A stretch of DNA of 64,000 nucleotides from Rhodococcus jostii RHA1. Its GTDB lineage: Bacteria; Actinomycetota; Actinomycetes; Mycobacteriales; Mycobacteriaceae. Shown in pieces: positions 1 to 64,000 of this stretch. Under the pieces are notes generated by a model. That model did no database searches and had not been told where the DNA came from. It worked only from the letters and a program-made list of their open reading frames with translations. The DNA is taken from the NCBI RefSeq assembly GCF_000014565.1, contig NC_008268.1:5150501-5214500 (forward strand), in the 5' to 3' direction. Position 1 is the first letter of the stretch; every line of letters starts with the position of its first letter. The translations under genes and the position numbers were made by a program.

Positions 1-488
1 GTGGGGTCGGCCATCAGCGCCTGCCCGATTGCCAGCATCTGCTGCTGCCCGCCGGACAGCGCACCCGCGAGCAGGCCACGTTTCCGGCCGAGGACGGGGA
101 ACAAGTCATAGATGCGCGCCACCTCCTCGCGTACGGCCGACCGTCTCATCTTGCGGACGTACCCGCCGAGAATCAGGTTCTGTTCCACGGTCTGTCGGTG
201 GAACACCCTCTTTCCCTCCTGCACGTATGCCATTCCCCGGCGGACCCGCCGGTGCGGCGCCGCCTTCGAGATGTCGCGGCCGTCGAACTCGATCGTTCCC
301 GCGGAAACCTTGTTCAGTCCCGAGATGGCACGCAGGGTGCTGGTCTTCCCTGCGCCGTTCCGCCCGAGCAACGCCGTGACCTTGCCGGGCCACACGTCGA
401 GCGAGACGTCCCACACCACCCGGAGGTCGCCGTAGCCGGACTGTACATTCCGCAGGCTCAGTAGGGGTTTCGTCGTCTGCTCGCTCAT
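1..488 (-). CDS. livF: Branched-chain amino acid-type ABC transporter ATP-binding protein (LivF-like), cut by window edge
   Basis: This is the second ATPase of a HAAT-type ABC importer; it would hydrolyse ATP on the cytoplasmic face of the permease. The reading frame starts at an ATG at 488 that overlaps the stop of the upstream livMG gene (ATGA), so the two are translationally coupled. About 162 residues are visible. They include a Walker A motif GRNGAGKT at residues 42-49, a Q-loop region with YVQEGKRVF near 89-96, and the ABC signature LSGGQ at 144-148. Walker B and the rest of the C-terminus lie beyond base 1. It is the last visible gene of a minus-strand operon livK-livH-livMG-livF. The family is certain; the transported solute (branched-chain amino acid, amide or urea) is inferred from the operon type only. 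Confidence 0.9.
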   Translation of the reverse strand, partial: MSEQTTKPLLSLRNVQSGYGDLRVVWDVSLDVWPGKVTALLGRNGAGKTSTLRAISGLNKVSAGTIEFDGRDISKAAPHRRVRRGMAYVQEGKRVFHRQTVEQNLILGGYVRKMRRSAVREEVARIYDLFPVLGRKRGLLAGALSGGQQQMLAIGQALMADP

Positions 489-2308
489 GAGGTCGCCTCT
501 CCGGCCAGTTCCGTGCCCTCGGCGACCACGCCGAGGTATTCGCTGAGTACGCGCGGGTTGTGTTCGATCTCGGACGGCGCACCCGCGGCGATGACGTGTC
601 CCTGGGCGAGTACGACGATGGTGTCGGCGAGTGCCAGTACCAAGCGGAAGTTGTGCTCGACCAGCACGATCGTGCATCCGGCATCCCTGAGCTGGCGGAT
701 CAGGCCGGCGAGCCGTTCCACTTCGTCCTCGTCGAGGCCGGACGCCACTTCGTCGAGCAGCAGAAGCCGTGGCTCGGCGACCACCGACCGGGCGACCTCG
801 AGAAGCCTCCGCATTCCCAGGGGAAGTGCGGTGGCGGTCTCGTCGCGGAGATGCGACAGCCCCACGATGTCGAGCGCGCGTTCCGCCTCGGCGATATCGC
901 CGGCGCGGACCTTGTGGTGGCGGGGAAGCCGCAACACGGTCGAGAGCATCGACACTCGATCGGTGCTGTATCGACCCGAGGCCACGGCCTCGAGAACAGT
1001 GACGCCGTCGGGGATGTCTGGTGTCTGGAAGGTTCGTGCCACGCCGCATCTGGCGACCTGTTCCGGCGCCCTGCCCTGGACTTCGTTGTCACCGATCAGG
1101 ATTCGCCCGCTGTCGGGACGGTAGAACCCGCAGATCATGTTCAGCATCGTGGTCTTGCCCGAACCGTTCGGTCCGATCAGTGCGGTGATGGTGCCGGGTT
1201 CCGCACGCAGCGACGCGTTGTCGAGTGCCTTGTTGCCGCCGAATGCCTTCGAGATGCCGTCGACCACGAGCGTCCGACCCGACATCGGGTCCATCGCGGA
1301 TCGATCCGTCTCCGCGGGGCGGGTTCCTGTTCGACTGCCGGTCAGGCCTGCCGCCCGGTCCAACCGCGCCGTGGCCTGTTTGGCGACCTTCGCGAGGCCA
1401 CCACTGAGGAGGACGCCGCCGAGTATCAGGAATCCACCGTAGAAGACCAGCGCGTACTGCTGGAACTCGGACGACTGGTTCGGACCGAGCTGCATGATCG
1501 CCGCCCCGACCGCGGCGCCGTAGACGCTCGTCGCGCCACCGAGGATGCACGCCGCCAGAACTGCCGTCGCGAAGGTGAACCCGAACGCCTCGGGAGAGAC
1601 GTACATGTCGATGTTCGCGAACAATGCGCCTGCGAGGCCGGCGGGGAACGCGCCGATCGCATAACCGAGCAGTTTCATCCGGAACACCGAGATACCCACC
1701 GAGGAGGCCAGTACCGGGCTCTGTTTCAGTGTGCGGAACGCGATACCGTGCCGGGAGACCACGAGGTTGCGCATGACCGCGAACCAGAGGATCGCGACGA
1801 TCACGACGACCATGTAGAACCGGTCGGAGTCCACTACTTCACCGAACAGGGTTGCCGGTTCGATGCCGCTGAGTCCGTTCCGGCCACCGGTGGTATCGCC
1901 GAAGACGGCGATGATGTCCGGTACGAGGAGAACGAGGAAGAACGAGGTCATCGCCAATGACCAACTGCCGAGCCGCAATCCGGGGATGCCGGTGACGATG
2001 CCCACCGCGAGCGCGACCACACCCGAGGCGATCAACTGCAGCACGATGTCCGTGTAACCGGCGATGGACATGAGCCCTGCGGTATACGCCCCGGCCGCGT
2101 ACATCGCGGCCTGGCCGAGCGCGAGTTCACCCGCATAGCCGAGACCGAGGTTGAGTCCGCTGACGACCAGCGCGAGGATGCAGGCGAGTTGCACCTGGCG
2201 GGACAGCGCGAAGTCGAGACCGAACTCCGGCAGGAACAGCACGAGGAGGCCGAGGGCGAGCGGGAAGAGCCAACTCGGAACCGATCGAATGAGGCGCCAC
2301 AAGGACAT
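485..2308 (-). CDS. Fused HAAT ABC permease and ATPase (LivM-LivG fusion)
   Basis: A 607-residue protein joins two importer subunits that are often separate. Residues 1-310 are a hydrophobic LivM-type permease with many membrane segments. After a linker of about 35 polar residues, residues 345-600 form a LivG-type ATPase with Walker A GPNGSGKT at 379-386, a degenerate signature reading PLGMRR, Walker B LLLLDE and a typical H-loop in VLVEHNF. The ATG start is at 2308, three bases after the livH stop, and the stop overlaps the livF start. The fused layout fixes the permease:ATPase stoichiometry for this half of the transporter. Permease-ATPase fusions occur in actinobacterial HAAT systems, so this is likely genuine and not an assembly join; the frame is open throughout. 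Substrate unknown. Confidence 0.9.
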   Translation of the reverse strand: MSLWRLIRSVPSWLFPLALGLLVLFLPEFGLDFALSRQVQLACILALVVSGLNLGLGYAGELALGQAAMYAAGAYTAGLMSIAGYTDIVLQLIASGVVALAVGIVTGIPGLRLGSWSLAMTSFFLVLLVPDIIAVFGDTTGGRNGLSGIEPATLFGEVVDSDRFYMVVVIVAILWFAVMRNLVVSRHGIAFRTLKQSPVLASSVGISVFRMKLLGYAIGAFPAGLAGALFANIDMYVSPEAFGFTFATAVLAACILGGATSVYGAAVGAAIMQLGPNQSSEFQQYALVFYGGFLILGGVLLSGGLAKVAKQATARLDRAAGLTGSRTGTRPAETDRSAMDPMSGRTLVVDGISKAFGGNKALDNASLRAEPGTITALIGPNGSGKTTMLNMICGFYRPDSGRILIGDNEVQGRAPEQVARCGVARTFQTPDIPDGVTVLEAVASGRYSTDRVSMLSTVLRLPRHHKVRAGDIAEAERALDIVGLSHLRDETATALPLGMRRLLEVARSVVAEPRLLLLDEVASGLDEDEVERLAGLIRQLRDAGCTIVLVEHNFRLVLALADTIVVLAQGHVIAAGAPSEIEHNPRVLSEYLGVVAEGTELAGEATS

Positions 2309-2311
2309 CGT

Positions 2312-3169
2312 TCACACCACCCGTTCCCGCACCCGGCCGAACAGTCCGGCCGGACGCACCATGAGGATCGCGATGAGGACCACGAAGACCGCGATGTTGC
2401 TGTACTGGCTACCCAGCTCGAGAGCTGCGAACGACTCGACGAGACCGACGGTGAGACCCCCGACCAGTGCGCCGGGGAGCGAGCCGAACCCGCCGATCGC
2501 CAATGCGACGAAGCCCTTGATGGCCAGCGCCGAACCCAGGGTGGCCACCGCGAACGTCTTGGGACCGACGAAGAGCCCGAGGAATCCGGCGAGCGCGCCG
2601 GAAAAGGCGAACGCACCGAGGGCGAGCGCCCGGACGTTGACACCGCGCAGCAGGGCGGCTTCGCGGTCCTCGGAGATGCCCAGGAGGGCGAGACCGGTCA
2701 TGGTCCGTGTGCCAACCCGGCCGAGCACGACCACCAGCACGATCGCCAGAATGAGCAGCACGATCTCGACCGGATACGTGCGGCCGCCGAGTGCCGTGAT
2801 CGGATCGTTCGAACCGAAGAACGGGACGGTGAGCGGTTCGCTTCCCCAGATCAGTTGCGTCGCACCGTTGATCAGTGTCGCGGCGCCAAGTGTGGTGACG
2901 AGCTGATTCTGGTGATCCCGGACCGGCCGGACTGCGACGATCTCCTCGATGCCGGCCAGGATCGTCACCGTGGCCGTCGCTGTCACCGCCACGACGAGGA
3001 TCGGCAACTTCAGGGTGACCAGCCCGGTGTAGGCGACGAAGGTTCCGACCATCATCAGCTGGGCCTGAGCGAAGTTGAACGTGTGGGACGAGATGAAGAC
3101 GATGTTGTAGCCGATCGCGACGAGCGTGTAGACCGCCCCCAGCGCGAGGCCCGACCAGACGATGGTCAT
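2312..3169 (-). CDS. livH: HAAT ABC transporter permease (LivH-like)
   Basis: This 285-residue protein is the second integral-membrane subunit of the importer and pairs with the LivM half of the downstream fusion. It starts MTIVWSGLALGAVYTLVAIG, the usual LivH N-terminus, and is hydrophobic along its whole length, with about eight membrane segments. The frame stays open upstream to 3277, but the ATG at 3169 is chosen because AGGAGATC lies just before it and LivH homology begins there; the extension would run into the livK stop at 3192. It sits 22 bases after livK and 3 bases before livMG, so it belongs to one transcript. Confidence 0.92.
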   Translation of the reverse strand: MTIVWSGLALGAVYTLVAIGYNIVFISSHTFNFAQAQLMMVGTFVAYTGLVTLKLPILVVAVTATATVTILAGIEEIVAVRPVRDHQNQLVTTLGAATLINGATQLIWGSEPLTVPFFGSNDPITALGGRTYPVEIVLLILAIVLVVVLGRVGTRTMTGLALLGISEDREAALLRGVNVRALALGAFAFSGALAGFLGLFVGPKTFAVATLGSALAIKGFVALAIGGFGSLPGALVGGLTVGLVESFAALELGSQYSNIAVFVVLIAILMVRPAGLFGRVRERVV

Positions 3170-3191
3170 CGGGATCTCCTGTGGTCGAGTG

Positions 3192-4409
3192 TCACGCGCT
3201 CGGGTTTCCGTACTGGCCGTTGAGGAGTGGGCTCGGAGGCACGAACTTGTACGCCTCGTCTCCGGGTTTCGACGCATGTGAGTCTGCCGAGAAGTGATAG
3301 GAGGGGGAGAACGCGGTTTCGGCGCTGTCGAGGACTTCCTGGTTCTCGAGCGCGTCGGCGAGAGCTTCGGGGTCGGAAGAAGATCCGGCCTTGTTCGCGG
3401 CGGCCACGACGAGGGGCAGTGCGTCGTAGTTGTCGGCGAGGATCAGCGTCGACGGGATGTCGCCCATGGCCTTCATGTTGTCGACCATGGTGTTGACAGC
3501 GGTGTCGTTGGCGTCGTAGACGGTGCTCGAGAGGACGTGCATGACCAGATTCGCCGTTGCCGGAGTGCCGAGCACGCCTTCCGGTGCAGCCTTCGAAACC
3601 AGTGACGTCCCCGCGACCGAGGTGTTGCCGACGAGCGGAATGTTCCAGTCGAGCCGCTGAAGGCTCGCGAGAAGATATCCGAGTGGCGCCCCGTAGGCGT
3701 CCACGACCAGCGCCTGCGTGCCCCGGTTCTTCAGCGATTGCAGCTGCGCCGTCATGTCGAGGGCGGCGGTGTCGTACTCCTCGGATCCGGTGCTGCTCAC
3801 ACCTTCACCGCTCAGCGCGTCGTCCATCGCCTGTCCGAACACTTCACCGTAGGCGCTGCTCCCGTGGACGACGCCGACGGACTGATATCCCTTGCCCTTG
3901 ATGTATCGCGCGATGGTCTCGGCGTTCTCGGCCGGCCCCGACGCGAGGTCGAAGTTGAGCGGGTACTTCTCCGGATTCGCCGAATCCTCGGTGGGCCCGA
4001 TGTTGAACGAGAGGATCTTGTTCTGCGCGAGGATCGGCAGGGTCGCGGTGGTGATGGTCGACGGGCCGGAGTTGAGGAAGAGGTCGGGCTTCTTTCCCGA
4101 CGCGATGGCCTCCCGCAGCTTGGACACGGCGGTGGTGGCGTCGCCCGCGTCGTCGACGACGGTGATCTCCACTTGGCGTCCGCCGACGCCGCCGGCCAGG
4201 TTCACCGCCTCGGCGCTGGCTTTCGCTGCGAGCACGGACGTCTGAGCATTCGCGGCGAGCGCACCCTGCCCGCTGATTCCGCCGGTCACGAGCACCCGGT
4301 ACGGGCCGTCTGCGGCGCCGGCGGAGTCTGCGCCCGCGCCGGAACAGCCGGTGAGCGCGAGTGCGGTCACGGCGAGCGCCGCAGTGAGAGCTGTGGATCG
4401 AATTCGCAT
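3192..4409 (-). CDS. livK: ABC transporter substrate-binding lipoprotein (LivK-like)
   Basis: This 405-residue protein captures the solute outside the membrane and hands it to LivH/LivM. It begins with a charged n-region, a hydrophobic stretch and the lipobox LALTGC, with the acylated Cys near residue 21. The body is a type I periplasmic-binding fold of the Peripla_BP_6 kind (for example RVLVTGGISGQGALAANAQ and KGKGYQSVGVVHGSSAYGE). A longer frame opens at 4442, but the ATG at 4409 follows AAAGGGG and gives a proper signal peptide. It is the first gene of the operon, so its upstream region (4410-4528), which holds a palindrome, should be the operon promoter. Ligand not predictable from sequence. 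Confidence 0.9.
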   Translation of the reverse strand: MRIRSTALTAALAVTALALTGCSGAGADSAGAADGPYRVLVTGGISGQGALAANAQTSVLAAKASAEAVNLAGGVGGRQVEITVVDDAGDATTAVSKLREAIASGKKPDLFLNSGPSTITTATLPILAQNKILSFNIGPTEDSANPEKYPLNFDLASGPAENAETIARYIKGKGYQSVGVVHGSSAYGEVFGQAMDDALSGEGVSSTGSEEYDTAALDMTAQLQSLKNRGTQALVVDAYGAPLGYLLASLQRLDWNIPLVGNTSVAGTSLVSKAAPEGVLGTPATANLVMHVLSSTVYDANDTAVNTMVDNMKAMGDIPSTLILADNYDALPLVVAAANKAGSSSDPEALADALENQEVLDSAETAFSPSYHFSADSHASKPGDEAYKFVPPSPLLNGQYGNPSA

Positions 4410-4433
4410 GGGCGCCCCTTTGACGTCACGGAA

Positions 4434-4451
4434 AACAAGCAAGTGCTTGGT
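4434..4451. promoter_or_regulatory. Palindromic operator candidate upstream of livK
   Basis: CAAGCA-AG-TGCTTG is a 14-bp palindrome with a two-base centre (4436-4449), 27 bases before the livK start. On the coding strand it reads CCAAGCACTTGCTTGT. A near-copy, CCAAGCAGTTGCTAGG, precedes the SDR at 6504-7286. The shape is like TetR-family operators, but no TetR gene is in the window, so the regulator is unknown. Confidence 0.5.
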
Positions 4452-4528
4452 TCGGCAAAAGGTAGCAGAACTAACGGTCGGTGTCCGCCGAATGTCCCAC
4501 TCGGCGGGAGGATCTCGACGGACCGCGC

Positions 4529-5353
4529 TCAGCGGAACGACTGCCGGATCACCGGTTCTCGCCGCTCGAGGATGGTGGCGGTGTGCTGGCGCACCATGCT
4601 GTCGAGGTGCTCACCCTGCGGTGCGAGCCAGAAGTCGCCCCGGTCGATGCCCGCGAAGACCGACTCGGCGAACGTGTCTGGGTCGAGTCCGTCGGTGCCG
4701 AGCAGTTCGCGCATCTGCGCGACCATGTGGTCGACGGCCGGATGGGAGACCGACCCGAACGGGTTGTCGAAGACGGACGTGACGACGGGCCCCGGCGCCA
4801 ACACGCTCGCGGACACCGGGGCGCCCACCATGCTCAACTCCATCTGCAGGCACTCGGTGATCGCGACGACCGCGAATTTCGATGCGCTGTACGGCGACAT
4901 CATCGGACCGGGCGCGAATCCACCGACCGAGGCCGTGTTGACGACGCGGCCGCCGCCCTGGTCGATCATGCGCGGAACGAACGCCCGGATCCCGTTGACG
5001 ACACCCGTGACGTTGACACCGAGGGCGGCGTCCCAGTCGGATTCGCCGAGTTGCCACAGGAACCCGGCGCGCATGATTCCGGCGTTGTTGAACAGCAGGT
5101 CCACCCGGCCGAACGAGTCGAACGCGAGATCGGCCAGGGCGTGGACGGACCCGGAGTCCGCGACGTCCGTTGCGCACGTGAGGGCGGCTCCGCCCAGGTC
5201 CGCGGCCAGACGGTCCAGTGCGGCCGTGTCGATGTCGGCGAGCACCACCGTCATACCGCGGGCGTGCGCGTGCCGGGCGATCCCCGCCCCGATTCCCGAG
5301 GCCGCGCCGGTGACGACGACAACCTGCTTCTCACGTGTTTCCGGTTCCGTCAC
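4529..5353 (-). CDS. Short-chain dehydrogenase/reductase (SDR)
   Basis: A classical SDR of 274 residues that would use NAD(P)(H) to interconvert an alcohol and a ketone; substrate unknown. The cofactor motif TGAASGIG is at about 16-23, NNAG at about 90-93, and the catalytic YSASK is present (Tyr and Lys intact). A GTG start at 5353 is used; the frame does not extend usefully further up. It lies on the same strand as livK, 119 bases upstream, but the palindrome between them suggests livK has its own promoter. It could process a carbon skeleton taken up by the transporter, which is only an inference from position. Confidence 0.85.
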   Translation of the reverse strand: MTEPETREKQVVVVTGAASGIGAGIARHAHARGMTVVLADIDTAALDRLAADLGGAALTCATDVADSGSVHALADLAFDSFGRVDLLFNNAGIMRAGFLWQLGESDWDAALGVNVTGVVNGIRAFVPRMIDQGGGRVVNTASVGGFAPGPMMSPYSASKFAVVAITECLQMELSMVGAPVSASVLAPGPVVTSVFDNPFGSVSHPAVDHMVAQMRELLGTDGLDPDTFAESVFAGIDRGDFWLAPQGEHLDSMVRQHTATILERREPVIRQSFR

Positions 5354-5415
5354 GGCTCGACCGTAGGGCCGTCGCCGGCCGCCTCGGCCCGGGTTTCTCT
5401 CTCAGCGGGACGTAT

Positions 5416-6477
5416 TCACGTGCCGCGACGCCACAGCGGTTCGAGGTCCGGGCCCTCCTCGCCCTGCTGTTGCGCGCCCCGGAAGCGTGCCGCGAAGACG
5501 ATCCAGCCGATGGCGGCCATGAGAAGGAAGCTGACCAGCCGGTAGACGACGATCGCGGATACCGCTTCGGCGCCGGTCATTCCGCTGGCAGTCAACGCGG
5601 GGACGAGCACGGCATCCATGACGCCGAGTCCGGCGGGCAGGAGTGGAATGGCCGAGCCCGCGGCGTTGCCCGCCGCGTACGCGACGGCGAGTCCGGCGAA
5701 CCCGGGATGCGCGCCGACCGCGTAGCACGCGAAGGCGAGGCACGAGGCGTCGGCGATCCAGTTGAACAGCGACCACCCGAACGCACGGGCCGTGTCGCGG
5801 CGATCCATCCGGACGGCGCTCATCTGGTTCACGATGTGCTTCCACTGGCGAACACCGGTCAGCGGAGGCTTCTTTCGAAGCCTGTTGAATCCGCGCAGCG
5901 CGGTGATGCCGACCCCCTCGAGGGCGTCGGGTCGCGATGCGGCGTACTGGGCCACCACCAGGAACGCGCACAGGCCGCCGAACGTGAAGATCAGCGAGAA
6001 CGGGTTGGTCTTCGCCCCGACGAGCAGTGCGCCCGCCAGTCCGACGAGTGCCAGGCCGATCGCCTGGAGGACGCCGGCCATCACCAGTTGCCACGTCGCG
6101 ACCACCGGTGATGCACCCCAGAGGCGCGTCTGCCGGTACGTGAACGTCGTCGCCAGAACCGGGCCGCCGGGCAGTGTCACGCTCATCGAATTGGAGGCGA
6201 ACGTCACCGCGAGGGACTGCCGCTGTTTGATGTGCACACCCGCGACCCCCAGCAGGCAGCGCTGGACGCGGGCGAAACTCGACATCGACGCCAGCGACGC
6301 CACGACGGCTGCGGCCACCCATCCCCAATGCAGGTCGCCGAGGTTCTGGACGCTCTCCGACAGGTCCGGCCAGATGAGGACGATCTCCACCGTGAGCACG
6401 ACGACGAGCAGGCCGCCGATCACCCATTCGACACGACGCCTGCGGGGCGTCGGGCGAGTGTCGTCGGCGTCAGTCAT
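5416..6477 (-). CDS. Flippase-like integral membrane protein (UPF0104 / LPG-synthase transmembrane family)
   Basis: A 353-residue polytopic protein with about eight membrane segments and the pattern of the lysylphosphatidylglycerol_TM/UPF0104 family, including the segment SNSMSVTLPGGPVLATTF and the late PLLPAGLGVMDAVL motif typical of YbhN/AglD2-type proteins. Members are thought to move lipid-linked substrates across membranes; the actinobacterial versions are mostly uncharacterised. ATG at 6477. It has charged cytoplasmic ends (RPTPRRRR at the N-terminus). It lies between two SDR genes on the same strand with gaps of 62 and 26 bases; co-transcription with the upstream SDR is likely. No catalytic synthetase domain is attached. 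Confidence 0.8.
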   Translation of the reverse strand: MTDADDTRPTPRRRRVEWVIGGLLVVVLTVEIVLIWPDLSESVQNLGDLHWGWVAAAVVASLASMSSFARVQRCLLGVAGVHIKQRQSLAVTFASNSMSVTLPGGPVLATTFTYRQTRLWGASPVVATWQLVMAGVLQAIGLALVGLAGALLVGAKTNPFSLIFTFGGLCAFLVVAQYAASRPDALEGVGITALRGFNRLRKKPPLTGVRQWKHIVNQMSAVRMDRRDTARAFGWSLFNWIADASCLAFACYAVGAHPGFAGLAVAYAAGNAAGSAIPLLPAGLGVMDAVLVPALTASGMTGAEAVSAIVVYRLVSFLLMAAIGWIVFAARFRGAQQQGEEGPDLEPLWRRGT

Positions 6478-6503
6478 ACGCGTCCATTACACATGGCCGG
6501 TGA

Positions 6504-7286
6504 TCACACCGTGTATCCGCCGTCGACGTCGAGCTTCTGTCCGGTGACGAACCCGGCCCGGTCGCTCGCGAGGAAACAGACCGCCTCGGCAACGTCGACG
6601 GCGGTGCCGAACCGGCGTAACGGTATCCGGCTCATGGCGGCGTCGAGTGCGCGCTGATCGAGTTCTTCGGAGCTGATCAGCCGCTCGGCCATGCCGTCGG
6701 TGAGCATTCCCGGGCCGACCGAGTTGAAGCGGACGCCGTAGCGGCCCTCCTCGGCGGCGAATCCCTTGACCAGCTGTTCGATCGCGCCCTTCGTGCCCGG
6801 CGACAGTCCGTCGCGCACCGGGAATCGGCTGGTGGCCGCGGTCGTGACCGCGACGACGGATCCGGACGCCTCCCGCAGCGCGGGCAGGGCGGCCTTGACG
6901 ACGGTGAAGAAGGCGACGGCCTCCTGTTCGAGGTGCTCGGCGTAGTCCCGGGGAGCGACCTCGGACAGGTGGATCATCGGAATGTGCGGTCCTGCGGCGT
7001 GAACGAGGATGCCGATGCCGCCGAAGTGCTCGACGATCTGCATGACGACACTCGCGACGCGGGGCTGGTCGGTGAGGTCGGCGGAGAACGCCTGCGCTCC
7101 GACGCCGCGGCCTTCCAGCTCGCCGACGAGGTCCGCGGCGACGTCGGCATTGGATCGGTAGGTGATGGCCACGTCGTGGCCGTGGGTTGCGAGTTGCCGT
7201 GCGATGGCGGAGCCGATGCCGCCGGTGCCGCCCGTGACGAGTGCGGCGCAACGACGTCGGGGGGTGCTGGTGGCGGGTGTCGCCAT
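6504..7286 (-). CDS. SDR-family protein lacking the catalytic tyrosine
   Basis: A 260-residue SDR with a good nucleotide-binding site (TGGTGGIG at 18-25) and the typical C-terminus ending KLDVDGGYTV. The usual YxxxK active site reads S-P-G-T-K, so Ser162 replaces Tyr and only Lys166 is kept; the NNAG motif is HAAG. It may be a weak or altered enzyme, or a binding protein. A TTG start at 7298 is possible, but the ATG at 7286 has GGAG at a proper distance and is chosen. A palindrome like that of livK lies at 7324-7339, suggesting shared control. It is likely co-transcribed with the downstream membrane protein. Confidence 0.8.
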   Translation of the reverse strand: MATPATSTPRRRCAALVTGGTGGIGSAIARQLATHGHDVAITYRSNADVAADLVGELEGRGVGAQAFSADLTDQPRVASVVMQIVEHFGGIGILVHAAGPHIPMIHLSEVAPRDYAEHLEQEAVAFFTVVKAALPALREASGSVVAVTTAATSRFPVRDGLSPGTKGAIEQLVKGFAAEEGRYGVRFNSVGPGMLTDGMAERLISSEELDQRALDAAMSRIPLRRFGTAVDVAEAVCFLASDRAGFVTGQKLDVDGGYTV

Positions 7287-7323
7287 GAGGAACTCCAAGC
7301 GTGTGAGGAACGAGCGTCCTTAA

Positions 7324-7339
7324 CCTAGCAACTGCTTGG
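7324..7339. promoter_or_regulatory. Second copy of the CCAAGCA-N2-TGCTTGG-type operator
   Basis: On the plus strand CCTAGCA-AC-TGCTTGG; its right half TGCTTGG is intact and its left half has one mismatch to perfect symmetry. It lies 38 bases upstream of the SDR start at 7286. It matches the livK-upstream site (4434-4451) closely, including the flanking AACC/GGTT bases, so a common repressor is plausible. Confidence 0.45.
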
Positions 7340-7424
7340 TTTCGGAGTGCGGGGAACGGTGCACCCGGCCGAGCGCAGCCTAGCCTGGCTATCCGACCAG
7401 GCCTTTTCGTCTTAGCCTGAACGC

Positions 7425-8162
7425 ATGTCAGCAGAGAACGCCGAGCGGGCCGAGCCCTCGGGGCATCCCGACGAGCCGCACGCACCCAGTCTGGCGAGCC
7501 GCCTCAACTGGTTGCGGGCCGGGGTCCTCGGCGCCAACGACGGCATCGTGTCGACCGCCGGGCTGGTGGTCGGCGTGGCCGCGGCCACCACCGAGCGAGC
7601 GGCAATATTCACCGCCGGATTCGCGGGTCTCGCGGCCGGCGCGGTGTCGATGGCGCTGGGCGAATACGTCTCGGTGAGCACCCAGCGCGACACCGAACGC
7701 GCGCTGCTGTCGAAAGAACGGCGCGAACTCACCGAGACCCCCGACGCCGAATTCGAGGAACTCGTCGCGATGTACGAGGCCAAGGGGCTGAGTGACGACA
7801 CCGCCCGGACGGTCGCGCGCGAACTCACCGATCACGATGCGTTCGCCGCCCACGTGGACGTCGAACTGGGCATCGACCCGGACGATCTGACCAACCCCTG
7901 GCAGGCCGCCGGGTCCTCGGCGCTGTCCTTCACGCTCGGCGCCCTGATCCCGTTGCTGGCGATTCTCCTACCGCCCGTGCACCTGCGCATTCCGGTGGCG
8001 TTCGTCGCGGTGCTGGTCGCGCTGGCCCTCACGGGCACCGTGAGCGCGGCTCTCGGCGGCGCACAGCGCACCCGGGCAGTGCTCCGCGTCGTGCTGGGCG
8101 GAGCACTCGCGATGCTCGTGACGTACGGAATCGGTCAGCTGGTGGGGACGGGCATCGCCTAG
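7425..8162 (+). CDS. VIT1/CCC1-family Fe2+/Mn2+ transporter
   Basis: A 245-residue membrane protein of the VIT/CCC1 family, which moves iron or manganese out of the cytosol or into stores. The family signatures are clear: LRAGVLGANDGIVSTAGLVVG in membrane segment 1 and AGAVSMALGEYVSVSTQRDT at about residues 70-90. An acidic cytoplasmic region (about 95-145, rich in Glu and Asp) is the expected metal-binding domain. Three further membrane segments follow. It starts at ATG 7425 and ends 13 bases before the convergent usp stop. The direct metal substrate in bacteria is usually iron or manganese and is not decided by the sequence. Confidence 0.9.
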   Translation: MSAENAERAEPSGHPDEPHAPSLASRLNWLRAGVLGANDGIVSTAGLVVGVAAATTERAAIFTAGFAGLAAGAVSMALGEYVSVSTQRDTERALLSKERRELTETPDAEFEELVAMYEAKGLSDDTARTVARELTDHDAFAAHVDVELGIDPDDLTNPWQAAGSSALSFTLGALIPLLAILLPPVHLRIPVAFVAVLVALALTGTVSAALGGAQRTRAVLRVVLGGALAMLVTYGIGQLVGTGIA

Positions 8163-8175
8163 CGTCGGGCGACCG

Positions 8176-9060
8176 TCACTCGCTCCGGCAGATCATGACC
8201 GGACATTTCGCGTGGTGGAGCAGATTCTGGCTCGTCGAGCCCATCAGCGCGCCGAGCCACGGTCCCCGGCCGTGGCTGCCGACGACGATCAGCTGAGCGT
8301 CGTCTGCATGCCGCAGGAGGACGTCGGCTGCGGCGCCCTGTTCGGCCACCCTGGTCACGGACACGTCCGGGTATCGTTCCGATTCGCCCGCGAGGGCCTC
8401 GGAGAGCAGCGCCTCCTCTTCCTGCTTGACGGCATCCCAGTCGACGAGCATGCCGGTGCCGCCCGCGCCGAGTGTGGGGGAGCCCTGCCACGTGTGGACG
8501 GCGCTCAGCGGCGCCTCGAAGAACGACGCGAACTCGAATGCATGGGCCACCGCGTCACGGCTGAGGTCGCTTCCGTCGACCCCGACCACCACCGGACGCT
8601 GGTCGGGGGTGGTGACTTCGCCCCGGAGAACGGTCACGGGGCAGGGTGCGCGGTTGGCGACGTGCAGTGCCGTCGAGCCGAGCAGCACCGAACGGATCGC
8701 CCCCGTCCCCGTGGATCCGAGCACGATCAACCGGGCCCAGTCGGCGGCCTCGAGCAGTGCGGTCCCCGCCGGACCGGGACTGATGGTCGTCTCGATCTCG
8801 AGACCGGGGAACTTCGGCCCCAGCAGCCTCTTCGCCGTCCCGATGATGGCCTCACCGTCCTCACGCAGCTGACTGAGGAACTGCGATTCCAGCATGATCG
8901 CAGCGGGGCTGTACAGCGGACCGTCCTGTGGCAGCGCGTGCACGAGCGACAGCGTGGCACCCCACTTCGACGCGACTGCGGCGCCCCACAGGGCGGCGGC
9001 GGTGGAGGCGTCGGATCCGTCCAGGCCGACGACGACGGAATGACTGGCGGGTGTGCTCAC
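8176..9060 (-). CDS. Tandem-domain universal stress protein
   Basis: A 294-residue protein of two UspA domains. Domain 1 (about 5-150) starts SVVVGLDGSDAS and ends with the ATP-binding pattern GSTGTGAIRSVLLGSTA. Domain 2 (about 158-294) starts VVVGVDGSDLS and ends GSHGRGPWLGALMGSTSQ. Both carry the G-x2-G-x9-G(S/T) nucleotide motif, so both may bind ATP. Such tandem Usps in actinobacteria respond to hypoxia or stress. GTG start at 9060. It follows the CYTH-CHAD gene on the same strand by 46 bases and may share its transcript. Confidence 0.92.
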   Translation of the reverse strand: MSTPASHSVVVGLDGSDASTAAALWGAAVASKWGATLSLVHALPQDGPLYSPAAIMLESQFLSQLREDGEAIIGTAKRLLGPKFPGLEIETTISPGPAGTALLEAADWARLIVLGSTGTGAIRSVLLGSTALHVANRAPCPVTVLRGEVTTPDQRPVVVGVDGSDLSRDAVAHAFEFASFFEAPLSAVHTWQGSPTLGAGGTGMLVDWDAVKQEEEALLSEALAGESERYPDVSVTRVAEQGAAADVLLRHADDAQLIVVGSHGRGPWLGALMGSTSQNLLHHAKCPVMICRSE

Positions 9061-9106
9061 GTCTGGCTCCCTTCGCTCACGCTGTTGGGTACTCCCCGAC
9101 TGTGCC

Positions 9107-10642
9107 CTACTTCCAGACTTTTCGGGCCACCTTCTTCGCGCTCTTCCACTCCGGTTTCACTTCTGCTGCCAATGCATCGCCGCGCTCCAGTTCGCGCTGC
9201 AGCAGCATTCCGAGACCCAGGCTCGACTCGGCGGAGTGCTGATCCTCCGCGACCATCGCCAGGATGTGGTCCCGTGCGACGACCGCGTCCTGGTATTCGC
9301 CGAGGACGTCCTGAAAGCCCTTGAACTTCGTCTGAGCGCGGTCGGACGCCTTCGGAGCCAGTGACCGCGTCGCCTCGACCGCATAGCGCATTCGTTTGGC
9401 GCGCTTGCGCGCTCGGTGTGTCAGCTCGTCGCGCTCGGCCCGGGCGGTCGCGGCCGCCGCCTTTCCCACGCGCTGGTGCACGGACTTCGACAATGCGCGC
9501 AGCGATTTCGTGACGGCCTTCTTCGACGGGCCGCCGCTCCCGGACGCCTCGACGGCGACGAGGAACGTGTCGAGCCCGGCGAGCAGGTCGAGGTAGCGCC
9601 GGGAGTTCAGGGCGGCCAGTGCTGCGGGCCGGGCTGTCGCGGCGAGTGCCGAGAAGTATTCGTCGAGGCGTGCCCGCACGACCTCGCGGTCGGGTATTTC
9701 CTCGGCGTCGCCGAGCCGATCCACGAGCCGGCTCCACTGCACCTCGGTGTCCCGCGCCGAGCTGAGGGCCTGACCGACCCAGCGGAGTTCGACGATCAAC
9801 TCGTCGACGGTTTCCTGGTCGCGCAGGCTGGTCCCGTACACCTGGAGGACACTCCGGATGCGCCTGGCCGAGACCCGGAGGTCGTGGACGGACTCGTCGA
9901 GGTCGCGGCGCACGCCGAGGTCGGCCGTCACGAGAGAATCCTTCTGCGCCGCCAGATACTCCAGCAGCATCGTCCGGGGAGTGGACCGCTTCTTCCTACC
10001 CGCGGGGCGCGGGGTGCCGGTCACCGCGTCGCCGAGCGCCCGCCGCAACTTCGACGGCGCATCCGAACGGGTGATTCCGGCATCGGTCAGCCGGGAGTCG
10101 ATGGCGTCGAACAGGTTTCGGTCACCGGCTGCGAGTTCGACCTCGACCTCACGCCACACCCGCTCGTCGGATCCGGTCCCCGTCTCGGGGACGGCGGCGA
10201 TCACGACGTCCGAGACGACCTCGGCGAGCGTCGTTCCCGCCGCGTCCACGAGCCGCCGCCGCTCCCGGTCGGTGCTGATGAGCGCGACCGGGTTCAGGGC
10301 CGCGCCGCGGGTGACGGCCGTGAGCAGCTCCGCGAATTCCCGGGGCACCTCCGTCTCGGGGTGCTCGGCGTCGGGCGCCAACTGCAGCTCGGTCCGTTCG
10401 TCCGCGCCTGCCGGGATCTTCAGGTGCCAGCCGGCGTCGTCGCCGCCTTCCCGGCGGCGGAGGGTGATTCCGGCGCGGAGCAGCAGGAGTTCGCCCGTGT
10501 CGTAGTACAGGGCGGACAGCTGGATCGAGTCGAGCAGAGGTTCGCCGTCCACACCGGGCAGTCCCGAGAGGCTGGGTATCTGCTGCTCCGAACCGGCCTC
10601 GTACTTGCGTTCCACTTCGGAGACGGATGTCGCGGTACTCAT
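9107..10642 (-). CDS. CYTH and CHAD domain protein
   Basis: A 511-residue protein. The N-terminal CYTH domain (about 1-205) has the ExExK signature in EVERKYEAG and many charged strand residues that coordinate a triphosphate and divalent metal. The C-terminal CHAD domain (about 225-511) is helical and rich in conserved His, Arg and Lys (VHDLRVSARRIRSVLQVYG, RKRAKRMRYAVE). CHAD binds inorganic polyphosphate and CYTH is often a triphosphatase, so a role in polyphosphate metabolism is likely but not proven here. ATG start at 10642. It lies between a pseudouridine synthase (45 bases upstream) and a universal stress protein, on one strand. Confidence 0.92.
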   Translation of the reverse strand: MSTATSVSEVERKYEAGSEQQIPSLSGLPGVDGEPLLDSIQLSALYYDTGELLLLRAGITLRRREGGDDAGWHLKIPAGADERTELQLAPDAEHPETEVPREFAELLTAVTRGAALNPVALISTDRERRRLVDAAGTTLAEVVSDVVIAAVPETGTGSDERVWREVEVELAAGDRNLFDAIDSRLTDAGITRSDAPSKLRRALGDAVTGTPRPAGRKKRSTPRTMLLEYLAAQKDSLVTADLGVRRDLDESVHDLRVSARRIRSVLQVYGTSLRDQETVDELIVELRWVGQALSSARDTEVQWSRLVDRLGDAEEIPDREVVRARLDEYFSALAATARPAALAALNSRRYLDLLAGLDTFLVAVEASGSGGPSKKAVTKSLRALSKSVHQRVGKAAAATARAERDELTHRARKRAKRMRYAVEATRSLAPKASDRAQTKFKGFQDVLGEYQDAVVARDHILAMVAEDQHSAESSLGLGMLLQRELERGDALAAEVKPEWKSAKKVARKVWK

Positions 10643-10687
10643 GTCACCATCCTTCCGGCTGAGCGGGCCGGGGGAAAGAAGCCGAGG

Positions 10688-11587
10688 TCAGCTCGGCCAG
10701 TCGAGGCTACGGACGCTCGCGAAGCGTCGCGTGACTCCGGAGTAGGGGTCGACGAACTCGACGGACCGGGCCAGCAGCCGCAGCGGCGTCGAATAGTCGT
10801 CGGCGGCAACGTCGTAGAAGTCGGGATAGAAGTTGTCGCCGTGGATCGGGATGCCGAGCGAACTCATGTGCAACCGCAACTGGTGCGTCTTGCCGGTGTG
10901 CGGCAGCAGCCGGTACCGGGCCGCGTCGCCGTGGATCTCGAGAAGTTCGATGCGGCTTTCGCTGTTCGCGGGACCGTCCATCTCGTACGCCTTCAAGACG
11001 CCCCGCTCCTTGACGATTCGACTGCGGACGGTGGCGGGGAGCCGGAGATCGGGGTCGTAACGGGCGACCGCCTCGTACTCCTTGACCACCCGGCGCTGAT
11101 CGAACAGCGACTGGTAGTCGCGCCGGACCTCCCGCCGCACCGTGAAGATCAGCACCCCGGCGGTCAACCGGTCGAGCCGGTGCGCGGGTGTCAGTTCCGG
11201 AAGGTCGAAGTCTCGGCGCAACCGGACCAGCGCCGACTCCGCGACGTACGCGCCGCGCGGCGTGCTGGCCAGGAAGTGGGGCTTGTCCACGACGAGGAGA
11301 TCCTCGTCGCGGTGCAGGATCTCGATGTCGAACGGGACCCGCTTCTCGACCGGCGGATCCCGGTACAGGTACACGAATTTGCGGGGTGCGAACGGGGTGG
11401 CCTCGGTGATCGGCTGCCCACGCTCGTCGACGACTTCCGCTGCGGCGACCTTCTCGCGGAGGCGGGTTTCGTCGTGCGGAAAACGTGCGACCAGGTACTC
11501 GAGCACGGTGGGCCACGCGCCGACGTCCGGCATCCTCAGCCGCGTCGGGTTGAGGCCGTCGCGGACGGGAAGCGGGGCGTCGGGCAC
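10688..11587 (-). CDS. RluA-family pseudouridine synthase
   Basis: A 299-residue enzyme that isomerises uridine in RNA. The catalytic motif HRLDR is at 136-140, with Asp139 as nucleophile; LVVDKPHFLASTP and HTGKTHQLRLHM are the other family blocks. The frame is open much further up, and an ATG exists at 11704. I chose the GTG at 11587: codons between 11588 and 11704 are unlike the gene (TCA, CAA, ATA, GTA, AGT), known family members start close to PLPVRDGLN, and a strong plus-strand promoter sits in that stretch. The start is therefore less certain than the function. Whether rRNA or tRNA is the target is unknown. Confidence 0.85.
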   Translation of the reverse strand: MPDAPLPVRDGLNPTRLRMPDVGAWPTVLEYLVARFPHDETRLREKVAAAEVVDERGQPITEATPFAPRKFVYLYRDPPVEKRVPFDIEILHRDEDLLVVDKPHFLASTPRGAYVAESALVRLRRDFDLPELTPAHRLDRLTAGVLIFTVRREVRRDYQSLFDQRRVVKEYEAVARYDPDLRLPATVRSRIVKERGVLKAYEMDGPANSESRIELLEIHGDAARYRLLPHTGKTHQLRLHMSSLGIPIHGDNFYPDFYDVAADDYSTPLRLLARSVEFVDPYSGVTRRFASVRSLDWPS

Positions 11588-11624
11588 CTCGTCACGGTAG
11601 TCGACAGGCTGCGGAAATCCGTCG

Positions 11625-11653
11625 TTGACCGCCGGGGGACTCGAGGTTACTAT
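11625..11653 (+). promoter_or_regulatory. Sigma-70-type promoter for the CocE-like hydrolase gene
   Basis: TTGACC at 11625-11630 and TACTAT at 11648-11653 are separated by exactly 17 bases. This is close to the vegetative consensus and points rightward, giving a 5' leader of roughly 65 bases before the GTG at 11727. Confidence 0.6.
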
Positions 11654-11726
11654 CCGGTAAGTTTGTGACGCGGGCCACCCTGACTGGCCGCTGAGGCGCG
11701 TCATCGGGATTTCACGGGGGTTCGAA

Positions 11727-13769
11727 GTGATCGTGCGTCGATGGGCGTTTCGACCGGGCGCGGTGGCAGTCGCTCTGGCGGTGGGGGTGGGGCTCGCGGT
11801 GGTGCCCACGGTGACGGCGTCGGCGGATCCGACGGGTGGGGCGGCCGGGGCCGCGTGGACCGCGGCGGTCGACGCGCCGCCCGAGTACCCGGTGATCGCG
11901 ATCGACTGGGACGTCCCCATCACCATGAGCGACGGAACGGTGCTGAAGGCCAACGTCTATCGCCCCGCGGACGCCTCCGGCACGCCGATCGACACCAGGA
12001 TGCCGTCGGTTCTGGGCGTCACGCCGTACACGAAGCTGGTCGGCAACGTCGTCGATTCCGTGTTCGCGGTGCCGGGACTCGAGGACACGGTCGTCGACCT
12101 GGTGAACTCGTTCGATCTCGCCGGCACCCCGTTCGACGGTGTCGGGGAAGCGGCGAAGGTGCTCACCGGTGGCGGCATGCGCGTCTTCGGCATCAACCGC
12201 GACCTCATCCGGAACGGGTACACCCAGGTGGTGGTCGATGCCCGGGGCACCGGCTTCTCCCAGGGGGAATGGCAGGCGCTCGGTCCGCTCGAGCAGCAGG
12301 ACTCCGTCGAGATCATCGACTGGATGAGCAAGCAGGGATGGTCCGACGGCAGGGTCGGCATGGCGGGGGTGTCCTATTCGGGAATCAACTCGCTGCAGGC
12401 CGCGGGGCATCAGCCGCCGGCATTGAAGGCCATCTTCCCGACCGAACCGGGCAACGATCTGCTCCGCGACATCGTCGGAACGGGCGGTGGTCTCGGTGTG
12501 GGATTCATGCCGCTGTGGCTGTCGCTGGTCAACGGTCTCAAGTTCGTTCCCGACATCCAGGCCATCGCGCAGGGGCGTTTCGACCAGCGGTGGCTGCAGG
12601 ATCGGTTGCGGGATCCGCTGACGCTCTTCCCCGCGCTGATCGAGGCCATGACCGCGCCGGACATCAACGGTCTCGACCCTGGCACGCTGCGGGTGGCGCA
12701 GGACGGCCAGTTCTACGAGGAGCGGAAGGCGCAGGCCGCGAACATCGAGGTGCCGACGATGCTCTACGGCGCGTGGCACGACATCTTCGCGAACAGCGAG
12801 CCGCGGGTCTACAACGACATCCCGCTGCCCGCCGGGGAGAAGCAGCTGATCATGAGCGACGCCTACCACATCTCGTTCGGGGGCGGCTTCGGTGAGCAGG
12901 GTGCCCCGCCGCGACTCGACGTCCTCGAACGCGCCTGGTTCGACAAGTGGCTGAAGGGCATCGACAACGGCATCGACGAGTACGGTCCGGTCACGCTGTA
13001 TCAGCAGGGCAACGGCTGGACCACCACCGATCAGTTCCCGCGGGCGGGTGTCGACTACCAGCGGATGTACCTGTCGGGTGTCTCCAGCGGCACCGCCGGG
13101 CACGCCGCCCACGACGGCAGCCTGGTGTCGGCGAAACCCGGCGACGCGGCACAGCTCACCGTCGCACCCGGACTTCGCGGGCTCTGTTCCCGCGACGGCG
13201 CGCAGGGCACCGCAGGCGCGGCCGTCGTCTTCGGATCGGTGTGCAGCAAGGACTCCCGGTTCGCCGAGGCCGAGGGACTGACGTTCACCAGTGCCCCGGT
13301 CACGCAGCCGACCGAGCTGTCGGGTCCGGTCAATCTGCACCTCGAAACCGTGCTCGACGCCCCGGACGGATTCTGGGCGGTGACGCTCAACGACGTCGCA
13401 CCGGACGGCACGTCGACTCCGCTCACCAACGGCGCTCTCACCGCTTCCATGCGGGCCGTGGACGATTCGAAGAGCACCAAGTCGGCGAACGGCGACTACA
13501 CCGAACCGCACCACTCTCTGACGGTGGACGCCCGTCAGCCGCTGGTCCCGGGTGAAGTGACACCGGTCGATATCAACTTCGTGCCCACCGACGCGGTCCT
13601 CGAACCGGGGCATCGGCTGCGCGTCGACGTGTACGCGGGCAGCGTCCCCCGGTACCTGCCGCTCGGACCGATGCTGGCCGACAGCCAACTGAAGCCGCAG
13701 CACGTCGCGTTGTCCCCGGATCGCCCGAGTTTCCTCAATCTGCCGCTGGTCGGAGCGCAGGCGTGGTGA
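11727..13769 (+). CDS. Secreted CocE/NonD-family hydrolase (Xaa-Pro dipeptidyl-peptidase-like)
   Basis: A 680-residue protein with a signal peptide (about 1-33, cleavage likely after TASA). The alpha/beta-hydrolase domain carries the family motif G-V-S-Y-S-G with nucleophile Ser216, and a later DAYH segment probably supplies the catalytic His. The C-terminal third is the beta-sandwich of X-Pro dipeptidyl-peptidase/CocE proteins. It should cleave an ester or amide outside the cytoplasm; the substrate is unknown. The GTG start at 11727 follows GGGGG and fits the signal peptide. It has its own promoter (11625-11653) and is followed after 40 bases by an SDR on the same strand. Confidence 0.85.
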   Translation: MIVRRWAFRPGAVAVALAVGVGLAVVPTVTASADPTGGAAGAAWTAAVDAPPEYPVIAIDWDVPITMSDGTVLKANVYRPADASGTPIDTRMPSVLGVTPYTKLVGNVVDSVFAVPGLEDTVVDLVNSFDLAGTPFDGVGEAAKVLTGGGMRVFGINRDLIRNGYTQVVVDARGTGFSQGEWQALGPLEQQDSVEIIDWMSKQGWSDGRVGMAGVSYSGINSLQAAGHQPPALKAIFPTEPGNDLLRDIVGTGGGLGVGFMPLWLSLVNGLKFVPDIQAIAQGRFDQRWLQDRLRDPLTLFPALIEAMTAPDINGLDPGTLRVAQDGQFYEERKAQAANIEVPTMLYGAWHDIFANSEPRVYNDIPLPAGEKQLIMSDAYHISFGGGFGEQGAPPRLDVLERAWFDKWLKGIDNGIDEYGPVTLYQQGNGWTTTDQFPRAGVDYQRMYLSGVSSGTAGHAAHDGSLVSAKPGDAAQLTVAPGLRGLCSRDGAQGTAGAAVVFGSVCSKDSRFAEAEGLTFTSAPVTQPTELSGPVNLHLETVLDAPDGFWAVTLNDVAPDGTSTPLTNGALTASMRAVDDSKSTKSANGDYTEPHHSLTVDARQPLVPGEVTPVDINFVPTDAVLEPGHRLRVDVYAGSVPRYLPLGPMLADSQLKPQHVALSPDRPSFLNLPLVGAQAW

Positions 13770-13809
13770 AAGGTTCACGCCATGTCCCGAGATCCGTAGG
13801 GTTGACGCC

Positions 13810-14688
13810 ATGACCAAGTGGACAGCTTCGGACATCGTCGATCAGAGCGGCCGCACGTTCGTCGTCACGGGCGCCAACAGTGGTCTGGGGGAGGTGGCCG
13901 CGCGGGCTCTGGGCAAGGCTGGCGCGCACGTCGTGCTGGCCTGTCGTAACACCCACAAGGGGGAGGTCGTCGCCCGGTCGATCGGTGACAACGCCGAGGT
14001 GCGCCGCCTCGATCTGTCCGACCTCGCCTCGGTGCGCGAGTTCGCCGCCGGCGTCGAGTCCGTCGACGTGCTCGTGAACAACGCCGGCGTGATGGCGGTG
14101 CCGCAGCGCACGACCGCCGACGGATTCGAAATGCAGATCGGCACAAACCATCTCGGGCACTTCGCGTTGACCGGCCTGCTGCTCGACAAGATCACCGACC
14201 GGGTCGCCACCATGTCGAGTGCCGCACATCAGGCGGGAACAATTCACCTCGACGACCTCAACTGGGAACGCCGCAAGTACAACCGCTGGAGCGCGTACGG
14301 ACAGTCGAAGCTCGCGAATCTGCTGTTCACGTACGAGTTGCAGCGCAGGCTGTCCGCGGCGGGGTCACCCGTCAAAGCGGTGGCCGCGCACCCCGGTTAC
14401 GCGTCGACCAATCTGCAGGCCCACACCGAGTCGGTGCAGGACAAGCTGATGGCCGTCGGCAACCGGATCTTCGCGCAGTCGGCGGAGATGGGGGCGCTGC
14501 CGATGCTGTACGCGGCCACCGCACCCGACGTGATCGGCGGCAGCTACATCGGGCCGGACGGCCTGTTCGAGCAGCGTGGCCACCCGAAGGTGGTGGGCTC
14601 CAACAAGAAGTCGCGGGACGAGCACACCGCGGGGGCGTTGTGGTCTCTGTCGGAGGACCTGACGGGCGTCGAGTTCACGTTCCGGTGA
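13810..14688 (+). CDS. SDR oxidoreductase (protochlorophyllide-reductase/retinol-dehydrogenase-like)
   Basis: A 292-residue SDR of the group often misnamed protochlorophyllide reductase. It has the NADP motif TGANSGLG at 20-27, NNAGVMAVP near 93-101, a catalytic Ser in TMSSAAHQ, and YGQSK with Tyr and Lys intact near 158-162. The C-terminal portion (EHTAGALWSLSEDLTGVEF) is typical of actinobacterial members, whose natural substrates are unknown. ATG at 13810. It lies 40 bases after the hydrolase gene and is probably co-transcribed; a 10-bp hairpin closes the unit. Confidence 0.87.
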   Translation: MTKWTASDIVDQSGRTFVVTGANSGLGEVAARALGKAGAHVVLACRNTHKGEVVARSIGDNAEVRRLDLSDLASVREFAAGVESVDVLVNNAGVMAVPQRTTADGFEMQIGTNHLGHFALTGLLLDKITDRVATMSSAAHQAGTIHLDDLNWERRKYNRWSAYGQSKLANLLFTYELQRRLSAAGSPVKAVAAHPGYASTNLQAHTESVQDKLMAVGNRIFAQSAEMGALPMLYAATAPDVIGGSYIGPDGLFEQRGHPKVVGSNKKSRDEHTAGALWSLSEDLTGVEFTFR

Positions 14689-14700
14689 CCCGACGCCCGT
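14662..14700. terminator. Hairpin terminator between convergent genes
   Basis: ACGGGCGTCG (14662-14671) and CGACGCCCGT (14691-14700) form a perfect 10-bp stem that spans the stop codon of the SDR at 14688. It sits just before the end of the convergent ohr gene, so it could stop transcription from both sides. There is no clear T-tract, as is common in this group. Confidence 0.5.
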
Positions 14701-14709
14701 GAGGGTCTC

Positions 14710-15132
14710 TCAGTCTTCGGTGACCTCGAGGGTGACGTCGATGTTGCCGCGGGTGGCGTTGGAGTAGGGGCACACCTGGTGTGCCTTCTCGGTCAGTTCG
14801 AGCGCCTCGGCGCGGGGCAGGTGGGGGAGGGAGACCTCGAGGGTGACGGCGAGACCGAAGCCGCCGCCGTCCGTGGCGCCGATGCCGACGCGGGCGCCGA
14901 CGGCGGAGTCGGCGACGTTCGCCTTCGCCTGACGGGCGACCAGCTGGAGTGCGGAGTGGAAGCAGGCCGCGTATCCGGCGGCGAACAACTGCTCAGGGTT
15001 GGTGCCGTCGCCGGACCCGCCCATCTCGGTGGGGATCGCGAGATTCAGGTCGAGCCGGCCGTCGGACGTGCGGGCGTGGCCGTTGCGGCCTTCTCCGGTG
15101 GCGAGAGCCTCGGCGGTGTAGACGATCTTCAT
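14710..15132 (-). CDS. ohr: Organic hydroperoxide resistance protein (Ohr, OsmC superfamily)
   Basis: A 140-residue thiol peroxidase that reduces organic hydroperoxides in the cytoplasm. Both active-site cysteines are present: Cys57 in AACFHSAL and Cys121 in [11 protein letters not shown], and the conserved Arg near residue 20 (HARTSDG) and Glu in NPEQLF are kept. Length and order match Ohr and not YhfA-type OsmC. Its ATG at 15132 overlaps the ohrR stop (ATGA), so regulator and enzyme are coupled. Confidence 0.95.
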
Positions 15133-15587
15133 GGTTTCTTCTCTCCTGTAGGGGTGTTGAAGCGGTGGAGCGATTCGGTGAGCTGCGACAGGGTGTCCCG
15201 CAGGGCGACGAGTTCGTCGACCTCCATTCCTGTCGACTGAGCGAGTTCCGCGGGGATGCCCTCCGCGGCGGCGCGGAGGGCCGCGCCCTTTTCGGTGAGG
15301 TGGATCCCGACCCGGCGCTCGTCGGCCGAGGAGCGCCGGCGTTCGACCAGGCCCAGGGTGTCGAGCCGCTTGAGCAGTGGCGACAGCGTGCCGGTGTCGA
15401 GTTCGAGGGCGTCGCAGATCTCACGTACTCCGCGGCCGTCCTGTTCCCAGAGCACCAGCAGCACGAGGTACTGCGGGTAGGTCACTCCCAGCGAGTCGAG
15501 CATCGACCGGTATCTCGCCGTCATGGCGCGGGAAGCCGAGTACAGCGCGAAGCACACCTGGCGGTCGAGGGCGAGGTTGTCGGTCAC
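15129..15587 (-). CDS. ohrR: MarR-family peroxide sensor/repressor OhrR
   Basis: A 152-residue winged-helix repressor. The peroxide-reactive Cys is Cys12 ([13 protein letters not shown]), and the DNA-binding wing reads [16 protein letters not shown]. The frame is open to a GTG at 15620, and another GTG lies at 15590. I use the GTG at 15587: homologues start TDNLALDRQ, the longer version would make the operator coding, and a -10-like AACTAT ends seven bases upstream, which fits a leaderless message. The repressor probably controls its own operon with ohr through the palindrome at 15594-15622. Confidence 0.88.
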
Positions 15588-15593
15588 CACTGA

Positions 15594-15622
15594 ATAGTTG
15601 CACACAACTAGGTTGTGCACAA
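15594..15622 (-). promoter_or_regulatory. ohrR-ohr promoter overlapped by an OhrR operator
   Basis: On the minus strand TTGTGC (15622-15617) and AACTAT (15599-15594) are 17 bases apart. The same stretch contains the self-complementary TTGTGCACAA and the arrangement TTGCACACAA-CTAGG-TTGTGCACAA on the plus strand. Such overlapping symmetry is what an autorepressed MarR-type operator looks like. Assignment to OhrR is inferred from position. Confidence 0.6.
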
Positions 15623-15659
15623 TAGAAAAAGGTCAACCGGTGAGGGGGCTTACACTGTT

Positions 15660-15755
15660 GGCCAGTGACACGGGGTGCTGCCCGGCGACGAGCCGGGCGG
15701 CTGAGACCACACCCGTCGAACCTGAACTGGGTAATGCCGGCGAAGGGATGTCGCG
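15660..15755 (+). promoter_or_regulatory. TPP riboswitch (THI element)
   Basis: The conserved thiamin-pyrophosphate aptamer is readable: CGGGGTGC (15671-15678), GGCTGAGA (15699-15706), GAACCTGAACTGGGTAATGCC (15718-15738) split here only by the usual internal loop, and GGCGAAGGGATGTC (15739-15752). GACA at 15667-15670 can pair with TGTC at 15749-15752 as the closing stem. A -10-like TACACT lies at 15651-15656, so transcription would start right at the aptamer. The region between the aptamer and the ATG at 15814 (about 60 bases) probably holds the expression platform. High intracellular TPP should reduce expression of the two genes that follow. Confidence 0.92.
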
Positions 15756-15813
15756 GAGACGGCCGTATGCGCTCATCCGATGTCTCGTCGCCGACCGAAC
15801 GGAAGGTGACAGC

Positions 15814-16578
15814 ATGCAGCTCGACAAGCAGATCGTCCTGGTGACCGGCGGTGGGCGGGGCCTCGGCGCCGCCATCGTGCGGTCGTTCGCGGCGCAGAAC
15901 GCGCGGGTGATCGTGAACTACCGGAACAGCCGGGATGCGGCCGAGGAACTCGCGGCGTCCCTGGGCGCGGACCGTGCGGTCGCGCTCCGGGCCGATGTCA
16001 CCGACGCCGAACAGGTGGCGGCGCTGTTCTCCGCGGCGGAGGAGCACTTCGGTTCCCCGGTGACCACGGTGATCAACAACGCGCTCGCCGACTTCTCCTT
16101 CAACGGCGACGCACGCGACAAGGCGGACGTCATCACATGGGAGTCCTTCGACTCGCAGCTGCGTGGCAGCGTGAAGGCGACATTGCACACGACGCAGGCC
16201 GCGCTGCCGGGAATGCGTTCGCTCGGGTTCGGCCGGATCGTGAACATCGGCACCAACCTGTTCCAGAACCCTGTCGTCCCGTACCACGACTACACGGCCG
16301 CCAAGGCCGCGGCGCTGTCGCTGACCCGCACCCTCGCCGCCGACCTCGGTCCCGACGGCATCACCGTCAACATGGTCTCGGGCGGGCTGCTCCGCACCAC
16401 CGACGCGAGCGCCGCCACTCCCGACGAGGTGTTCGACCTCATCGCGGCGAGCACCCCGCTGCAGCGCGTCACCACCCCGGACGAATTCGCCGACGCGGTG
16501 CTGTTCTTCGCGTCCCCGTGGTCGCGGTCGGTGACCGGCCAGAACCTCGTCGTCGACGGCGGACTGGTCAAGGACTGA
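15814..16578 (+). CDS. SDR oxidoreductase under TPP-riboswitch control
   Basis: A 254-residue SDR related to FabG-like reductases. It has TGGGRGLG at 10-17 for the cofactor, Y-T-A-A-K as the catalytic Tyr-Lys pair, and the C-terminus TGQNLVVDGG. The NNAG block reads NNALAD and the usual catalytic Ser region reads IGTNLFQNP, so the substrate pocket is unusual. The ATG at 15814 follows GGAAGG and is preceded only by the riboswitch. It is separated from the next gene by one base, so both enzymes act in one pathway. The riboswitch implies a job in thiamin synthesis, salvage or breakdown; which one is not visible. Confidence 0.9.
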   Translation: MQLDKQIVLVTGGGRGLGAAIVRSFAAQNARVIVNYRNSRDAAEELAASLGADRAVALRADVTDAEQVAALFSAAEEHFGSPVTTVINNALADFSFNGDARDKADVITWESFDSQLRGSVKATLHTTQAALPGMRSLGFGRIVNIGTNLFQNPVVPYHDYTAAKAAALSLTRTLAADLGPDGITVNMVSGGLLRTTDASAATPDEVFDLIAASTPLQRVTTPDEFADAVLFFASPWSRSVTGQNLVVDGGLVKD

Positions 16579-16579
16579 C

Positions 16580-17875
16580 ATGACCGACGCCCGGCAACTG
16601 CACTTCAACGCATTCCTCTACAGCTGCGGGCACCACGGTGCCGCGTGGCGGCACCCCTCGTCCCCGGTGGAGCGACTCTGCGACATCGCCTACTACGAGG
16701 AGTTGGCGCAGATCGCGGAGCGGGGCTGCCTCGACGCGGTGTTCTTCGCGGACGGGCATTCGGTGCGCGACCCCGCATCCGGAGGCATGTGGTTCCTCGA
16801 ACCGCTCACCGCGCTGTCCGCGATGGCGCGGGCGACGGAGCGGGTCGGACTGGTGACGACGGTGTCCACTACGTTCTACACACCGTTCCACGCCGCCCGG
16901 ATGCTGGCGTCGCTCGACCACATCAGCGGCGGCCGCGTCGGCTGGAACGTGGTGACGTCGATGTTCGACGCCGAAGCGCGCAACCACGGGCTCGACGAGA
17001 TGCCGCCGCACGACGAACGCTATTCGCGTGCCGCGGAATTCGTCGACGTGGCACTCGCTCTGTGGGATTCGTGGGGGCCCGACGCGCTCGTACTCGACCG
17101 GGACGGCATCTTCGCGGACCCGGCCGAGGTGAAGGCGGTCGAGCATCGGGGCAAGCACTTTCTCGTGGACGGTCCGCTGAACGTGCCGCGCTCGCCGCAG
17201 GGTCGTCCCGTGCTGTTCCAGGCGGGCGCGTCCGATCAGGGCCGCGACCTGGCCGCCCGGTGCGCCGAGGGAATCTACGCCGTCGCCTACGACCTCACGG
17301 CCGCGCAGAGCTACTACGACGACGTGAAGCGGCGCATCCGCGCGGCAGGCCGCGACGCCGACGCGGTGACCGTGATGCCCGGTCTCGTGACCTACGTCGG
17401 CTCCACCACCGAGGAGGCCCGACGGAAGAAGGCGGAACTCGACGCGCTCCTGCCCGTCGAACAGTCGCTGGCGCAGTTGTCGATGTTCGTCCAGCAGGAC
17501 TGCAGTGCCTGGGAATTGGATGCACCCGTTCCCGCGCTGCCGCAGCTGTCGGAGTTCACCGGGCCGCAGGGCCGGTACGACACGATCCTGCGGATCATCG
17601 AGAAGGACCGTCCCACCGTGCGGTCGCTGCTGGGCACGTTGGCGGCCGGCGGCGGGCACTGCACCATGATCGGAACCCCGGAATCGATCGCCGACGAGAT
17701 CGAAACGTGGTTCCGCGACGGCGGGGCCGACGGCTTCAACCTGATGCCGCCGCTCTACCCGAACGGCCTCGCCGACTTCGTCGACGAGGTGATCCCCGTC
17801 CTGCAGAAGCGGGGGCTGTTCCGCGCGGAGTATGAGACAGAGACTCTGCGCGACCATCTCCGGGGGCGCCCGTAG
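16580..17875 (+). CDS. FMN-dependent monooxygenase of the NtaA/SnaA/DszA (LLM) family
   Basis: A 431-residue bacterial-luciferase-like monooxygenase. It has the NtaA-type N-terminus (LHFNAFLYSCGHHGAAWRHP), TVSTTFYTPFHAARMLASLD, GGRVGWNVVTS and PPHDERYSRAAEF, all hallmark blocks of the subgroup that oxidises nitrilotriacetate, pristinamycin IIA or dibenzothiophene sulfone using reduced FMN from a separate reductase. The ATG at 16580 is one base after the SDR stop. Under a TPP riboswitch, a plausible role is oxidation of a thiamin-related ring (thiazole or pyrimidine) for salvage or removal. No flavin reductase gene is adjacent. Confidence 0.9.
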   Translation: MTDARQLHFNAFLYSCGHHGAAWRHPSSPVERLCDIAYYEELAQIAERGCLDAVFFADGHSVRDPASGGMWFLEPLTALSAMARATERVGLVTTVSTTFYTPFHAARMLASLDHISGGRVGWNVVTSMFDAEARNHGLDEMPPHDERYSRAAEFVDVALALWDSWGPDALVLDRDGIFADPAEVKAVEHRGKHFLVDGPLNVPRSPQGRPVLFQAGASDQGRDLAARCAEGIYAVAYDLTAAQSYYDDVKRRIRAAGRDADAVTVMPGLVTYVGSTTEEARRKKAELDALLPVEQSLAQLSMFVQQDCSAWELDAPVPALPQLSEFTGPQGRYDTILRIIEKDRPTVRSLLGTLAAGGGHCTMIGTPESIADEIETWFRDGGADGFNLMPPLYPNGLADFVDEVIPVLQKRGLFRAEYETETLRDHLRGRP

Positions 17876-17995
17876 TTGCCACCACAAAGAACACAACCTT
17901 CTCTAAGTACGCAACAGTGACTGTGAGCGTCCCTCCCCCCGACACTGGCTGTTATCGCGATCACACCACGACGCGAGTTCGGACGAGGAGTGGCA

Positions 17996-19399
17996 ATGCT
18001 GGTAGCACTCGGCTTTCTGATGGTGGCCGTGTTCATGTTCCTGATCATGTCCAAACGGGCCACTCCCGTGGTCGGGTTGATCGCCGTCCCGGTCGCATTC
18101 GGCATCGCGGCCGGGGCGGGCCTCGGAATCGGCGACATGATCACCGACGGGATCAAGGCGCTGGCACCGACGGCCGCGTTGCTGTTCTTCGCGATCATCT
18201 TCTTCGGAATCATGATCGACGTCGGCCTGTTCGACCCGCTGGTGAAACTCATCCTCCGGCTCGTCCGCAACGACCCCATGCGGCTCGTCGTCGGCACCGC
18301 GGTGCTCGCGATGGTGGTGTCGCTGGACGGTGACGGATCCACGACGTTCATCATCGTGACGTCCGCGCTGTTGCCGCTGTACATGAAGCTGAAGGTCAGC
18401 CCCGTGGTCCTCACGGTGGTCGCCGGCCTGGCGAACGGCGCGATGAACATCGTCCCCTGGGGCGGACCGACGGTCCGGGCCGCCGCCGCACTGGGTATCT
18501 CGCCGTCGGACGTGTTCGTCCCGATGATCCCGTCGCTGGTGGTCGGACTGCTCGTCGTGCTGCTGTTCGCCGTGCAGTTGGGCTACAGCGAACGCCGCCG
18601 CATCGGCACGCTCGAACTCACCGACGAGCGCCTCCTCGTCTCCGCGGGCTCCGGCCTCCGGCGGTCCGCGACCGGCTCCGGGGGTAACGGCGACGCGCCC
18701 CGAACCGGTGGCGGCTCCGGCGATGCCGGATCGGACAACGGCCAGGGCTTCGTCGACGGTCTCGACCCCCAGCGGCCCACGCTGCGCCCGAAGCTGCTGT
18801 GGTTCAACGCGCTCGTGACCGTGGCGCTCCTCGTCGTGCTCGTGATGGACGTGCTGCCGATTCCGGTCCTGTTCATGGTGGCCGCATCGATCGCGCTGAC
18901 GGTGAACTTCCCGCGGGTCAAGGAACAGCAGGAAGCGATCACCCGCCACTCGTCGAGCATCGTCTCCGTGGTCGCGATGGTGTTCGCCGCCGCTGTCCTC
19001 ACCGGCGTGTTCCAGGGCACCGGAATGGTCGAGGCCATGGCGCAGTGGCTGCTCGAGATCATCCCGGCCTCGCTCGGACCGCACCTGGCCGTCATCACGG
19101 GCATCCTGAGCCTGCCGTTCACGTTCTTCATGAGCAACGACGCCTTCTACTTCGGCATCATGCCCGTGCTCGCCGAGACGGCGGCCACGTACGGCATCGA
19201 GCCGGTCGAGATGGCCCGCGCATCCATCACCGGCCAGACGTTCCACATGCAGAGCCCCCTCGTCCCGGCCATCCTCCTACTCGTGACCCTGGCGGGTGTC
19301 CCGCTGGCGGACCATCACAAGAAGGTGCTGTGGCGCGCAGCGCTGGTGTCGCTGTCGATGCTGGTGATCGGTGTGGTCCTCGGACAGATTCCCTGGTGA
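17996..19399 (+). CDS. CitMHS-family citrate/divalent-metal symporter
   Basis: A 467-residue transporter with about twelve membrane segments in two halves and a polar Gly/Ser-rich cytoplasmic loop at about 220-265. The blocks SLDGDGSTTFIIVTSALLPL, PWGGPTVRAAAALG and FMSNDAFYFGIMPVLAETA are typical of CitM/CitH, which take up citrate bound to Mg2+, Ca2+ or similar ions. A GTG at 17990 is in frame, but the ATG at 17996 is chosen because GAGGAG ends five bases before it. It lies 120 bases after the monooxygenase; it may be a third gene of the riboswitch operon or have its own promoter. Confidence 0.88.
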   Translation: MLVALGFLMVAVFMFLIMSKRATPVVGLIAVPVAFGIAAGAGLGIGDMITDGIKALAPTAALLFFAIIFFGIMIDVGLFDPLVKLILRLVRNDPMRLVVGTAVLAMVVSLDGDGSTTFIIVTSALLPLYMKLKVSPVVLTVVAGLANGAMNIVPWGGPTVRAAAALGISPSDVFVPMIPSLVVGLLVVLLFAVQLGYSERRRIGTLELTDERLLVSAGSGLRRSATGSGGNGDAPRTGGGSGDAGSDNGQGFVDGLDPQRPTLRPKLLWFNALVTVALLVVLVMDVLPIPVLFMVAASIALTVNFPRVKEQQEAITRHSSSIVSVVAMVFAAAVLTGVFQGTGMVEAMAQWLLEIIPASLGPHLAVITGILSLPFTFFMSNDAFYFGIMPVLAETAATYGIEPVEMARASITGQTFHMQSPLVPAILLLVTLAGVPLADHHKKVLWRAALVSLSMLVIGVVLGQIPW

Positions 19400-19400
19400 C

Positions 19401-19616
19401 CTAGTCCTCTGTGTCGGTGTCGGTGGCGGGCCCCTCGGGGGTCGCGCCACCTTCGCCGCTCCAGTCGGCGCCCGAACTCTTGTCATCCTCGGCCGGATCG
19501 GACATCACGTCCTTGTCCGCGCCCGGGGGCGCCGCTGTCGGGTGGTCGTCGTCTTCGGTCCGGATGAATCCTTCGGTGTCATGTCCGACGAATACCCCGA
19601 CAACGGGGTGCTCCAA
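19401..19616 (-). CDS. Small acidic hypothetical protein with a GGATPEGPAT motif
   Basis: Up to 71 residues, very acidic, with no hydrophobic segment. The C-terminal stretch SGADWSGEGGATPEGPATD resembles a motif in small actinobacterial proteins of unknown function. The start is uncertain: a TTG at 19616 gives 71 residues, while an ATG at 19505 gives 34. GC-rich third positions continue upstream of 19505, which favours a start near the TTG. It is convergent with the CitMHS gene (one base between stops). No function can be assigned. Confidence 0.45.
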   Translation of the reverse strand: MEHPVVGVFVGHDTEGFIRTEDDDHPTAAPPGADKDVMSDPAEDDKSSGADWSGEGGATPEGPATDTDTED

Positions 19617-19722
19617 TCAGGCGGACCCCGTTCTGTAGTTCGAAAACTCCGTCGGGGATTGGCAGGTGAACAATACTTCGACGTAGTGTTCCCCGGGTTA
19701 TCGACGATGAAGGAGTGGAACT

Positions 19723-20067
19723 GTGGCGCGGAAAGTTGTTGTCGAACGCATCGACGACATCGACGGAACTCCGATCAAGAACGGTAAGGGGGAGACCATT
19801 CCGTTCTCTGTCGACGGCGTCGACTACGAGATCGATCTGAAGGTCAAGAACGCCAGGGAATTCCACAAGACTCTCGACTACTACATCGAACATGCAACTC
19901 GGGTCGGTGGAAGGAAGCGTCGGTCGACTCCTGCAGTGGCATCACCGTCGCAGGGGCGTAGCCAGGCGAAGGAAATTCGAGAATGGGCGACGTCGCAGGG
20001 GTATGAGTTGTCCACGCGTGGACGTATTCCTGCCGAGATCGAGGAAGCGTACAACGCCGCTCACTGA
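19723..20067 (+). CDS. lsr2: Lsr2-family nucleoid-associated protein (paralogue)
   Basis: A 114-residue H-NS-like protein that binds AT-rich DNA, bridges it and silences transcription. The N-terminal dimerisation half (1-60) has the Lsr2 pattern with VDYEIDLKVKNAREF, and the C-terminal half has the DNA-binding RGR hook in STRGRIPAEIEEAYNAAH. GTG start at 19723 after AAGGAG. It is more divergent than the housekeeping Lsr2, has more A/T-ending codons than its neighbours, and stands alone, so it may be an accessory copy or one that came with imported DNA. This last point is inference. Confidence 0.9.
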   Translation: MARKVVVERIDDIDGTPIKNGKGETIPFSVDGVDYEIDLKVKNAREFHKTLDYYIEHATRVGGRKRRSTPAVASPSQGRSQAKEIREWATSQGYELSTRGRIPAEIEEAYNAAH

Positions 20068-20135
20068 GCCCATGGCGTCGCGGGTGGTCACGCCTCTGGC
20101 CGCTGTTCAGGTCGGCCGGGGGCCGTGGTCGGTTG

Positions 20136-20540
20136 TCAGTATCGGCGTGCTGCGTGAAATGACATGGAGCTCATGGCTACTCGCGTGACCGGGCGTCCCG
20201 GAGCGGGTGCGTGGACGACCGTGTCGTTTCCCGCGTAGATCCCCGCGTGGCCGCCCCCGTAGAAGAGAACGACGTCACCGGGCTGCAGGTTTCTCGCGTC
20301 CACGGCGGTCCCGTGTCGGAGTTGCTCGTAGGTAGTGCGCGGAACCGACATGCCGGCCTGCTTGAAGGCCCACTGAACGAGGCCGGAGCTGTCGAAGGCG
20401 CGGTGGTCGCCGGCCCCGAGGGTGCACGGGATTCCGATCCTGGACGCGGCGGCGTGGAGGGCCTGGTGTCCCGGCCGAACCCTGGGCGGGCGGAACGTGT
20501 GAACCAGGTGATATCCGTGGTTCCCGGTGTGTGGGCTCAT
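20136..20540 (-). CDS. NlpC/P60-like domain protein with catalytic Cys replaced by Ser
   Basis: A 134-residue protein that is almost entirely one NlpC/P60 (C40) domain. The family block D-C-S-G reads D50-S51-S52-G53, so the nucleophilic Cys is Ser; the other active-site positions look present (His98 in GGGHAGIY and His110 in VVHAP). There is no clear signal peptide, unlike most peptidoglycan endopeptidases such as RipA. An in-frame GTG lies at 20561, but the ATG at 20540 has GGAG upstream. A lone Cys (residue 39) occurs earlier. It could be an inactive binding domain, a serine variant or a decaying gene. It converges with lsr2. Confidence 0.7.
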   Translation of the reverse strand: MSPHTGNHGYHLVHTFRPPRVRPGHQALHAAASRIGIPCTLGAGDHRAFDSSGLVQWAFKQAGMSVPRTTYEQLRHGTAVDARNLQPGDVVLFYGGGHAGIYAGNDTVVHAPAPGRPVTRVAMSSMSFHAARRY

Positions 20541-20822
20541 GCCGTCGTTGCTCCAGTGCACTCGCTGTGGTGTCGCGTCGCGGAGGACGCCTGTTTACAG
20601 AGTGGTCCCGTTGCGGTCCGGGCGCATCGGCTGAACTACCCGGGTACGTGCCTGTCTTCTCTGCCTCCGTCGCCCGGACTCGACGGCCTCCGGGTAAATC
20701 ATTCGATCTGGTCGGTTTGGTACTCGCGAGTAGTGCAGGCCCCTCGTAACGTCGGACGGGTAATTGTCAGGTCAAAGGGAGTGGTCCGCTACGTCCCGTG
20801 GACTGGGATGAAGGAGCGGGCG

Positions 20823-21044
20823 ATGACGGTCAGAGAATCGGCGAACTGTGCTTTCGGTGTCGCACGCTTGGCGTTCGACGCAGGAGCTGCCCTCCTGTCC
20901 GTCGCCGTGGCGGTACCGGTCGCCTTCGCTGCGGGCGAGGCGCGATCGATGGCACACGCGGCACGTGGCGACATCACGCCGGCCACCGAACCGTCGGACA
21001 GCGAGCACGTGCACGACCTGGGAACCGTCGTCGAACTGATCTAG
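20823..21044 (+). CDS. Small hypothetical membrane protein
   Basis: A 73-residue protein. The ATG at 20823 follows AAGGAG at a good distance; an ATG at 20808 precedes that site and is rejected. One hydrophobic segment spans about residues 18-41 (DAGAALLSVAVAVPVAFAAG), followed by a polar, acidic tail with several His. No family is recognised. It could be a membrane-anchored small protein. The 280 bases before it (20541-20822) show no other supported gene. Confidence 0.5.
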   Translation: MTVRESANCAFGVARLAFDAGAALLSVAVAVPVAFAAGEARSMAHAARGDITPATEPSDSEHVHDLGTVVELI

Positions 21045-21070
21045 CCGGCACGAAGTCCTCGACCGGCTCG

Positions 21071-21997
21071 TCACCCGGTGGCGGAGTGAGCTCCGGTCAT
21101 CAGGGCGGCGAGATCGTCCGGCTCGAGGAACGACGACGGCGGGGGTGGTCCCCAGGCGTACAGACCTTGCAGGCCGTGCAGCACTTCCGGGCTCCAGAGT
21201 TCGTCCTCGGGGACGGTGTCCATGTCGGAGTAGTACTCGGAGAAGTTCCCCGCCGGGTCCTTGAGGTACCAGAAGAAGTTCGCGCCGGCGTGGTGCCGGC
21301 CGAGACCCCAGATGTGGCGTTCGGGGTTGTTCTCGAGCATCGCGTGGGCGCCGCGGCCGACCTCGTCGATGTCGTCGACCTGCCAGCTGGTGTGGTGCAT
21401 GAAGTTCACCGGTGCGGCCATGACGAGCACGTTGTGGTGCTCGACGGAGCAGCGCAGGAATGCCGCCTTGTCGCCCATGTAGTCGCTGACCTTGAAGCCG
21501 AGACCGTCGGTGAAGAATTTCTTTGTGGTTTCGAGGTCGGTGGACCCGATCACTGCGTGTCCGAGTTTGCGGGGGCGCACCGGCTCGGTGCGGGTGAGGA
21601 ACGGGGCCCGCCCCCAGCGGTCGATCCGGCCCGGACCGTTGTACGGCGTCGGCGACACCGCGGGTTCGATGACGATCCGGGACCGGACCTGCACCCGCAC
21701 CCGGGTGCCGGTGGCCGGTTCCACGGCACTGACGGACGTGCCGTTCTGACGGGTCGCCACACCGAGTCCGGTCAGCCGCGCGGTGACGGCGGCGATGTCG
21801 TCGGGGTCGTCGGCGGCGACCGTCAACTCGACCAGTCGACGCGTGGGTGCGTTGACGATCTCGAGTTGTTCGCCGCCGTTGCGGGTGGCGAACACCCCGC
21901 CCCCGCGGTGTTCGAGTCCGAATTCGACGTAGTAGGCGATGGTCTCGTCGACGTTGGGGACGCCGAGGGTGACCTTGCCCAGTCCGTGCAGTGCCAT
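21071..21997 (-). CDS. Two-domain VOC protein, extradiol (catechol 2,3-dioxygenase-type) dioxygenase
   Basis: A 308-residue type I extradiol-like dioxygenase. Two VOC modules are visible: the N-terminal one starts LGKVTLGVPNVDETIAYY and the catalytic C-terminal one starts KLGHAVIGSTDLETTKKFF. The three Fe(II) ligands appear as His in LGHAV, His in MHHTSWQVDD and Glu in GNFSEYYSD, so it should open a catecholic ring meta to the hydroxyls. ATG at 21997 with GAGGA upstream. It is the last gene of a minus-strand unit MFS-FAH-VOC. The substrate is unknown; the FAD hydroxylase of the same cluster could make its catechol. Confidence 0.85.
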   Translation of the reverse strand: MALHGLGKVTLGVPNVDETIAYYVEFGLEHRGGGVFATRNGGEQLEIVNAPTRRLVELTVAADDPDDIAAVTARLTGLGVATRQNGTSVSAVEPATGTRVRVQVRSRIVIEPAVSPTPYNGPGRIDRWGRAPFLTRTEPVRPRKLGHAVIGSTDLETTKKFFTDGLGFKVSDYMGDKAAFLRCSVEHHNVLVMAAPVNFMHHTSWQVDDIDEVGRGAHAMLENNPERHIWGLGRHHAGANFFWYLKDPAGNFSEYYSDMDTVPEDELWSPEVLHGLQGLYAWGPPPPSSFLEPDDLAALMTGAHSATG

Positions 21998-22008
21998 GAT
22001 CGCGTCCT

Positions 22009-22890
22009 CTACTTCGCGCCGGGGTCGGCGACGAAACGCTGATGAAGTGTGCCGATGCCGTCGATCCAGCTGTCGAGCTCCTCGCCGGGCTGCAGGAACC
22101 TTTGCGGATCGCGGCCGACGCCGACGCCGGCCGGGGTGCCGGTGAAGATCACATCCCCGGGGTAGAGGGTGACGGTGCGGGAGAGGGCGGCGATCAGCTT
22201 CGAGACCGGGAAGATCAGGTCGCGGGTGCGACCCTTCTGCACTTCCTCGCCGTCGACGGTGCAGCCGAGTTCGAGGTCGTCGGGGTCGGCGAACTCGTCC
22301 GGGGTCACCAGCCACGGACCTTGCGGGGAGAACCCGGCGAAGGACTTGCCGAGACCGAATTGCGGTGCCGGACCACGGGTCTGGGTGATCCGTTCGGAGA
22401 TGTCCTGGCCGGCGGTGAGACCGGCGATGTGGGACCAGGCGTCGGCCTCGTCGATGTTGCTGGTCGCGCGGCCGATGACGGCGACGAGTTCGATCTCCCA
22501 GTCGACGTTGCCGCCGGCAGGAATTACGACGTCGCTGTCGGGGCCGGTGAAGCTGGACGCGTACTTGGTGAACACGGGCGGCAGGTGCGTGGGGGATTCG
22601 AAGCCGGATTCGGTGGCGTGGGCGTGGTAGTTCAGCCCGAACGCGAACACCTGCCGGGGAGCCGGCGACGGTGCGCGGAGACGGGACCGGTCGATGGGGA
22701 CGCTGTTCCCCGTCAGCTCCTGGATGTCCTGTTCCGCCACCCATCCGGTGATGTCGTCCCAAGCCTGGTAGACGGCGGGCAGTTCGGGGCCGAACCGGCC
22801 GCGGGAGGCGTGGGCGAGGTCGACGGCTCGTTCGGAACCCTCGTCTCCGAAGACGAGAGCGGCACGGCCGTCGATGTTGGCGATACGCAT
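22009..22890 (-). CDS. Fumarylacetoacetate hydrolase (FAH) family protein
   Basis: A 293-residue FAH-family enzyme that would hydrate or cleave a beta-diketone or ring-opened dienoate. Typical blocks are FAFGLNYHAHATESG, PPVFTKYASSFTGP, VDWEIELVAVIGR (two acidic metal ligands), FSPQGPWLVTPDE and FTGTPAGVGVGR. The ATG at 22890 follows AGGAG; the frame is open further up but overlaps the MFS gene. It lies 11 bases before the dioxygenase gene, which fits consecutive steps of meta-cleavage (ring opening, then hydrolysis). Confidence 0.9.
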   Translation of the reverse strand: MRIANIDGRAALVFGDEGSERAVDLAHASRGRFGPELPAVYQAWDDITGWVAEQDIQELTGNSVPIDRSRLRAPSPAPRQVFAFGLNYHAHATESGFESPTHLPPVFTKYASSFTGPDSDVVIPAGGNVDWEIELVAVIGRATSNIDEADAWSHIAGLTAGQDISERITQTRGPAPQFGLGKSFAGFSPQGPWLVTPDEFADPDDLELGCTVDGEEVQKGRTRDLIFPVSKLIAALSRTVTLYPGDVIFTGTPAGVGVGRDPQRFLQPGEELDSWIDGIGTLHQRFVADPGAK

Positions 22891-22928
22891 GAAAGTGGTT
22901 CTCCTGGAGCGTTGTCTGTGGTGTGTGG

Positions 22929-24194
22929 TCAGAGGTCTGCGTTGACGGAGGCGGGCGTGGGCCTCGTATCGGAAGGGCCGGTGGTTACCTGCCTCGGTCC
23001 CCGCGGGGACGGCAGGGCCACGAAGGCGACGGCGCACAGCACCGTCAGCGCGGCGACGAGGTAGAGGACTGCGGTGTAGCTTCCTGTTCGGTCCACCACG
23101 GCACCGACCCACAGGGGCGCGATGCCGCCGCCGAGGACGAACGCCATGTAGGGGCCTGCATAAGCTTTTCCGAACGCGGCGAGCCCGAAATAGCGGGACG
23201 TGAAGAAGCCCACCATATCCAGCTCGGCGCCGAGCATGCACCCCAGCGTAAAGGCCAGGACGGGGGCGAATCCGACTCCGCCGACCGCGAACAGCACGAC
23301 ACCGGTGGCGCACAGCACGCAGAGCGAGGCCGCGACCGCGGTCGGCCGGAGGACGTCGATGAGCAGTCCGATCATCAGTCGGCTCAGGATGACTGCGAGT
23401 CCCATGATCGATGCGATCGATGCCGCACCGCCGACGCTCATCCCGTACTGCCGAAGCATCGGGACCAGGTAGGGGACGAGGCCGGTGAAGGCGACCGACA
23501 TCAGGCCGAATGTGAGGACCAACCGCCAGTAGAGCGGGTTCCGGCGGATGGTGGCGAAGTCGTCACCGTCGTCGGCCGCCAGTCCGGGCGTTCCCTGCAT
23601 GCTTCCGCGTCGCGGTGCGATCTTCAGGAGGAAGAGGGTGGGGAGGGTTCCGGCGAGCGCGATGCAGGCCAACGTGAGGTAGCCGAGCCGCCATCCTTCG
23701 AGTTCGATGACGCGGCCGATGGCGACCGGAATGATGGCGCCGGAAAGTCCCATTCCCATCATCGTGATGCCGAGCGCGAGGCCCCTGGCGCGGTCGAACC
23801 AGCTGCTCACCGCCCGGGTGAAGGCAATCGGTCCGGAACTTGCACCGAAGAATCCGATCAACGCCATCGCTGTCATGTAGGCCGGCACGGAGTGCACGAC
23901 CGCTCCCAGTGCGGCGAATCCGGTTGCCAGGCACAGTGCTCCGGCAATCGTCGGGGCCTTGACTCCGAACTTGTCGACGGCGTAGCCGACGACGGGGGCG
24001 GCGAGTGCCATCCCGAAGGTCAGCAAGGTGATGGACAGCCCGTACATCGCAGCGCTGAGGCCGATCTCCCTACCGAGATCGCTGGTGAACAGACCCGCCG
24101 AGTAGATGGCGAGCCCGGATACCCCAGTGCCGACACCCACGGCGGCCGCTGACAGAGTCGGCCACCCGCGCCGGAATTCGTCCCCGCGTGACAT
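22929..24194 (-). CDS. MFS transporter (oxalate/formate antiporter-like)
   Basis: A 421-residue, twelve-segment major facilitator protein. The loop 2-3 signature is visible in GYAVDKFGVKAPTIAGALC, and the second half repeats it around RLMIGLLIDVLRPTAV. The fold resembles the monocarboxylate/oxalate-formate group. It is the first gene of the MFS-FAH-VOC unit and likely imports the compound degraded by the cluster. A TTG at 24200 is in frame; the ATG at 24194 is preferred by convention, though AAGGAG is nearer the TTG. A conserved upstream element lies at 24246-24302. Confidence 0.88.
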   Translation of the reverse strand: MSRGDEFRRGWPTLSAAAVGVGTGVSGLAIYSAGLFTSDLGREIGLSAAMYGLSITLLTFGMALAAPVVGYAVDKFGVKAPTIAGALCLATGFAALGAVVHSVPAYMTAMALIGFFGASSGPIAFTRAVSSWFDRARGLALGITMMGMGLSGAIIPVAIGRVIELEGWRLGYLTLACIALAGTLPTLFLLKIAPRRGSMQGTPGLAADDGDDFATIRRNPLYWRLVLTFGLMSVAFTGLVPYLVPMLRQYGMSVGGAASIASIMGLAVILSRLMIGLLIDVLRPTAVAASLCVLCATGVVLFAVGGVGFAPVLAFTLGCMLGAELDMVGFFTSRYFGLAAFGKAYAGPYMAFVLGGGIAPLWVGAVVDRTGSYTAVLYLVAALTVLCAVAFVALPSPRGPRQVTTGPSDTRPTPASVNADL

Positions 24195-24245
24195 GGTCAA
24201 TGCCTTGCTCCTTTGTTGCGGTGGTGATGACCATCACTGTTCCTG

Positions 24246-24302
24246 TTCTCGGGTTATCCGGGAAGCGGTAAGTCGTGATGGAGGGAATTCGTGCGACGAA
24301 TA
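24246..24302. promoter_or_regulatory. Conserved upstream element A of the catabolic cluster
   Basis: The stretch TTATCCGGGAAGCGG followed by AGTCGTGATGGAGGGAAT and GCGACGAATA (24254-24302) recurs in the same order and spacing at 29294-29349. From the GGGAA onward 32 of 43 positions agree without gaps. It lies upstream of the MFS gene. It is the best candidate binding site for the LysR regulator encoded at 25797. Confidence 0.5.
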
Positions 24303-24338
24303 CACCCAGTTCGGCCAGGGGACACGTGCACACGAGTG

Positions 24339-25703
24339 CTAGCTGCCGGCGCGTCTTCCCAGGATCCGTCGTTGCGATGCCGCCGCCGCGCTCACGAGAG
24401 CGGACGGGTCACACCCGAGCACGACTCCGCCGCGCTTGACGAATCGGCCGCCGATGAGCACCGAATCGACATTGCCCTCGTGAGCGGCGAGAACCACCGA
24501 GGCCACCGGATCGAGGACGGGCACGAGGTTCAGGTCCGTTGCACGCACCAGGACGATGTCGGCCTGCTTGCCGGGAGTGAGCGAGCCGATGCGGTCGCCC
24601 TGTCCGAGAGCTCTCGCCCCCTCGATGGTGGCGAATGCGAGCACATCGCTCAGGAGGAGCTGTGCGCGATCGGCCGCGAGCGAGCTGTGGCCGCCGCCCA
24701 TCCACGAACGGTGATAACCGAAGAGCATCCGCATCTGCGTGAACATGTCTCCGCTGCATTTGGTTTCGGTATCCCCGCTGAGGCTCGGTCGTACGCCGGC
24801 GGCGAGCATCCGGTCGAGCGGGACGTCGCCGATGCCTTGCGAGTTGAGCTCGCAGTGCACGCCGATCGACACGGTGGCACCGGCCTCGGCGATCATCGCG
24901 AGTTCGGCGTCGGAGGAGCGGCAACAGTGCACGAACGTCAGGTCGTCGGCGAGAAGGCCCGCCTTGTCGTACTGGGCCACGGCGTGGACCGGTTCGTTGT
25001 GCGGGTACGCACCGGCATGCACCGACGTGCGGATGCCCAGGTCGCGCGCGAGGGCGAGGTCGGCCTGCCACACGCCGGACGCCGTCATCTCGGGGCCCCT
25101 GGCCGCCATGGCCAACGTCACGAGTCCGCCCGGGTCGGTGAAGTGCTGCTTCTGCAGCCGTTCGATGTCGGCCGGGTGGGTGAGCGTGCTGTTCTCGGTC
25201 CAGCGCCCGTCGCCCTGCAGTGGCCATCCGTGGCCGAAGACGGCACGGATACCCGCCTCGCGCAGACCGCTGACCGCAGCGTCGGAATGCTCGGGTGAAT
25301 TCTGGATGTGGGACCAATCGAAGAGGGTGGTCGTCCCGGCACTCGACGCCGACACCGCGCCGAGGAGGTTTCCGATCCGGACGTCCTCGGGCTCGTACGC
25401 CGCCCCGATTCCCCTGAGTATTTCGTCGAAGTACTGGAGGGGATCGAGTTCGGCGTATCCATGCCGCATGACGCTCTGCCAGGTGTGGCGGTGAGTGTCG
25501 ACAAATCCGGGAAGCGCGATCATTCCGTCGGTGTCGACGACCTCGACCTCCGGCTCGACGTCGATCCGCGTGTCGATTCCTGCGATCAGATCGTCGCTGA
25601 TCAAAATGTCGGCTCGATCGAGGTTTCCGATGGCCGGATCGACACTGACGACCGTTGCTCCCCGGAGGAGAGTGCGGCGCGGTTGGGCATGACTCGGGTC
25701 CAT
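24339..25703 (-). CDS. Metal-dependent amidohydrolase (AtzA/TrzN/cytosine-deaminase-like)
   Basis: A 454-residue TIM-barrel amidohydrolase. Metal and catalytic residues are visible: HRH in LPGFVDTHRHTWQ (near 70), His in RTSVHAGAYPH, His in LTFVHCCRSS, and Asp in SLSGDTETK. The C-terminal block LTPGKQADIVLV is typical of the subgroup with chlorohydrolases, guanine deaminase-like and S-adenosylhomocysteine deaminases. It would remove an amino or halide group from a heterocycle or similar substrate. ATG at 25703, divergent from the LysR gene 93 bases away, so it is a likely direct target of that regulator. Confidence 0.88.
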   Translation of the reverse strand: MDPSHAQPRRTLLRGATVVSVDPAIGNLDRADILISDDLIAGIDTRIDVEPEVEVVDTDGMIALPGFVDTHRHTWQSVMRHGYAELDPLQYFDEILRGIGAAYEPEDVRIGNLLGAVSASSAGTTTLFDWSHIQNSPEHSDAAVSGLREAGIRAVFGHGWPLQGDGRWTENSTLTHPADIERLQKQHFTDPGGLVTLAMAARGPEMTASGVWQADLALARDLGIRTSVHAGAYPHNEPVHAVAQYDKAGLLADDLTFVHCCRSSDAELAMIAEAGATVSIGVHCELNSQGIGDVPLDRMLAAGVRPSLSGDTETKCSGDMFTQMRMLFGYHRSWMGGGHSSLAADRAQLLLSDVLAFATIEGARALGQGDRIGSLTPGKQADIVLVRATDLNLVPVLDPVASVVLAAHEGNVDSVLIGGRFVKRGGVVLGCDPSALVSAAAASQRRILGRRAGS

Positions 25704-25750
25704 GAGTGTCCTGTTCGGAGAGAGGCAGAGTGACTGCCCTCAGTCTCATT

Positions 25751-25788
25751 TTCCCGCGGTTATTTGGGAACGACGGGTTGCCTATAGT
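25751..25788. promoter_or_regulatory. Divergent LysR/amidohydrolase control region
   Basis: TTCCC (25751) and GGGAA (25766) form an inverted repeat around GGTTAT, and GGTTATTTGGGAAC matches the start of element A (GGTTATCCGGGAAG). TATAGT at 25783-25788 is a -10-like hexamer eight bases before the LysR ATG, suggesting a leaderless message. Confidence 0.45.
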
Positions 25789-25796
25789 TTGTATCC

Positions 25797-26720
25797 ATGA
25801 GCTCGATACAGCGGATCTCCGGTCATCGCGCCAAGCTGGACCTCAACCTCATCGTGTCTCTGGACGCGCTTCTGCGCGAGCGAAGCGTGAGCCGCGCGGC
25901 GATCGAAGTCGGTCTGAGTCAGCCGGCAATGAGTGCGGCGCTCGCGCGGCTTCGGAGGTACTTCGGGGATCCGCTACTGGCCCGGGTCGGCAACTCGTAT
26001 CAGCTCACGCCGCTCGCCCGCAGCCTGGTCGAGCGCACGACGGTGGCGATCTCGGCGGTCGATCGGGTGCTCGACGCCGAGCCGGGTATCGAGATCGAAC
26101 GGTCCAGCCGCGAGTTCACCCTGATCATGTCCGACTACATGCTCGCCGCCGTCGGAGACACCATCACCCGCGATCTGCTGGCGCAGGCTCCGCACCTGCG
26201 CATCAACTTCGTCCAGTTGCGACCGGAGATCGTCGACCGTGCATCGGACAGCCTCCGTACCGCTGATGCCCTCGTCGTACCCCGTGGCTTCGTCAGCGAC
26301 CTGCCCTCGGTCGACCTCTTCTCCGACCGGTGGGTCTGCGTGGTGGCCGAGGACAACGAGCACGTCGGGGACGCCATACGGCTGGACCAGCTCACCGAAT
26401 ACCCGTGGGCTGTGTTTCAGACGCATCCCCACGCCGCGACGACACCGTTGCATCAGGTCCGGGCTCAGGGGGTCGAACCGTATGTGCAGGTTGTCGGCGA
26501 AAATTACCTGGCGCTGCCGTATTTCGTCGCCCACACCGATCGGATCGCGCTTCTGCCGGAGCGATTGGCGGCCCGGATGAGCGGCGGAATGGGAATTCGG
26601 TCGGTCGACTTCCCCTTGAATCTCGCCCCACTGAACCATGCCCTGTGGTGGCACCCGATGTACAACGCGGATCCCGAACACCGCTGGCTCCGAGCGCAAC
26701 TCGTCAAGTCTCTGGAGTGA
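25797..26720 (+). CDS. LysR-family transcriptional regulator (NodD/NahR-like)
   Basis: A 307-residue LTTR. The winged helix-turn-helix lies at about 15-75 (LDALLRERSVSRAAIEVGLSQ... split over two helices, with PAMSAALARLRRYFGDPLL), followed by a two-lobed effector domain. The subtype, with DLNLIVSLDALL at the start, resembles NodD/NahR-type regulators of aromatic catabolism. ATG at 25797. It sits in the centre of the cluster and is divergent from the amidohydrolase gene; repeated elements upstream of three units fit one regulon. The inducer is unknown. A strong hairpin follows its stop. Confidence 0.92.
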   Translation: MSSIQRISGHRAKLDLNLIVSLDALLRERSVSRAAIEVGLSQPAMSAALARLRRYFGDPLLARVGNSYQLTPLARSLVERTTVAISAVDRVLDAEPGIEIERSSREFTLIMSDYMLAAVGDTITRDLLAQAPHLRINFVQLRPEIVDRASDSLRTADALVVPRGFVSDLPSVDLFSDRWVCVVAEDNEHVGDAIRLDQLTEYPWAVFQTHPHAATTPLHQVRAQGVEPYVQVVGENYLALPYFVAHTDRIALLPERLAARMSGGMGIRSVDFPLNLAPLNHALWWHPMYNADPEHRWLRAQLVKSLE

Positions 26721-26739
26721 GTGCAGAACCCGTGTGGGT

Positions 26740-26770
26740 AGGGTCGTCTCGGGTACACCGAGACGACCCT
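26740..26770. terminator. Bidirectional hairpin terminator
   Basis: AGGGTCGTCTCGG (26740-26752) and CCGAGACGACCCT (26758-26770) form a perfect 13-bp stem with a five-base loop GTACA. It lies between the convergent ends of the LysR gene and the FAD hydroxylase gene. Confidence 0.8.
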
Positions 26771-26779
26771 CCCGGCATT

Positions 26780-28279
26780 TCATTCGACGGCGAGGCACCG
26801 CTTGATCGCCAGCTGAGCATCTTCACGCGCGGGGGCGCCGGCGCTGGCCCACGCGATGTACCCGTCAGGCCTGACCAGGAGGCTCGCGACGTCGCCCAGG
26901 CCAGTGGGTGCGAGAACGATGTGGCCGGTGTATGCGCGCACCGGCGCGCCCTGCAGAGCGAGGTCTGCGTAGGTGCCCGCCCCGGTGGCGTCGATGAGGA
27001 CGAGTGAAGAATCGCGCAGCATTTCACCCATCCTCATCGGACCGGTCGCGGTGACGAGATCCAGGTCGGGGCAGCGCAATCCGACCATCGGATGGTGGTG
27101 TGACTCAGCAGGGTACGGGAAGGACAGCCCGTTGAGTTCGAGCCCGATTCGGCGATTGACTTCCGGAATGGGCAACAGGTCGCGTTCGAAAATCCGCTTG
27201 AATGCCACCCCCTCCGGCGTGAAGTCGAACTGGACCGAACACTGTGCCGCGACGCTTCTCAGCAGCGCCTCGGCCACTGGGCGGCGTTCGGACTCGTAGG
27301 TTTCCAGGAGTGCCGGTCCCGCGTGTTCGTTGATCACCGCGGCGAGCTTCCACCCGAGATTGAACGCGTCCTGGATGCAGAAGTTCATCCCGACGCCGCT
27401 GGCGGGGTAGTGGATGCGAGCCGATTCGCCGACGAGGAACACTCGACCCTGCTGGAATTTCGTTGCGATTCTGAGCGAATCGGTGAAGCGGGACGCCCAC
27501 ACCAGATCGTCGAACGGCAGGTCCTTCTCGAGGACATCGGTGAGGCATCGGCGAACCTCGTCGGCCGTGACCGGCTCCGCCGCAGGGGCGTGCCTGCGCT
27601 CGGCGTGCACGATGTTGAACCGGGTGACGGATTCGTTCTCGCCGAACGGAAACGAGGTGACCCACCCCTTGTCGTTGTCGATCATCCGCCGCGCTTCGGG
27701 CCAGGGCCGATCCATCCTCAGGTCTGCCACGATTCCGGTGAAGGTCGGCCCGTGCCCCTCGAAACCGAGACCGAGTTGCGACCGCACGATACTTCGCCCA
27801 CCGTCGGCGCCGACCAGGTAGTCGGCTGACAGGCTCACGGGTCCGTCCTCGGCCACCGCGGTCGCGGTCACGGCGGTGGACTGCTGAACGACGGATTCGA
27901 CGGTCACGCCGTGCCTGACGACGACTCCGAGACGGAGCGCTTCCTCGAGCAACAGTTCCTCGGTGTGGTTCTGGGGAAGAACCAGCCGAAATCCGAACCT
28001 CGATTCGAGGTGGCGCCATTCCACGGGTTGCATCCCGGCCCAGATATGCACGGGAATCAGCGGATTGGAGCGAATCTTCGCGGCCCTGTCGATGAACTTC
28101 TGCGCAAGGCCCCGAGAATCGAGTAGCTCGAGAACTCTCGGCAGAACAGTCCCGGCTCGCGACTGCACCGGCTGCGTTCGACGTTCGAGGACGACGACGT
28201 CGACTCCGGCCCGGGCCAGTTCGGTCGCGACCGTCAGACCCGACGGTCCGCCGCCGACGACTATTACTCGAGCGGTCAT
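26780..28279 (-). CDS. FAD-dependent aromatic hydroxylase (PheA/TfdB/MhpA-like)
   Basis: A 499-residue class A flavoprotein monooxygenase that should hydroxylate an aromatic ring using NAD(P)H and O2. It has GGGPSGL at about 8-14 for the ADP part of FAD, the DG motif in VGADGGRSIVRSQLG, and the second FAD block FLVGESARIHYPASGVGMN, where the usual GD is GE. The thioredoxin-like C-terminal domain common in the PheA group is present in reduced form. ATG at 28279. It lies 6 bases after the esterase gene and is co-transcribed with it. It could produce the catechol opened by the extradiol enzyme at 21071. Confidence 0.88.
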   Translation of the reverse strand: MTARVIVVGGGPSGLTVATELARAGVDVVVLERRTQPVQSRAGTVLPRVLELLDSRGLAQKFIDRAAKIRSNPLIPVHIWAGMQPVEWRHLESRFGFRLVLPQNHTEELLLEEALRLGVVVRHGVTVESVVQQSTAVTATAVAEDGPVSLSADYLVGADGGRSIVRSQLGLGFEGHGPTFTGIVADLRMDRPWPEARRMIDNDKGWVTSFPFGENESVTRFNIVHAERRHAPAAEPVTADEVRRCLTDVLEKDLPFDDLVWASRFTDSLRIATKFQQGRVFLVGESARIHYPASGVGMNFCIQDAFNLGWKLAAVINEHAGPALLETYESERRPVAEALLRSVAAQCSVQFDFTPEGVAFKRIFERDLLPIPEVNRRIGLELNGLSFPYPAESHHHPMVGLRCPDLDLVTATGPMRMGEMLRDSSLVLIDATGAGTYADLALQGAPVRAYTGHIVLAPTGLGDVASLLVRPDGYIAWASAGAPAREDAQLAIKRCLAVE

Positions 28280-28285
28280 TTCGAA

Positions 28286-29221
28286 TCAATCTCCTTGTTG
28301 TACGGCATCGTGGGAAGCGGGGGGTGTGGGGCAGGACCGGTCCAGGTGTTCGTGTAGGAACCCGGCGACTTCGGCGATCGTGGCGTCCGTGTCGAACGCG
28401 GGGTCCTCGTGATCGGCGCCCTCGAGAAGGCGCAGGCGCACCGCCTCCCCTCGGCGTCGAAGTTCCTGCGCCATCCGCCGGCTCTGCTGCACCGACGTGA
28501 CCGAGTCGCGTGTTCCGTGGAGCAGGAAGACCGGCACGTGGATGTCGTGCGCCTTCGCAAATGGGCTGATGGCGGCGAGGTCGCGATCGCTCACCGTCAA
28601 CTCGTCGACTCCCAGCAATCGGGCCCTCAGGTAGCGAGACGACGGCGGTGCGGGGACCCCTGGCGGCCAGTCCTGCTCGCGGATTTCACGCGGTACCGGC
28701 GACCCGTCATCCGGACGGTCGAGGTCGCCCCGCGAGGTGAGGTCGTAACATCCGAAAAAGCCGACAGCGGCCTGCACGGGTGGACCGGGCAGGTCGTGCG
28801 CTGCCCGCGGAATCGCCGAAGTGGCGGTGGCCAGAAGCGCGAGATGGGCACCTGCCGATGCTCCCCAGAGCGCGACACGAGTCGCGTCGACACCGAAGCC
28901 TTGCCCGGGACCTTTCAGCCACTCGAGCGCGGTCGCGATGTCGATGATCTGGGCGGGGAGGGGAGCGGCGGTGGAGGGGCGGTAGTCGATGCTCGCGACG
29001 GCAAATCCGTGCCGCGCGAGCCGCTCCGCCCGCGCGGCATGACTCTTGCGAGAGCCGATCATCCAACCACCGCCGTGCAGGTAGAGGACGACGGCGGGTT
29101 TCGCAACGTCGATCGGCAGAGTCAGATCGAGTCGGAGGACGTGCCCGCCGGGACGCCCGAACTCGATGTCGGGACAGGATTGGGTCTCGTATCGGGCGGG
29201 CTGCCCGACCGGGGTTCTCAC
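28286..29221 (-). CDS. Alpha/beta-hydrolase (HSL/kynurenine-formamidase-like esterase)
   Basis: A 311-residue esterase or formamidase. The oxyanion-hole motif HGGGW is at 49-53, the nucleophile is Ser122 in GASAG, and LHGTRDSVT plus GADHEDPAF probably supply the catalytic Asp and His. This is the hormone-sensitive-lipase/kynurenine-formamidase fold. GTG start at 29221, with GAGG nine bases upstream. It heads the esterase-FAD hydroxylase unit and may release the phenolic substrate of the hydroxylase. Element B lies upstream. Confidence 0.87.
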   Translation of the reverse strand: MRTPVGQPARYETQSCPDIEFGRPGGHVLRLDLTLPIDVAKPAVVLYLHGGGWMIGSRKSHAARAERLARHGFAVASIDYRPSTAAPLPAQIIDIATALEWLKGPGQGFGVDATRVALWGASAGAHLALLATATSAIPRAAHDLPGPPVQAAVGFFGCYDLTSRGDLDRPDDGSPVPREIREQDWPPGVPAPPSSRYLRARLLGVDELTVSDRDLAAISPFAKAHDIHVPVFLLHGTRDSVTSVQQSRRMAQELRRRGEAVRLRLLEGADHEDPAFDTDATIAEVAGFLHEHLDRSCPTPPASHDAVQQGD

Positions 29222-29293
29222 GCTGACGTCACCTCTTCGCCTGGTCGCGGGTCCACTCGGCGAGGTGGCCCGTGGCTCAAGGGTGGCGGATCA

Positions 29294-29349
29294 GGGAATA
29301 TTCGGGAATCGGCAGTTCGATATGGAGGGAATCCAGCGGACGAATAGCT
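29294..29349. promoter_or_regulatory. Conserved upstream element B of the catabolic cluster
   Basis: GAATATTCGGGAATCGG, then TTCGATATGGAGGGAATCC and GGACGAATAGC, matching element A (24246-24302) in order and spacing. It contains the palindrome ATTC-GG-GAAT. It lies between the divergent esterase (29221) and carboxymuconolactone-decarboxylase-like (29461) genes and could serve both. Confidence 0.5.
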
Positions 29350-29460
29350 ACAGTTCGGGGTGCGATTCGATGCCGGCGGAGGGCAACAGCGCCGGGCGCG
29401 GCATACTCTGACTCGTCACCGCGCCTCCCCGCGCCGAAATCGTTGAAAGATGGTACTTAC

Positions 29461-30048
29461 ATGGCAGATTCACGGATCGCGTCCCTGGCGCCCGCCGAGC
29501 TGGACGTCGAGCAGAAGGCGTTGTACGACAGCATTGTGACGGGGCCGCGTGCTCAGGGGCCTCAGTTGTTCGCGCTTCAGGATGACCACGGCAGGCTCAA
29601 CGGGCCGTTCGGGTTGATGCTGCATGTGCCCGGGCTCGGTTTTGCGTTGCAGGAACTCGGAAGTGCGTTGCGCTATCGGACGGCGATGACCGCCCGGATC
29701 AGAGAAATCGCGATACTGGCGGTCGCGGCCGCAACGGAAAGCGAATTCGAACGTTACGCCCACGAACGGGTCGGACACGCCGTCGGACTGAGCGACGAAG
29801 AGATGACGGCACTTCGGGGTGGCGACTTCGGTTCCGAAGACGCCACCGAACAGGCCGCGTACGACGTGTGCCGTCATCTGCTCGAGGGCACCAACACCCT
29901 CGGAGACGAGGAATTCCGCCGATTCGAAGCCCGCCTCGGTTCCTCGGCGCTGCTCGAACTCGTGGTACTCGTGGGTTATTACCGGACCCTGTCTCAGATG
30001 ATGAACGTCTTCGACGTCGGGGCACCGGCGGGTCTCGGCGACGAGTAG
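29461..30048 (+). CDS. Carboxymuconolactone decarboxylase (CMD) family protein without CxxC
   Basis: A 195-residue CMD/AhpD-fold protein. The core block YRTAMTARIREIAILAVAAATESEFERYAHERVG is a typical CMD helix pair (shown here only to identify its place at about 60-95), but the AhpD CxxC pair is absent, so it is unlikely to be a peroxidase. It may act as a decarboxylase or lactone-handling enzyme in the cluster. ATG at 29461, divergent from the esterase. It ends 18 bases before the convergent FHA-ABC gene. Substrate unknown. Confidence 0.8.
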   Translation: MADSRIASLAPAELDVEQKALYDSIVTGPRAQGPQLFALQDDHGRLNGPFGLMLHVPGLGFALQELGSALRYRTAMTARIREIAILAVAAATESEFERYAHERVGHAVGLSDEEMTALRGGDFGSEDATEQAAYDVCRHLLEGTNTLGDEEFRRFEARLGSSALLELVVLVGYYRTLSQMMNVFDVGAPAGLGDE

Positions 30049-30066
30049 AACACCGCAGCATCTGTT

Positions 30067-32388
30067 TCAGCCCCGGCGGGAACGGCGCAGCCGGAGCCGG
30101 CTGTAGGTGACGACCGCGAGCACGCAACTGATGAGCACCAGCATGGCGATGCTGAGCAGCCACCACGATGCGGCGTGCTGCCAGAGCGTATCGGGCTCGG
30201 TGCCCGTGGCGTTCGTGCGCAGGTCCACCGTCGATGCGGCGGCCGCGAACCCCCAGCGCGACGGGAAGAGCCACGACACCTGTTCGAGCACCGCGCGTCC
30301 GGTGATCGTGATCAGTCCTCCGCACATCACCAGCTGCACCATGATCGTGACCACCAGCATCGGCATCACCTGCTCGTTCGAGCGGGCGACCGACGACAAC
30401 GCCAGTCCGACCAGGACGCAGGAGCAGGTGGTGACGGCGATGTCCACGATCAATTCGACGGAGCCGGAGGGGATCACGCTGCCCCGGCCCGGAAAACCCT
30501 TGCCCACGAAGACGATCATCACCATGATCGCCGACTGCACGATGGCAGCGGCGCAGAATACGACGATCTTCGCCGTCAGGTAGGCGGACGGGAGCAGACC
30601 GGCGGCACGTTCGCGGTGATAGATCATGCGCTCTCCGACCAGATCGCGGATGGTCAGTGAGCAACCCATGAAGGCGGCGCCGAGGATCAGCACGACCAGG
30701 ATCTGGGTGAGTTCGCCGGATTCGTCGAGGCCCGACGGCCCGAATCCGGTGTCGCCGGGCACGAGCACGGCCAGGCCGCCGAGCACGAACGGGAGAAGGG
30801 ACAGGAAGATCAGGTACCCACGGTCGGCGCGGATGAGCCGCGCCTGGCGGCGGACGACGGTGCTCAACTGCTTGCGTCGCGACGTGTGCGCGGGACTGCC
30901 GAGAGGTCCGGGCGGACTCGGTGGTGGCACCTCTACGGCGGGGCGGGTGGCGCGGTACTCGGCGAACACCCCGTCGGGGTCGGCCGCGACGCGGGCGAAG
31001 ATGTCGGCCCAATCGGTGCTGCCCAGCGCGGCCCCGACCCGGTCCGGCGGGCCCACGTAGGCGGTCTTGCCGCCCGGTGCGAGGAGCAGGACCTGATCGC
31101 ACATCTCGAGATACGACAGCGAATGCGTGACGATGACGATGACGCGGCCCGAATCGGCGAGGCGGCGCAACGTCGCCATGATCTGCCGGTCGAGCGCGGG
31201 GTCGAGACCCGAGGTCGGTTCGTCGAGGATCAGCAGGGACGGGCCGGTGAGCAACTCCATTGCGACGGACGCGCGTTTGCGTTGTCCGCCGGACAGCCGG
31301 TCGACCCTCGTGTCGGCGTGTTCGGACAGCTGCAGTTCGTCGAGCACCGTCTCGATCACCTCCTCGCGGTCGGCCCGGGTGGTGTCCGGCGGCAGCCTCA
31401 GCTCGGCGGCGTAGCCGAGCGCCTGCCGGATGGTCAGCTGCCGGTGCACGACGTCGTCCTGGGGGACCATCCCGATGCGGGAGCGGAGCACCTGGTATTC
31501 GGCGTGCACGCTGCGTCCCTCGAACTCGACCACACCTTCCGTGGGGCGTTCCGAACCGGAGATGATGGTGGCCACCGTGGTCTTTCCCGCGCCGGAGGGG
31601 CCGATCACCGCGGTGAGACTCCCCGGCTGGGCCGTGAACGTGACGTCCTCGAGCAGCCGCCGCCCGCCTTCGATGGTGAGCCCGACGCCGTCCACCCGCA
31701 GCCCACCTGCGGTCGGAGCCACCGCCTGCCGTGGAACGAGCCGGCCGTCCTTCACACTGAGATCGGTGTTGCCGATCGTGACGACGTCACCTTCGGTCAG
31801 CTGCGCGCGCGACACCCGGGCGCCGCCGACGAACGTGCCGTTGACGCTCCCCAGGTCGTCGATCTCGAGGCCGGACGGCACGTTGTGGACGATCGCGTGA
31901 TGGCGTGAGGCCAGCACGTCCCGGACGACGATGTCGTTGTCGGGTGACCGTCCCACCGTGAGTGATCCCGTCGGGACCGCCTCGTGCGGTGTCGGGGGTG
32001 GGGCGCTCGATGCCCCCACGTCGATCGTCGACTCGTCCCATCGGCCGCCCACGTCCTGTCGCGTCGCGTCGGGATCCTCGACCGAGATCCGCACGATCGG
32101 TCCCTCGACCGCGTCGCCCAGGCGGACGACGACGTGGTTCGTGACGGGAACCTTTTCTCGACGCTCGCCGTCGACGAAGATCCCGTTCTTGCTGTCGGAA
32201 TCGACGAGCTGCCATCCCTCGTCCCACGTCAGCCGTGCATGCTCACGTGACACCACGGGATCGATGATCGTGATCTCCAATTGCGGATCCCGGCCGATGC
32301 GGACGGCCTTGCCCGCGCGGTAGCTCGCCCGGCCGTGTTCGGTCTCGACCACGACCCGCGGGTGCGCTGTGTTCGCCCGGTCGTCCAT
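30067..32388 (-). CDS. FHA-domain ABC exporter (ATPase-permease fusion, Rv1747-like)
   Basis: A 773-residue protein with four parts. Two FHA domains come first (about 15-100 with IGRDP and SREHARL; about 145-225 with VGRSPDNDIV and SRHHAIV), then an ABCG-type ATPase (about 235-480) with Walker A GPSGAGKT, signature LSGGQRKRAS and Walker B LLILDEPTSGLD, then a six-segment ABC2 permease. This is the layout of Mycobacterium tuberculosis Rv1747, which exports lipo-oligosaccharide-type material and is controlled by Ser/Thr kinases through its FHA domains. The ATG at 32388 has GGAGG eight bases upstream; the GTG at 32394 is too close. No kinase gene is adjacent. Confidence 0.92.
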   Translation of the reverse strand: MDDRANTAHPRVVVETEHGRASYRAGKAVRIGRDPQLEITIIDPVVSREHARLTWDEGWQLVDSDSKNGIFVDGERREKVPVTNHVVVRLGDAVEGPIVRISVEDPDATRQDVGGRWDESTIDVGASSAPPPTPHEAVPTGSLTVGRSPDNDIVVRDVLASRHHAIVHNVPSGLEIDDLGSVNGTFVGGARVSRAQLTEGDVVTIGNTDLSVKDGRLVPRQAVAPTAGGLRVDGVGLTIEGGRRLLEDVTFTAQPGSLTAVIGPSGAGKTTVATIISGSERPTEGVVEFEGRSVHAEYQVLRSRIGMVPQDDVVHRQLTIRQALGYAAELRLPPDTTRADREEVIETVLDELQLSEHADTRVDRLSGGQRKRASVAMELLTGPSLLILDEPTSGLDPALDRQIMATLRRLADSGRVIVIVTHSLSYLEMCDQVLLLAPGGKTAYVGPPDRVGAALGSTDWADIFARVAADPDGVFAEYRATRPAVEVPPPSPPGPLGSPAHTSRRKQLSTVVRRQARLIRADRGYLIFLSLLPFVLGGLAVLVPGDTGFGPSGLDESGELTQILVVLILGAAFMGCSLTIRDLVGERMIYHRERAAGLLPSAYLTAKIVVFCAAAIVQSAIMVMIVFVGKGFPGRGSVIPSGSVELIVDIAVTTCSCVLVGLALSSVARSNEQVMPMLVVTIMVQLVMCGGLITITGRAVLEQVSWLFPSRWGFAAAASTVDLRTNATGTEPDTLWQHAASWWLLSIAMLVLISCVLAVVTYSRLRLRRSRRG

Positions 32389-32521
32389 CGCCACGGCCTC
32401 CGGTCAGGTTCTCGGGCGTAGAGCGTCGACTCCTTCCATGGTCGCACGCACACCCCGGGATACGTCGGCATAACGCTCACTCGGTATCGCCGTGGCCAGG
32501 AAGTGAGGAACACTGAGCCGG

Positions 32522-33286
32522 GTGAGTACGTCCCTGGCGAATCCCGGTGTCGGACTGGCTGTGCTGTGCACCGTGATGGTCGTGTGCGCGGCGGTGGTCT
32601 ACCGCTTCACCCACCTCGGTAGCCCACTCGTCGTGCCCGGTGCGGCGATTCGAGGTGCTGCCCAGCTCGCCGCGGTGTCCCTGATCCTGGCCGCGGCGCT
32701 CGCGCATCTGTGGTCGTCGATCCTCGTGCTCGTCGTGATGTTCGCGGCGGCGGTGGGAACGTCCGCTCGCCGCGCGAAAGCCGGGCGGTCCGCCGGGTGG
32801 CTGGCGCTGTCCCTCGCCGCGGGTGTCGGCATCGTGTTGCCGTTGATGCTGGTCAGCCGGGTGGTGCCGCTCGAAGGTGTCGCTCTCGTTCCCATCGGGG
32901 GAATCGTGCTCGGTGGTGCGATGACGGCCACCTCCCTCGCCGCGCGACGCGCGCTCGATGCGGTCGATCAACGGTGGGGTGAGGTGGAGGCGGGGCTCAG
33001 TCTCGGACTCGACGTCCGTGATGCCCGCATGGAAGTGGTCCGGTATGCCGCCTCGGACGCGTTGCTCCCGGGACTCGACCAGACCCGGACCGTCGGGCTG
33101 GTCACCCTGCCGGGGGCGTTCGTCGGGGTGCTGCTGGCAAGCGGTTCTGCCGTTCAGGCCGGGGCGGTGCAGATCCTCGTCCTCGTCGGGCTGCTGCTCG
33201 CGCAGACGTGTGCGGTGGCCGTCACGATCGAACTGGTGGCCCGGGAAGCCGTTCACCGGCCGAGACTCCACACCCCGCGAACGTGA
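32522..33286 (+). CDS. FetB/YbbM-family (UPF0014) ABC permease
   Basis: A 254-residue membrane protein with about seven segments and the family blocks RGAAQLAAVSLILA, PIGGIVLGGAMTATSLAARR, GLSLGLDVRDA and LVTLPGAFVGVLLASGS. FetB pairs with an ATPase FetA and is linked to iron export and oxidative-stress resistance in Escherichia coli. No FetA-like ATPase is next to it, so its partner must be elsewhere or the system is incomplete. GTG start at 32522; divergent from the FHA-ABC gene. Confidence 0.8.
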   Translation: MSTSLANPGVGLAVLCTVMVVCAAVVYRFTHLGSPLVVPGAAIRGAAQLAAVSLILAAALAHLWSSILVLVVMFAAAVGTSARRAKAGRSAGWLALSLAAGVGIVLPLMLVSRVVPLEGVALVPIGGIVLGGAMTATSLAARRALDAVDQRWGEVEAGLSLGLDVRDARMEVVRYAASDALLPGLDQTRTVGLVTLPGAFVGVLLASGSAVQAGAVQILVLVGLLLAQTCAVAVTIELVAREAVHRPRLHTPRT

Positions 33287-33377
33287 CGGATCCGAGTCTG
33301 GCCCGAACGCCGGTCACGTGCATCGTCGGTCCCGCATACTGATCGGTGGTCGGTCCCTGCTGACGAGGCGGTGTCTT

Positions 33378-34994
33378 GTGGTGCATCCCGAGGTATTGGT
33401 GGTCGGAGCTGGTCCGGTCGGTCTGACGGCGGCGATCGAACTGCGCAGGCGAGGTGTCGCCTGCCGCATCATCGATCCCCTGCTCGAGCCACCGCGGTAC
33501 GCGAAGGCGGTGGGGATCCAACCCCGCAGCCTCGAGGTCTTCGAGAGCATGGGCGTGCTGCGGCACATCCTGGACGCGGCGATCCAGATGCGCGGGCAGA
33601 TCGTGTACGTCAACGGCGACGAGGTCGCCCGTCTGGAGTTGTCGCTGCCGGCCGACGTCCCGTTCGAATTCATCGGGCTGCCCCAGTACGAGACCGAACG
33701 CATCCTCACCGAATACCTGGCCACGTTCGGCACCACGATCGAACGAGGAACGAGACTGACGACGTTCGAACAGGACGACGACGGCGTCGTCGCCACGGTC
33801 ACCGGCGCGGACGGCGACGAAACCGTCCGAACCCAGTACCTTTTCGGCTGCGACGGCGCCCACAGCGTGGTCCGCAAGGGCCTCGGCCTCACCTTCGAGG
33901 GCGGTGCGTTCCTCGAGCAGTACATGCTCGGCGACGTCGAAGTCGACTGGAGGATGCCCCGCGGCTACGGGATCCGGTCGATGCACCAGACGGACGGCGA
34001 GACCGACGACCTGCTCGTGTGCATTCCGCTGCCCGGGCGCCGCCGCTACCGGATGTCGATGCTGGTGCCCAGCGACCTGGCCGGCACCGGCACCCCGGCG
34101 GCCGACAAGATCGCGCACGGTTTCGAGGCGGGACCGAAACCGGAGCTGAGCCACATCCAGGCCGTGCTCGACCGCCTGTCGCCCGAGCCGACGCGGGCGT
34201 CGAACCTCCGCTGGTCGTCCATCTTCCGGATCAGCCACCGCATCGTCGACTCGTACGGGCGCGGGCGGGTGTTCGTCGCGGGCGACGCCGCCCACATTCA
34301 TCCGCCGACCGGCGCGCAGGGCATGAACACCGGCATCCAGGACGCGCACAACCTGGCGTGGAAGGTCGCGCTGGCCGTGTCCGGCGCCGCGGCCCCCGAC
34401 CTGCTGGACAGTTACGACGCCGAACGGCGACCCATCGGGGAGGAGGTGGTGGGACGCACCGTGCGCAGCGCCCGGGAGGGGATCGGGGCGGGGTCGTCGG
34501 ATCCCGACTATGTGATCCGACGCGAGGCCCAACTCCTCATCAGCTACGCGGACAGTCCGATCGTCGCCCAACCGGAGTCGAATGCGGCGCTCGCGCCCGG
34601 CAGTCGGGCGCCAGACGCCCGCGGGCTGACCCGCGCCGCGGTCGCATCCCCCCTCCGGCTGTTCACTCTCCTCGCGGGACGCAACCACACGTTGCTGCTG
34701 TACGCCGACGAATCGGTCGACGCGCGCGGGCTGGAACTGCTCGAGGCCGCGGCGACGTCGGTGGGCGCGGCGACCCAGGGACTCGTCGACACGTACCTCG
34801 TCGCGTCGCCTTCCGCCGAGGTCGGGGAAACGGTGCTTCCCCTCGTCCGGGACCGTGACGGCGAGTTCGCGCACGCGTACGGCGCGGAGGGTTCCGCCGC
34901 GTTCGTCGTCCGCCCGGACGGCTATCTGGGGTTCCGGCAGAGTCCGGTCGCGGTCGACGGTCTCACGGAGTACCTGAAGTCGACTTTCCGCTGA
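33378..34994 (+). CDS. FAD-dependent aromatic hydroxylase (second copy in the window)
   Basis: A 538-residue class A flavin monooxygenase. It has GAGPVGL near residues 9-15, the DG motif in FGCDGAHSVVRKGLG, and a full second FAD motif GDAAHIHPPTGAQGMN, plus a C-terminal thioredoxin-like domain (about 400-538). It is thus more canonical than the one at 26780. The natural substrate is probably a phenol or related aromatic. Tandem GTG codons lie at 33378 and 33381; the first is used. Its last 32 bases overlap the convergent APC permease gene. There is no pathway partner beside it, so it may work alone. Confidence 0.87.
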   Translation: MVHPEVLVVGAGPVGLTAAIELRRRGVACRIIDPLLEPPRYAKAVGIQPRSLEVFESMGVLRHILDAAIQMRGQIVYVNGDEVARLELSLPADVPFEFIGLPQYETERILTEYLATFGTTIERGTRLTTFEQDDDGVVATVTGADGDETVRTQYLFGCDGAHSVVRKGLGLTFEGGAFLEQYMLGDVEVDWRMPRGYGIRSMHQTDGETDDLLVCIPLPGRRRYRMSMLVPSDLAGTGTPAADKIAHGFEAGPKPELSHIQAVLDRLSPEPTRASNLRWSSIFRISHRIVDSYGRGRVFVAGDAAHIHPPTGAQGMNTGIQDAHNLAWKVALAVSGAAAPDLLDSYDAERRPIGEEVVGRTVRSAREGIGAGSSDPDYVIRREAQLLISYADSPIVAQPESNAALAPGSRAPDARGLTRAAVASPLRLFTLLAGRNHTLLLYADESVDARGLELLEAAATSVGAATQGLVDTYLVASPSAEVGETVLPLVRDRDGEFAHAYGAEGSAAFVVRPDGYLGFRQSPVAVDGLTEYLKSTFR

Positions 34995-36987
34995 GCTCGG
35001 GAGTGGTGGGCAGGCCGCGCCGGATGTCACCCGGCGCGGGCTTGCCGAGCGGCGCCCCGACCCGGGTGGCCGAATCGAGCAGCCACGGCACGCTTGTGAC
35101 CATCACGCCGGACGTGAACAGCAACCTGCCCTTGAGGCGCAGCGCATTCTGGTTGTGCAGCAGGTGTTCCCACCATCGACCGACCACGTACTCGGGGATG
35201 AAGATGGTGACGACGCCGTCCGGGATCCGCTTCCGGACGGATTTCACGTACCCGACGATGGGCCGGGTGACTTCACGGTAGGGCGATTCGAGGACTTTCA
35301 ACGGCACCGGAATTTCGTACTTCTCCCACTCCCGCTGCAGTTTTCCGGTGTTGTCGCCCAGTACGGTGACGGCTTCCAGGGTCGTCGGATGGGTGGCGCG
35401 GGCGTAGGCGAGGGCCCGGGCGGTGGGTTTGTTGAGCACGGACACCAGCACGATCGTGTGCACCTGGGAGGGGAGGGTGAAGCTGTCCTCGTCGACGACG
35501 AGGGCAGCTGCAATCCGGTCGTAGTGCCGCCGCACCCCGCGCATCAGGAAGAACAGGATCGGCATGGCGATGACCACAAGGTAGGCGCCCTGGGTGAACT
35601 TCGTGATCGTGACGATGATCAGGACGGTGCCGGTGAGGACGGCGCCGGTGCCGTTGAGGGCCCGCCGGCCGTGGATGCGACGACGTTCACGGGCGTCGGA
35701 TTCGGTTGCCAGCACACCATTCCAGTGCCGGACCATGCCCGCCTGGCTGAGGGTGAAGGACGTGAACACGCCGAGGATGTACAGCTGGATGAGGTGGGTG
35801 ACGGACGCGTCGAACAGGACGATCAATCCGCCCGCCGTCACGGCGAGGAGCACGATGCCGTTGCTGAACGCCAGCCGGTCGCCGCGGGTGTTCAGCTGGA
35901 CCGGGAGGTAGCGGTCGCGGCCGAGCACCGAGGCGAGCAGTGGGAAACCGTTGTAGGCGGTGTTCGCGGCGAGCACGAGGATCAGCACGGTCGCGGCCTG
36001 GACGTAGAAGAAGCCGATGTTGGTGGTGCCACCGAACACGGCCGCCGCGATCTGGGCGATGACGGTGCGCTGCGGATCGGTCTCGCAGTTTCCGGCGAAC
36101 CCGATCAGATCGCACGGGTTCACCGCGACGTGCACCTTGGCGACGATGGCCAGCGCGGTGATTCCCGCGAACATCACGATCGCTGTGGCCGCCATCGCCA
36201 TGAGTGTCTTCGCGGCGTTGGCGCTCTTGGGTTTACGGAACGCGGGCACCCCGTTGGAGATCGCCTCCACACCGGTCAGCGCGGTACATCCGGACGAGAA
36301 CGCGCGCAGCGCGAAGAACACGAGGGCCAGACCGGTCAGCCCGGACAGTTCCGGTTCGATGGTGTACCCGGCACTTTCGGCGACGGGTGTCGAACCGGCC
36401 GCGACACGGACGAACCCCGTCACGATCAGGATCATCACCCCGGCGATGAACCCGTACGTCGGGAAGGCGAACGTGGTTCCCGATTCGCGGATCCCGCGCA
36501 GGTTCATCACCGTCAGCAGCACGACGAACGCCACGGCCAGCGCCACCCGGTGCGTGTTCAGCGCGGGCACGGCGGAGATGAGATTGTCGACACCCGCCGA
36601 CACCGACACCGCCACCGTCATGACGTAATCGATGAGCAGTGCCGACGCCACCGTCAGACCCGCGGACGGCCCGAGGTTCTTCGTTGCCACCTCGTACGAG
36701 CCGCCCCCGCTGGGGTAGGCGTACACCACCTGGCGGTACGACAGGGCGACCACGGCGAGAAGCACCACGACCCCGGCCGCCAGATACGGCGTCAGGTAGA
36801 AATAGGCGAGTCCGCCCAGGGACAGGATCAGCAGGATCTCCTGCGTCGCGTACGCCACGGACGACAGAGGGTCGGACGCGAAGATCGGCAGCGCCAGACG
36901 CTTGGTCAGCAACTGCTCCCCGAGGTCGTCACTGCGCAGGGGCCGTCCCAGAGCCAGCCGCCGGACCGCTCGAACGAGAGCCACCAC
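34963..36987 (-). CDS. APC-superfamily amino acid/cation permease with long C-terminal domain
   Basis: A 674-residue transporter. About twelve membrane segments cover residues 30-500, with the APC block LPIFASDPLSSVAYATQEIL near the start; a soluble tail of about 150 residues follows (VSVLNKPTARALAYARATHP and VVTIFIPEYVVGRWWEHLLH), which is typical of the KUP-like actinobacterial APC subgroup. The substrate is unknown. The frame is open to 37128, but the GTG at 36987 gives the usual N-terminus (ALVRAVRRLALGRPLRSDDLG); the longer version would run into a large inverted repeat. It overlaps the hydroxylase gene at the 3' ends. Confidence 0.85.
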   Translation of the reverse strand: MVALVRAVRRLALGRPLRSDDLGEQLLTKRLALPIFASDPLSSVAYATQEILLILSLGGLAYFYLTPYLAAGVVVLLAVVALSYRQVVYAYPSGGGSYEVATKNLGPSAGLTVASALLIDYVMTVAVSVSAGVDNLISAVPALNTHRVALAVAFVVLLTVMNLRGIRESGTTFAFPTYGFIAGVMILIVTGFVRVAAGSTPVAESAGYTIEPELSGLTGLALVFFALRAFSSGCTALTGVEAISNGVPAFRKPKSANAAKTLMAMAATAIVMFAGITALAIVAKVHVAVNPCDLIGFAGNCETDPQRTVIAQIAAAVFGGTTNIGFFYVQAATVLILVLAANTAYNGFPLLASVLGRDRYLPVQLNTRGDRLAFSNGIVLLAVTAGGLIVLFDASVTHLIQLYILGVFTSFTLSQAGMVRHWNGVLATESDARERRRIHGRRALNGTGAVLTGTVLIIVTITKFTQGAYLVVIAMPILFFLMRGVRRHYDRIAAALVVDEDSFTLPSQVHTIVLVSVLNKPTARALAYARATHPTTLEAVTVLGDNTGKLQREWEKYEIPVPLKVLESPYREVTRPIVGYVKSVRKRIPDGVVTIFIPEYVVGRWWEHLLHNQNALRLKGRLLFTSGVMVTSVPWLLDSATRVGAPLGKPAPGDIRRGLPTTPELSGKSTSGTP

Positions 36988-37003
36988 CTGTTCAGGGTAG
37001 AAC

Positions 37004-37075
37004 CAGGCGCTTCGCGCCCGTGCGCCTTTCCGGTTGTTCCCGCTACCGAAAAGGCGCACGGGTGCGGAGCGCCTG
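37004..37075. repeat. 26-bp imperfect inverted repeat beside an arginase remnant
   Basis: The left arm 37004-37029 (CAGGCGCTTCGCGCCCGTGC then GCCTTT) pairs with the right arm 37050-37075 (AAAGGCGCACGGGTGCGGAG then CGCCTG) with only two G-T pairs and a 20-base loop. The central 13 bp, CCCGTGCGCCTTT/AAAGGCGCACGGG, are perfect. The right arm shares CACGGGTGCGGAGCGCCT with tails of hairpins near 48540 and 50980. Confidence 0.75.
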
Positions 37076-37324
37076 TCCGCGATGGTCGGCCGAGATCTCG
37101 GCGACGCCGCGACCGTGATCGACCGCACCGACCGGGTCGAACCGACGGGCGTGGTTGCACTGTCCGAGACGGTGCGGGCCGCTCACGCGCTGGCGGACGA
37201 TCTGGCGGTCGCCAGGGCGGACCTGCCAGGCCTGCGACCGCTGGTGGTCCGCGGCGACCGCAGCATTCTGCTCGGGATCTTTCCCGCGCTGCGCAGGCAC
37301 CTGGGTTCGGTGGGACTGTGGTGG
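37052..37324 (+). pseudogene. Remnant of an arginase/agmatinase-family gene
   Basis: About 90 residues read like the N-terminal half of an arginase-family protein: TGVVALSETVRAAHALADDL, LPGLRPLVVRGDRSILLGIF and PALRRHLGSVGLWW. In intact members the second block is GGDCS(or H)S and is followed by F-V-D-G-H-P-D with the metal-binding Asp and His; here it is RGDRS and homology stops at LWW. The frame then runs on as unrelated sequence. The 5' end abuts the inverted repeat at 37004-37075. It has lost its metal ligands and most of its length, so it cannot be active. Confidence 0.55.
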
Positions 37325-37479
37325 CCACCCGAGTGCTCGACTTTCTCGGACGCACCCTGCCGTGAGCGGGAAGATCCGGGTTCCTGTCGTCGTTGGACTG
37401 GGTCGGTACCTGCCACGGACCTACGTGATCGAGCTCACATCCACCCCCGCCGGGAATTGATCGCAGGGTTGGCACGTTA

Positions 37480-37500
37480 GTTGAGTGATTAACGCTCAAC
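37480..37500 (+). promoter_or_regulatory. HAIR-like operator (HspR) upstream of the Clp ATPase
   Basis: GTTGAGT-GATTAAC-GCTCAAC matches the HspR HAIR consensus CTTGAGT-N7-ACTCAAG except at the outer bases and one inner base. It ends 17 bases before the ATG, with AGGAGG between. HspR boxes usually control dnaK and clpB; here the target is a ClpC-like gene. Confidence 0.65.
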
Positions 37501-37517
37501 TTTTAGGAGGCTGAGGA

Positions 37518-39941
37518 ATGCCAGCATTCTTCGGGCCGGAGGGCCCAGGTCGCATCGACATCAGTCGGCTCATGAGTCGCTCCACCCAGGAGCTCATGGC
37601 TGCTGCTGCCCGCTTCGCCGCAGGTCGTGGTGATGCGGAACTCGATGCGCTCCACGTTCTGCGCGTCATGACAGAACACGAACCCGTCGCGTCTCTGATG
37701 CGCCGCGCAGGCGCGAACGCGTCGGCCGTCGCCGACGCAGTCGAACTGCGTCTGCCCCAGGGGCGTGACACCTCAGGCTTTGCAACGCCCGCACTGAGCG
37801 GCGCGCTGAAGACGGCGCTGCTCGAGGCGCACCAACTCGCGCGCGCCCTCGGGTCCACCTACATCGATCCCGAGCACCTCTTCCTGGCGCTCGCCGCGGA
37901 TCAGGACCACGCCGCCGGCCGACTGCTCGCGTCCGAGGGAATCACCCCGGAGCGGCTGCAGACCGCGGTGCAGGGTGGATCGGTGGAGGAGTCGTCGAAC
38001 TCCGAGACCCCCACGCTCGACAAGTACGGCTTCGACCTCACCGAACGCGCACGCGGCGGCGGAGTCGACCCGGTGATCGGGCGCGCCGACGAGATCGAGC
38101 AGACCATCGAGATCCTGTCGCGCCGCACCAAGAACAACCCCGTGCTGGTCGGTGAGGCCGGCGTCGGCAAGACGGCGGTCGTCGAGGGCCTGGCCCAGCG
38201 CATCGTCGACGGCGACGTCCCCGACCGGCTGACGGGTAAGCGCATCGTCCAGCTCGACCTGTCGAGCATGGTGTCGGGCACCCGGTACCGCGGCGACTTC
38301 GAGGAACGTCTCAACAAGGTGATCGACGAGATCTCGGCCCACTCGGACGAGCTGATCGTCTTCATCGACGAGGTCCACTCCATCGCCGGTGCCGGTGGCG
38401 GCGCCGAGGGTGCGATGGATGCGGGCAACATCCTCAAGCCGAAGCTCGCCCGTGGTGAGCTGCACATCGTCGGTGCGACGACGCTCGACGAGTACCGCAA
38501 GCACATCGAGAAGGATCCGGCGCTCGAACGCCGGTTCCAGCCGGTGACGGTTGCGGAGCCGAGTGTGGAGGATGCGGTGGCGATCCTGTCCGGTCTGCGT
38601 GACCGGTACGAGGAGCACCACGGCGTCCGCTACACGGACGAGGCGATTTCGGCGGCCGTCGAGTTGTCGGCCCGTTACATCGGTGACCGCTTCCTGCCGG
38701 ACAAGGCGATCGACCTGATCGATCAGGCCGGGGCCCGGTTGCGGCTGCGGATGCCGAGCGTCGACGTGGATGCTCTGCGGGCGAAGCTCGCGGAACTCGA
38801 GCAGGCCAAGGAACAGGCTGTCGCCGACGAGCAGTACGAGAAGGCGTCGCGACTGCGTGACGAGGCCATGGAGGTTCAGGCCCGGATCGACGGGAAGGCG
38901 GTCGGCGCGTCCGACACCGCTCCCGAGGTGACCGCCGAGCAGATCGCCGAGGTCGTGTCGCGGGCCACCGGAATCCCGGCCAGCCAGATGACCGAGGAGG
39001 AGAAGGAACGGCTCCGCCGGCTCGAGGACGAACTGCATCGTCGTGTCATCGGCCAGGACGACGCCGTGCGGGCCATAGCCCGGGCGGTGCGCCGCAGCCG
39101 TACCGGCATGAGCGATCCGGATCGCCCCGTGGGTAGCTTCCTGTTCCTCGGACCGACCGGTGTCGGTAAGACCGAGCTGGCGAAGGCGCTGGCCGCCACG
39201 CTGTTCGGTGACGAGAACAAGATGCTGCGACTCGACATGAGCGAGTTCGGTGAACGTCACACGGTCAGCCGGCTCGTCGGTGCTCCTCCCGGCTACGTCG
39301 GATACGGGGAGGCGGGGCAGCTCACCGAGCAGGTCCGCCGGAACCCGTACTCGGTGATCCTGCTCGACGAGATCGAGAAGGCGCACCCCGACGTGTTCAA
39401 CACGCTGCTGCAGGTGCTCGACGACGGTCGGCTCACGGACGGTCAGGGCCGGACGGTGGATTTCAAGAACACCGTTCTGATCATGACCAGCAACCTGGGG
39501 TCCGACATCATCTCCAGCAAGTCGGGTGCGCTGGGCTTCAGCACCGGTGACGCGGAGGCTTCGGAGAAGCCGCTGCGGGATCGGGTGATGGGCCGGCTGC
39601 GTGAGTCGATGCGTCCGGAGTTCCTGAACCGGATCGACGAGATCGTGATCTTCCGCAAGCTCGACAACGAGCAGCTGCACCGGATCACCGACCTGCTGCT
39701 GGATGACAGCCGGAAGCGGCTGCAGTCCAAGGGCATCGAGATCTCGTTCAGCGAGGCCGCGGTCGATTGGATTGCCGAGCACGGACACCAGCCCGAGTTC
39801 GGGGCGCGTCCGTTGCGCCGGTCGATCCAGCGGGCCGTCGACGATCGGATCGCCGATCTGTTGCTCGACGACGTCCTCGTCGAGGGTGGCAGCATCGCGG
39901 TCGGAGTGTCCGACGACGAGTTGGATCTCGTAGTCGGCTGA
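37518..39941 (+). CDS. ClpC-type AAA+ unfoldase (Clp protease ATP-binding subunit)
   Basis: An 807-residue Hsp100 protein. It has a Clp-N repeat domain (about 10-150), a first AAA+ module with Walker A GEAGVGKT at 212-219 and VFIDEVHS, a short UVR-like middle domain (about 425-470, EQYEKASRLRDEAMEV), and a second AAA+ module with GPTGVGKT and LLDEIEKAHPD. The short middle domain and an LGF tripeptide in KSGALGFSTGD, in the position of the ClpP-binding loop, point to ClpC, not ClpB. It should feed proteins to ClpP. The N-terminus differs from housekeeping ClpC (MPAFFGPEGPGRIDISRLMS), so it is a second, heat-controlled copy. AGGAGG precedes the ATG and a HAIR-like site lies upstream. Confidence 0.9.
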   Translation: MPAFFGPEGPGRIDISRLMSRSTQELMAAAARFAAGRGDAELDALHVLRVMTEHEPVASLMRRAGANASAVADAVELRLPQGRDTSGFATPALSGALKTALLEAHQLARALGSTYIDPEHLFLALAADQDHAAGRLLASEGITPERLQTAVQGGSVEESSNSETPTLDKYGFDLTERARGGGVDPVIGRADEIEQTIEILSRRTKNNPVLVGEAGVGKTAVVEGLAQRIVDGDVPDRLTGKRIVQLDLSSMVSGTRYRGDFEERLNKVIDEISAHSDELIVFIDEVHSIAGAGGGAEGAMDAGNILKPKLARGELHIVGATTLDEYRKHIEKDPALERRFQPVTVAEPSVEDAVAILSGLRDRYEEHHGVRYTDEAISAAVELSARYIGDRFLPDKAIDLIDQAGARLRLRMPSVDVDALRAKLAELEQAKEQAVADEQYEKASRLRDEAMEVQARIDGKAVGASDTAPEVTAEQIAEVVSRATGIPASQMTEEEKERLRRLEDELHRRVIGQDDAVRAIARAVRRSRTGMSDPDRPVGSFLFLGPTGVGKTELAKALAATLFGDENKMLRLDMSEFGERHTVSRLVGAPPGYVGYGEAGQLTEQVRRNPYSVILLDEIEKAHPDVFNTLLQVLDDGRLTDGQGRTVDFKNTVLIMTSNLGSDIISSKSGALGFSTGDAEASEKPLRDRVMGRLRESMRPEFLNRIDEIVIFRKLDNEQLHRITDLLLDDSRKRLQSKGIEISFSEAAVDWIAEHGHQPEFGARPLRRSIQRAVDDRIADLLLDDVLVEGGSIAVGVSDDELDLVVG

Positions 39942-39947
39942 TCCCCG

Positions 39948-39991
39948 ACGTGAGTGGCAGAGCGTGCTTCGGCACGCTCTGCCACTCACGT
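39948..39991. terminator. Perfect 20-bp hairpin with UUCG loop after the Clp gene
   Basis: ACGTGAGTGGCAGAGCGTGC (39948-39967), loop TTCG, then the exact complement to 39991. It starts seven bases after the Clp stop. Its outer arms GTGAGTG/CACTCAC recur in other intergenic hairpins of this window (40926, 48501). The remaining bases to 40204 show no gene. Confidence 0.85.
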
Positions 39992-40204
39992 GTGTGGGTA
40001 GCCCCTTGCCCGCCCTCGCCGTCTCGGATCAGCACCCGGTGATGAGGTGTGCGTCGTGCACCGTCACCTGTGCGGTGTGCAGGGCTGCACTGTGATCCGG
40101 GTGTGTGCCCGGAGCGTTGCCCTCCACGCCGGAGAAGAGCCGAATTACCGTCGACTCGCGGTGCGTGCTCGCCTCCGAAACGGTTACCTACCACCCAGCA
40201 TCGG

Positions 40205-40672
40205 TCAGTCGAGCAACTCGACTTCCCAATTCTCCTTCTGCACTTGCAGATCGATCTCCCGGATCTGCCGGGCGAGATCGTCTGCAGTCCGCCGCAGCTC
40301 CCGGACGGGCAACGCCGCGACGAAGACGAGTTCGGAGCGGAGTTGCCTGCCGTATCGGTCCTGCTCACGACCGGAGGCGGCATCCGCGGCGGCGGACACC
40401 ACCCGGTGCCGGATTCGCAGCATGTCCCGGCGGGCCAGCGCGTCCGTGATGCTCGCGTCGCCCAGTGGTGCAGCGGTATTCGTCCGATTGATCCTTCGGA
40501 CCAGGACCTCCAGGCGGTCCAGGACCTCGTCGAGTTCGACGAGCAGCGCCGCGGCATCCTCCGCCGGCGACTCGCCCTCCTGATGTCGTGCATTTGTGAG
40601 AATGCGCGACTTCAGATGCTCCACCCGACGGGTCAGATCGCCGCGTTCGGCCAGTGCCTCAGCCAACTTCAC
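40205..40672 (-). CDS. DIP1984-family protein
   Basis: A 155-residue soluble, helical protein matching the DIP1984 (septicolysin-like) family: it starts KLAEALAERGDLTRRVEHLK and ends KENWEVELLD, with the conserved INRTN motif in the middle. It is predicted to be largely coiled-coil. The family has no firm function; the name septicolysin comes from a weak toxin-related match. GTG start at 40672 with AAGGAGG upstream. It has no obvious partner: ClpC lies on one side and IclR on the other. Confidence 0.85.
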   Translation of the reverse strand: MKLAEALAERGDLTRRVEHLKSRILTNARHQEGESPAEDAAALLVELDEVLDRLEVLVRRINRTNTAAPLGDASITDALARRDMLRIRHRVVSAAADAASGREQDRYGRQLRSELVFVAALPVRELRRTADDLARQIREIDLQVQKENWEVELLD

Positions 40673-40925
40673 GGTTACCTCCTTTCTCGAAGTCGTTGTA
40701 GGGCAGCGTCAATGGTGAATGGAGAAGTGTCCGGCAGGGAGCGGACGGGTCGCGGCACCGTGAAGGTGGCGATCGAAGCGCGTCGAACGCGCGGGTGAAT
40801 TCCCCGAACCATCGTGTCGGAGAGATATCTCGGTGGGCGCTCATGCGCCTTTCGTCGAGTCGAATTCGAGCATCTTCAATAGGTACCACATCCCCGCCCG
40901 TGTGGCGACAATCGATTCGCCCCAG

Positions 40926-40965
40926 GTGAGTGCCGAAGTGTGTTCCGCCGTTCGTTGGCACTCAC
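40926..40965. repeat. Intergenic inverted repeat with GTGAGTGCC/GGCACTCAC arms
   Basis: GTGAGTGCC (40926-40934) and GGCACTCAC (40957-40965) form a perfect 9-bp stem; GAA/TTC inside can extend it. It lies 30 bases before the IclR start. The 323-base gap 40673-40995 holds nothing else that I can support. Confidence 0.6.
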
Positions 40966-40995
40966 GTGCTGGTGGGGGCGACTATCGTCGAGGGT

Positions 40996-41781
40996 ATGCG
41001 AGCGGAAGACGGCGAATTGGCCTCCAAGCACCAACCGTTGCTGGTGCTGAGCAAGATCACGGAGATCCTCGATGCCTTCAGCCTGACGCGTCCGTCGATG
41101 ACGCTGGGCGAGATCCACCAGGCGACGGGTCTGCCGACGTCGACGGTCCAACGGCTGGTCAGCAACCTGGTGGCGCAGGAATTCCTCGACCGGACCGGCG
41201 ACCAGATCCGGATCGGCGTGAAGATGGCGTTCTGGGCTGCGACGGCCACCAAGGGACTCGACGTGCTGGCTGTCGTCACGCCGGTGCTGAAGGAGATCCG
41301 CGACGCCACCGGCGAGACCGCCAGCTTCTTCCGGGTCGAGCAGGGCTACCGCGTGTGCGTGGCCATCGCGGAAACCGAGCACGCGCTGCGCCGCAACATG
41401 TACGTCGGGAAGATCGTCCCCCTGCCCGCGGGATCGGCGGGCCGGGTTCTGCTCGCCTGGAACCCGGACCTCACCGAACAGGTCCTCGCCGGCCCCATCG
41501 AGCCGATGACGGAGGGCACCGTCACCGACACCGCGGTGCTGCGCGAACTGATCCACCAGGCCCGGGCCGACGGGTACGCCATCACCGCGGGGGAGCGGGA
41601 GGACAGCGCCTCGGGATTGGCTGCGCCCGTGTTCGATTCGTCCGCCGACGTGATCGGTGCACTGGCGATCAGCGGGCCGACACTGCGCATGCCACGCGAA
41701 CAGTGCGAGAAGTGGGTGGATCTGCTCGTCGGCAGCGCCGAGCAGGTCACCCGGACGCTGGGTGGCCGCTACCCGTCATGA
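40996..41781 (+). CDS. IclR-family transcriptional regulator
   Basis: A 261-residue regulator. The N-terminal winged helix (about 15-75) includes MTLGEIHQATGLPTSTVQRL, and the C-terminal effector domain has the IclR blocks GETASFFRVEQGYRVCVAIAE, LPAGSAGRVLLAW and GEREDSASGLAAPVFD. The ATG at 40996 follows GAGGGT; a longer frame to 40930 would cross the inverted repeat and is rejected. It converges with the glycerate kinase gene, overlapping it by 35 bases. IclR proteins often control glyoxylate/glycerate and aromatic-acid genes, so control of the neighbouring operon is likely but not shown. Confidence 0.9.
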   Translation: MRAEDGELASKHQPLLVLSKITEILDAFSLTRPSMTLGEIHQATGLPTSTVQRLVSNLVAQEFLDRTGDQIRIGVKMAFWAATATKGLDVLAVVTPVLKEIRDATGETASFFRVEQGYRVCVAIAETEHALRRNMYVGKIVPLPAGSAGRVLLAWNPDLTEQVLAGPIEPMTEGTVTDTAVLRELIHQARADGYAITAGEREDSASGLAAPVFDSSADVIGALAISGPTLRMPREQCEKWVDLLVGSAEQVTRTLGGRYPS

Positions 41782-42739
41782 GTTGCGCCGCGATCGTGCG
41801 GCCGGCGTCGTGCATGGCCACGGCGTCCGTGGCGACGAGTACGCCGGCGAACCGGGACCGGTAGTCGCCGAGATCGTCGCCGACGGAGCCGACGACGGCG
41901 TACACCGGCGTGGCGCCCGCGCGGGCGAGGATCGCGGAGATGATCTTGCCCGCCTTCGTCTGTCCGTCCAGCCTGCCCTCGCCGACGACGATCGCCGACG
42001 CGTCCGCGGCCACGGTGTCGAAGCCGATCACGTCGAGGATGTAATCGGCGCCCGAGCGGAGTTCGGCGCCGTACCGTGCCCACATCCCACCGGAGAACCC
42101 GCCGGCGGCGCCGGTCGCGTCGACACTCGACGGGTCGCGGGGCAGGGCCCGCGCCTTCGCTTCGAGTTGCCGGGTGAGGAGTTGCACGGCGCCCGCGTCG
42201 GCTCCCTTCTGCGGTCCGAACACCCTGGCCGCGTCCACGTACCGGGTGGTGACGTCGGTCAGCACGGTGACGGAGGCGCCCCTGAGTCCGCCGCCCGCCT
42301 CGATGGCAGCGATGGCCCCGGTGCCGCCGTCCGTGGTGGCGGACCCGCCGGCCGCGACGACGATGCGCCGGGCACCGCGCCGGGCGGCGTCCGCGACGAG
42401 CATCCCGGTGCCGTAGGTGGTGGCGGTGACCGGGTCGCGGGGGCCGTCGTGCGGCGTGGTGATCCCGGAGGCGGCGGCGATCTCGATGACCGCGGTCCCG
42501 TCGTCGGACAGTCCGTACGTCGGCCGGCACGGACTGCCCCAGGGATTGCGGGACCGGGTGGTGATCGGGCGCAGTCCGAGGGGGACGGTGAGAACGTCGA
42601 GGGTGCCCTCACCCCCGTCGGCGACCGGCAGCCGGATCGCGGTACCGCCGGACGACTCGACCCCCGTCGCGACCGCGTCGGCGACCTCTCCGGCGGTGTA
42701 GGTGCCCTTGAAGCTGTCGGGGGCGATCAGGACGGTCAT
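41747..42739 (-). CDS. glxK: Glycerate kinase (GlxK/GarK family)
   Basis: A 330-residue kinase of the two-domain GlxK family, which makes 2-phosphoglycerate from D-glycerate and ATP. Family blocks are MTVLIAPDSFKGTYTAGEVA, LPVADGGEGTLDVL, ASGITTPHDGPRDPVTATTYG, GGSATTDGGTG and VVGEGRLDGQTKAGK. The ATG at 42739 overlaps the stop of the reductase gene (ATGA). It is the last gene of the GntP operon and delivers carbon into glycolysis. Its 3' end overlaps the convergent iclR. Confidence 0.93.
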   Translation of the reverse strand: MTVLIAPDSFKGTYTAGEVADAVATGVESSGGTAIRLPVADGGEGTLDVLTVPLGLRPITTRSRNPWGSPCRPTYGLSDDGTAVIEIAAASGITTPHDGPRDPVTATTYGTGMLVADAARRGARRIVVAAGGSATTDGGTGAIAAIEAGGGLRGASVTVLTDVTTRYVDAARVFGPQKGADAGAVQLLTRQLEAKARALPRDPSSVDATGAAGGFSGGMWARYGAELRSGADYILDVIGFDTVAADASAIVVGEGRLDGQTKAGKIISAILARAGATPVYAVVGSVGDDLGDYRSRFAGVLVATDAVAMHDAGRTIAAQLMTGSGHPASG

Positions 42740-43731
42740 GAGTTCCAGGCTTCCGGGTTCACCGGATGCGGGGGAATCCGGTGCTGCGCCAGGGCCACAG
42801 CGTTCTCGGCGCACAGCCTCGCCATCTCGGCGCGCACCGACACCGTGGCGCTGCCGAGGTGGGGGAGCAGGACCGTGTTCGACAGTTCCGCGAGCCCCGG
42901 GGCGAGCGCGGGTTCGTCCTCGTAGACGTCCAGCCCGGCCCCGGCGATCTCCCCGGATTTCAGGGCGGCGACGAGGGCGGCTTCGTCGACGACGGGACCG
43001 CGGGCGGTGTTGATCAGGATCGCGGAGGGCTTCATCGCGGCCAGTACGCCGGCGTCGACCAGGTGGCGGGTCTGTGCGTTGAGGGGCACGTGCAGCGACA
43101 GGAAGTCGCTGGTGGTGACGAGGGTGTCCCAATCGGTGTGGGTGACGAGTCCGGCGAATTCGCCGAGTTCCTCGTCCGAGACCGGCCGGTCGCCGGGCGG
43201 CCGTGGGCAGAACAGCACCTGCATCCCGAAGGCCAGTGCCCGTTTCGCGGTCGCCCGCGCGATCCGACCGAATCCGGCGAGACCGAGCGTGCGCCCCGAA
43301 ACATCCTGGCCGAGGAGCAGGTTCGGTTCCCATCCGGTGAACCGTCCGGCGCGGACGAACGTGTCGGCCTCCACGGCGCGGCGGGCGGTGGCCATGATCA
43401 GCAGCATCGCGACGTCGGCGGTGGCGTCGGTGAGCACACCGGGTGTGTTGCCGACCAGTATCGAGTTCGCGGTCGCCGCCCCGATGTCGACGTTGTTGAA
43501 CCCGACCGCGTAGTTGGAGATACCGCGGATCTTCGCGGCGGCCAGGAGATCGGCGTCGAACGTGTCGCGAAGCTGGGACACCACCACGTCGTAGTCGCCG
43601 GACACGCAGACCTCCCGCAGCCGGGCGGCGTCCGGAAGCTCGTCGGGAACGTCGACGCTGCCCGCGGCGCGCAGCAGCGTGAGAGCGGGTTCGGGGATCG
43701 GGGTGGTGACGTAGAACCGGCCGCCGCTCAT
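42736..43731 (-). CDS. D-2-hydroxyacid dehydrogenase (glyoxylate/hydroxypyruvate reductase)
   Basis: A 331-residue D-2-hydroxyacid dehydrogenase. The NAD-binding region reads LGLAGFGRIARATAKRALAF, and the catalytic Arg (NTARGPVVDE), Glu (DVYEDEP) and His (LLPHLGSAT) are all present. In this family the substrates are glyoxylate or hydroxypyruvate. Placed before a glycerate kinase, reduction of hydroxypyruvate to D-glycerate is the natural reading. It has ATGA overlaps with both neighbours, so the four enzymes are made together. Confidence 0.92.
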   Translation of the reverse strand: MSGGRFYVTTPIPEPALTLLRAAGSVDVPDELPDAARLREVCVSGDYDVVVSQLRDTFDADLLAAAKIRGISNYAVGFNNVDIGAATANSILVGNTPGVLTDATADVAMLLIMATARRAVEADTFVRAGRFTGWEPNLLLGQDVSGRTLGLAGFGRIARATAKRALAFGMQVLFCPRPPGDRPVSDEELGEFAGLVTHTDWDTLVTTSDFLSLHVPLNAQTRHLVDAGVLAAMKPSAILINTARGPVVDEAALVAALKSGEIAGAGLDVYEDEPALAPGLAELSNTVLLPHLGSATVSVRAEMARLCAENAVALAQHRIPPHPVNPEAWNS

Positions 43732-44666
43732 CGGCCGCCGCCGATGACCCACTCGAACGCGGTGGCATTGGAGCGTGCGCCCTGCGCGGCCTTGGACCGA
43801 TTGGCTTCGCCGAGTTCGGCGAGAGTCTTCTCGGACAGTTCCACGAGGGATCCGAACGTGGTGGGGTTCAGCCAGTCCGGGCGCGTGGCGAACAACAGGT
43901 CCTCGCTGGCGGTGTTGCCGCTGGCACCGGGTGCGAACGGGCAGCCGCCGAGTCCGCCGAGGGCGCCGTCGACGGTCATCGCGCCGGCCGCGACCGCGGC
44001 GAGGCTGTTCGCGACCCCGAGACCCCAGGTGTCGTGACCGTGGAAGACGATTCCGCGCTGCGGGGTTTCGAGCCGGACCCGGGAGACGAGCGAGTACACC
44101 TCGGCGGGGACGGCCTGGCCGAGGGTGTCGCAGACGACGACATCGACGGCGCCGTGGGCGCGCGGGTCGTTGGCGATGTCGATGACCCGCTGCTCCGGTA
44201 CCCGGCCCTCGAACGGGCAGGTGAACGACGTCGCGATGCACAGCTGGATGCTGCCGCCGACCTGCTGCGCGAGTTCGATCGCGGAGGGCATCGCGGCGAG
44301 GCTCTCCTCGGTGGAGCGTCCGATGTTCGCCTGATTGTGGGAATCGGAGGCGGAGAAGCAGTACTGGAAATGTCGTGCGCCGGCCGCGGCGGCCTTCTCC
44401 ACGTGCCGGGGCGTCGCCACCCACACCCAGCAGTGGTCCAGTTCATCCGGGGTCAGTTCCGAGATCACCTCGACGGTGTTCGCCATCGGCGGGACCAGGT
44501 CGGGGCGGGCCATCGACCCGATCTCCAGCGCGGGCACGCCGAGTTCGAAAAGCCGCCGGGCGATCTCGAGCTTCCGGGCGGTGGGCAGCATCTTGCCCGT
44601 CAACTGCAACCCGTCACGCAAGGTGACGTCGCGGAGCAGGGTGCGTGATTCGAAGGACTGCGTCAT
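43728..44666 (-). CDS. HMG-CoA lyase-like acyl-CoA lyase (HMGL family)
   Basis: A 312-residue enzyme of the DRE-TIM metallolyase family. It has DVTLRDGLQ at about 13-21 (metal-binding Asp and catalytic Arg), the HGHDTWG pair of metal His, and the Cys loop GGLGGCPFAPGASGN characteristic of HMG-CoA lyase. It would split a 3-hydroxy-3-carboxyalkyl-CoA into acetyl-CoA (or a homologue) and a keto acid. Flanked by a CoA-transferase and a hydroxypyruvate reductase, it may act on something other than HMG-CoA. ATGA overlaps at both ends. Confidence 0.92.
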   Translation of the reverse strand: MTQSFESRTLLRDVTLRDGLQLTGKMLPTARKLEIARRLFELGVPALEIGSMARPDLVPPMANTVEVISELTPDELDHCWVWVATPRHVEKAAAAGARHFQYCFSASDSHNQANIGRSTEESLAAMPSAIELAQQVGGSIQLCIATSFTCPFEGRVPEQRVIDIANDPRAHGAVDVVVCDTLGQAVPAEVYSLVSRVRLETPQRGIVFHGHDTWGLGVANSLAAVAAGAMTVDGALGGLGGCPFAPGASGNTASEDLLFATRPDWLNPTTFGSLVELSEKTLAELGEANRSKAAQGARSNATAFEWVIGGGR

Positions 44667-45916
44667 GAGAGGCCACCTACCGTGTCGTTGACGATGGAGT
44701 CGATCTGTTCCGGGGTCTTGCCGAGCACCGTTTCCAGGACCTCCCGGGTGTGCTCGCCGAGGTCCGGTCCGACGTTGCGGATGGGCAGCGACTTCCCACC
44801 GATGACCGGGACGATGCCGGGGAACCCGACCTGCTTCGGCTCGGCCTCACCGGTGTCGACGCTGAACTGCTGAATCATGTTGCGGGCCGCGTACTGCTCG
44901 TCGCTGCAGATGTCGGCGGCGGTGTTGATCGGACCCGACGGCACCCCGGCCGCGTCCAGGATCTTCAGCGCCTCGTCGCGCGAGTACTGAATCGTCCACC
45001 GGCCGATCGCCGTGTCGAGTTCGTCGCGGCGCGCCCACCGCCCGGCGTTGGTGGACAGGTCCGGGTCGGCACCGAGGTCGGGGCGGCCGATGGTGTCCAT
45101 GTAGCGCTGGAAGATGGCGTCACCGTTGCCGGCGATGATGATGCTGTCACCGTCGCTGCAGATGTACGCGTTCGACGGGGCGATGCCCTCCATCCGGCCG
45201 CCGACGCGTTCGCGTTTGATACCGTACGCGAGGTAGTCGGGGATCAGCGACTCCATCATCGACAGGATCGATTCGTTGAGCGCGACGTCGATGATCCGAT
45301 GCGGCAGGGACGGGCCCGGCGTTCCGGCGACCTTCGCGGCCTCCCGCTGGAACAGGGCCATCACCGCACCGAACGCCGCGTAGAGGCCGGCGATCGAGTC
45401 GCCGATCGACACCCCCACCCGCACCGGTGGCCGGTCCGGGTCGCCGACGAGTTCGCGGAATCCGCCCGCGGCCTCCGCGACCGCGGCGAACCCCGGCCGC
45501 TGCGACATCGGTCCGGTCTGCCCGAACGCGGAGATGCGGGTGATCACCAGGTCCGGATTGGCCGCGTTCAACGCGTCCGGTCCGATGCCCCACTTCTCCA
45601 GGGTGCCGGGCCGGAAGTTCTCCAGCAGGATGTCGCACTTGGCGGCGAGGTCCAGGACGAGCTGCCTGCCTTCCTCGGTGCGCAGGTCCAGCACGATCGA
45701 CTTCTTGTTGCGGTTGATCGTGCGGTACAGCATCGAGGTGTCGCCGGAGTAGAGCCGCCAGTTGCGCAGTTCGTCGCCGGTCTTCGGGCGCTCCACTTTG
45801 ATGACCTCGGCCCCGAAGTCGGCGAGCATCCGGCCCGCGGTCGGGGCGGCGATGTAATTGCCCAGCTCGAGTACCCGAACCCCGTCGAGGGGCCGAATGG
45901 TGTTGTCGGAGAACAT
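44663..45916 (-). CDS. CaiB/BaiF-family (class III) CoA-transferase
   Basis: A 417-residue CoA-transferase that should activate the organic acid imported by the GntP permease. Blocks are LDGVRVLELGNYIAAPTAGR, GAEVIKVERPKTGDELRNW, RNKKSIVLDL, LLENFRPGTLEKWGIG and the active-site Asp in RVGVSIGDSIAGLYAAFG. ATG at 45916 with AAGGATCACC upstream. It is placed directly before the HMG-CoA-lyase-like gene with an ATGA overlap, which gives the order activate then cleave. The CoA donor (succinyl-CoA or acetyl-CoA) is unknown. Confidence 0.93.
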   Translation of the reverse strand: MFSDNTIRPLDGVRVLELGNYIAAPTAGRMLADFGAEVIKVERPKTGDELRNWRLYSGDTSMLYRTINRNKKSIVLDLRTEEGRQLVLDLAAKCDILLENFRPGTLEKWGIGPDALNAANPDLVITRISAFGQTGPMSQRPGFAAVAEAAGGFRELVGDPDRPPVRVGVSIGDSIAGLYAAFGAVMALFQREAAKVAGTPGPSLPHRIIDVALNESILSMMESLIPDYLAYGIKRERVGGRMEGIAPSNAYICSDGDSIIIAGNGDAIFQRYMDTIGRPDLGADPDLSTNAGRWARRDELDTAIGRWTIQYSRDEALKILDAAGVPSGPINTAADICSDEQYAARNMIQQFSVDTGEAEPKQVGFPGIVPVIGGKSLPIRNVGPDLGEHTREVLETVLGKTPEQIDSIVNDTVGGLS

Positions 45917-45941
45917 GGTGATCCTTAACTGATAGTGACGC

Positions 45942-47381
45942 TCAGAGAACGAGGCTCATGGGCAGGACGAGCAGTATTGCGACGACCGATGCCACCGATA
46001 CTCCCACCGAACATGTCTTCAGCGTGCCTCGTGTGGTCTGACCCATCAAGGACTGCAGCAGCCAGAACGTGTTGCTCGTGACGTGCACCGCGAACAGGGA
46101 GCCGGCGCCGGCCGCGAGGGCGATGAGGACGGGGTCGAGGCCGAGGGTCGGTGCGATGGGTGCGAGGACGCCCGCGGCGGTGATGGCGGAGATGGTCACC
46201 GAGCCGACGGCGACGTGCAGGACGGCGGCGATCACCCAGACCATGAGCAGCGGAGCGGCGTGATTGGCGGTGAAGTACTTGCCGAGGATGTCGCCGAGGC
46301 CGACGGCTGCGATCGTCGCGGCGAGGGACCCGCCGACGCCGGTGAGGATGAGGATCTGGCCGCTCTCGCTGAAACCGCTGGCGATCGCCTTCTGGATGCG
46401 GTGCTGGCCGACGGTGAGGCGTCCGACGAAGCTGGTGCCGATCAGTCCGATCAGCAACGCGATGAGCGGCTCGGACACGAACGCGACGACCGGATTGGTG
46501 ATCTCGGCGATGTCCAGGATCGCGCCGGTCGCGATGAGCAGGAGGGAAACGAGCAGCGGAGCGAGGAGCAGGATGAGGGGGCGGTCGTGCGCCGCGCGCC
46601 CGGCCGTGACCTCGGTGACGGTCGCGGCGCGTTGCGCCTGGGCGACGCCGCCGCCGGCGTCGGGCCGCGGGGTGGTCCCGCCGCTGCCGCCGTCGGTCCG
46701 CTGGTCTTCTTCGTCGTCGACGACCGTCTGATGGAAGTGCTCTTCGTCCTTCTCCGGGTTCCACCAACCGCGGGTGAACAGGAACGACATGATCGCGACC
46801 GAGATCGCCACGGTCGGGATCACCAGAATGAGTCCGAAGATCAGCATCTTGCCGAGCGGCACACCGAGAAGTCCGGCGAGGGCGAGGGCGCCGACACCGG
46901 GAACCATGAGCACGATGCCGCACTCCAGGCCGATGGCGAGGGCGGTGGCCATGCGTGCGGTCCCGACCCGGCCGACCTTCGGGGCGAGGTTGCGGGCGAG
47001 CGGGGCGGAGATGACGAGCAGGACGTCGAGGAAGATGGACTGCAGCAACGTCGCGATCGTCAGCGATAGCGCATAGGGCATTCGTTTCGGCCCGAACACG
47101 CGCAGAAGTGTCCCGACCAGGCGCTGGATCGCGCCCATTTCTTTCAGCATGGCGCCCATCAGGACGCCGAAGGCGATCAGAAGTCCCACTTCGGCCATGA
47201 TGTCGCCGAAGCCGGTGCTGATGACGTCCACCGTTTCGGCCGTGCCGAGTCCCGTCGTGAGTCCGAGGTAGGCGGATCCGACGACCAGTGACACCACTGG
47301 GTTGAACTTGAAACGCACGATCATCAGAACGACCGCCGCTACGGCGACCGTGGTGTTGATCAGGATTGCTACGTCTGACAT
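45942..47381 (-). CDS. GntP-family gluconate/hydroxy-acid permease
   Basis: A 479-residue symporter with about thirteen membrane segments and an acidic Gly-rich cytoplasmic loop at about 220-260. GntP hallmarks are GFGDIMAEVGLLIAFGVLMG, EMGAIQRLV, the paired SGQILILTGVGGSL, and HVTSNTFWLLQSL. Members import gluconate, glycerate or other hydroxy acids with protons. ATG at 47381. It is the first gene of a five-gene minus-strand operon and probably imports its substrate. It is divergent from an AraC regulator. Confidence 0.92.
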   Translation of the reverse strand: MSDVAILINTTVAVAAVVLMIVRFKFNPVVSLVVGSAYLGLTTGLGTAETVDVISTGFGDIMAEVGLLIAFGVLMGAMLKEMGAIQRLVGTLLRVFGPKRMPYALSLTIATLLQSIFLDVLLVISAPLARNLAPKVGRVGTARMATALAIGLECGIVLMVPGVGALALAGLLGVPLGKMLIFGLILVIPTVAISVAIMSFLFTRGWWNPEKDEEHFHQTVVDDEEDQRTDGGSGGTTPRPDAGGGVAQAQRAATVTEVTAGRAAHDRPLILLLAPLLVSLLLIATGAILDIAEITNPVVAFVSEPLIALLIGLIGTSFVGRLTVGQHRIQKAIASGFSESGQILILTGVGGSLAATIAAVGLGDILGKYFTANHAAPLLMVWVIAAVLHVAVGSVTISAITAAGVLAPIAPTLGLDPVLIALAAGAGSLFAVHVTSNTFWLLQSLMGQTTRGTLKTCSVGVSVASVVAILLVLPMSLVL

Positions 47382-47504
47382 GTGCGCGTCCTTATCGAGG
47401 AGGCGGGGTAGTGACTGGTGTCACAGGTACACCCATATTATGAGCACACACTCACGATATAAGCAATGGGCCTCCGAAGGGCCTGCGGGTGGGATACTCG
47501 ACGC
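47382..47504. promoter_or_regulatory. Divergent gntP/araC promoter region
   Basis: On the minus strand TAATAT (47440-47435) is a good -10 for gntP, with the palindrome GAGTGTGTGCTC just upstream. GGTGTCACAGGTACACC is an inverted repeat between it and the gene. On the plus strand GATACT ends six bases before the AraC ATG, as in leaderless messages. These are the likely operators of the AraC or IclR regulator. Confidence 0.45.
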
Positions 47505-48512
47505 ATGGTCGCGCTGGATCCGTTTGCTGTGGGACGGCCACCGGCCGCCGAGCGCAGAACGTCGGAGGACTGGAGCGAGATCCAGCTCTGGTCCGACCGC
47601 GTGTACATGCCCTATGTCGTGCGTCCGCTCGGTGTCGGGCTGTCGCCCCGGTCGAGCATGTACTCCACGAAGATCGGCGACATCACCGTCACCCGGTTCT
47701 CCTACGGAATCCCCGTCTCGGTCGGCGACTTCTCGTCCGACGCCGGAAACGCGCTCGTCCTCACGACCATTCGGGGCAACGCCCGGCACCACCTCGACCA
47801 CGACGCCACCGCGGACACACCGGCGGGCGACACGTTCGTCGCCGACTGCAGTCGCGTCGACTACCTCGTCGAGTTCTCGCCCGACCACGTCCAGCTCAAT
47901 CTCACCGTTCCCCACACGCTGCTCGCGGACACGGCCGTGCGGTGGTGGGGATTCGACCCCGGAGGTCTTCTCTGGCAACGCAAATGCGTCATCGGGGGCG
48001 GTGGATCCGGCTGGCAGGCCCTGCTCGGGTACGCCATGCGGACGACGGGAGAGCTACCCGGACACGCCACCGAGGGGCGCATCGGTCTCAACCTGCAGGA
48101 GTTGCTGGTCGGTCACCTGCTCACCGAATGGGCGGCTCGCGCCGGAGTGGACCCGGACAGGTCCACCGGCCCGGCGGCGCCCGGCTATGTGCGGCACGCC
48201 GTCCAGTACATCCGGGAGTACGCCCGCGAACTGCCGACCGCCTCCGACATCGCCGACGCGGTGGGGGTCAGCGTCCGGACCCTGTCCGGGGCGTTCCGGA
48301 AATACCTCGACACCACGCCCGCCGAATACGTGCGTGAGCAGCGACTCCAGGGCATCCGCGAGGAACTGCTCACCGCATCACCGGGGGAGACCGTCGCCTC
48401 GATCGCCGGCGCGTGGGGATACGTCAACCTCGGCCTCTTCGCGGCGGCCTACCGTCGCCGGTTCGGCGAGAATCCGTCGCAGACCAGGGCCTTCGGCCCC
48501 GTGAGTGGTTGA
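47505..48512 (+). CDS. AraC-family transcriptional regulator
   Basis: A 335-residue regulator. An N-terminal AraC-binding-like domain (about 1-210, NphR/FeaR type) is followed by a two-helix-turn-helix AraC domain at about 230-335 (LPTASDIADAVGVSVRTLSG, RKYLDTTPAEYVREQRLQGI, WGYVNLGLFAAAYRRRFGE). The ATG at 47505 is chosen; the frame is open to 47466 but a -10-like element lies between. It is divergent from the GntP operon and probably its activator. The stop lies inside a bidirectional terminator. Confidence 0.92.
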   Translation: MVALDPFAVGRPPAAERRTSEDWSEIQLWSDRVYMPYVVRPLGVGLSPRSSMYSTKIGDITVTRFSYGIPVSVGDFSSDAGNALVLTTIRGNARHHLDHDATADTPAGDTFVADCSRVDYLVEFSPDHVQLNLTVPHTLLADTAVRWWGFDPGGLLWQRKCVIGGGGSGWQALLGYAMRTTGELPGHATEGRIGLNLQELLVGHLLTEWAARAGVDPDRSTGPAAPGYVRHAVQYIREYARELPTASDIADAVGVSVRTLSGAFRKYLDTTPAEYVREQRLQGIREELLTASPGETVASIAGAWGYVNLGLFAAAYRRRFGENPSQTRAFGPVSG

Positions 48513-48558
48513 CGAGTCCAGAGACTCCTCAACCACTCACGGGTGGCGGAGCCGCCTA
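48499..48558. terminator. Bidirectional hairpin of the GTGAGTG repeat family, with 3' tail
   Basis: CCGTGAGTGGTTGACGAGTC (48499-48518), loop CAGA, then its complement to 48542 with one C-C mismatch. It contains the araC stop and ends just before the metE stop, so it can stop both. The tail CACGGGTGGCGGAGCCGCCT after it has relatives at 37058 and 50971. Confidence 0.8.
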
Positions 48559-50817
48559 CAGCTCCGCGCGGACCAGCTTCGCCGCGTCGACGAGGTTGCG
48601 CAGCGACGCCTCGACCTCGGCGGGACCGCGGGTCTTCAGCCCGCAGTCGGGGTTGACCCACAGCCGTTCCACCGGCACCGCCTTCAGCGCCTCCCGCAGC
48701 GACGCCGCGATCTCCTCGACACCGGGCACCCGCGGCGAGTGGATGTCGTACACGCCCGGGCCGACGCCGAGGTCGAAGCCGACGGCACTGAGGTCGTCGA
48801 GGACCTCCATGTGCGAACGCGCAGCCTCGATGGAGGTGACGTCGGCGTCGAGCCTCGCGATGGCCTCGATGACCTCACCGAACTCCGAATAGCAGAGGTG
48901 GGTGTGGATCTGCGTCGAGTCCGAGACCCCGGACGTCGCGAGACGGAACGCCCCGACCGACCAGTCGAGGTACCCCGGCTGATCCGCGGCCCGCAGGGGC
49001 AGCAATTCGCGCAGCGCGGGCTCGTCCACCTGGACGATCCGGATGCCCGCCCCCTGCAGATCCACCGTTTCGTCCCGGATGGCCAGCGCCACCTGGTTGG
49101 CGGAGTCGGCCAGCGGCTGGTCATCGCGCACGAACGACCACGCCAGGATCGTCACCGGACCGGTGAGCATGCCCTTCACCGGACGCTGCGTCAGCGACTG
49201 CGCGTACGTGATCCATTCGACGGTCATCGGGTTGCTGCGTCGCACATCGCCGTACAGGATCGGCGGACGGACGCAGCGGCTGCCGTACGACTGCACCCAG
49301 CCGTTGTCCGTCGCGAAGAACCCGTCCAACTGTTCGGCGAAGTACTGCACCATGTCGTTGCGTTCCGGTTCGCCGTGCACCAGCACGTCGAGGTCCAGCT
49401 TCTCCTGCAGCGCAACCACATCGGCGACCTCGGCGCGCATCCGCTTCAGGTACTCGGCCTCGTCGATCTCACCCTTGCGCCGCGCGGCGCGCGCGACGCG
49501 GATCTGCGTCGTCTGCGGGTAGGAGCCGATCGTCGTGGTCGGCAGCACCGGAAGCGACAGCGCCGACTGGGCTTCCCGACGTTCCGCCGCGGGACTGCGC
49601 CCCGGATCGGACGCGGTGAGCGCGTCCAGCCGGGCACGGACCGTGGCGTCGTGCAGACGCCGGTCGGTGTTGCGGGTGGACGCCGCCGCGCGGGCGAGCG
49701 CGAACTCGTCGTCCACGGACTCGCGACCGCTGGTCAGTGCGGTGCCGAGTGTGACGACCTCGCGGACCTTTTCGGTGCCGAACGCCAGCCACGACCGCAG
49801 CGCCTTGTCGATGCCGGTTTCCGCGTCGAGCGTGTACGGGACGTGCAGCAGCGAGCACGACGTCGACACGGCAAGCGAACCGGTACTGCCCAGCAGGGTG
49901 CCGAGCGACGCCAGGGCCGCGTCCAAGTCGGTGCGCCAGATGTTGCGTCCGTCGACGACACCGGCGACGACGTGCTTGCGGGTCAGATCGGGAACCGTGG
50001 CGAGAGTGTCGGATCCGGCAACCAGATCGATTGCGATCCCCTCGACACCGGTCGACGCGATCGCGGGAAGTGCGTCACCCAGGCTGCCGAAGTACGACGC
50101 GACGAGGATCGCCGGTCGCAACTCCAGCCCGGACAACCGGTCGTAGGCCCGCTTGGCCGCCGCGATCTCCTTCGGGTTGCGGTCGGCGACCAGCGCGGGT
50201 TCGTCGATCTGCACCCAGTCGGCGCCCGCGCCGGCGAGCCGACCGAGCAGGTCCGCATACAGCGGGACCAGTTCGTCGAGGCGGTCGAGGAGGGGTGCGT
50301 CCGAGCCGACAGCCTTCGACAGCAGCAGGAACGTGACCGGACCCACCACCACCGGGCGGGCCGGAATGTCCAGGGCACGTGCCTCTTCGAGTTCGCGGAG
50401 CACCTTCGACGGGTCGAGGGCGAACGTCGTCGTCGGGGAGATCTCCGGCACCAGGTAGTGGTAGTTGGTGTCGAACCACCTGGTCATCTCGAGCGGGGCG
50501 ACCGTGTCGTTGCCGCGGGCGGCGGCGAAGTAGCGGTCGAGGTCGCTCTCGATACCGGCGACACGGTCGGGCAGGGCGCCGAGCATCGCAGCGGTGTCCA
50601 GCACATGGTCGTAGTACGAGAACGTGTTGACGGGCACGGAGTCGAGGCCGGCGTCACGCAGGCTCGTCCAGGTCCGGCGTCGCAGATCCCGGGCGAGAGC
50701 GTCGAGCCCTTCGGCGTCGAGGCGGCCTGCCCAGTACGACTCGACGGCCTTCTTCAGTTCGCGATTCGGACCGATGCGAGGTGAGCCCAGCACGGTCGCA
50801 GTGAAAGAAAATGTCAC
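48556..50817 (-). CDS. metE: Cobalamin-independent methionine synthase MetE
   Basis: A 753-residue enzyme that transfers a methyl group from methyltetrahydrofolate-polyglutamate to homocysteine. The N-terminal half starts [20 protein letters not shown]; the catalytic C-terminal half has [11 protein letters not shown], and the Zn ligands His-Cys (THLCYSEF), Glu (TSIEAARS) and Cys (NPDCGLKTR). The GTG at 50817 follows GGAGATACC and gives the standard length; the frame is open to 50970 without homology. I see no cobalamin riboswitch in the leader. A probable promoter lies at 50917-50946. Confidence 0.95.
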
Positions 50818-50916
50818 GGTATCTCCAGTTGCGTACGCGGTACGGCTACCGCCGGCAAACGGGTACACCTCTCGAGCCCAGGGACGTGCTGCAGCGCGAG
50901 AAGGTCTGCACCGGCC

Positions 50917-50946
50917 AGCATAGGCCTTCGGCCCGTGCGCGGTTAA
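50917..50946 (-). promoter_or_regulatory. Probable metE promoter
   Basis: On the minus strand TTAACC (50946-50941) and TATGCT (50922-50917) are 18 bases apart. The leader that follows (about 95 bases) contains the palindrome GCGGTAGCCGTACCGC, a possible operator. Confidence 0.4.
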
Positions 50947-50952
50947 GGGGTC

Positions 50953-50993
50953 CCTGGACTCGTCAAGCACTCACGGGTGCGAAGCGCCTACAC
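50953..50993. repeat. Degenerate GTGAGTG-family repeat with conserved tail
   Basis: On the minus strand GTGAGTGCTTGACGAGTCC differs by one base from the left arm of the 48499 hairpin. The tail CACGGGTGCGAAGCGCCTAC (50973-50992) matches those at 37058 and 48538. The opposite arm is badly decayed. It interrupts the coding remnant at 50996-51094. Confidence 0.6.
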
Positions 50994-50995
50994 GC

Positions 50996-51094
50996 CGAGG
51001 ACAGGAACAGTGCGGCCGCGACGGAGGCGACCGGCGCACCGTCCCGCGCCGCGCGCAGCACGTCGGTCTCCCGGTCGGTGAGCGGCGATTCCCC
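50996..51094 (-). pseudogene. Truncated LuxR-type helix-turn-helix remnant
   Basis: In a frame shifted from the ABC remnant, the sequence reads ESPLTDRETDVLRAARDGAP then VASVAAALFLSS, the first two helices of a LuxR/DesR response-regulator output domain. It stops in mid-domain where the repeat at 50953-50993 begins. No receiver domain or histidine kinase is present. It is joined directly to the end of an ABC ATPase gene, which in intact loci would be separated from such a regulator by a permease and a kinase gene. Confidence 0.6.
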
Positions 51095-52025
<931 letters not shown>

Positions 52026-52135
52026 GCATTCAGCGTGCGAGCCGGACGGCCGCCGACCCCACACGTCCGTCACGACCTCACCGTGACGAATGTCAGGGGC
52101 CCGGGGTGGGTGTGGCGCCGATCAGGGGCAGCCGT

Positions 52136-52253
52136 TACTGTGGGCGCCATGCAGCGCGCATATTTCTGGTTTAGCAGGCCGGCCCCGGGTGGGCCGGTCA
52201 GCGTAACCACGCGCTGACTTCTTCCACCCCAGAGCCGGATTACAGACCGGCTC
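52136..52253 (+). promoter_or_regulatory. Promoter and putative aromatic amino acid attenuator of the DAHP synthase gene
   Basis: TACTGT (52136-52141) is a -10 seven bases before the leader ATG at 52149, so the leader message is probably leaderless. Within and after the leader, CCGGCCC/GGGCCGG (52179-52185/52191-52197) and GAGCCGG/CCGGCTC (52232-52238/52247-52253) form two hairpins. GGGCCGG of the first can instead pair with CCGGCTC of the second, so the structures exclude each other, as needed for attenuation. Confidence 0.55.
52149..52217 (+). CDS. Aromatic-rich leader peptide upstream of DAHP synthase
   Basis: A 22-codon open frame starting MQRAYFWFSRPAPGG. Four adjacent aromatic codons, Tyr-Phe-Trp-Phe, lie at residues 5-8, directly before the first hairpin. 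Ribosome stalling there when charged aromatic tRNAs are scarce would change folding of the leader. The next gene makes the first compound of the aromatic pathway, so the residues match the expected end products. It is too small for normal gene finding. Not experimentally supported here. Confidence 0.7.
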   Translation: MQRAYFWFSRPAPGGPVSVTTR

Positions 52254-52306
52254 GCGGGAATCTCCACAGTCTTCGAGGGCCGGCCTGAGAACAGGAACCC
52301 GAACCC

Positions 52307-53395
52307 ATGACTGTCACTCTCGACACCACTACCAGCAGTGACCGGCTGGACGACCAGCGCACCGCCAGCATCAGCCCGCTGGTGGCCCCGTCGGTTGTGC
52401 GCCGCGAATACGCCCCCGACGACGTCGCGTCCGCGACCGTCCGCTCCGGCCGCGCCGACACGGTGAACGTGCTGAACGGCGAGGACGATCGACTGCTCGT
52501 CGTGGTGGGCCCGTGCTCGGTGCACGACCCGGACGCCGCCATGGACTACGCCCGCCGGCTCGCCGCGAAGGCCGAGGAATTGCGCGACGACCTGCACATC
52601 GTGATGCGGGTCTACTTCGAGAAGCCGCGCACCACGCTCGGCTGGAAGGGTCTGCTCAACGACCCGCACCTGGACGGCACGTTCGACATCGACACCGGGA
52701 TCCGCATGGGCCGCAAGCTGCTGCTCGACGTGTCCTCGCTCGGCCTGCCGGTCGGCTGTGAGTTCCTCGACCCGATCATGCCGCAGTACATCGCGGACCT
52801 CGTCACGTACGGCGCGATCGGTGCCCGCACCGCCGCCAGCCAGGTGCACCGGCAGCTGTGCAGCGCGCTGTCGATGCCGGTCGGAATCAAGAACTCGACG
52901 GAAGGTGACGTGCAGGTGGCGGTCGACGGCACCCGCGCCGCCGCGGCGAGCCACGTGTTCCCCGGCACCGACCTCGACGGGCAGGCCGCGCTGATCCGCA
53001 CGGTCGGCAACCCCGACTGCCACGTCATCCTCCGCGGCGGCAGCGACGGACCGAACTACGACGCGGAGACGGTGGCGGACACGCTCGCCCGGCTGCGCAA
53101 GGGCGGTCTGCCGGAGCGAGTCGTCATCGACGCCAGCCACGGCAACAGCAGCAAGAACCACGAGAAGCAGGTCGACGTGCTGAACGACATCGCGGCCCGG
53201 CTCGAGGACGGCGAGAAGGGGATCGTCGGTGTGATGGTGGAAAGCTTCATCGAAGCCGGTCGTCAGGACCTCACCCTCGGAAAGGCCGAGGACCTCACGT
53301 ACGGCCAGTCCATCACCGACGCGTGCATCGACTGGAACACGACGGCATCGCAGCTGGACCGTCTCGCCCAGGCAGTCGCCGCGCGCCGGAAGTGA
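52307..53395 (+). CDS. aroG: 3-deoxy-7-phosphoheptulonate (DAHP) synthase, class I (AroF/G/H type)
   Basis: A 362-residue enzyme that condenses phosphoenolpyruvate and erythrose 4-phosphate, the first step of the shikimate pathway. Class I blocks are VVVGPCSVHDP (metal Cys), MRVYFEKPRTTLGWKG, GCEFLDPIMPQYIADLVTYG, GARTAASQVHRQL, PVGIKNSTEGD, ILRGGSDGPNYD and VIDASHGNSSKN. ATG at 52307 after AGGAA. Actinobacteria usually also have a class II enzyme, so this is probably a second, separately regulated isozyme. It follows the leader peptide and hairpins at 52136-52253. Confidence 0.95.
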   Translation: MTVTLDTTTSSDRLDDQRTASISPLVAPSVVRREYAPDDVASATVRSGRADTVNVLNGEDDRLLVVVGPCSVHDPDAAMDYARRLAAKAEELRDDLHIVMRVYFEKPRTTLGWKGLLNDPHLDGTFDIDTGIRMGRKLLLDVSSLGLPVGCEFLDPIMPQYIADLVTYGAIGARTAASQVHRQLCSALSMPVGIKNSTEGDVQVAVDGTRAAAASHVFPGTDLDGQAALIRTVGNPDCHVILRGGSDGPNYDAETVADTLARLRKGGLPERVVIDASHGNSSKNHEKQVDVLNDIAARLEDGEKGIVGVMVESFIEAGRQDLTLGKAEDLTYGQSITDACIDWNTTASQLDRLAQAVAARRK

Positions 53396-54043
53396 TCACC
53401 GCACGCCTCTCGTGCGGAACTGCACGCTGATCCGCGGTCCGAGCGGGCGGGTGCTCTTCGGTACACAATGCTCCCAGGTGCGCTGGCAGGAACCACCCAT
53501 CACCAGCAGGTCGCCGTGGCCGAGCGAGTACCGGATCGAGTGCCCGCCGCCGCGCGGACGCAGCAGCAGCGGACGCGCGGCGCCGAGCGAGAGGATCGCG
53601 ACCAGGGTGTCTTCGGTGCGGCTCCGGCCGGTGTCGTCACCGTGCCAGGCGACGCTGTCGGAACCGTCGCGGTAGAAGCACAGCCCGGAAGTGGCGAACT
53701 TCTCGCCCAGTTCGGGCAGGTAATGCCTGCTCAGGGTGTCCCGTGCCGTCTCCAGCAGCGGGTCGGGGAGCGGCTCACCCTCCGGGTAGAACCGCACGAG
53801 GCGTGGAACATCGACCACCCGGTCGTACATCTGGCGCCGCTCCGCCTTCCACGGCACCGTCTCGGCGAGCGTCGTGAACAACTCGTCGGAACCGGTCAGC
53901 CACCCCGGTCGCACGTCGACCCACGCTCCCGCGGTCAGCGTGCGACGCTGCACCGCCGACCCGAGCTCACCCAGTTCGACACCGAACGACGCGTCGTCGA
54001 ACAGTGAAGCCTGGAGCGCATACCGCGCATCCGCGGAAGTCAT
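53396..54043 (-). CDS. alkB: AlkB-type DNA/RNA dealkylating dioxygenase
   Basis: A 215-residue Fe(II)/2-oxoglutarate oxygenase that removes alkyl groups from damaged nucleobases. The iron ligands are His134 and Asp136 (AWHGDD) and His192 (WEHCVP); Arg204 and Arg210 (PRISVQFR) bind 2-oxoglutarate and are characteristic of AlkB. The ATG at 54043 is the only reasonable start. A LexA-like box lies 20 bases upstream, which suggests SOS control. Its stop directly abuts the DAHP synthase stop on the other strand. Confidence 0.93.
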   Translation of the reverse strand: MTSADARYALQASLFDDASFGVELGELGSAVQRRTLTAGAWVDVRPGWLTGSDELFTTLAETVPWKAERRQMYDRVVDVPRLVRFYPEGEPLPDPLLETARDTLSRHYLPELGEKFATSGLCFYRDGSDSVAWHGDDTGRSRTEDTLVAILSLGAARPLLLRPRGGGHSIRYSLGHGDLLVMGGSCQRTWEHCVPKSTRPLGPRISVQFRTRGVR

Positions 54044-54063
54044 GCCGCCATGCTACCGGATAT

Positions 54064-54079
54064 TCGAACGTATGTTCAC
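54064..54079. promoter_or_regulatory. LexA (SOS)-like box upstream of alkB
   Basis: TCGAAC-GTAT-GTTCAC matches the mycobacterial/actinobacterial LexA consensus TCGAAC-N4-GTTCGA at 10 of 12 positions. It is located where it would block alkB transcription. Confidence 0.6.
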
Positions 54080-54210
54080 ATCATTTGTGAGGCAGCGATC
54101 GCCGATCGGACGCACCCCTTCTTGGTTCGCGCACTCTTTTTCGGGCCCTGGAAGGAGTGCGGCTGCGGAGAAGTGGTGCGTCTATCCGGAAACCCGGGGA
54201 ACGGCGGCGG

Positions 54211-56361
54211 TTACCGCGGCACCGCCGGCTCGCGGTCGTCGCCGGTGTCGACGGTCGCCTTCTGCCTGCTCGGCCACCAGAAGGCGCGACGTTCGAGTGC
54301 AGACAGGCTCGGTACCAGCATCGGGGCCATTGCGAAGGCGGCGATGGCGACACCGATCGCGACGCCGAAGCCGAGTTCGGCGAGGTTGGCCAGTCCGGTG
54401 AGGGTCAGCGAAGCGAACGTCAGCGCCAGAATCAGACCGGCGGCGGCCACGGTGGGAGCGTCGTTGGAGACGGCGATCCGCGCCGCCTCGCGCGGGGTGT
54501 ACCCGTTGCGGAATTCCTCGCGCAGTCGCGAGGCCAGCAGGATGTTGTAGTCGGTTCCGATCGCGACGACGAACAGGTAGAGCACGATCGGAATCGAGAA
54601 GTCGATCCCGTCGTAGCCGAGGCCGTGCAGGAACAGGAGCACCACGGCGCCGAGTGTGGCGACGAATGTGAGTGCCACGCACACCAGCAGGTTGAGCGGG
54701 GCCAGGACGGCGAGCAGCAGCAGGGCGAGAATCAGCGCGATCGCGACTGCGGCGACGGGGAACACGAGGCGCGTATCGGCCGCGAGTTGTGCGCGGACGT
54801 CGACGAACGTGGACGTCTGCCCGCCCACAACGACTTCCGAACCGGGGACCGCGCCGTGGGCGGCGTCGCGGATCGGGCCCTCGACGAGGTCGAGGGACGC
54901 GTTCGAATAGGGATCGTCGGCGAGCACGACGTTGACGAGCGCGGCGCGACCGTCCTGACTGGGCCGCGGCGGGGCGACCGAGGACACTCCCGGCACCTGT
55001 GTCAGAGCGGTGACGAGCGGGGTCAGCGACGCGGGATCGAGCGGCCCGGGAGCGACGACGTACACCTGCGTCGGGCTCAGCGCGCCCGCGGGGAAGGATC
55101 GGTCGAGGGTGTCGAACGCCTGCTGTGACGGCGTGTCGGAGGGCAGTTCGCCCAGCGTGTTGTACGTCGACTTGTAGCCGGACGCGAAGGCGCCGAGCGT
55201 GATCAACACGACGCCGATCGCAACGGCGAACACGGCGGGACGGCGCCCGATCGCGGCGCCGATCGAGGCGAACGGTGTGTGGGGGCTGTCGTGCCCCGGT
55301 CCGAGCGGCCAGAACAGGTGGCGGCCCAGCACGGTGAACACCGCGGGGATGAGCGTCAGCGCCGTCACCAGCATGACGGCCACGGCGACGATGAGTCCCG
55401 GCGCCAGCGTGGTCAGCGAGCCGAGTTTCGCCAGCAGCAGGGCGGCGAACGCGACGATGACCGTGAGTGCCGACGACGCGACGACGCGCCCGACGACGTC
55501 GGTGGAGAACACGAGGGCTTCTCGATGCGTGTCGGTGGTGGACCCAGCCGCGGCCTGCTGCCGGAGACGTTCGCGATAGCGGAACAACAGGAAGACGATG
55601 TAGTCGGTGCCGACACCGAAGAGCACGACCACGAGGATGGATTGCAGCGACGTGCTGACCTGGAAGTCGAACAGATCGGCGAGCACGGCGGTCAGTCCGG
55701 TGACCACCGACAGCACCACGCCGATCACGAGAACCGGCAGGACGGCGATGACGGGGCTGCGGAAGATCAGGCCGAGCAGGGCGAGGATCACGATCACCGT
55801 GGCGATCGTGATGACCTTGTCGGCGTGGTCGTATGCGGCGGTGGTGTCGACCTGAATGGCCGCGTTCCCGGTCAGCCCGCTCACCAGTCCGGTGCCGTTC
55901 AGCTGCTGCTCGGCGTCGCCCCGGATGACCGGCACGGCGTCGTTGACCCGGTCGTCGCCGGGTTGTCCGTCGAACACCACCTGCAGTGCGGCGGCCTTCC
56001 CGTCGGCGGACAGCGACGCGGGGGACCCCTGCACGCTCACCACTCCCGGGATCGCCGAATTCTGCAGCGAGGCCGCGAGATTCAGTGCCGTCTGCTGGTC
56101 GGCGGGTGACAGCGGGGCGGCATCGGCGCGGACCACCACCAGGCTGCCGGTGGCACCGGACAGGCTGGGGAAGTATTCGTTGCCGACGGCCTGCGCCTCG
56201 GACGACTCGAAAGTGCTGGGCAGGAACGTCTGCTGGTTACCGGTGGTGTAGTCGTCGAGACTCGGCGCGAACAGGATGACGGCTATTGCGGCGACTACCC
56301 AGGCCGCGATGACCTGCCACGGGTGTGCGACGACGGTGCGCGCGATGTAGGCAAACATCAT
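54211..56361 (-). CDS. MMPL-family RND transporter
   Basis: A 716-residue MMPL/RND protein with two halves, each with one membrane segment, a large outside domain and a cluster of five membrane segments. The proton-relay blocks GTDYIVFLLFRYRERLR and GTDYNILLASRLREEFR are in the expected equivalent positions. It exports lipids, drugs or similar hydrophobic compounds; the substrate is unknown and no lipid-synthesis genes are adjacent. ATGs at 56361 and 56358; the first is used, and the longer open frame to 56421 lacks homology. It lies between alkB and ectD on the same strand. Confidence 0.9.
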   Translation of the reverse strand: MMFAYIARTVVAHPWQVIAAWVVAAIAVILFAPSLDDYTTGNQQTFLPSTFESSEAQAVGNEYFPSLSGATGSLVVVRADAAPLSPADQQTALNLAASLQNSAIPGVVSVQGSPASLSADGKAAALQVVFDGQPGDDRVNDAVPVIRGDAEQQLNGTGLVSGLTGNAAIQVDTTAAYDHADKVITIATVIVILALLGLIFRSPVIAVLPVLVIGVVLSVVTGLTAVLADLFDFQVSTSLQSILVVVLFGVGTDYIVFLLFRYRERLRQQAAAGSTTDTHREALVFSTDVVGRVVASSALTVIVAFAALLLAKLGSLTTLAPGLIVAVAVMLVTALTLIPAVFTVLGRHLFWPLGPGHDSPHTPFASIGAAIGRRPAVFAVAIGVVLITLGAFASGYKSTYNTLGELPSDTPSQQAFDTLDRSFPAGALSPTQVYVVAPGPLDPASLTPLVTALTQVPGVSSVAPPRPSQDGRAALVNVVLADDPYSNASLDLVEGPIRDAAHGAVPGSEVVVGGQTSTFVDVRAQLAADTRLVFPVAAVAIALILALLLLAVLAPLNLLVCVALTFVATLGAVVLLFLHGLGYDGIDFSIPIVLYLFVVAIGTDYNILLASRLREEFRNGYTPREAARIAVSNDAPTVAAAGLILALTFASLTLTGLANLAELGFGVAIGVAIAAFAMAPMLVPSLSALERRAFWWPSRQKATVDTGDDREPAVPR

Positions 56362-56475
56362 TCCCCGTTCCGGGAGATGAAGGTTCGGCCGGCGCCCGGC
56401 CGGGCGGTCGAACCGTGCCAAGCCATCGTCGCATGCAGGGCGGCGCGAAGGCTACGGGTTTCACGGCATCGACAG

Positions 56476-56515
56476 ACCGCGGCCCCGCTCCGACATCAGG
56501 GAGCGGGGCCGCGGT
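56476..56515. terminator. Hairpin terminator after ectD
   Basis: ACCGCGGCCCCGCTCC (56476-56491) and its exact complement (56500-56515) form a 16-bp stem with an eight-base loop. It starts 16 bases past the ectD stop on the minus strand and isolates ectD from the MMPL gene. Confidence 0.85.
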
Positions 56516-56530
56516 ACGTCATGGTGCTCG

Positions 56531-57442
56531 TTACCGCAAGGGGGTGAAATCCCGGCTGCCGAGGTAGTCGGGGCGCGGGGCGGGCGCCGAGAACGGATCC
56601 GTCAGGGTGTTCTCGACACTGTTGAACACGATGAAGAGGTTGGACCGCGCGAACGGCGTGATGTTGCCGTTCGACCCGTGCATGCAGTTGGAATCGAACA
56701 CGGTGGCGGAGCCTGCCGGTCCGGTCATCGTGTCGATGCCGTACTCGTTCGCCATCCGGGTGAGCGTCGGCTGATCGGGCGACCCGGTGGGGGGAACGTA
56801 ACTGACCAGTGATTCCTTGTAGTAGTCCTCGGGGGTTTCGCCGGCGCAGGAGACGAAGGCGCGGTGCGATCCGGGCATGATCATCAGGCCGCCGTTGTGC
56901 CCGTAGTTCTCGGTGAGCGCGATCGAGATACTCGCGGCGCGGGGAGTGGGCATGCCGTCCTCGGCGTGCCAGGTCTCGAAGTCGGAGTGCCAGTAGAACG
57001 GTCCACCGGTGAAACCGGGCTTGAAATTGAGGCGCGACTGGTGGACGTAGACGTCCGAACCGAGGATCTGCCGGGCGATGCCCACCACCTCTGGGCGTCG
57101 GATGATCTCGTCGACGACGTCGCTGAGCCGGTGGACGTCGAACACGGAACGGACGGCGCCGTCGCCGTTCTCCCGCACGACCCGGCCGTCGCCGCGGAGG
57201 GAGTCGGTCTCGGCGAGGCGGGTCATCTCGTCGACCAGGTTGAACACGTCGCGTGGCGGGATGATCGCGTCGGCGGAGTGATACCCGCGTGCGTCGTAGT
57301 CGGCAATCTGATTCGCGGTGAGCGGACCGGACCGGGTATCACCCCGTTTCCCGTCCGACCAGGTGACCGGATCCTGACGGACTGTCATCGTGCACTCGTT
57401 GCGGTCCCTCGTGGGGTAGGTGTCGGCTACGGCCGTACGCAT
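56531..57442 (-). CDS. ectD: Ectoine 5-hydroxylase EctD
   Basis: A 303-residue Fe(II)/2-oxoglutarate dioxygenase that converts ectoine into 5-hydroxyectoine, an osmo- and thermoprotectant. The family signature is intact: FYWHSDFETWHAEDGMPTPR, with iron His and Asp, and GSHRAFVSCAGETPEDYY, plus the distal CMHGSNGNITPFARSN carrying the last His and the Arg for 2-oxoglutarate. The ATG at 57442 (MRTAVADTYPTRD) gives the usual length; the frame is open beyond it. No ectA, ectB or ectC is in the window, so ectoine must be made by genes elsewhere or imported. It is divergent from a LysE exporter. Confidence 0.94.
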   Translation of the reverse strand: MRTAVADTYPTRDRNECTMTVRQDPVTWSDGKRGDTRSGPLTANQIADYDARGYHSADAIIPPRDVFNLVDEMTRLAETDSLRGDGRVVRENGDGAVRSVFDVHRLSDVVDEIIRRPEVVGIARQILGSDVYVHQSRLNFKPGFTGGPFYWHSDFETWHAEDGMPTPRAASISIALTENYGHNGGLMIMPGSHRAFVSCAGETPEDYYKESLVSYVPPTGSPDQPTLTRMANEYGIDTMTGPAGSATVFDSNCMHGSNGNITPFARSNLFIVFNSVENTLTDPFSAPAPRPDYLGSRDFTPLR

Positions 57443-57587
57443 AACTCGTGTTTCACCCTTTCGGATTGGACAACGCTCTACTCTTCCGACGTTCCCACTG
57501 GTCGTCGACGAATGCAACCCGGACGCAGGTCCACCGAGGCCGGACTGGACCGCGACGGCGCGTCGCCGCGGTGGGATCGTCACGGAC

Positions 57588-58235
57588 ATGATCGATTCGG
57601 CGGCGGTACTCGGAGTGGCGGCGATCGCCCTCGGTATGGTTCTCACACCTGGACCCAACATGGTGTATCTGGTCTCGCGCAGCATCACTCAGGGCAGGGC
57701 GGCGGGACTGCTCTCGCTGGCCGGAGTCGCTCTCGGATTCCTGTGCTATCTGGCTGCTGCGACACTGGGCATTTCGGCGGTGTTCTCCGCCGTCCCGCAG
57801 GCGTACACCGCGCTGAAGCTGGCGGGCGCGTGCTATCTGGGCTGGCTGGCCTGGAAGGCGTTGCGGCCCGGCGGGCACACGCCGTTCGCTCCGTCCCGGG
57901 CGCTGCCCCGGGATTCGTCCGCCCGGCTGTTCCTGATGGGACTCACGACCAACCTGCTCAATCCGAAGATCGCGGTGATGTATCTGGCGCTGATCCCGCA
58001 GTTCGTCCACCCCGGCGCCGGGCCCGTGTGGTTGCAGAGCCTGCTGCTGGGCAGTGTCCAGATCGTGGTGGCGCTCACCGTGAACGCGCTGATCGTCTGC
58101 GTCGCAGGAGCTGTCGCGGCGTTCCTGTCCGGACGCCCGACGTGGCTGCGCGCGCAGAAGTTCGTGATGGGAAGCGTCCTCGGCGGCCTCGCCGTTCACC
58201 TCGCCCTCGACCGGACGCGGCCCGCGACGGTCTGA
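57588..58235 (+). CDS. LysE/RhtB-family amino acid exporter
   Basis: A 215-residue membrane protein with five to six segments. The family N-terminus ALGMVLTPGPNMVYLVSRSI and the block GLTTNLLNPKIAVMYLALIP are diagnostic of LysE/RhtB exporters. The ATG at 57588 is chosen; a longer frame upstream overlaps ectD on the other strand and is not homologous. It shares a 145-base divergent region with ectD; whether it exports an amino acid or an ectoine-type solute is unknown. Confidence 0.9.
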   Translation: MIDSAAVLGVAAIALGMVLTPGPNMVYLVSRSITQGRAAGLLSLAGVALGFLCYLAAATLGISAVFSAVPQAYTALKLAGACYLGWLAWKALRPGGHTPFAPSRALPRDSSARLFLMGLTTNLLNPKIAVMYLALIPQFVHPGAGPVWLQSLLLGSVQIVVALTVNALIVCVAGAVAAFLSGRPTWLRAQKFVMGSVLGGLAVHLALDRTRPATV

Positions 58236-58315
58236 ATCGGCAGTGGCCTGAATCATGCACACCTGAGCATGTTTCGCGGGTACCGTCGGGAGCGACGACG
58301 ACGAAGGGGTGAGAG

Positions 58316-59359
58316 ATGGCCGGGACCATGCGGGCGCAGCGATTCCATGCTGACACGAAAACCATTGCTGTGGAGGATGTTCCGATTCCGGAACCCGGGC
58401 CCGGTGAAGTGCTCGTCAAAGTGGAGTTCTGCGGCATCTGCCATTCCGACCTGAGTCTGATCGACGGCACGTTCCCCACGCTGCTGCCCGAGGTGACCCA
58501 GGGGCACGAGGCGTCGGGCACCATTGCGAAGCTCGGTGCCGGAGTAACCGGCTGGTCCGAAGGAGACCGCGTCGTGCCGTCCGCGGGCAGGCCCTGCTTC
58601 GGGTGCCGCAACTGCCGCCGCGGGGACCTCACGAACTGCCTGAACATCCAGCTCATGGCGTTCGCCTACGACGGCGCGTGGGCCGAGTACACGGTGGCGC
58701 AGGCCGGGGGACTGACCCGTATTCCGGACAACGTTCCGTTCGAGCAGGCGGCCATCCTCGCCGACGCGGTGTCGACGCCGTTCGGCGCGGTCGTGCGCAC
58801 CGGCAAGGTGGTGGTCGGGGAGACCGTGGGGGTGTGGGGTGTGGGCGGAGTCGGCACCCACATCGTGCAGCTGGCACGCCTCGTCGGCGCCGTCCCGGTG
58901 ATCGCGTTCGACATCAATCCCGCTGTGCGGGAACGCGCCCTGGAACTCGGGGCCGATTACGCGTTCGACTCCCGGGACGAGAACCTGAAGGAGAAGGTCG
59001 CCGAGGCTACGGGCGGCCGGATGCTGGACGTCGCGTTCGACGCGGCCGGGCTGAAGGTGACGTTCGAGCAGGCACTCGACTGCCTGACGGTCGGTGGCCG
59101 ACTCGTCGCGGTCGGGCTGAGCGCGCAGGAGGCGTCGGTGGGCACCACCGCGCAGTTCGGGCTGTCGCAGAAGCAGGTACTCGGCCACCTGGGCTACAAG
59201 AACGTGGACATCGAAACCCTCGCCGAACTGGTGTCCCGTGGCCGCCTCGACCTGTCGCGGTCGATCAGCGAGATCGTCCCGCTCGAGGACGTCGCGAAGG
59301 GCATCGAGAAACTCGCGAACCACGAGGGCGATCCCATCCGGATCCTCGTCAAACCCTGA
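58316..59359 (+). CDS. Zn-dependent alcohol dehydrogenase (MDR family)
   Basis: A 347-residue medium-chain dehydrogenase. The catalytic zinc site is Cys42 (CGICHSD) with His64-Glu65 (QGHEASG); the structural zinc Cys are 94, 97, 100 and 108. The NAD(P) motif GVWGVGGVG lies at about 174-182. It should oxidise an alcohol or reduce an aldehyde; the substrate is unknown. ATG at 58316 with GGGGTGAGAG upstream. It has no obvious operon partner, but a small VOC gene follows after 63 bases. Confidence 0.92.
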   Translation: MAGTMRAQRFHADTKTIAVEDVPIPEPGPGEVLVKVEFCGICHSDLSLIDGTFPTLLPEVTQGHEASGTIAKLGAGVTGWSEGDRVVPSAGRPCFGCRNCRRGDLTNCLNIQLMAFAYDGAWAEYTVAQAGGLTRIPDNVPFEQAAILADAVSTPFGAVVRTGKVVVGETVGVWGVGGVGTHIVQLARLVGAVPVIAFDINPAVRERALELGADYAFDSRDENLKEKVAEATGGRMLDVAFDAAGLKVTFEQALDCLTVGGRLVAVGLSAQEASVGTTAQFGLSQKQVLGHLGYKNVDIETLAELVSRGRLDLSRSISEIVPLEDVAKGIEKLANHEGDPIRILVKP

Positions 59360-59422
59360 TACCGGCAGATCCCGGGATTCGGCTCGTCGGGACCTGTCGG
59401 TGCACCGCTGTACCGTCGGGCC

Positions 59423-59848
59423 ATGGGATATGAATTTCAAGTCACAGTGGACTCGGAGAACCCGCATACCCTGGCCAAATGGTGGGCGCAGACGCTCGGC
59501 TGGGAGGTGGAGCCGAGCAACGAGGAGTTCATCCGCGGGCTCGTCGAGGCCGGCCACGCGCAGGAGTCCGACACCATGGAGTTCGAGGGTGTCCTGGTCT
59601 GGCGGGAGGGTCAGGCGATCCGCGATCCGGAGCACCCGGAGCGCCCGCGTGTGCTGTTCCAGCTGGTTCCCGAACGGAAGACGGTGAAGAACCGGCTCCA
59701 CCTGGACATCCGGGTCGGGGACGCCCGGTACGAGGTGGCCGAGAAGCTGGAGCAGTCCGGCGCCACCGTGCTCCACCGCGGCCGCCAGGGACCGAGCGAG
59801 TGGGTCACCATGGCAGACCCCGAGGGCAACGAGTTCTGCGTCAGCTGA
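59423..59848 (+). CDS. VOC-superfamily (glyoxalase-like) protein
   Basis: A 141-residue single VOC module. It starts YEFQVTVDSENPHTLAKWWA and ends MADPEGNEFCVS, the pattern of the Glyoxalase_6 type common in actinobacteria. It contains the RLHLDIRVGD strand. Such proteins bind small molecules or metals; a catalytic role is not evident. ATG at 59423. It ends 7 bases before the convergent AraC gene. Confidence 0.85.
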   Translation: MGYEFQVTVDSENPHTLAKWWAQTLGWEVEPSNEEFIRGLVEAGHAQESDTMEFEGVLVWREGQAIRDPEHPERPRVLFQLVPERKTVKNRLHLDIRVGDARYEVAEKLEQSGATVLHRGRQGPSEWVTMADPEGNEFCVS

Positions 59849-59855
59849 CGCGCTG

Positions 59856-60893
59856 TCACGCTCCGCGGTAGGAACTCGGGGTGCTGCCGGTCCAGCGTTT
59901 GAAGGCGCGACGGAACGCGCTGGGCTCGGAGAAGCCGAGCCGCGCCGACAGGTCCTCCACGGTCTCGCCGCGCCGGAGCCCGGCGACGGCGGCGTCCCGG
60001 AGCACTTCCTCCCGCAGCTGGTTCAGCGACGTCCCCTCCTGCCGGAGCAGGCGGCGCAGGTGTGGGACGCTGATCGACAGCATCTCCGCGATGTCCTCGG
60101 CCGTCGACGTCCGGCCTTTCATACCGAGTTCGAGGACCCGGCGCACCTGCGCCGACGCCGTGCTGTCGTAGTCACGCTCCGACATCAGCAACGTCGGTGA
60201 CTCCCGGAGATAGTCCGCGAGCGTGTCCTCGGTCTGGATGATGGGCGCCCGCATGACCGCGTTGTCGAATTCGATTGCGGGAATGTCGGAATCGAATGTC
60301 ACCGGGACGCCGAAGATGTGATCGTAGTTCTCGGCGAGCTGCGGCAGCGGCGCCGGATACGGCAGTTCCACCGCCAGCAACCGGACCCTCTTGCCCACGA
60401 GCCACGCCGCGAAACGGTGAAGCAGGATCAGTAGGAAATCGGTGGTCACCCGCGTCGCCTCGAGCGACGACTGCACGTCCTCGGTGGACCGTTCGGCCGC
60501 GGCCGGGCGGATGTCGATGGTCATCCGGGTTCCACCGTTGACACCGGGACCGATGTGCAGGGCCGGAAGTGACGGCAGGGCGCGCAGGATGTCGGCCATC
60601 CGCTCGAGGGCCGCGGACAGGTCCGCGGTGTGGATCAGGGCGAGGCAGACGAGCCGAAACGTGCCGCGGGGGACCGGGGCCGGCCCGAGGCCGAACAATT
60701 CGTCGCCCGTGATCTGCCAAACCGCCTGGGTGAACGCCGTGACCTGGGTCGGCGTCAACCGGGCCAGCGGATCCTCGAGCGACGCCGCCGTGATTCCCGC
60801 CGCCGACAGCGCGGGGGAGAGGTCGACCCCACTGCGCGCCGACAGTTCGAGCGACCGCCGCACGAAGTCGGCGGGGATGGTGCGGGCAGTCAC
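59856..60893 (-). CDS. AraC-family transcriptional regulator (arabinose-binding-like N-terminus)
   Basis: A 345-residue regulator of the OruR/ArgR-like group: a long N-terminal Arabinose_bd domain (about 10-200) followed by the AraC helix-turn-helix pair at about 240-345 (STAEDIAEMLSISVPHLRRL and VEDLSARLGFSEPSAFRRAF). GTG start at 60893, overlapping the aminotransferase stop (GTGA), so it is translated from the same message. It probably regulates this unit or a linked amino-acid pathway; the ligand is unknown. Confidence 0.9.
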   Translation of the reverse strand: MTARTIPADFVRRSLELSARSGVDLSPALSAAGITAASLEDPLARLTPTQVTAFTQAVWQITGDELFGLGPAPVPRGTFRLVCLALIHTADLSAALERMADILRALPSLPALHIGPGVNGGTRMTIDIRPAAAERSTEDVQSSLEATRVTTDFLLILLHRFAAWLVGKRVRLLAVELPYPAPLPQLAENYDHIFGVPVTFDSDIPAIEFDNAVMRAPIIQTEDTLADYLRESPTLLMSERDYDSTASAQVRRVLELGMKGRTSTAEDIAEMLSISVPHLRRLLRQEGTSLNQLREEVLRDAAVAGLRRGETVEDLSARLGFSEPSAFRRAFKRWTGSTPSSYRGA

Positions 60894-62077
60894 GATCCGG
60901 GCTCCCCGAGGGTCCGGAGCCGCCGCGCAGCCTCCTCGAGCACGTGATCCTGCTTGCAGAACGCGAACCGCACCAGCGGGTTCCACGGCACCGGATGGTC
61001 GGTGAACACACTGACCGGCACCGCGGCCACGCCGATGCGCTCCGGAAGCCTGCGGCAGAAGTCGATGCCGTCGCGTTCCCCGATCGCGGTGATGTCGGCG
61101 CACAGGTAGTACGTGCCGCCACCCGAATGGACCTCCAGACCGGACGCGACGAGCGCGTCGTACAGCACGTCCCGCTTGGCCTGGAGACTGTCCCGCAATT
61201 CCTTCACCCACTGCTGCTCGTGGCTCAGCGCATGCGCCACCGCGGGCTGGAACGGTCCGCCGCCGACGAAGGACATGTACTGCTTCGCGGTCCGGACGGC
61301 GTCGATCAGTTCCGCCGGACCGCACGCCCAGCCGATCTTCCAGCCGGTGACATTGAACGTCTTGGCGGCGCTCGACACCGAGACGGTCCGTTCGTACATT
61401 CCCGGCAGAGTGGCCAGGGCGGTGTGCGTCCGGCCGTCGAAGACCAGGTGCTCGTACACCTCGTCGCTGAGAACCAGCAGGTCGTGCTCGCAGGCCACCT
61501 CCGCGACGGCGGCGATCTCCTCCGGGGTGAACACGGTGCCGGTCGGATTGTGCGGGGTGTTGATCACCAGCATCCGGGTCTTCGGGGTGATCGCCGCCCG
61601 CAGAGCGTCGAGGTCGACGACGAACTTCGTGCCGGAGCGGGCGAGCGGCACGCTGCGTCGCACCGCCCCCGCCAGCGCGACAGACGCCGCGTAGGAGTCG
61701 TAGTACGGCTCGATCAGCACCACTTCCTCACCCGGTTCGACGAGCCCCAGAATGGCGGCGCTGATGGCCTCGGTTGCGCCGACGGTGACCAGCACCTCCG
61801 AGTCTGGGTCGTGGTCGAGCCCGTACCTGGCGAGCCTGTCGGCCGCGACCGCCTGGCGGAGCACGGGCATGCCGGGGCCGGGCGGGTACTGGTTGAGCCC
61901 GTCCGCAATAGCTCGGCGCGCGGTGTCGAGCATGGACGCGGGACCGTCGGTGTCGGGGAAACCCTGACCGAGGTTGATGGCGTGGTGGCGCACGGCGAGC
62001 GCGGTCATCTCGGCAAAGATGGTGGACGCGAACGGCTGCAAGCGCTGGACGGTGCGGTTGCGCGGCGTTGCGGGCAT
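60890..62077 (-). CDS. PLP-dependent aminotransferase, class I/II
   Basis: A 395-residue fold-type I aminotransferase. The PLP-lysine lies in SSAAKTFNVTGWKIGW, the cofactor-binding NTPHNPTG and VLSDEVYEHLVFDG blocks are present, and RFAFCKQ near the end supplies the carboxylate-binding Arg. It is close to methionine/kynurenine-type (YbdL) or N-succinyldiaminopimelate (DapC-like) aminotransferases; which one cannot be told. The ATG at 62077 is chosen over the longer open frame. It is translationally coupled to the AraC regulator downstream. Confidence 0.9.
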   Translation of the reverse strand: MPATPRNRTVQRLQPFASTIFAEMTALAVRHHAINLGQGFPDTDGPASMLDTARRAIADGLNQYPPGPGMPVLRQAVAADRLARYGLDHDPDSEVLVTVGATEAISAAILGLVEPGEEVVLIEPYYDSYAASVALAGAVRRSVPLARSGTKFVVDLDALRAAITPKTRMLVINTPHNPTGTVFTPEEIAAVAEVACEHDLLVLSDEVYEHLVFDGRTHTALATLPGMYERTVSVSSAAKTFNVTGWKIGWACGPAELIDAVRTAKQYMSFVGGGPFQPAVAHALSHEQQWVKELRDSLQAKRDVLYDALVASGLEVHSGGGTYYLCADITAIGERDGIDFCRRLPERIGVAAVPVSVFTDHPVPWNPLVRFAFCKQDHVLEEAARRLRTLGEPGS

Positions 62078-62197
62078 TACTGCAGCGTAGTCGGTGTGAC
62101 GGCGAGGGTTGCACACGGCCGCGTCACGTTCTGCAGGGCTGTCTCGTCTTCTCTGTAGACGGCGCGCGAAGGGCGCCCGGTGACGATGGAGGACGCA

Positions 62198-62797
62198 ATG
62201 CCCCGCATTCCCGCAGTGGCCCCGGCGGTCGCGAGCCCGCTGGTGAAGGTCGCCTACAAATATGCTGCCCACAAGTTCGACGAGGTGCCCGAGCCGTTCA
62301 CCGTGCTCGCCCATCACCGCAAGCTGTTCGTCGCGTCGGCCCGGCACGAGCTGGCAGTGCAGAAGGCGTCGACCGTGCTTCCCGCGAACGTGCGGGAGAT
62401 CGCCGTCTACCGCGTGGCGTGGACGATCGGCTGTTCGTGGTGCGTGGACTTCGGCACGATGCTGCAACGCCTCGACGGCCTGGACGTGGAGCGGCTCCAG
62501 CACATCGTCGACTACGCCGACTCGCCCGCGTACAGCGAGGACGAGCGCGCGGCCATCGCATACGCCGACGCGATGACGTCGACGCCCACCACGGTCACCG
62601 ACGAACAGGTGGCGGACCTCGAGCGCCGGTTCGGCCGGGCCGGTGTCGTCGAACTGTCCTATCAGATCGGCATCGAGAACATGCGCGCCCGGATGTACTC
62701 GGCGCTGGGCATCACGGAACAGGGTTTCGGCACCGATTCGTGCCGGGTGCCGTGGGCCGACGACGCCGCGGTCACGAAGGAAGGTCCGGGAGCCTGA
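62198..62797 (+). CDS. AhpD-like carboxymuconolactone decarboxylase-family protein with CxxC
   Basis: A 199-residue CMD-fold protein with a redox pair Cys79-Ser-Trp-Cys82 (TIGCSWCVDFG), as in AhpD-type peroxidases. GTG and ATG codons lie upstream at 62180 and 62186, but GGAGG sits five bases before the ATG at 62198. Its last 26 bases overlap the convergent sigma-factor gene. CMD proteins are the typical genomic partners and targets of ECF41 sigma factors, so it is probably controlled by that neighbour. Confidence 0.88.
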   Translation: MPRIPAVAPAVASPLVKVAYKYAAHKFDEVPEPFTVLAHHRKLFVASARHELAVQKASTVLPANVREIAVYRVAWTIGCSWCVDFGTMLQRLDGLDVERLQHIVDYADSPAYSEDERAAIAYADAMTSTPTTVTDEQVADLERRFGRAGVVELSYQIGIENMRARMYSALGITEQGFGTDSCRVPWADDAAVTKEGPGA

Positions 62798-63692
62798 TCC
62801 CGCCGAACTTCTCCGGATTGGCGATGTCGTACGCCGCGTAGACGAGTCCGTCCCGGACGGTGAACCCACCCACTCGCGGCGGCGAGCTGCGGTGGGCATC
62901 GTCGCCGGTGAGTGCGGCACTGAAGAAGCCCAGCTGGCCGTTGACCAGGACCGGCTGCATGACGGTGAACACCGCCGGCCCGTACCGCTTGATGAGGCCG
63001 AGGAAGAAGCGGGCGAACTTGTCCGCGCCGTGGATGACGTTGACGGCGGTGCTCGTGGTGCCGTTGGCGTCGCCGATGACGAGGGCGTCCGGGTGCAGCG
63101 CCGCGATCACCGCGTCGAGGTCGCCGGCGGCGAGTGCCTCGAGCAGTCGCTGCACGGCGACGGCATGCTCGTCGTCGGGAACGGCGGGTGTGGTTGTGGC
63201 AGCGGCCTTGCGGGCCCGCGACGCGAGCTGACGTGCCGCGGGCGTCTCGATGCCGAGAATCCCGGCCACCTCGTCGAACGGGACCCCGAAACCGTCGTGC
63301 AGCACGAAAGCGACCCGTTGCGCAGGGGTGAGCGTGTCGAGCACGATCAGCGCGGCGAGGCGGTTGTCCTCGTCCCGGACGACCGCTTCCAGCGGGTCCG
63401 GCTCGGCCGACGGTGACAGTCCGGTGACGATGGGTTCCGGAAGCCATTGGCCGACATACTGTTCCCTCCGCACCGCCGCCGACCGCAACCGGTCGAGGCA
63501 GATCCGCCCGACCACCGTCGTGAGCCACGGCCGGAGGTCGCGGATATTCGCGGCGTCCGCGTCGTCGAGTCGTAGCCACGACTCCTGCACAGCGTCCTCC
63601 GCGTCGCTGACGCTTCCCGTCAGCCGGTACGCTACGGAGAGCAGATGCGGCCGGTGGGACTCGAATTCGTCTACCAGCGTCGCAGTGGGCAT
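62772..63692 (-). CDS. sigJ: ECF41/SigJ-type sigma factor with SnoaL-like C-terminal domain
   Basis: A 306-residue extracytoplasmic-function sigma factor. Region 2 (about 8-75, SVAYRLTGSVSDAEDAVQES) and region 4 (about 115-165) are followed by a SnoaL-like domain of about 120 residues that replaces an anti-sigma factor. ECF41 motifs are recognisable: an NPEKF variant of the NPDKL motif near the end, while the DGGGR-like motif is altered to DANGT. The ATG at 63692 is used. Known ECF41 proteins control a neighbouring CMD/oxidoreductase gene; here that is the convergent gene at 62198. Confidence 0.9.
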   Translation of the reverse strand: MPTATLVDEFESHRPHLLSVAYRLTGSVSDAEDAVQESWLRLDDADAANIRDLRPWLTTVVGRICLDRLRSAAVRREQYVGQWLPEPIVTGLSPSAEPDPLEAVVRDEDNRLAALIVLDTLTPAQRVAFVLHDGFGVPFDEVAGILGIETPAARQLASRARKAAATTTPAVPDDEHAVAVQRLLEALAAGDLDAVIAALHPDALVIGDANGTTSTAVNVIHGADKFARFFLGLIKRYGPAVFTVMQPVLVNGQLGFFSAALTGDDAHRSSPPRVGGFTVRDGLVYAAYDIANPEKFGGIRLPDLPS

Positions 63693-63743
63693 GCCGATAT
63701 CCTACGTGCGGTCCAGACATAAAATCCGTCGTGTGCGTAACCG

Positions 63744-63774
63744 TTGACCCTGGTGGTGGGTCCGGACGTATGGT
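63744..63774 (+). promoter_or_regulatory. Probable promoter for the cysteine leader and the gene at the right edge
   Basis: TTGACC (63744-63749) and TATGGT (63769-63774) with a 19-base spacer. The hairpin GGTGTGG-CGA-CCACACC (63772-63788) follows directly. Confidence 0.4.
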
Positions 63775-63806
63775 GTGGCGACCACACCACCTCCAGGGAG
63801 TCTGCC

Positions 63807-63836
63807 ATGTTCCAGTGTTTCGGCTGTCGTAGCTGA
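63807..63836 (+). CDS. Nine-residue cysteine-containing leader peptide
   Basis: The frame encodes MFQCFGCRS, with AGGGAG six bases before the ATG. Two of its nine codons are Cys. Leader peptides rich in Cys precede sulfur-acquisition genes in mycobacteria and streptomycetes and act as cysteine-responsive attenuators. About 137 bases separate it from the next start; this space has a T-run (CTTTTTCGCACCCCTTTTTC) and GC-rich inverted repeats that could fold as alternatives. Function inferred from form and position. Confidence 0.6.
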   Translation: MFQCFGCRS

Positions 63837-63973
63837 CCTGGCTTTTTCGCACCCCTTTTTCTTCTGCACGTCCTGCTGACCCGTCCGGCGACCGCCGGTC
63901 GGGGTTCGCCGAGTGCGCTCGCACGACCCGCCGCTTCGTCGTGTGCGGGCATCACACACTAGGAAGACCTTCG

Positions 63974-64000
63974 ATGATTCGTCCACGTTTCGCGCGGACT
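63974..64000 (+). CDS. Start of a gene cut by the right edge, possible exported or lipoprotein
   Basis: The visible nine codons read MIRPRFART from an ATG with AGGAAG upstream. Two Arg and a short charged start would suit a signal peptide, for example of an ABC substrate-binding lipoprotein, but too little is present to assign a family. If the cysteine leader is real, a sulfate or organosulfur transporter is the first guess. Confidence 0.45.

Follow-up and report, generated by a model that had tools for sequence, protein, structure and literature searches.

Organization of the locus

The window, by which we mean the whole analysed 64,000-nucleotide stretch of DNA (NC_008268.1) from Rhodococcus jostii RHA1, a tractable laboratory strain, carries on its minus strand five genes for a permease, a CoA-transferase (CoAT), a lyase, a reductase (HPR), and a kinase (GK) (Table 1). 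An earlier note on this sequence had described them as an operon for a possible new organic-acid pathway; all five are found at the positions claimed there, and profile searches confirmed their families. Its statement that four enzyme genes overlap by ATGA is correct as three overlaps among four genes (CoAT/HMGL, HMGL/HPR, and HPR/GK), and 25 bp separate GntP from CoAT. The operon contains no hydratase; the lyase present is of the HMGL fold. An IclR-family gene and an operator upstream of gntP, both outside the coordinates of the earlier note, belong to the same unit.

Table 1. Features of the operon unit (positions within the window)
Feature	Position	Strand	Basis or remark
GntP-family permease (predicted hydroxy-acid importer), 479 aa	45942..47381	-	PF02447
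Class III CoA-transferase (CoAT; predicted acid activation), 417 aa	44663..45916	-	PF02515
HMGL-fold CoA-ester lyase, distinct subfamily, 312 aa	43728..44666	-	PF00682
D-2-hydroxyacid dehydrogenase, glyoxylate/hydroxypyruvate reductase type (HPR), 331 aa	42736..43731	-	ATG at 43731
Glycerate kinase (GK), 330 aa	41747..42739	-	TIGR00045
IclR-family regulator, convergent with the operon	40930..41781	+	PF01614 and PF09339; alternative ATG at 40996
Operator/promoter element TGAGTGTGTGCTCATAATAT	47435..47454	-	Inverted repeat TGAG-N6-CTCA, then TAATAT

The five-gene order is not a product of chance, as it recurs in relatives. The comparative survey that the earlier note had proposed located it in 5 of 16 related loci around Rhodococcus (L037, L039, L042, L043, and L044); among 30 Micrococcaceae-like regions, four share it (L162, L163, L164, and L168). 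No paper on the five-gene set was found in the literature searched; two that turned up concern other systems. Neighbouring genes were compared across 80 loci, with orthologs defined by >50 percent identity.

Transferase and permease

The CoA-transferase matches PF02515 with 369 bits (cut-off 23.3) and adjoins the lyase in 78 of the 80 loci. Its nearest NCBIfam model is that of succinate-glutarate CoA-transferase, under whose cut-off it scores, and its solved relatives include succinate-hydroxymethylglutarate CoA-transferase (SUGCT). The segment GVSIGDSIAG aligns with GVAMTDLATG of SUGCT, such that its Asp matches the conserved and presumably catalytic Asp of that enzyme. The permease scores 227 bits with PF02447 (cut-off 22.5) and remains under the cut-off of the gluconate symporter subfamily (TIGR00791; 201 vs 292.75 bits); a GntP ortholog occurs near the CoA-transferase in 31 of the 80 loci.

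The lyase subfamily

The lyase is recognized by PF00682 (139 bits; cut-off 29) and scores below the cut-off for HMG-CoA lyase (NF004283, PRK05692; 190 vs 246 bits). It was compared within a set of 124 sequences made up of the window lyase, the best 120 database matches, and three more, near-duplicates included. Ten residues (R17, D18, E48, D180, T181, H209, H211, C242, N251, and E255) are kept in all 124. The catalytic and metal-binding residues of human HMG-CoA lyase (2cw6), which we take to be R41, D42, E72, H233, H235, C266, N275, and E279, align with conserved residues of the subfamily. Eight others (M52, A53, R54, W82, T85, C103, Q184, and W214) are fixed in 122–124 of the 124 sequences and are absent from the nine other HMGL sequences compared. 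The position of human Arg165, a residue that we assume to be important in that enzyme, is occupied by Gln in 107, Glu in 15, and Gly in two of the 124; since seven of the nine other HMGL sequences also have no Arg here, the substitution was dropped as proof of a different substrate.

Judged by profile and alignment, the lyase is a member of a discrete HMGL-fold subfamily and not a canonical HMG-CoA lyase. A role as the canonical enzyme of leucine breakdown is made less probable by the score below the cut-off and by the subfamily's own fixed, putative pocket residues. The HMG-CoA step of leucine breakdown in M. tuberculosis is carried out by an enzyme unrelated in sequence to the HMGL fold (PMC6689899). 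Named database records label the subfamily hydroxymethylglutaryl-CoA lyase.

Reductase and kinase

The best-scoring model for HPR is that of glyoxylate reductase (NF009714; 303.2 bits vs a cut-off of 455), with both the GhrB model (NF011938; 218 vs 492 bits) and the phosphoglycerate dehydrogenase model scoring lower. Among solved structures, it is most closely related to glyoxylate reductases and D-glycerate dehydrogenase. The kinase surpasses the TIGR00045 cut-off (214.9 vs 168.45 bits) and is related to the solved structures 3cwc and 1to6. Operon-type kinases form a distinct subtype (55–100 percent identity, vs at most 48 for the remaining glycerate kinases in those genomes), which lies inside the operon in Rhodococcus and in the four Micrococcaceae-like regions named above.

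Both enzymes are linked to the lyase across the 351 genomes of the family. With thresholds of 1e-110 (HPR) and 1e-60 (kinase), chosen after the score gaps were known, the lyase is present in 49 of 61 genomes with operon-type HPR and lies within 100 bp of it in all 49 that hold both; it is likewise present in 32 of 34 genomes with the kinase subtype, at a distance of at most 15 kb in 31 of those 32. Fisher tests on these co-occurrences, and on that of operator and IclR below, take no account of shared ancestry and serve for description only. In 16 genomes of genus g206 the kinase is found directly 3′ of the lyase (≤100 bp), and none of the genomes of this genus is among those with operon-type HPR; in eight genomes of genus g33 the kinase subtype lies 7–12 kb from the lyase. 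One genome without such a lyase (G011) carries HPR and the kinase after a gene of the 4-carboxy-4-hydroxy-2-oxoadipate aldolase type (NF006731; 202 vs 179 bits). Aldolases of this type likewise free a 2-keto acid from a tertiary alcohol, which counts in favour of a hydroxypyruvate-releasing lyase.

Regulation

An IclR ortholog is found in 39 of the 80 loci, whereas the divergent AraC gene (47466–48512) has an ortholog in three, for which reason AraC was not favoured as the regulator. The operator, situated 53 bp before gntP, was found by Gibbs sampling of gntP upstream regions; since the sampler always assigns a site to each input sequence, its occupancy of 39/39 is no test. The window site scores 32.3, while the next unrelated site in the 64 kb scores 8.5. 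Of 46 gntP loci, 45 have the operator upstream of the gene (score at least 14). It also tracks the IclR gene, being present in 52 of 62 loci with IclR and in 1 of 43 without. The matrix first used for scoring had been trained partly on these same loci; for this reason, training was repeated with a single family group and the other group served as the test, and the operator was again detected across families. Allowing up to two mismatches, the pattern occurs exactly once in 11 of the 12 genomes scanned, which together with the IclR link fits one dedicated pathway. From this association the IclR protein would bind the operator, seemingly as a single target. A scan for the operator around the aldehyde dehydrogenase–tartrate dehydrogenase–kinase cluster of g33 (L203, L204, L218, and L233; threshold score 11) gave no site, and shared regulation of that cluster with the lyase operon is thus unsupported.

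Proposed pathway and alternatives

The observed gene content, order, recurrence, families, and catalytic residues can be read as a pathway in which all substrates and products are predicted. GntP would import the acid, and the class III transferase would place CoA on the carboxyl adjoining the CH2 group. The HMGL-fold lyase would then cleave the tertiary alcohol to hydroxypyruvate and acetyl-CoA, after which the dehydrogenase would reduce hydroxypyruvate to D-glycerate and the kinase would form phosphoglycerate. For the reading as a whole, that of a dedicated operon under IclR control, with a 2-hydroxy-2-(hydroxymethyl) dicarboxylic acid as its substrate and hydroxypyruvate set free by the lyase, we find the case evenly balanced, and we would likewise give hydroxypyruvate, as the predicted lyase product, about an even chance. 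The simplest fit for the substrate is itatartarate (2-hydroxy-2-(hydroxymethyl)succinate), an assignment that is tentative and somewhat doubtful.

Much of this scheme had been put forward in the earlier note. The dedicated catabolic unit, the non-canonical lyase, and the hydroxypyruvate/glycerate partners are supported, the kinase subtype accompanying the lyase in several genera; comparative linkage strengthens the hydroxypyruvate-releasing lyase more than it does the identity of the substrate. The substrate side is weakened by 34 of the 80 loci, which contain the transferase-lyase pair but lack HPR, kinase, GntP, and IclR, and by neighbours elsewhere. Aconitase-type or LeuC/LeuD genes precede the transferase in four genomes (L118, L141, L179, and L080=L194) and indicate a 2-substituted malate, which speaks for the pathway above; taken with a PrpB-like lyase accompanying LeuC/LeuD and with tartrate dehydrogenase, such neighbours suggest 2-substituted malates as a class.

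The operon may, as a first alternative, serve a different 2-substituted malate or a 3-hydroxy acid, namely (R)-citramalate, 3-hydroxy-3-methylglutarate, or malate, with the reductase acting on glyoxylate or being auxiliary and the kinase incidental. Cleavage of the CoA esters of citramalate, 3-hydroxy-3-methylglutarate, and malate yields pyruvate, acetoacetate, and glyoxylate, respectively, each with acetyl-CoA. The solitary pairs favour this explanation, as do the rarity of the kinase subtype (5 of 80 loci, vs 33 for HPR), the proximity of the reductase to glyoxylate reductases, the relationship of the transferase to the succinate-glutarate and succinate-HMG enzymes, and the aconitase and LeuCD neighbours, which are compatible with any 2-substituted malate. 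In R. marinonascens the pair stands alone with a lyase 89 percent identical to that of the window; in G007 and G012, operon-type HPR and the kinase subtype are absent genome-wide at the thresholds used. The main reading is further weakened by six loci (L210, L217, L221, L226, L227, and L228) that show the transferase followed by HPR without such a lyase, the best other HMGL of their genomes being at most 36 percent identical. However, HPR and the kinase are not needed for pyruvate or acetoacetate, so their linkage to the lyase counts against another acid, as does the lyase score below the HMG-CoA lyase cut-off, and we consider this alternative unlikely.

Less probable still, and in our view quite unlikely, is a transcript uniting two modules, GntP-HPR-GK for salvage of glycerate, hydroxypyruvate, or tartrate and CoAT-HMGL for an unrelated acid. 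The two parts do occur separately: besides the solitary pairs, HPR-GK is found without CoAT-HMGL in L206, and the kinase subtype also lies alongside a beta-keto acid cleavage enzyme in two clusters that lack the lyase (L219 and L220). Tartrate dehydrogenase and aldehyde dehydrogenase genes precede the kinase in five g33 loci, where the former (488 vs 470 bits with TIGR02089 in L203, the sole g33 locus scored) would explain glycerate without the lyase. Against two modules stand the constant position of HPR behind the lyase, the single operator ahead of all five genes, and the loci without GntP that retain IclR (L095, L099, L116, L142, L166, and L171), in which the operator lies before CoAT.

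A tartrate-type route, in which tartryl-CoA gives glyoxylate and glycolyl-CoA, the reductase forms glycolate, and the kinase takes glycerate from tartrate dehydrogenase, could draw on the g33 loci, a TtuC-like gene divergent to gntP in L183, and the glyoxylate reductase type of HPR, but it is very improbable: the five-gene loci of Rhodococcus and the Micrococcaceae-like group gave no tartrate dehydrogenase match, the characterised HMGL-fold lyases act, to our knowledge, on tertiary alcohols, and tartrate dehydrogenase alone yields glycerate or hydroxypyruvate, making a CoA route unnecessary.

To return to itatartarate, smut fungi produce its lactone, (S)-2-hydroxyparaconate (PMC9875883), and saponification of 2-hydroxyparaconate from Ustilago yields itatartarate (PMC11626831). 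By a CIP derivation that starts from a statement in PMC6689899, (S)-HMG-CoA, (R)-citramalyl-CoA, and (S)-itatartaryl-CoA would share one spatial arrangement, and the stereochemistry of the HMGL fold suits the fungal (S) form. It is conceivable, but on balance doubtful, that the operon lets bacteria catabolize itatartarate, and also fungal 2-hydroxyparaconate once its lactone ring is hydrolysed, by means of an (S)-specific itatartaryl-CoA lyase; as a part of that equally tentative proposal, the (S)-citramalyl-CoA lyase of the itaconate route would not cleave (S)-itatartaryl-CoA. If true, this would constitute a new lyase route for branched dicarboxylates, explain the subfamily that database records name as above, and represent a soil actinobacterial answer to a fungal anti-bacterial metabolite. 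It would also provide a biological fate for itatartarate and 2-hydroxyparaconate; the literature searched, partly in the form of listings, yielded no such fate and no described route of itatartarate breakdown. A sensor for branched hydroxy acids of this kind could also be built on the IclR protein with its operator.

Comparison with known systems

Itaconate degradation (Ict, Ich, and Ccl; P. aeruginosa PA0878-0886) resembles the proposed pathway in dealing with a branched C5 dicarboxylate through a CoA-transferase and a CoA-ester lyase, with acetyl-CoA and a 2-keto acid as products. Its lyase is an (S)-citramalyl-CoA lyase of the CitE fold (PA0883). That route has a hydratase before the lyase, whereas the RHA1 operon has an HMGL-fold lyase without a hydratase, and a reductase and kinase follow. 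P. putida equipped with the PA0879-0886 cassette failed to grow on a mixture of 2-hydroxyparaconate and itatartarate (PMC9875883). The HMG-CoA lyases (human HMGCL and P. aeruginosa PA2011), with their SUGCT-type transferase, share the fold, the residues for catalysis and metal binding, and a related adjoining transferase; the RHA1 lyase differs in its score (190 vs a cut-off of 246), its own putative pocket residues, and its reductase and glycerate kinase partners.

Two further systems resemble the later steps. Tartrate catabolism employs TtuC tartrate dehydrogenase, TtuD hydroxypyruvate reductase, and glycerate kinase, and thus has the same end, from hydroxypyruvate via D-glycerate to phosphoglycerate; in RHA1, the source of hydroxypyruvate would instead be a CoA-ester lyase, and the operon has no TtuC. 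The serine cycle, with hydroxypyruvate reductase, glycerate kinase, and malyl-CoA lyase, includes the same reduction and phosphorylation steps and a CoA-ester lyase. The latter is, however, of another fold, and the RHA1 operon contains neither serine-glyoxylate transaminase nor malate thiokinase, while its permease and local IclR gene suggest a substrate-induced catabolic unit.

Operon and regulation

The five-gene operon lies on the minus strand where the earlier note had placed it, with three ATGA overlaps; a gap of 25 bp separates gntP from the next gene. Pfam and NCBIfam identify its products as a GntP permease, a class III CoA-transferase, an HMGL-like lyase, a D-2-hydroxyacid dehydrogenase near the glyoxylate reductases (HPR), and a glycerate kinase. 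The convergent IclR and kinase genes share 35 bp at their 3' ends. The intergenic operator region of gntP is shared by a divergent AraC/AndR-like regulator, which is seldom kept beside the operon (3/80 loci). Approximately 171 kb from the window operon, the RHA1 genome has another transferase-lyase pair (53 and 35 percent identity), preceded by an IclR-like gene (26 percent identity).

Coordinates of the features discussed (L-numbers denote loci)
Feature	Location	Positions	Orientation
Five-gene operon	window	41747-47381	minus
IclR gene	window	40930-41781	plus, convergent
Operator	window	47435-47454	
AraC/AndR-like regulator	window	47466-48512	divergent from gntP
Second transferase-lyase pair	L057 (RHA1)	8436-10404	
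Aldolase-family gene, HPR, kinase	L206 (genome G011)	8355-10940	
PrpB-like, LeuC-like, LeuD/DmdB-like genes	L118 (Mycolicibacterium sp. P9-64)	2411-5140	
TauD-like dioxygenase, TIM barrel	L120 (Nocardia)	4646-6447	
Putative folate-related genes	L151 (family f18)	12851-14654	codirectional with gntP
Catabolic unit with kinase	L219 (family f18)	8838-14170	
Catabolic unit with kinase	L220 (family f18)	4844-10079	

A Gibbs search of 39 non-redundant gntP upstream regions out of 63, with one site per sequence forced by design, yielded the consensus TGAGTNTNTGCTCATAATAT, 39-91 bp upstream of gntP. The operator scores 32.3 in the window, where only one further site exceeds 10, this same palindrome on the opposite strand; at a score of 14 it is present in 45 of 46 gntP loci, the exception being L172. 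It is found upstream of the operon in 52 of 62 loci with IclR versus 1 of 43 without, counted in 105 loci (110 less three with a short upstream region and two with no transferase match) with a matrix trained partly on the same loci. For that reason a cross-family test was run, in which the sites of one family group trained the matrix and the other group was tested, the threshold being set at 1 percent on shuffled upstream sequences. Among the named loci L067-L146 the operator was recovered in 29/30 with IclR and GntP, 4/7 with IclR only, and 0/38 with neither; in the Micrococcaceae-like family f18 the values were 12/15, 4/10, and 0/4, with 1/1 for GntP only. Three of the IclR loci with no site ahead of the transferase (L180, L181, and L189) possess one between iclR and the ABC transporter genes. 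A scan of 12 genomes allowing up to two mismatches, which looser sites escape, reveals a single match in each of 11 and zero in G528; the reversed control pattern had no matches in the same genomes. Since the operator tracks IclR and matches once per genome in 11 of the 12, a dedicated role of the IclR protein in regulating the operon is very likely, presumably through binding to this operator.

Gene neighborhood in relatives

The comparative survey of gene order that the earlier note proposed located all five genes in both the family of Rhodococcus and f18. Among 80 named loci, the best 80 of 337, some of which are cut by contig ends, tblastn mapping of orthologs at over 50 percent identity revealed the transferase in 78, IclR in 39, HPR in 33, GntP in 31, and the kinase in five; 34 of these 80 hold the transferase and lyase only. 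Within the 16 own-family loci (L037-L052), L037, L039, L042, L043, and L044 are complete, and L038, L040, L041, L045, and L046 lack the kinase, gntP being present in L038 only as a fragment within the stretch. In L047-L051 the transferase-lyase pair is retained, with no ortholog of GntP, HPR, or the kinase; in L052 the lyase is accompanied by a transferase-like gene (43 percent identity) on the opposite strand. The f18 survey covered 30 regions (L161-L190) out of 46 matches; L162, L163, L164, and L168 (4/30) show the complete order, and HPR is present in seven of the 30.

In ten f18 loci with no nearby GntP, Cryobacterium and Paenarthrobacter included, the pair is preceded by an ABC transporter which by eye resembles NMT1/SsuA; its binding protein had no NCBIfam match. 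This transporter type also adjoins the GntP loci L161 and L162. Several Nocardia loci, such as L120, carry a TauD-like dioxygenase and, judged by eye, an AP-endonuclease-2-like TIM barrel ahead of the pair, and such a barrel, again by eye, precedes the lyase in Aldersonia L096 and L121. Upstream of gntP in one f18 genome (L151) are genes which by eye resemble methylenetetrahydrofolate reductase and formyl-THF deformylase.

Hydroxypyruvate as the likely pathway node

The earlier note had read the operon as one pathway that releases hydroxypyruvate, with itatartarate as a suggested substrate. Neighborhood and co-occurrence bear this out in part, in that the operon likely serves a single pathway with hydroxypyruvate as its probable node; the substrate is a guess. 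At thresholds of E 1e-110 (HPR) and 1e-60 (kinase), 61 of 351 family genomes possess the HPR type and 34 the kinase type, and the lyase is also present in 49 and 32 of these, respectively. HPR lies within 100 bp of the lyase in all 49 genomes with both. The distance from lyase to kinase is 15 kb or less in 31 of 32 genomes, and in the remaining one the kinase is at the end of a different contig. In genus g206 the kinase is directly 3' of the lyase; mapping of eight loci (L199, L213, L214, L215, L222, L230, L231, and L232) showed no HPR, and a transferase only in L215. In g33, Nocardia-like by gene context, the kinase is 7-12 kb from HMGL-HPR in eight genomes, preceded in all five mapped loci (L203, L204, L205, L218, and L233) by aldehyde dehydrogenase and tartrate dehydrogenase. 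The same kinase subtype was found in another catabolic unit in two f18 genomes (L219 and L220), together with genes which by eye resemble a LacI-type regulator, an MFS transporter, and a short-chain dehydrogenase, and a beta-keto acid cleavage enzyme, that of L219 being above the NF053538 cut-off.

Counting against hydroxypyruvate are 12 of the 61 HPR genomes, which are without the lyase. Six belong to genus g6, probably Rhodococcoides (L210, L217, L221, L226, L227, and L228), where HPR directly follows the transferase and the subfamily lyase is absent from the genome; L225 runs into a contig edge; and in L206, L208, L209, L211, and L212 HPR has other neighbors. In L206, from RHA1's own genus and lacking transferase and lyase, a gene of the 4-carboxy-4-hydroxy-2-oxoadipate aldolase family (202 versus 179 bits over a 208-residue stretch) precedes HPR and kinase, possibly forming another hydroxypyruvate-releasing operon. 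The operon lyase, this aldolase, and the g33 tartrate dehydrogenase could each in principle yield glycerate or a hydroxy-keto acid of three carbons. Because three different such enzymes adjoin the same reductase and/or kinase types, hydroxypyruvate is favored as the lyase product.

Candidate substrate

Release of hydroxypyruvate plus an acyl-CoA would require HOOC-C(OH)(CH2OH)-CHR-CO-CoA as the lyase substrate, which with R = H would be itatartaryl-CoA. Itatartarate is the best single guess, albeit a doubtful one. From CIP priorities, the (S)-form of the ester should be accepted by an HMGL-fold lyase: the enzymes of this fold described as characterized in PMC6689899 cleave (S)-HMG-CoA, and (S)-citramalyl-CoA is given there as the spatial counterpart of (R)-HMG-CoA. 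The C. necator itaconate CoA-transferase is reported to work with (S)- and not (R)-citramalate (PMC12290011). (S)-2-Hydroxyparaconate is described as a fungal product that hydrolyzes to itatartarate (PMC9875883, PMC11626831); P. putida with the PA0879-0886 cassette reportedly failed to grow when given both compounds mixed, for which those authors proposed dead-end CoA esters (PMC9875883). No account of the operon or of itatartarate catabolism was found in the mainly open-access literature searched.

In L118 the PrpB-like lyase gene and the LeuC-like and LeuD/DmdB-like genes directly precede gntP-transferase-HMGL-IclR, as if this class of acids had another route that does without CoA. A PRK07229-type aconitase lies ahead of the transferase in L179, L080 (= L194), and L141 (743 versus 612 bits for L179, the sole one scored). 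Both arrangements fit isomerization of 2-substituted malates.

The lyase subfamily

Judged from its sequence, the operon lyase belongs to a discrete subfamily; the nearest other HMGL-like protein in RHA1 is 35 percent identical. Members at E 1e-75 or better occur in 13 of 394 genomes of the class, all 13 at 3.8e-160 or better; at E 1e-90 or better they are found in 146 of the 351 RHA1-family genomes and 46 of 245 of f18, which includes Arthrobacter and Paenarthrobacter. In 124 lyase sequences (the window, the best 120 database matches, and three more, near-duplicates kept) the catalytic residue set is unvaried. Residues M52, A53, R54, W82, T85, C103, Q184, and W214 are constant in 122 to 124 of them, and none is found in nine other HMGL sequences compared, human HMGCL among them. 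Against the HMG-CoA lyase model the operon lyase scores 190, under the cut-off of 246.
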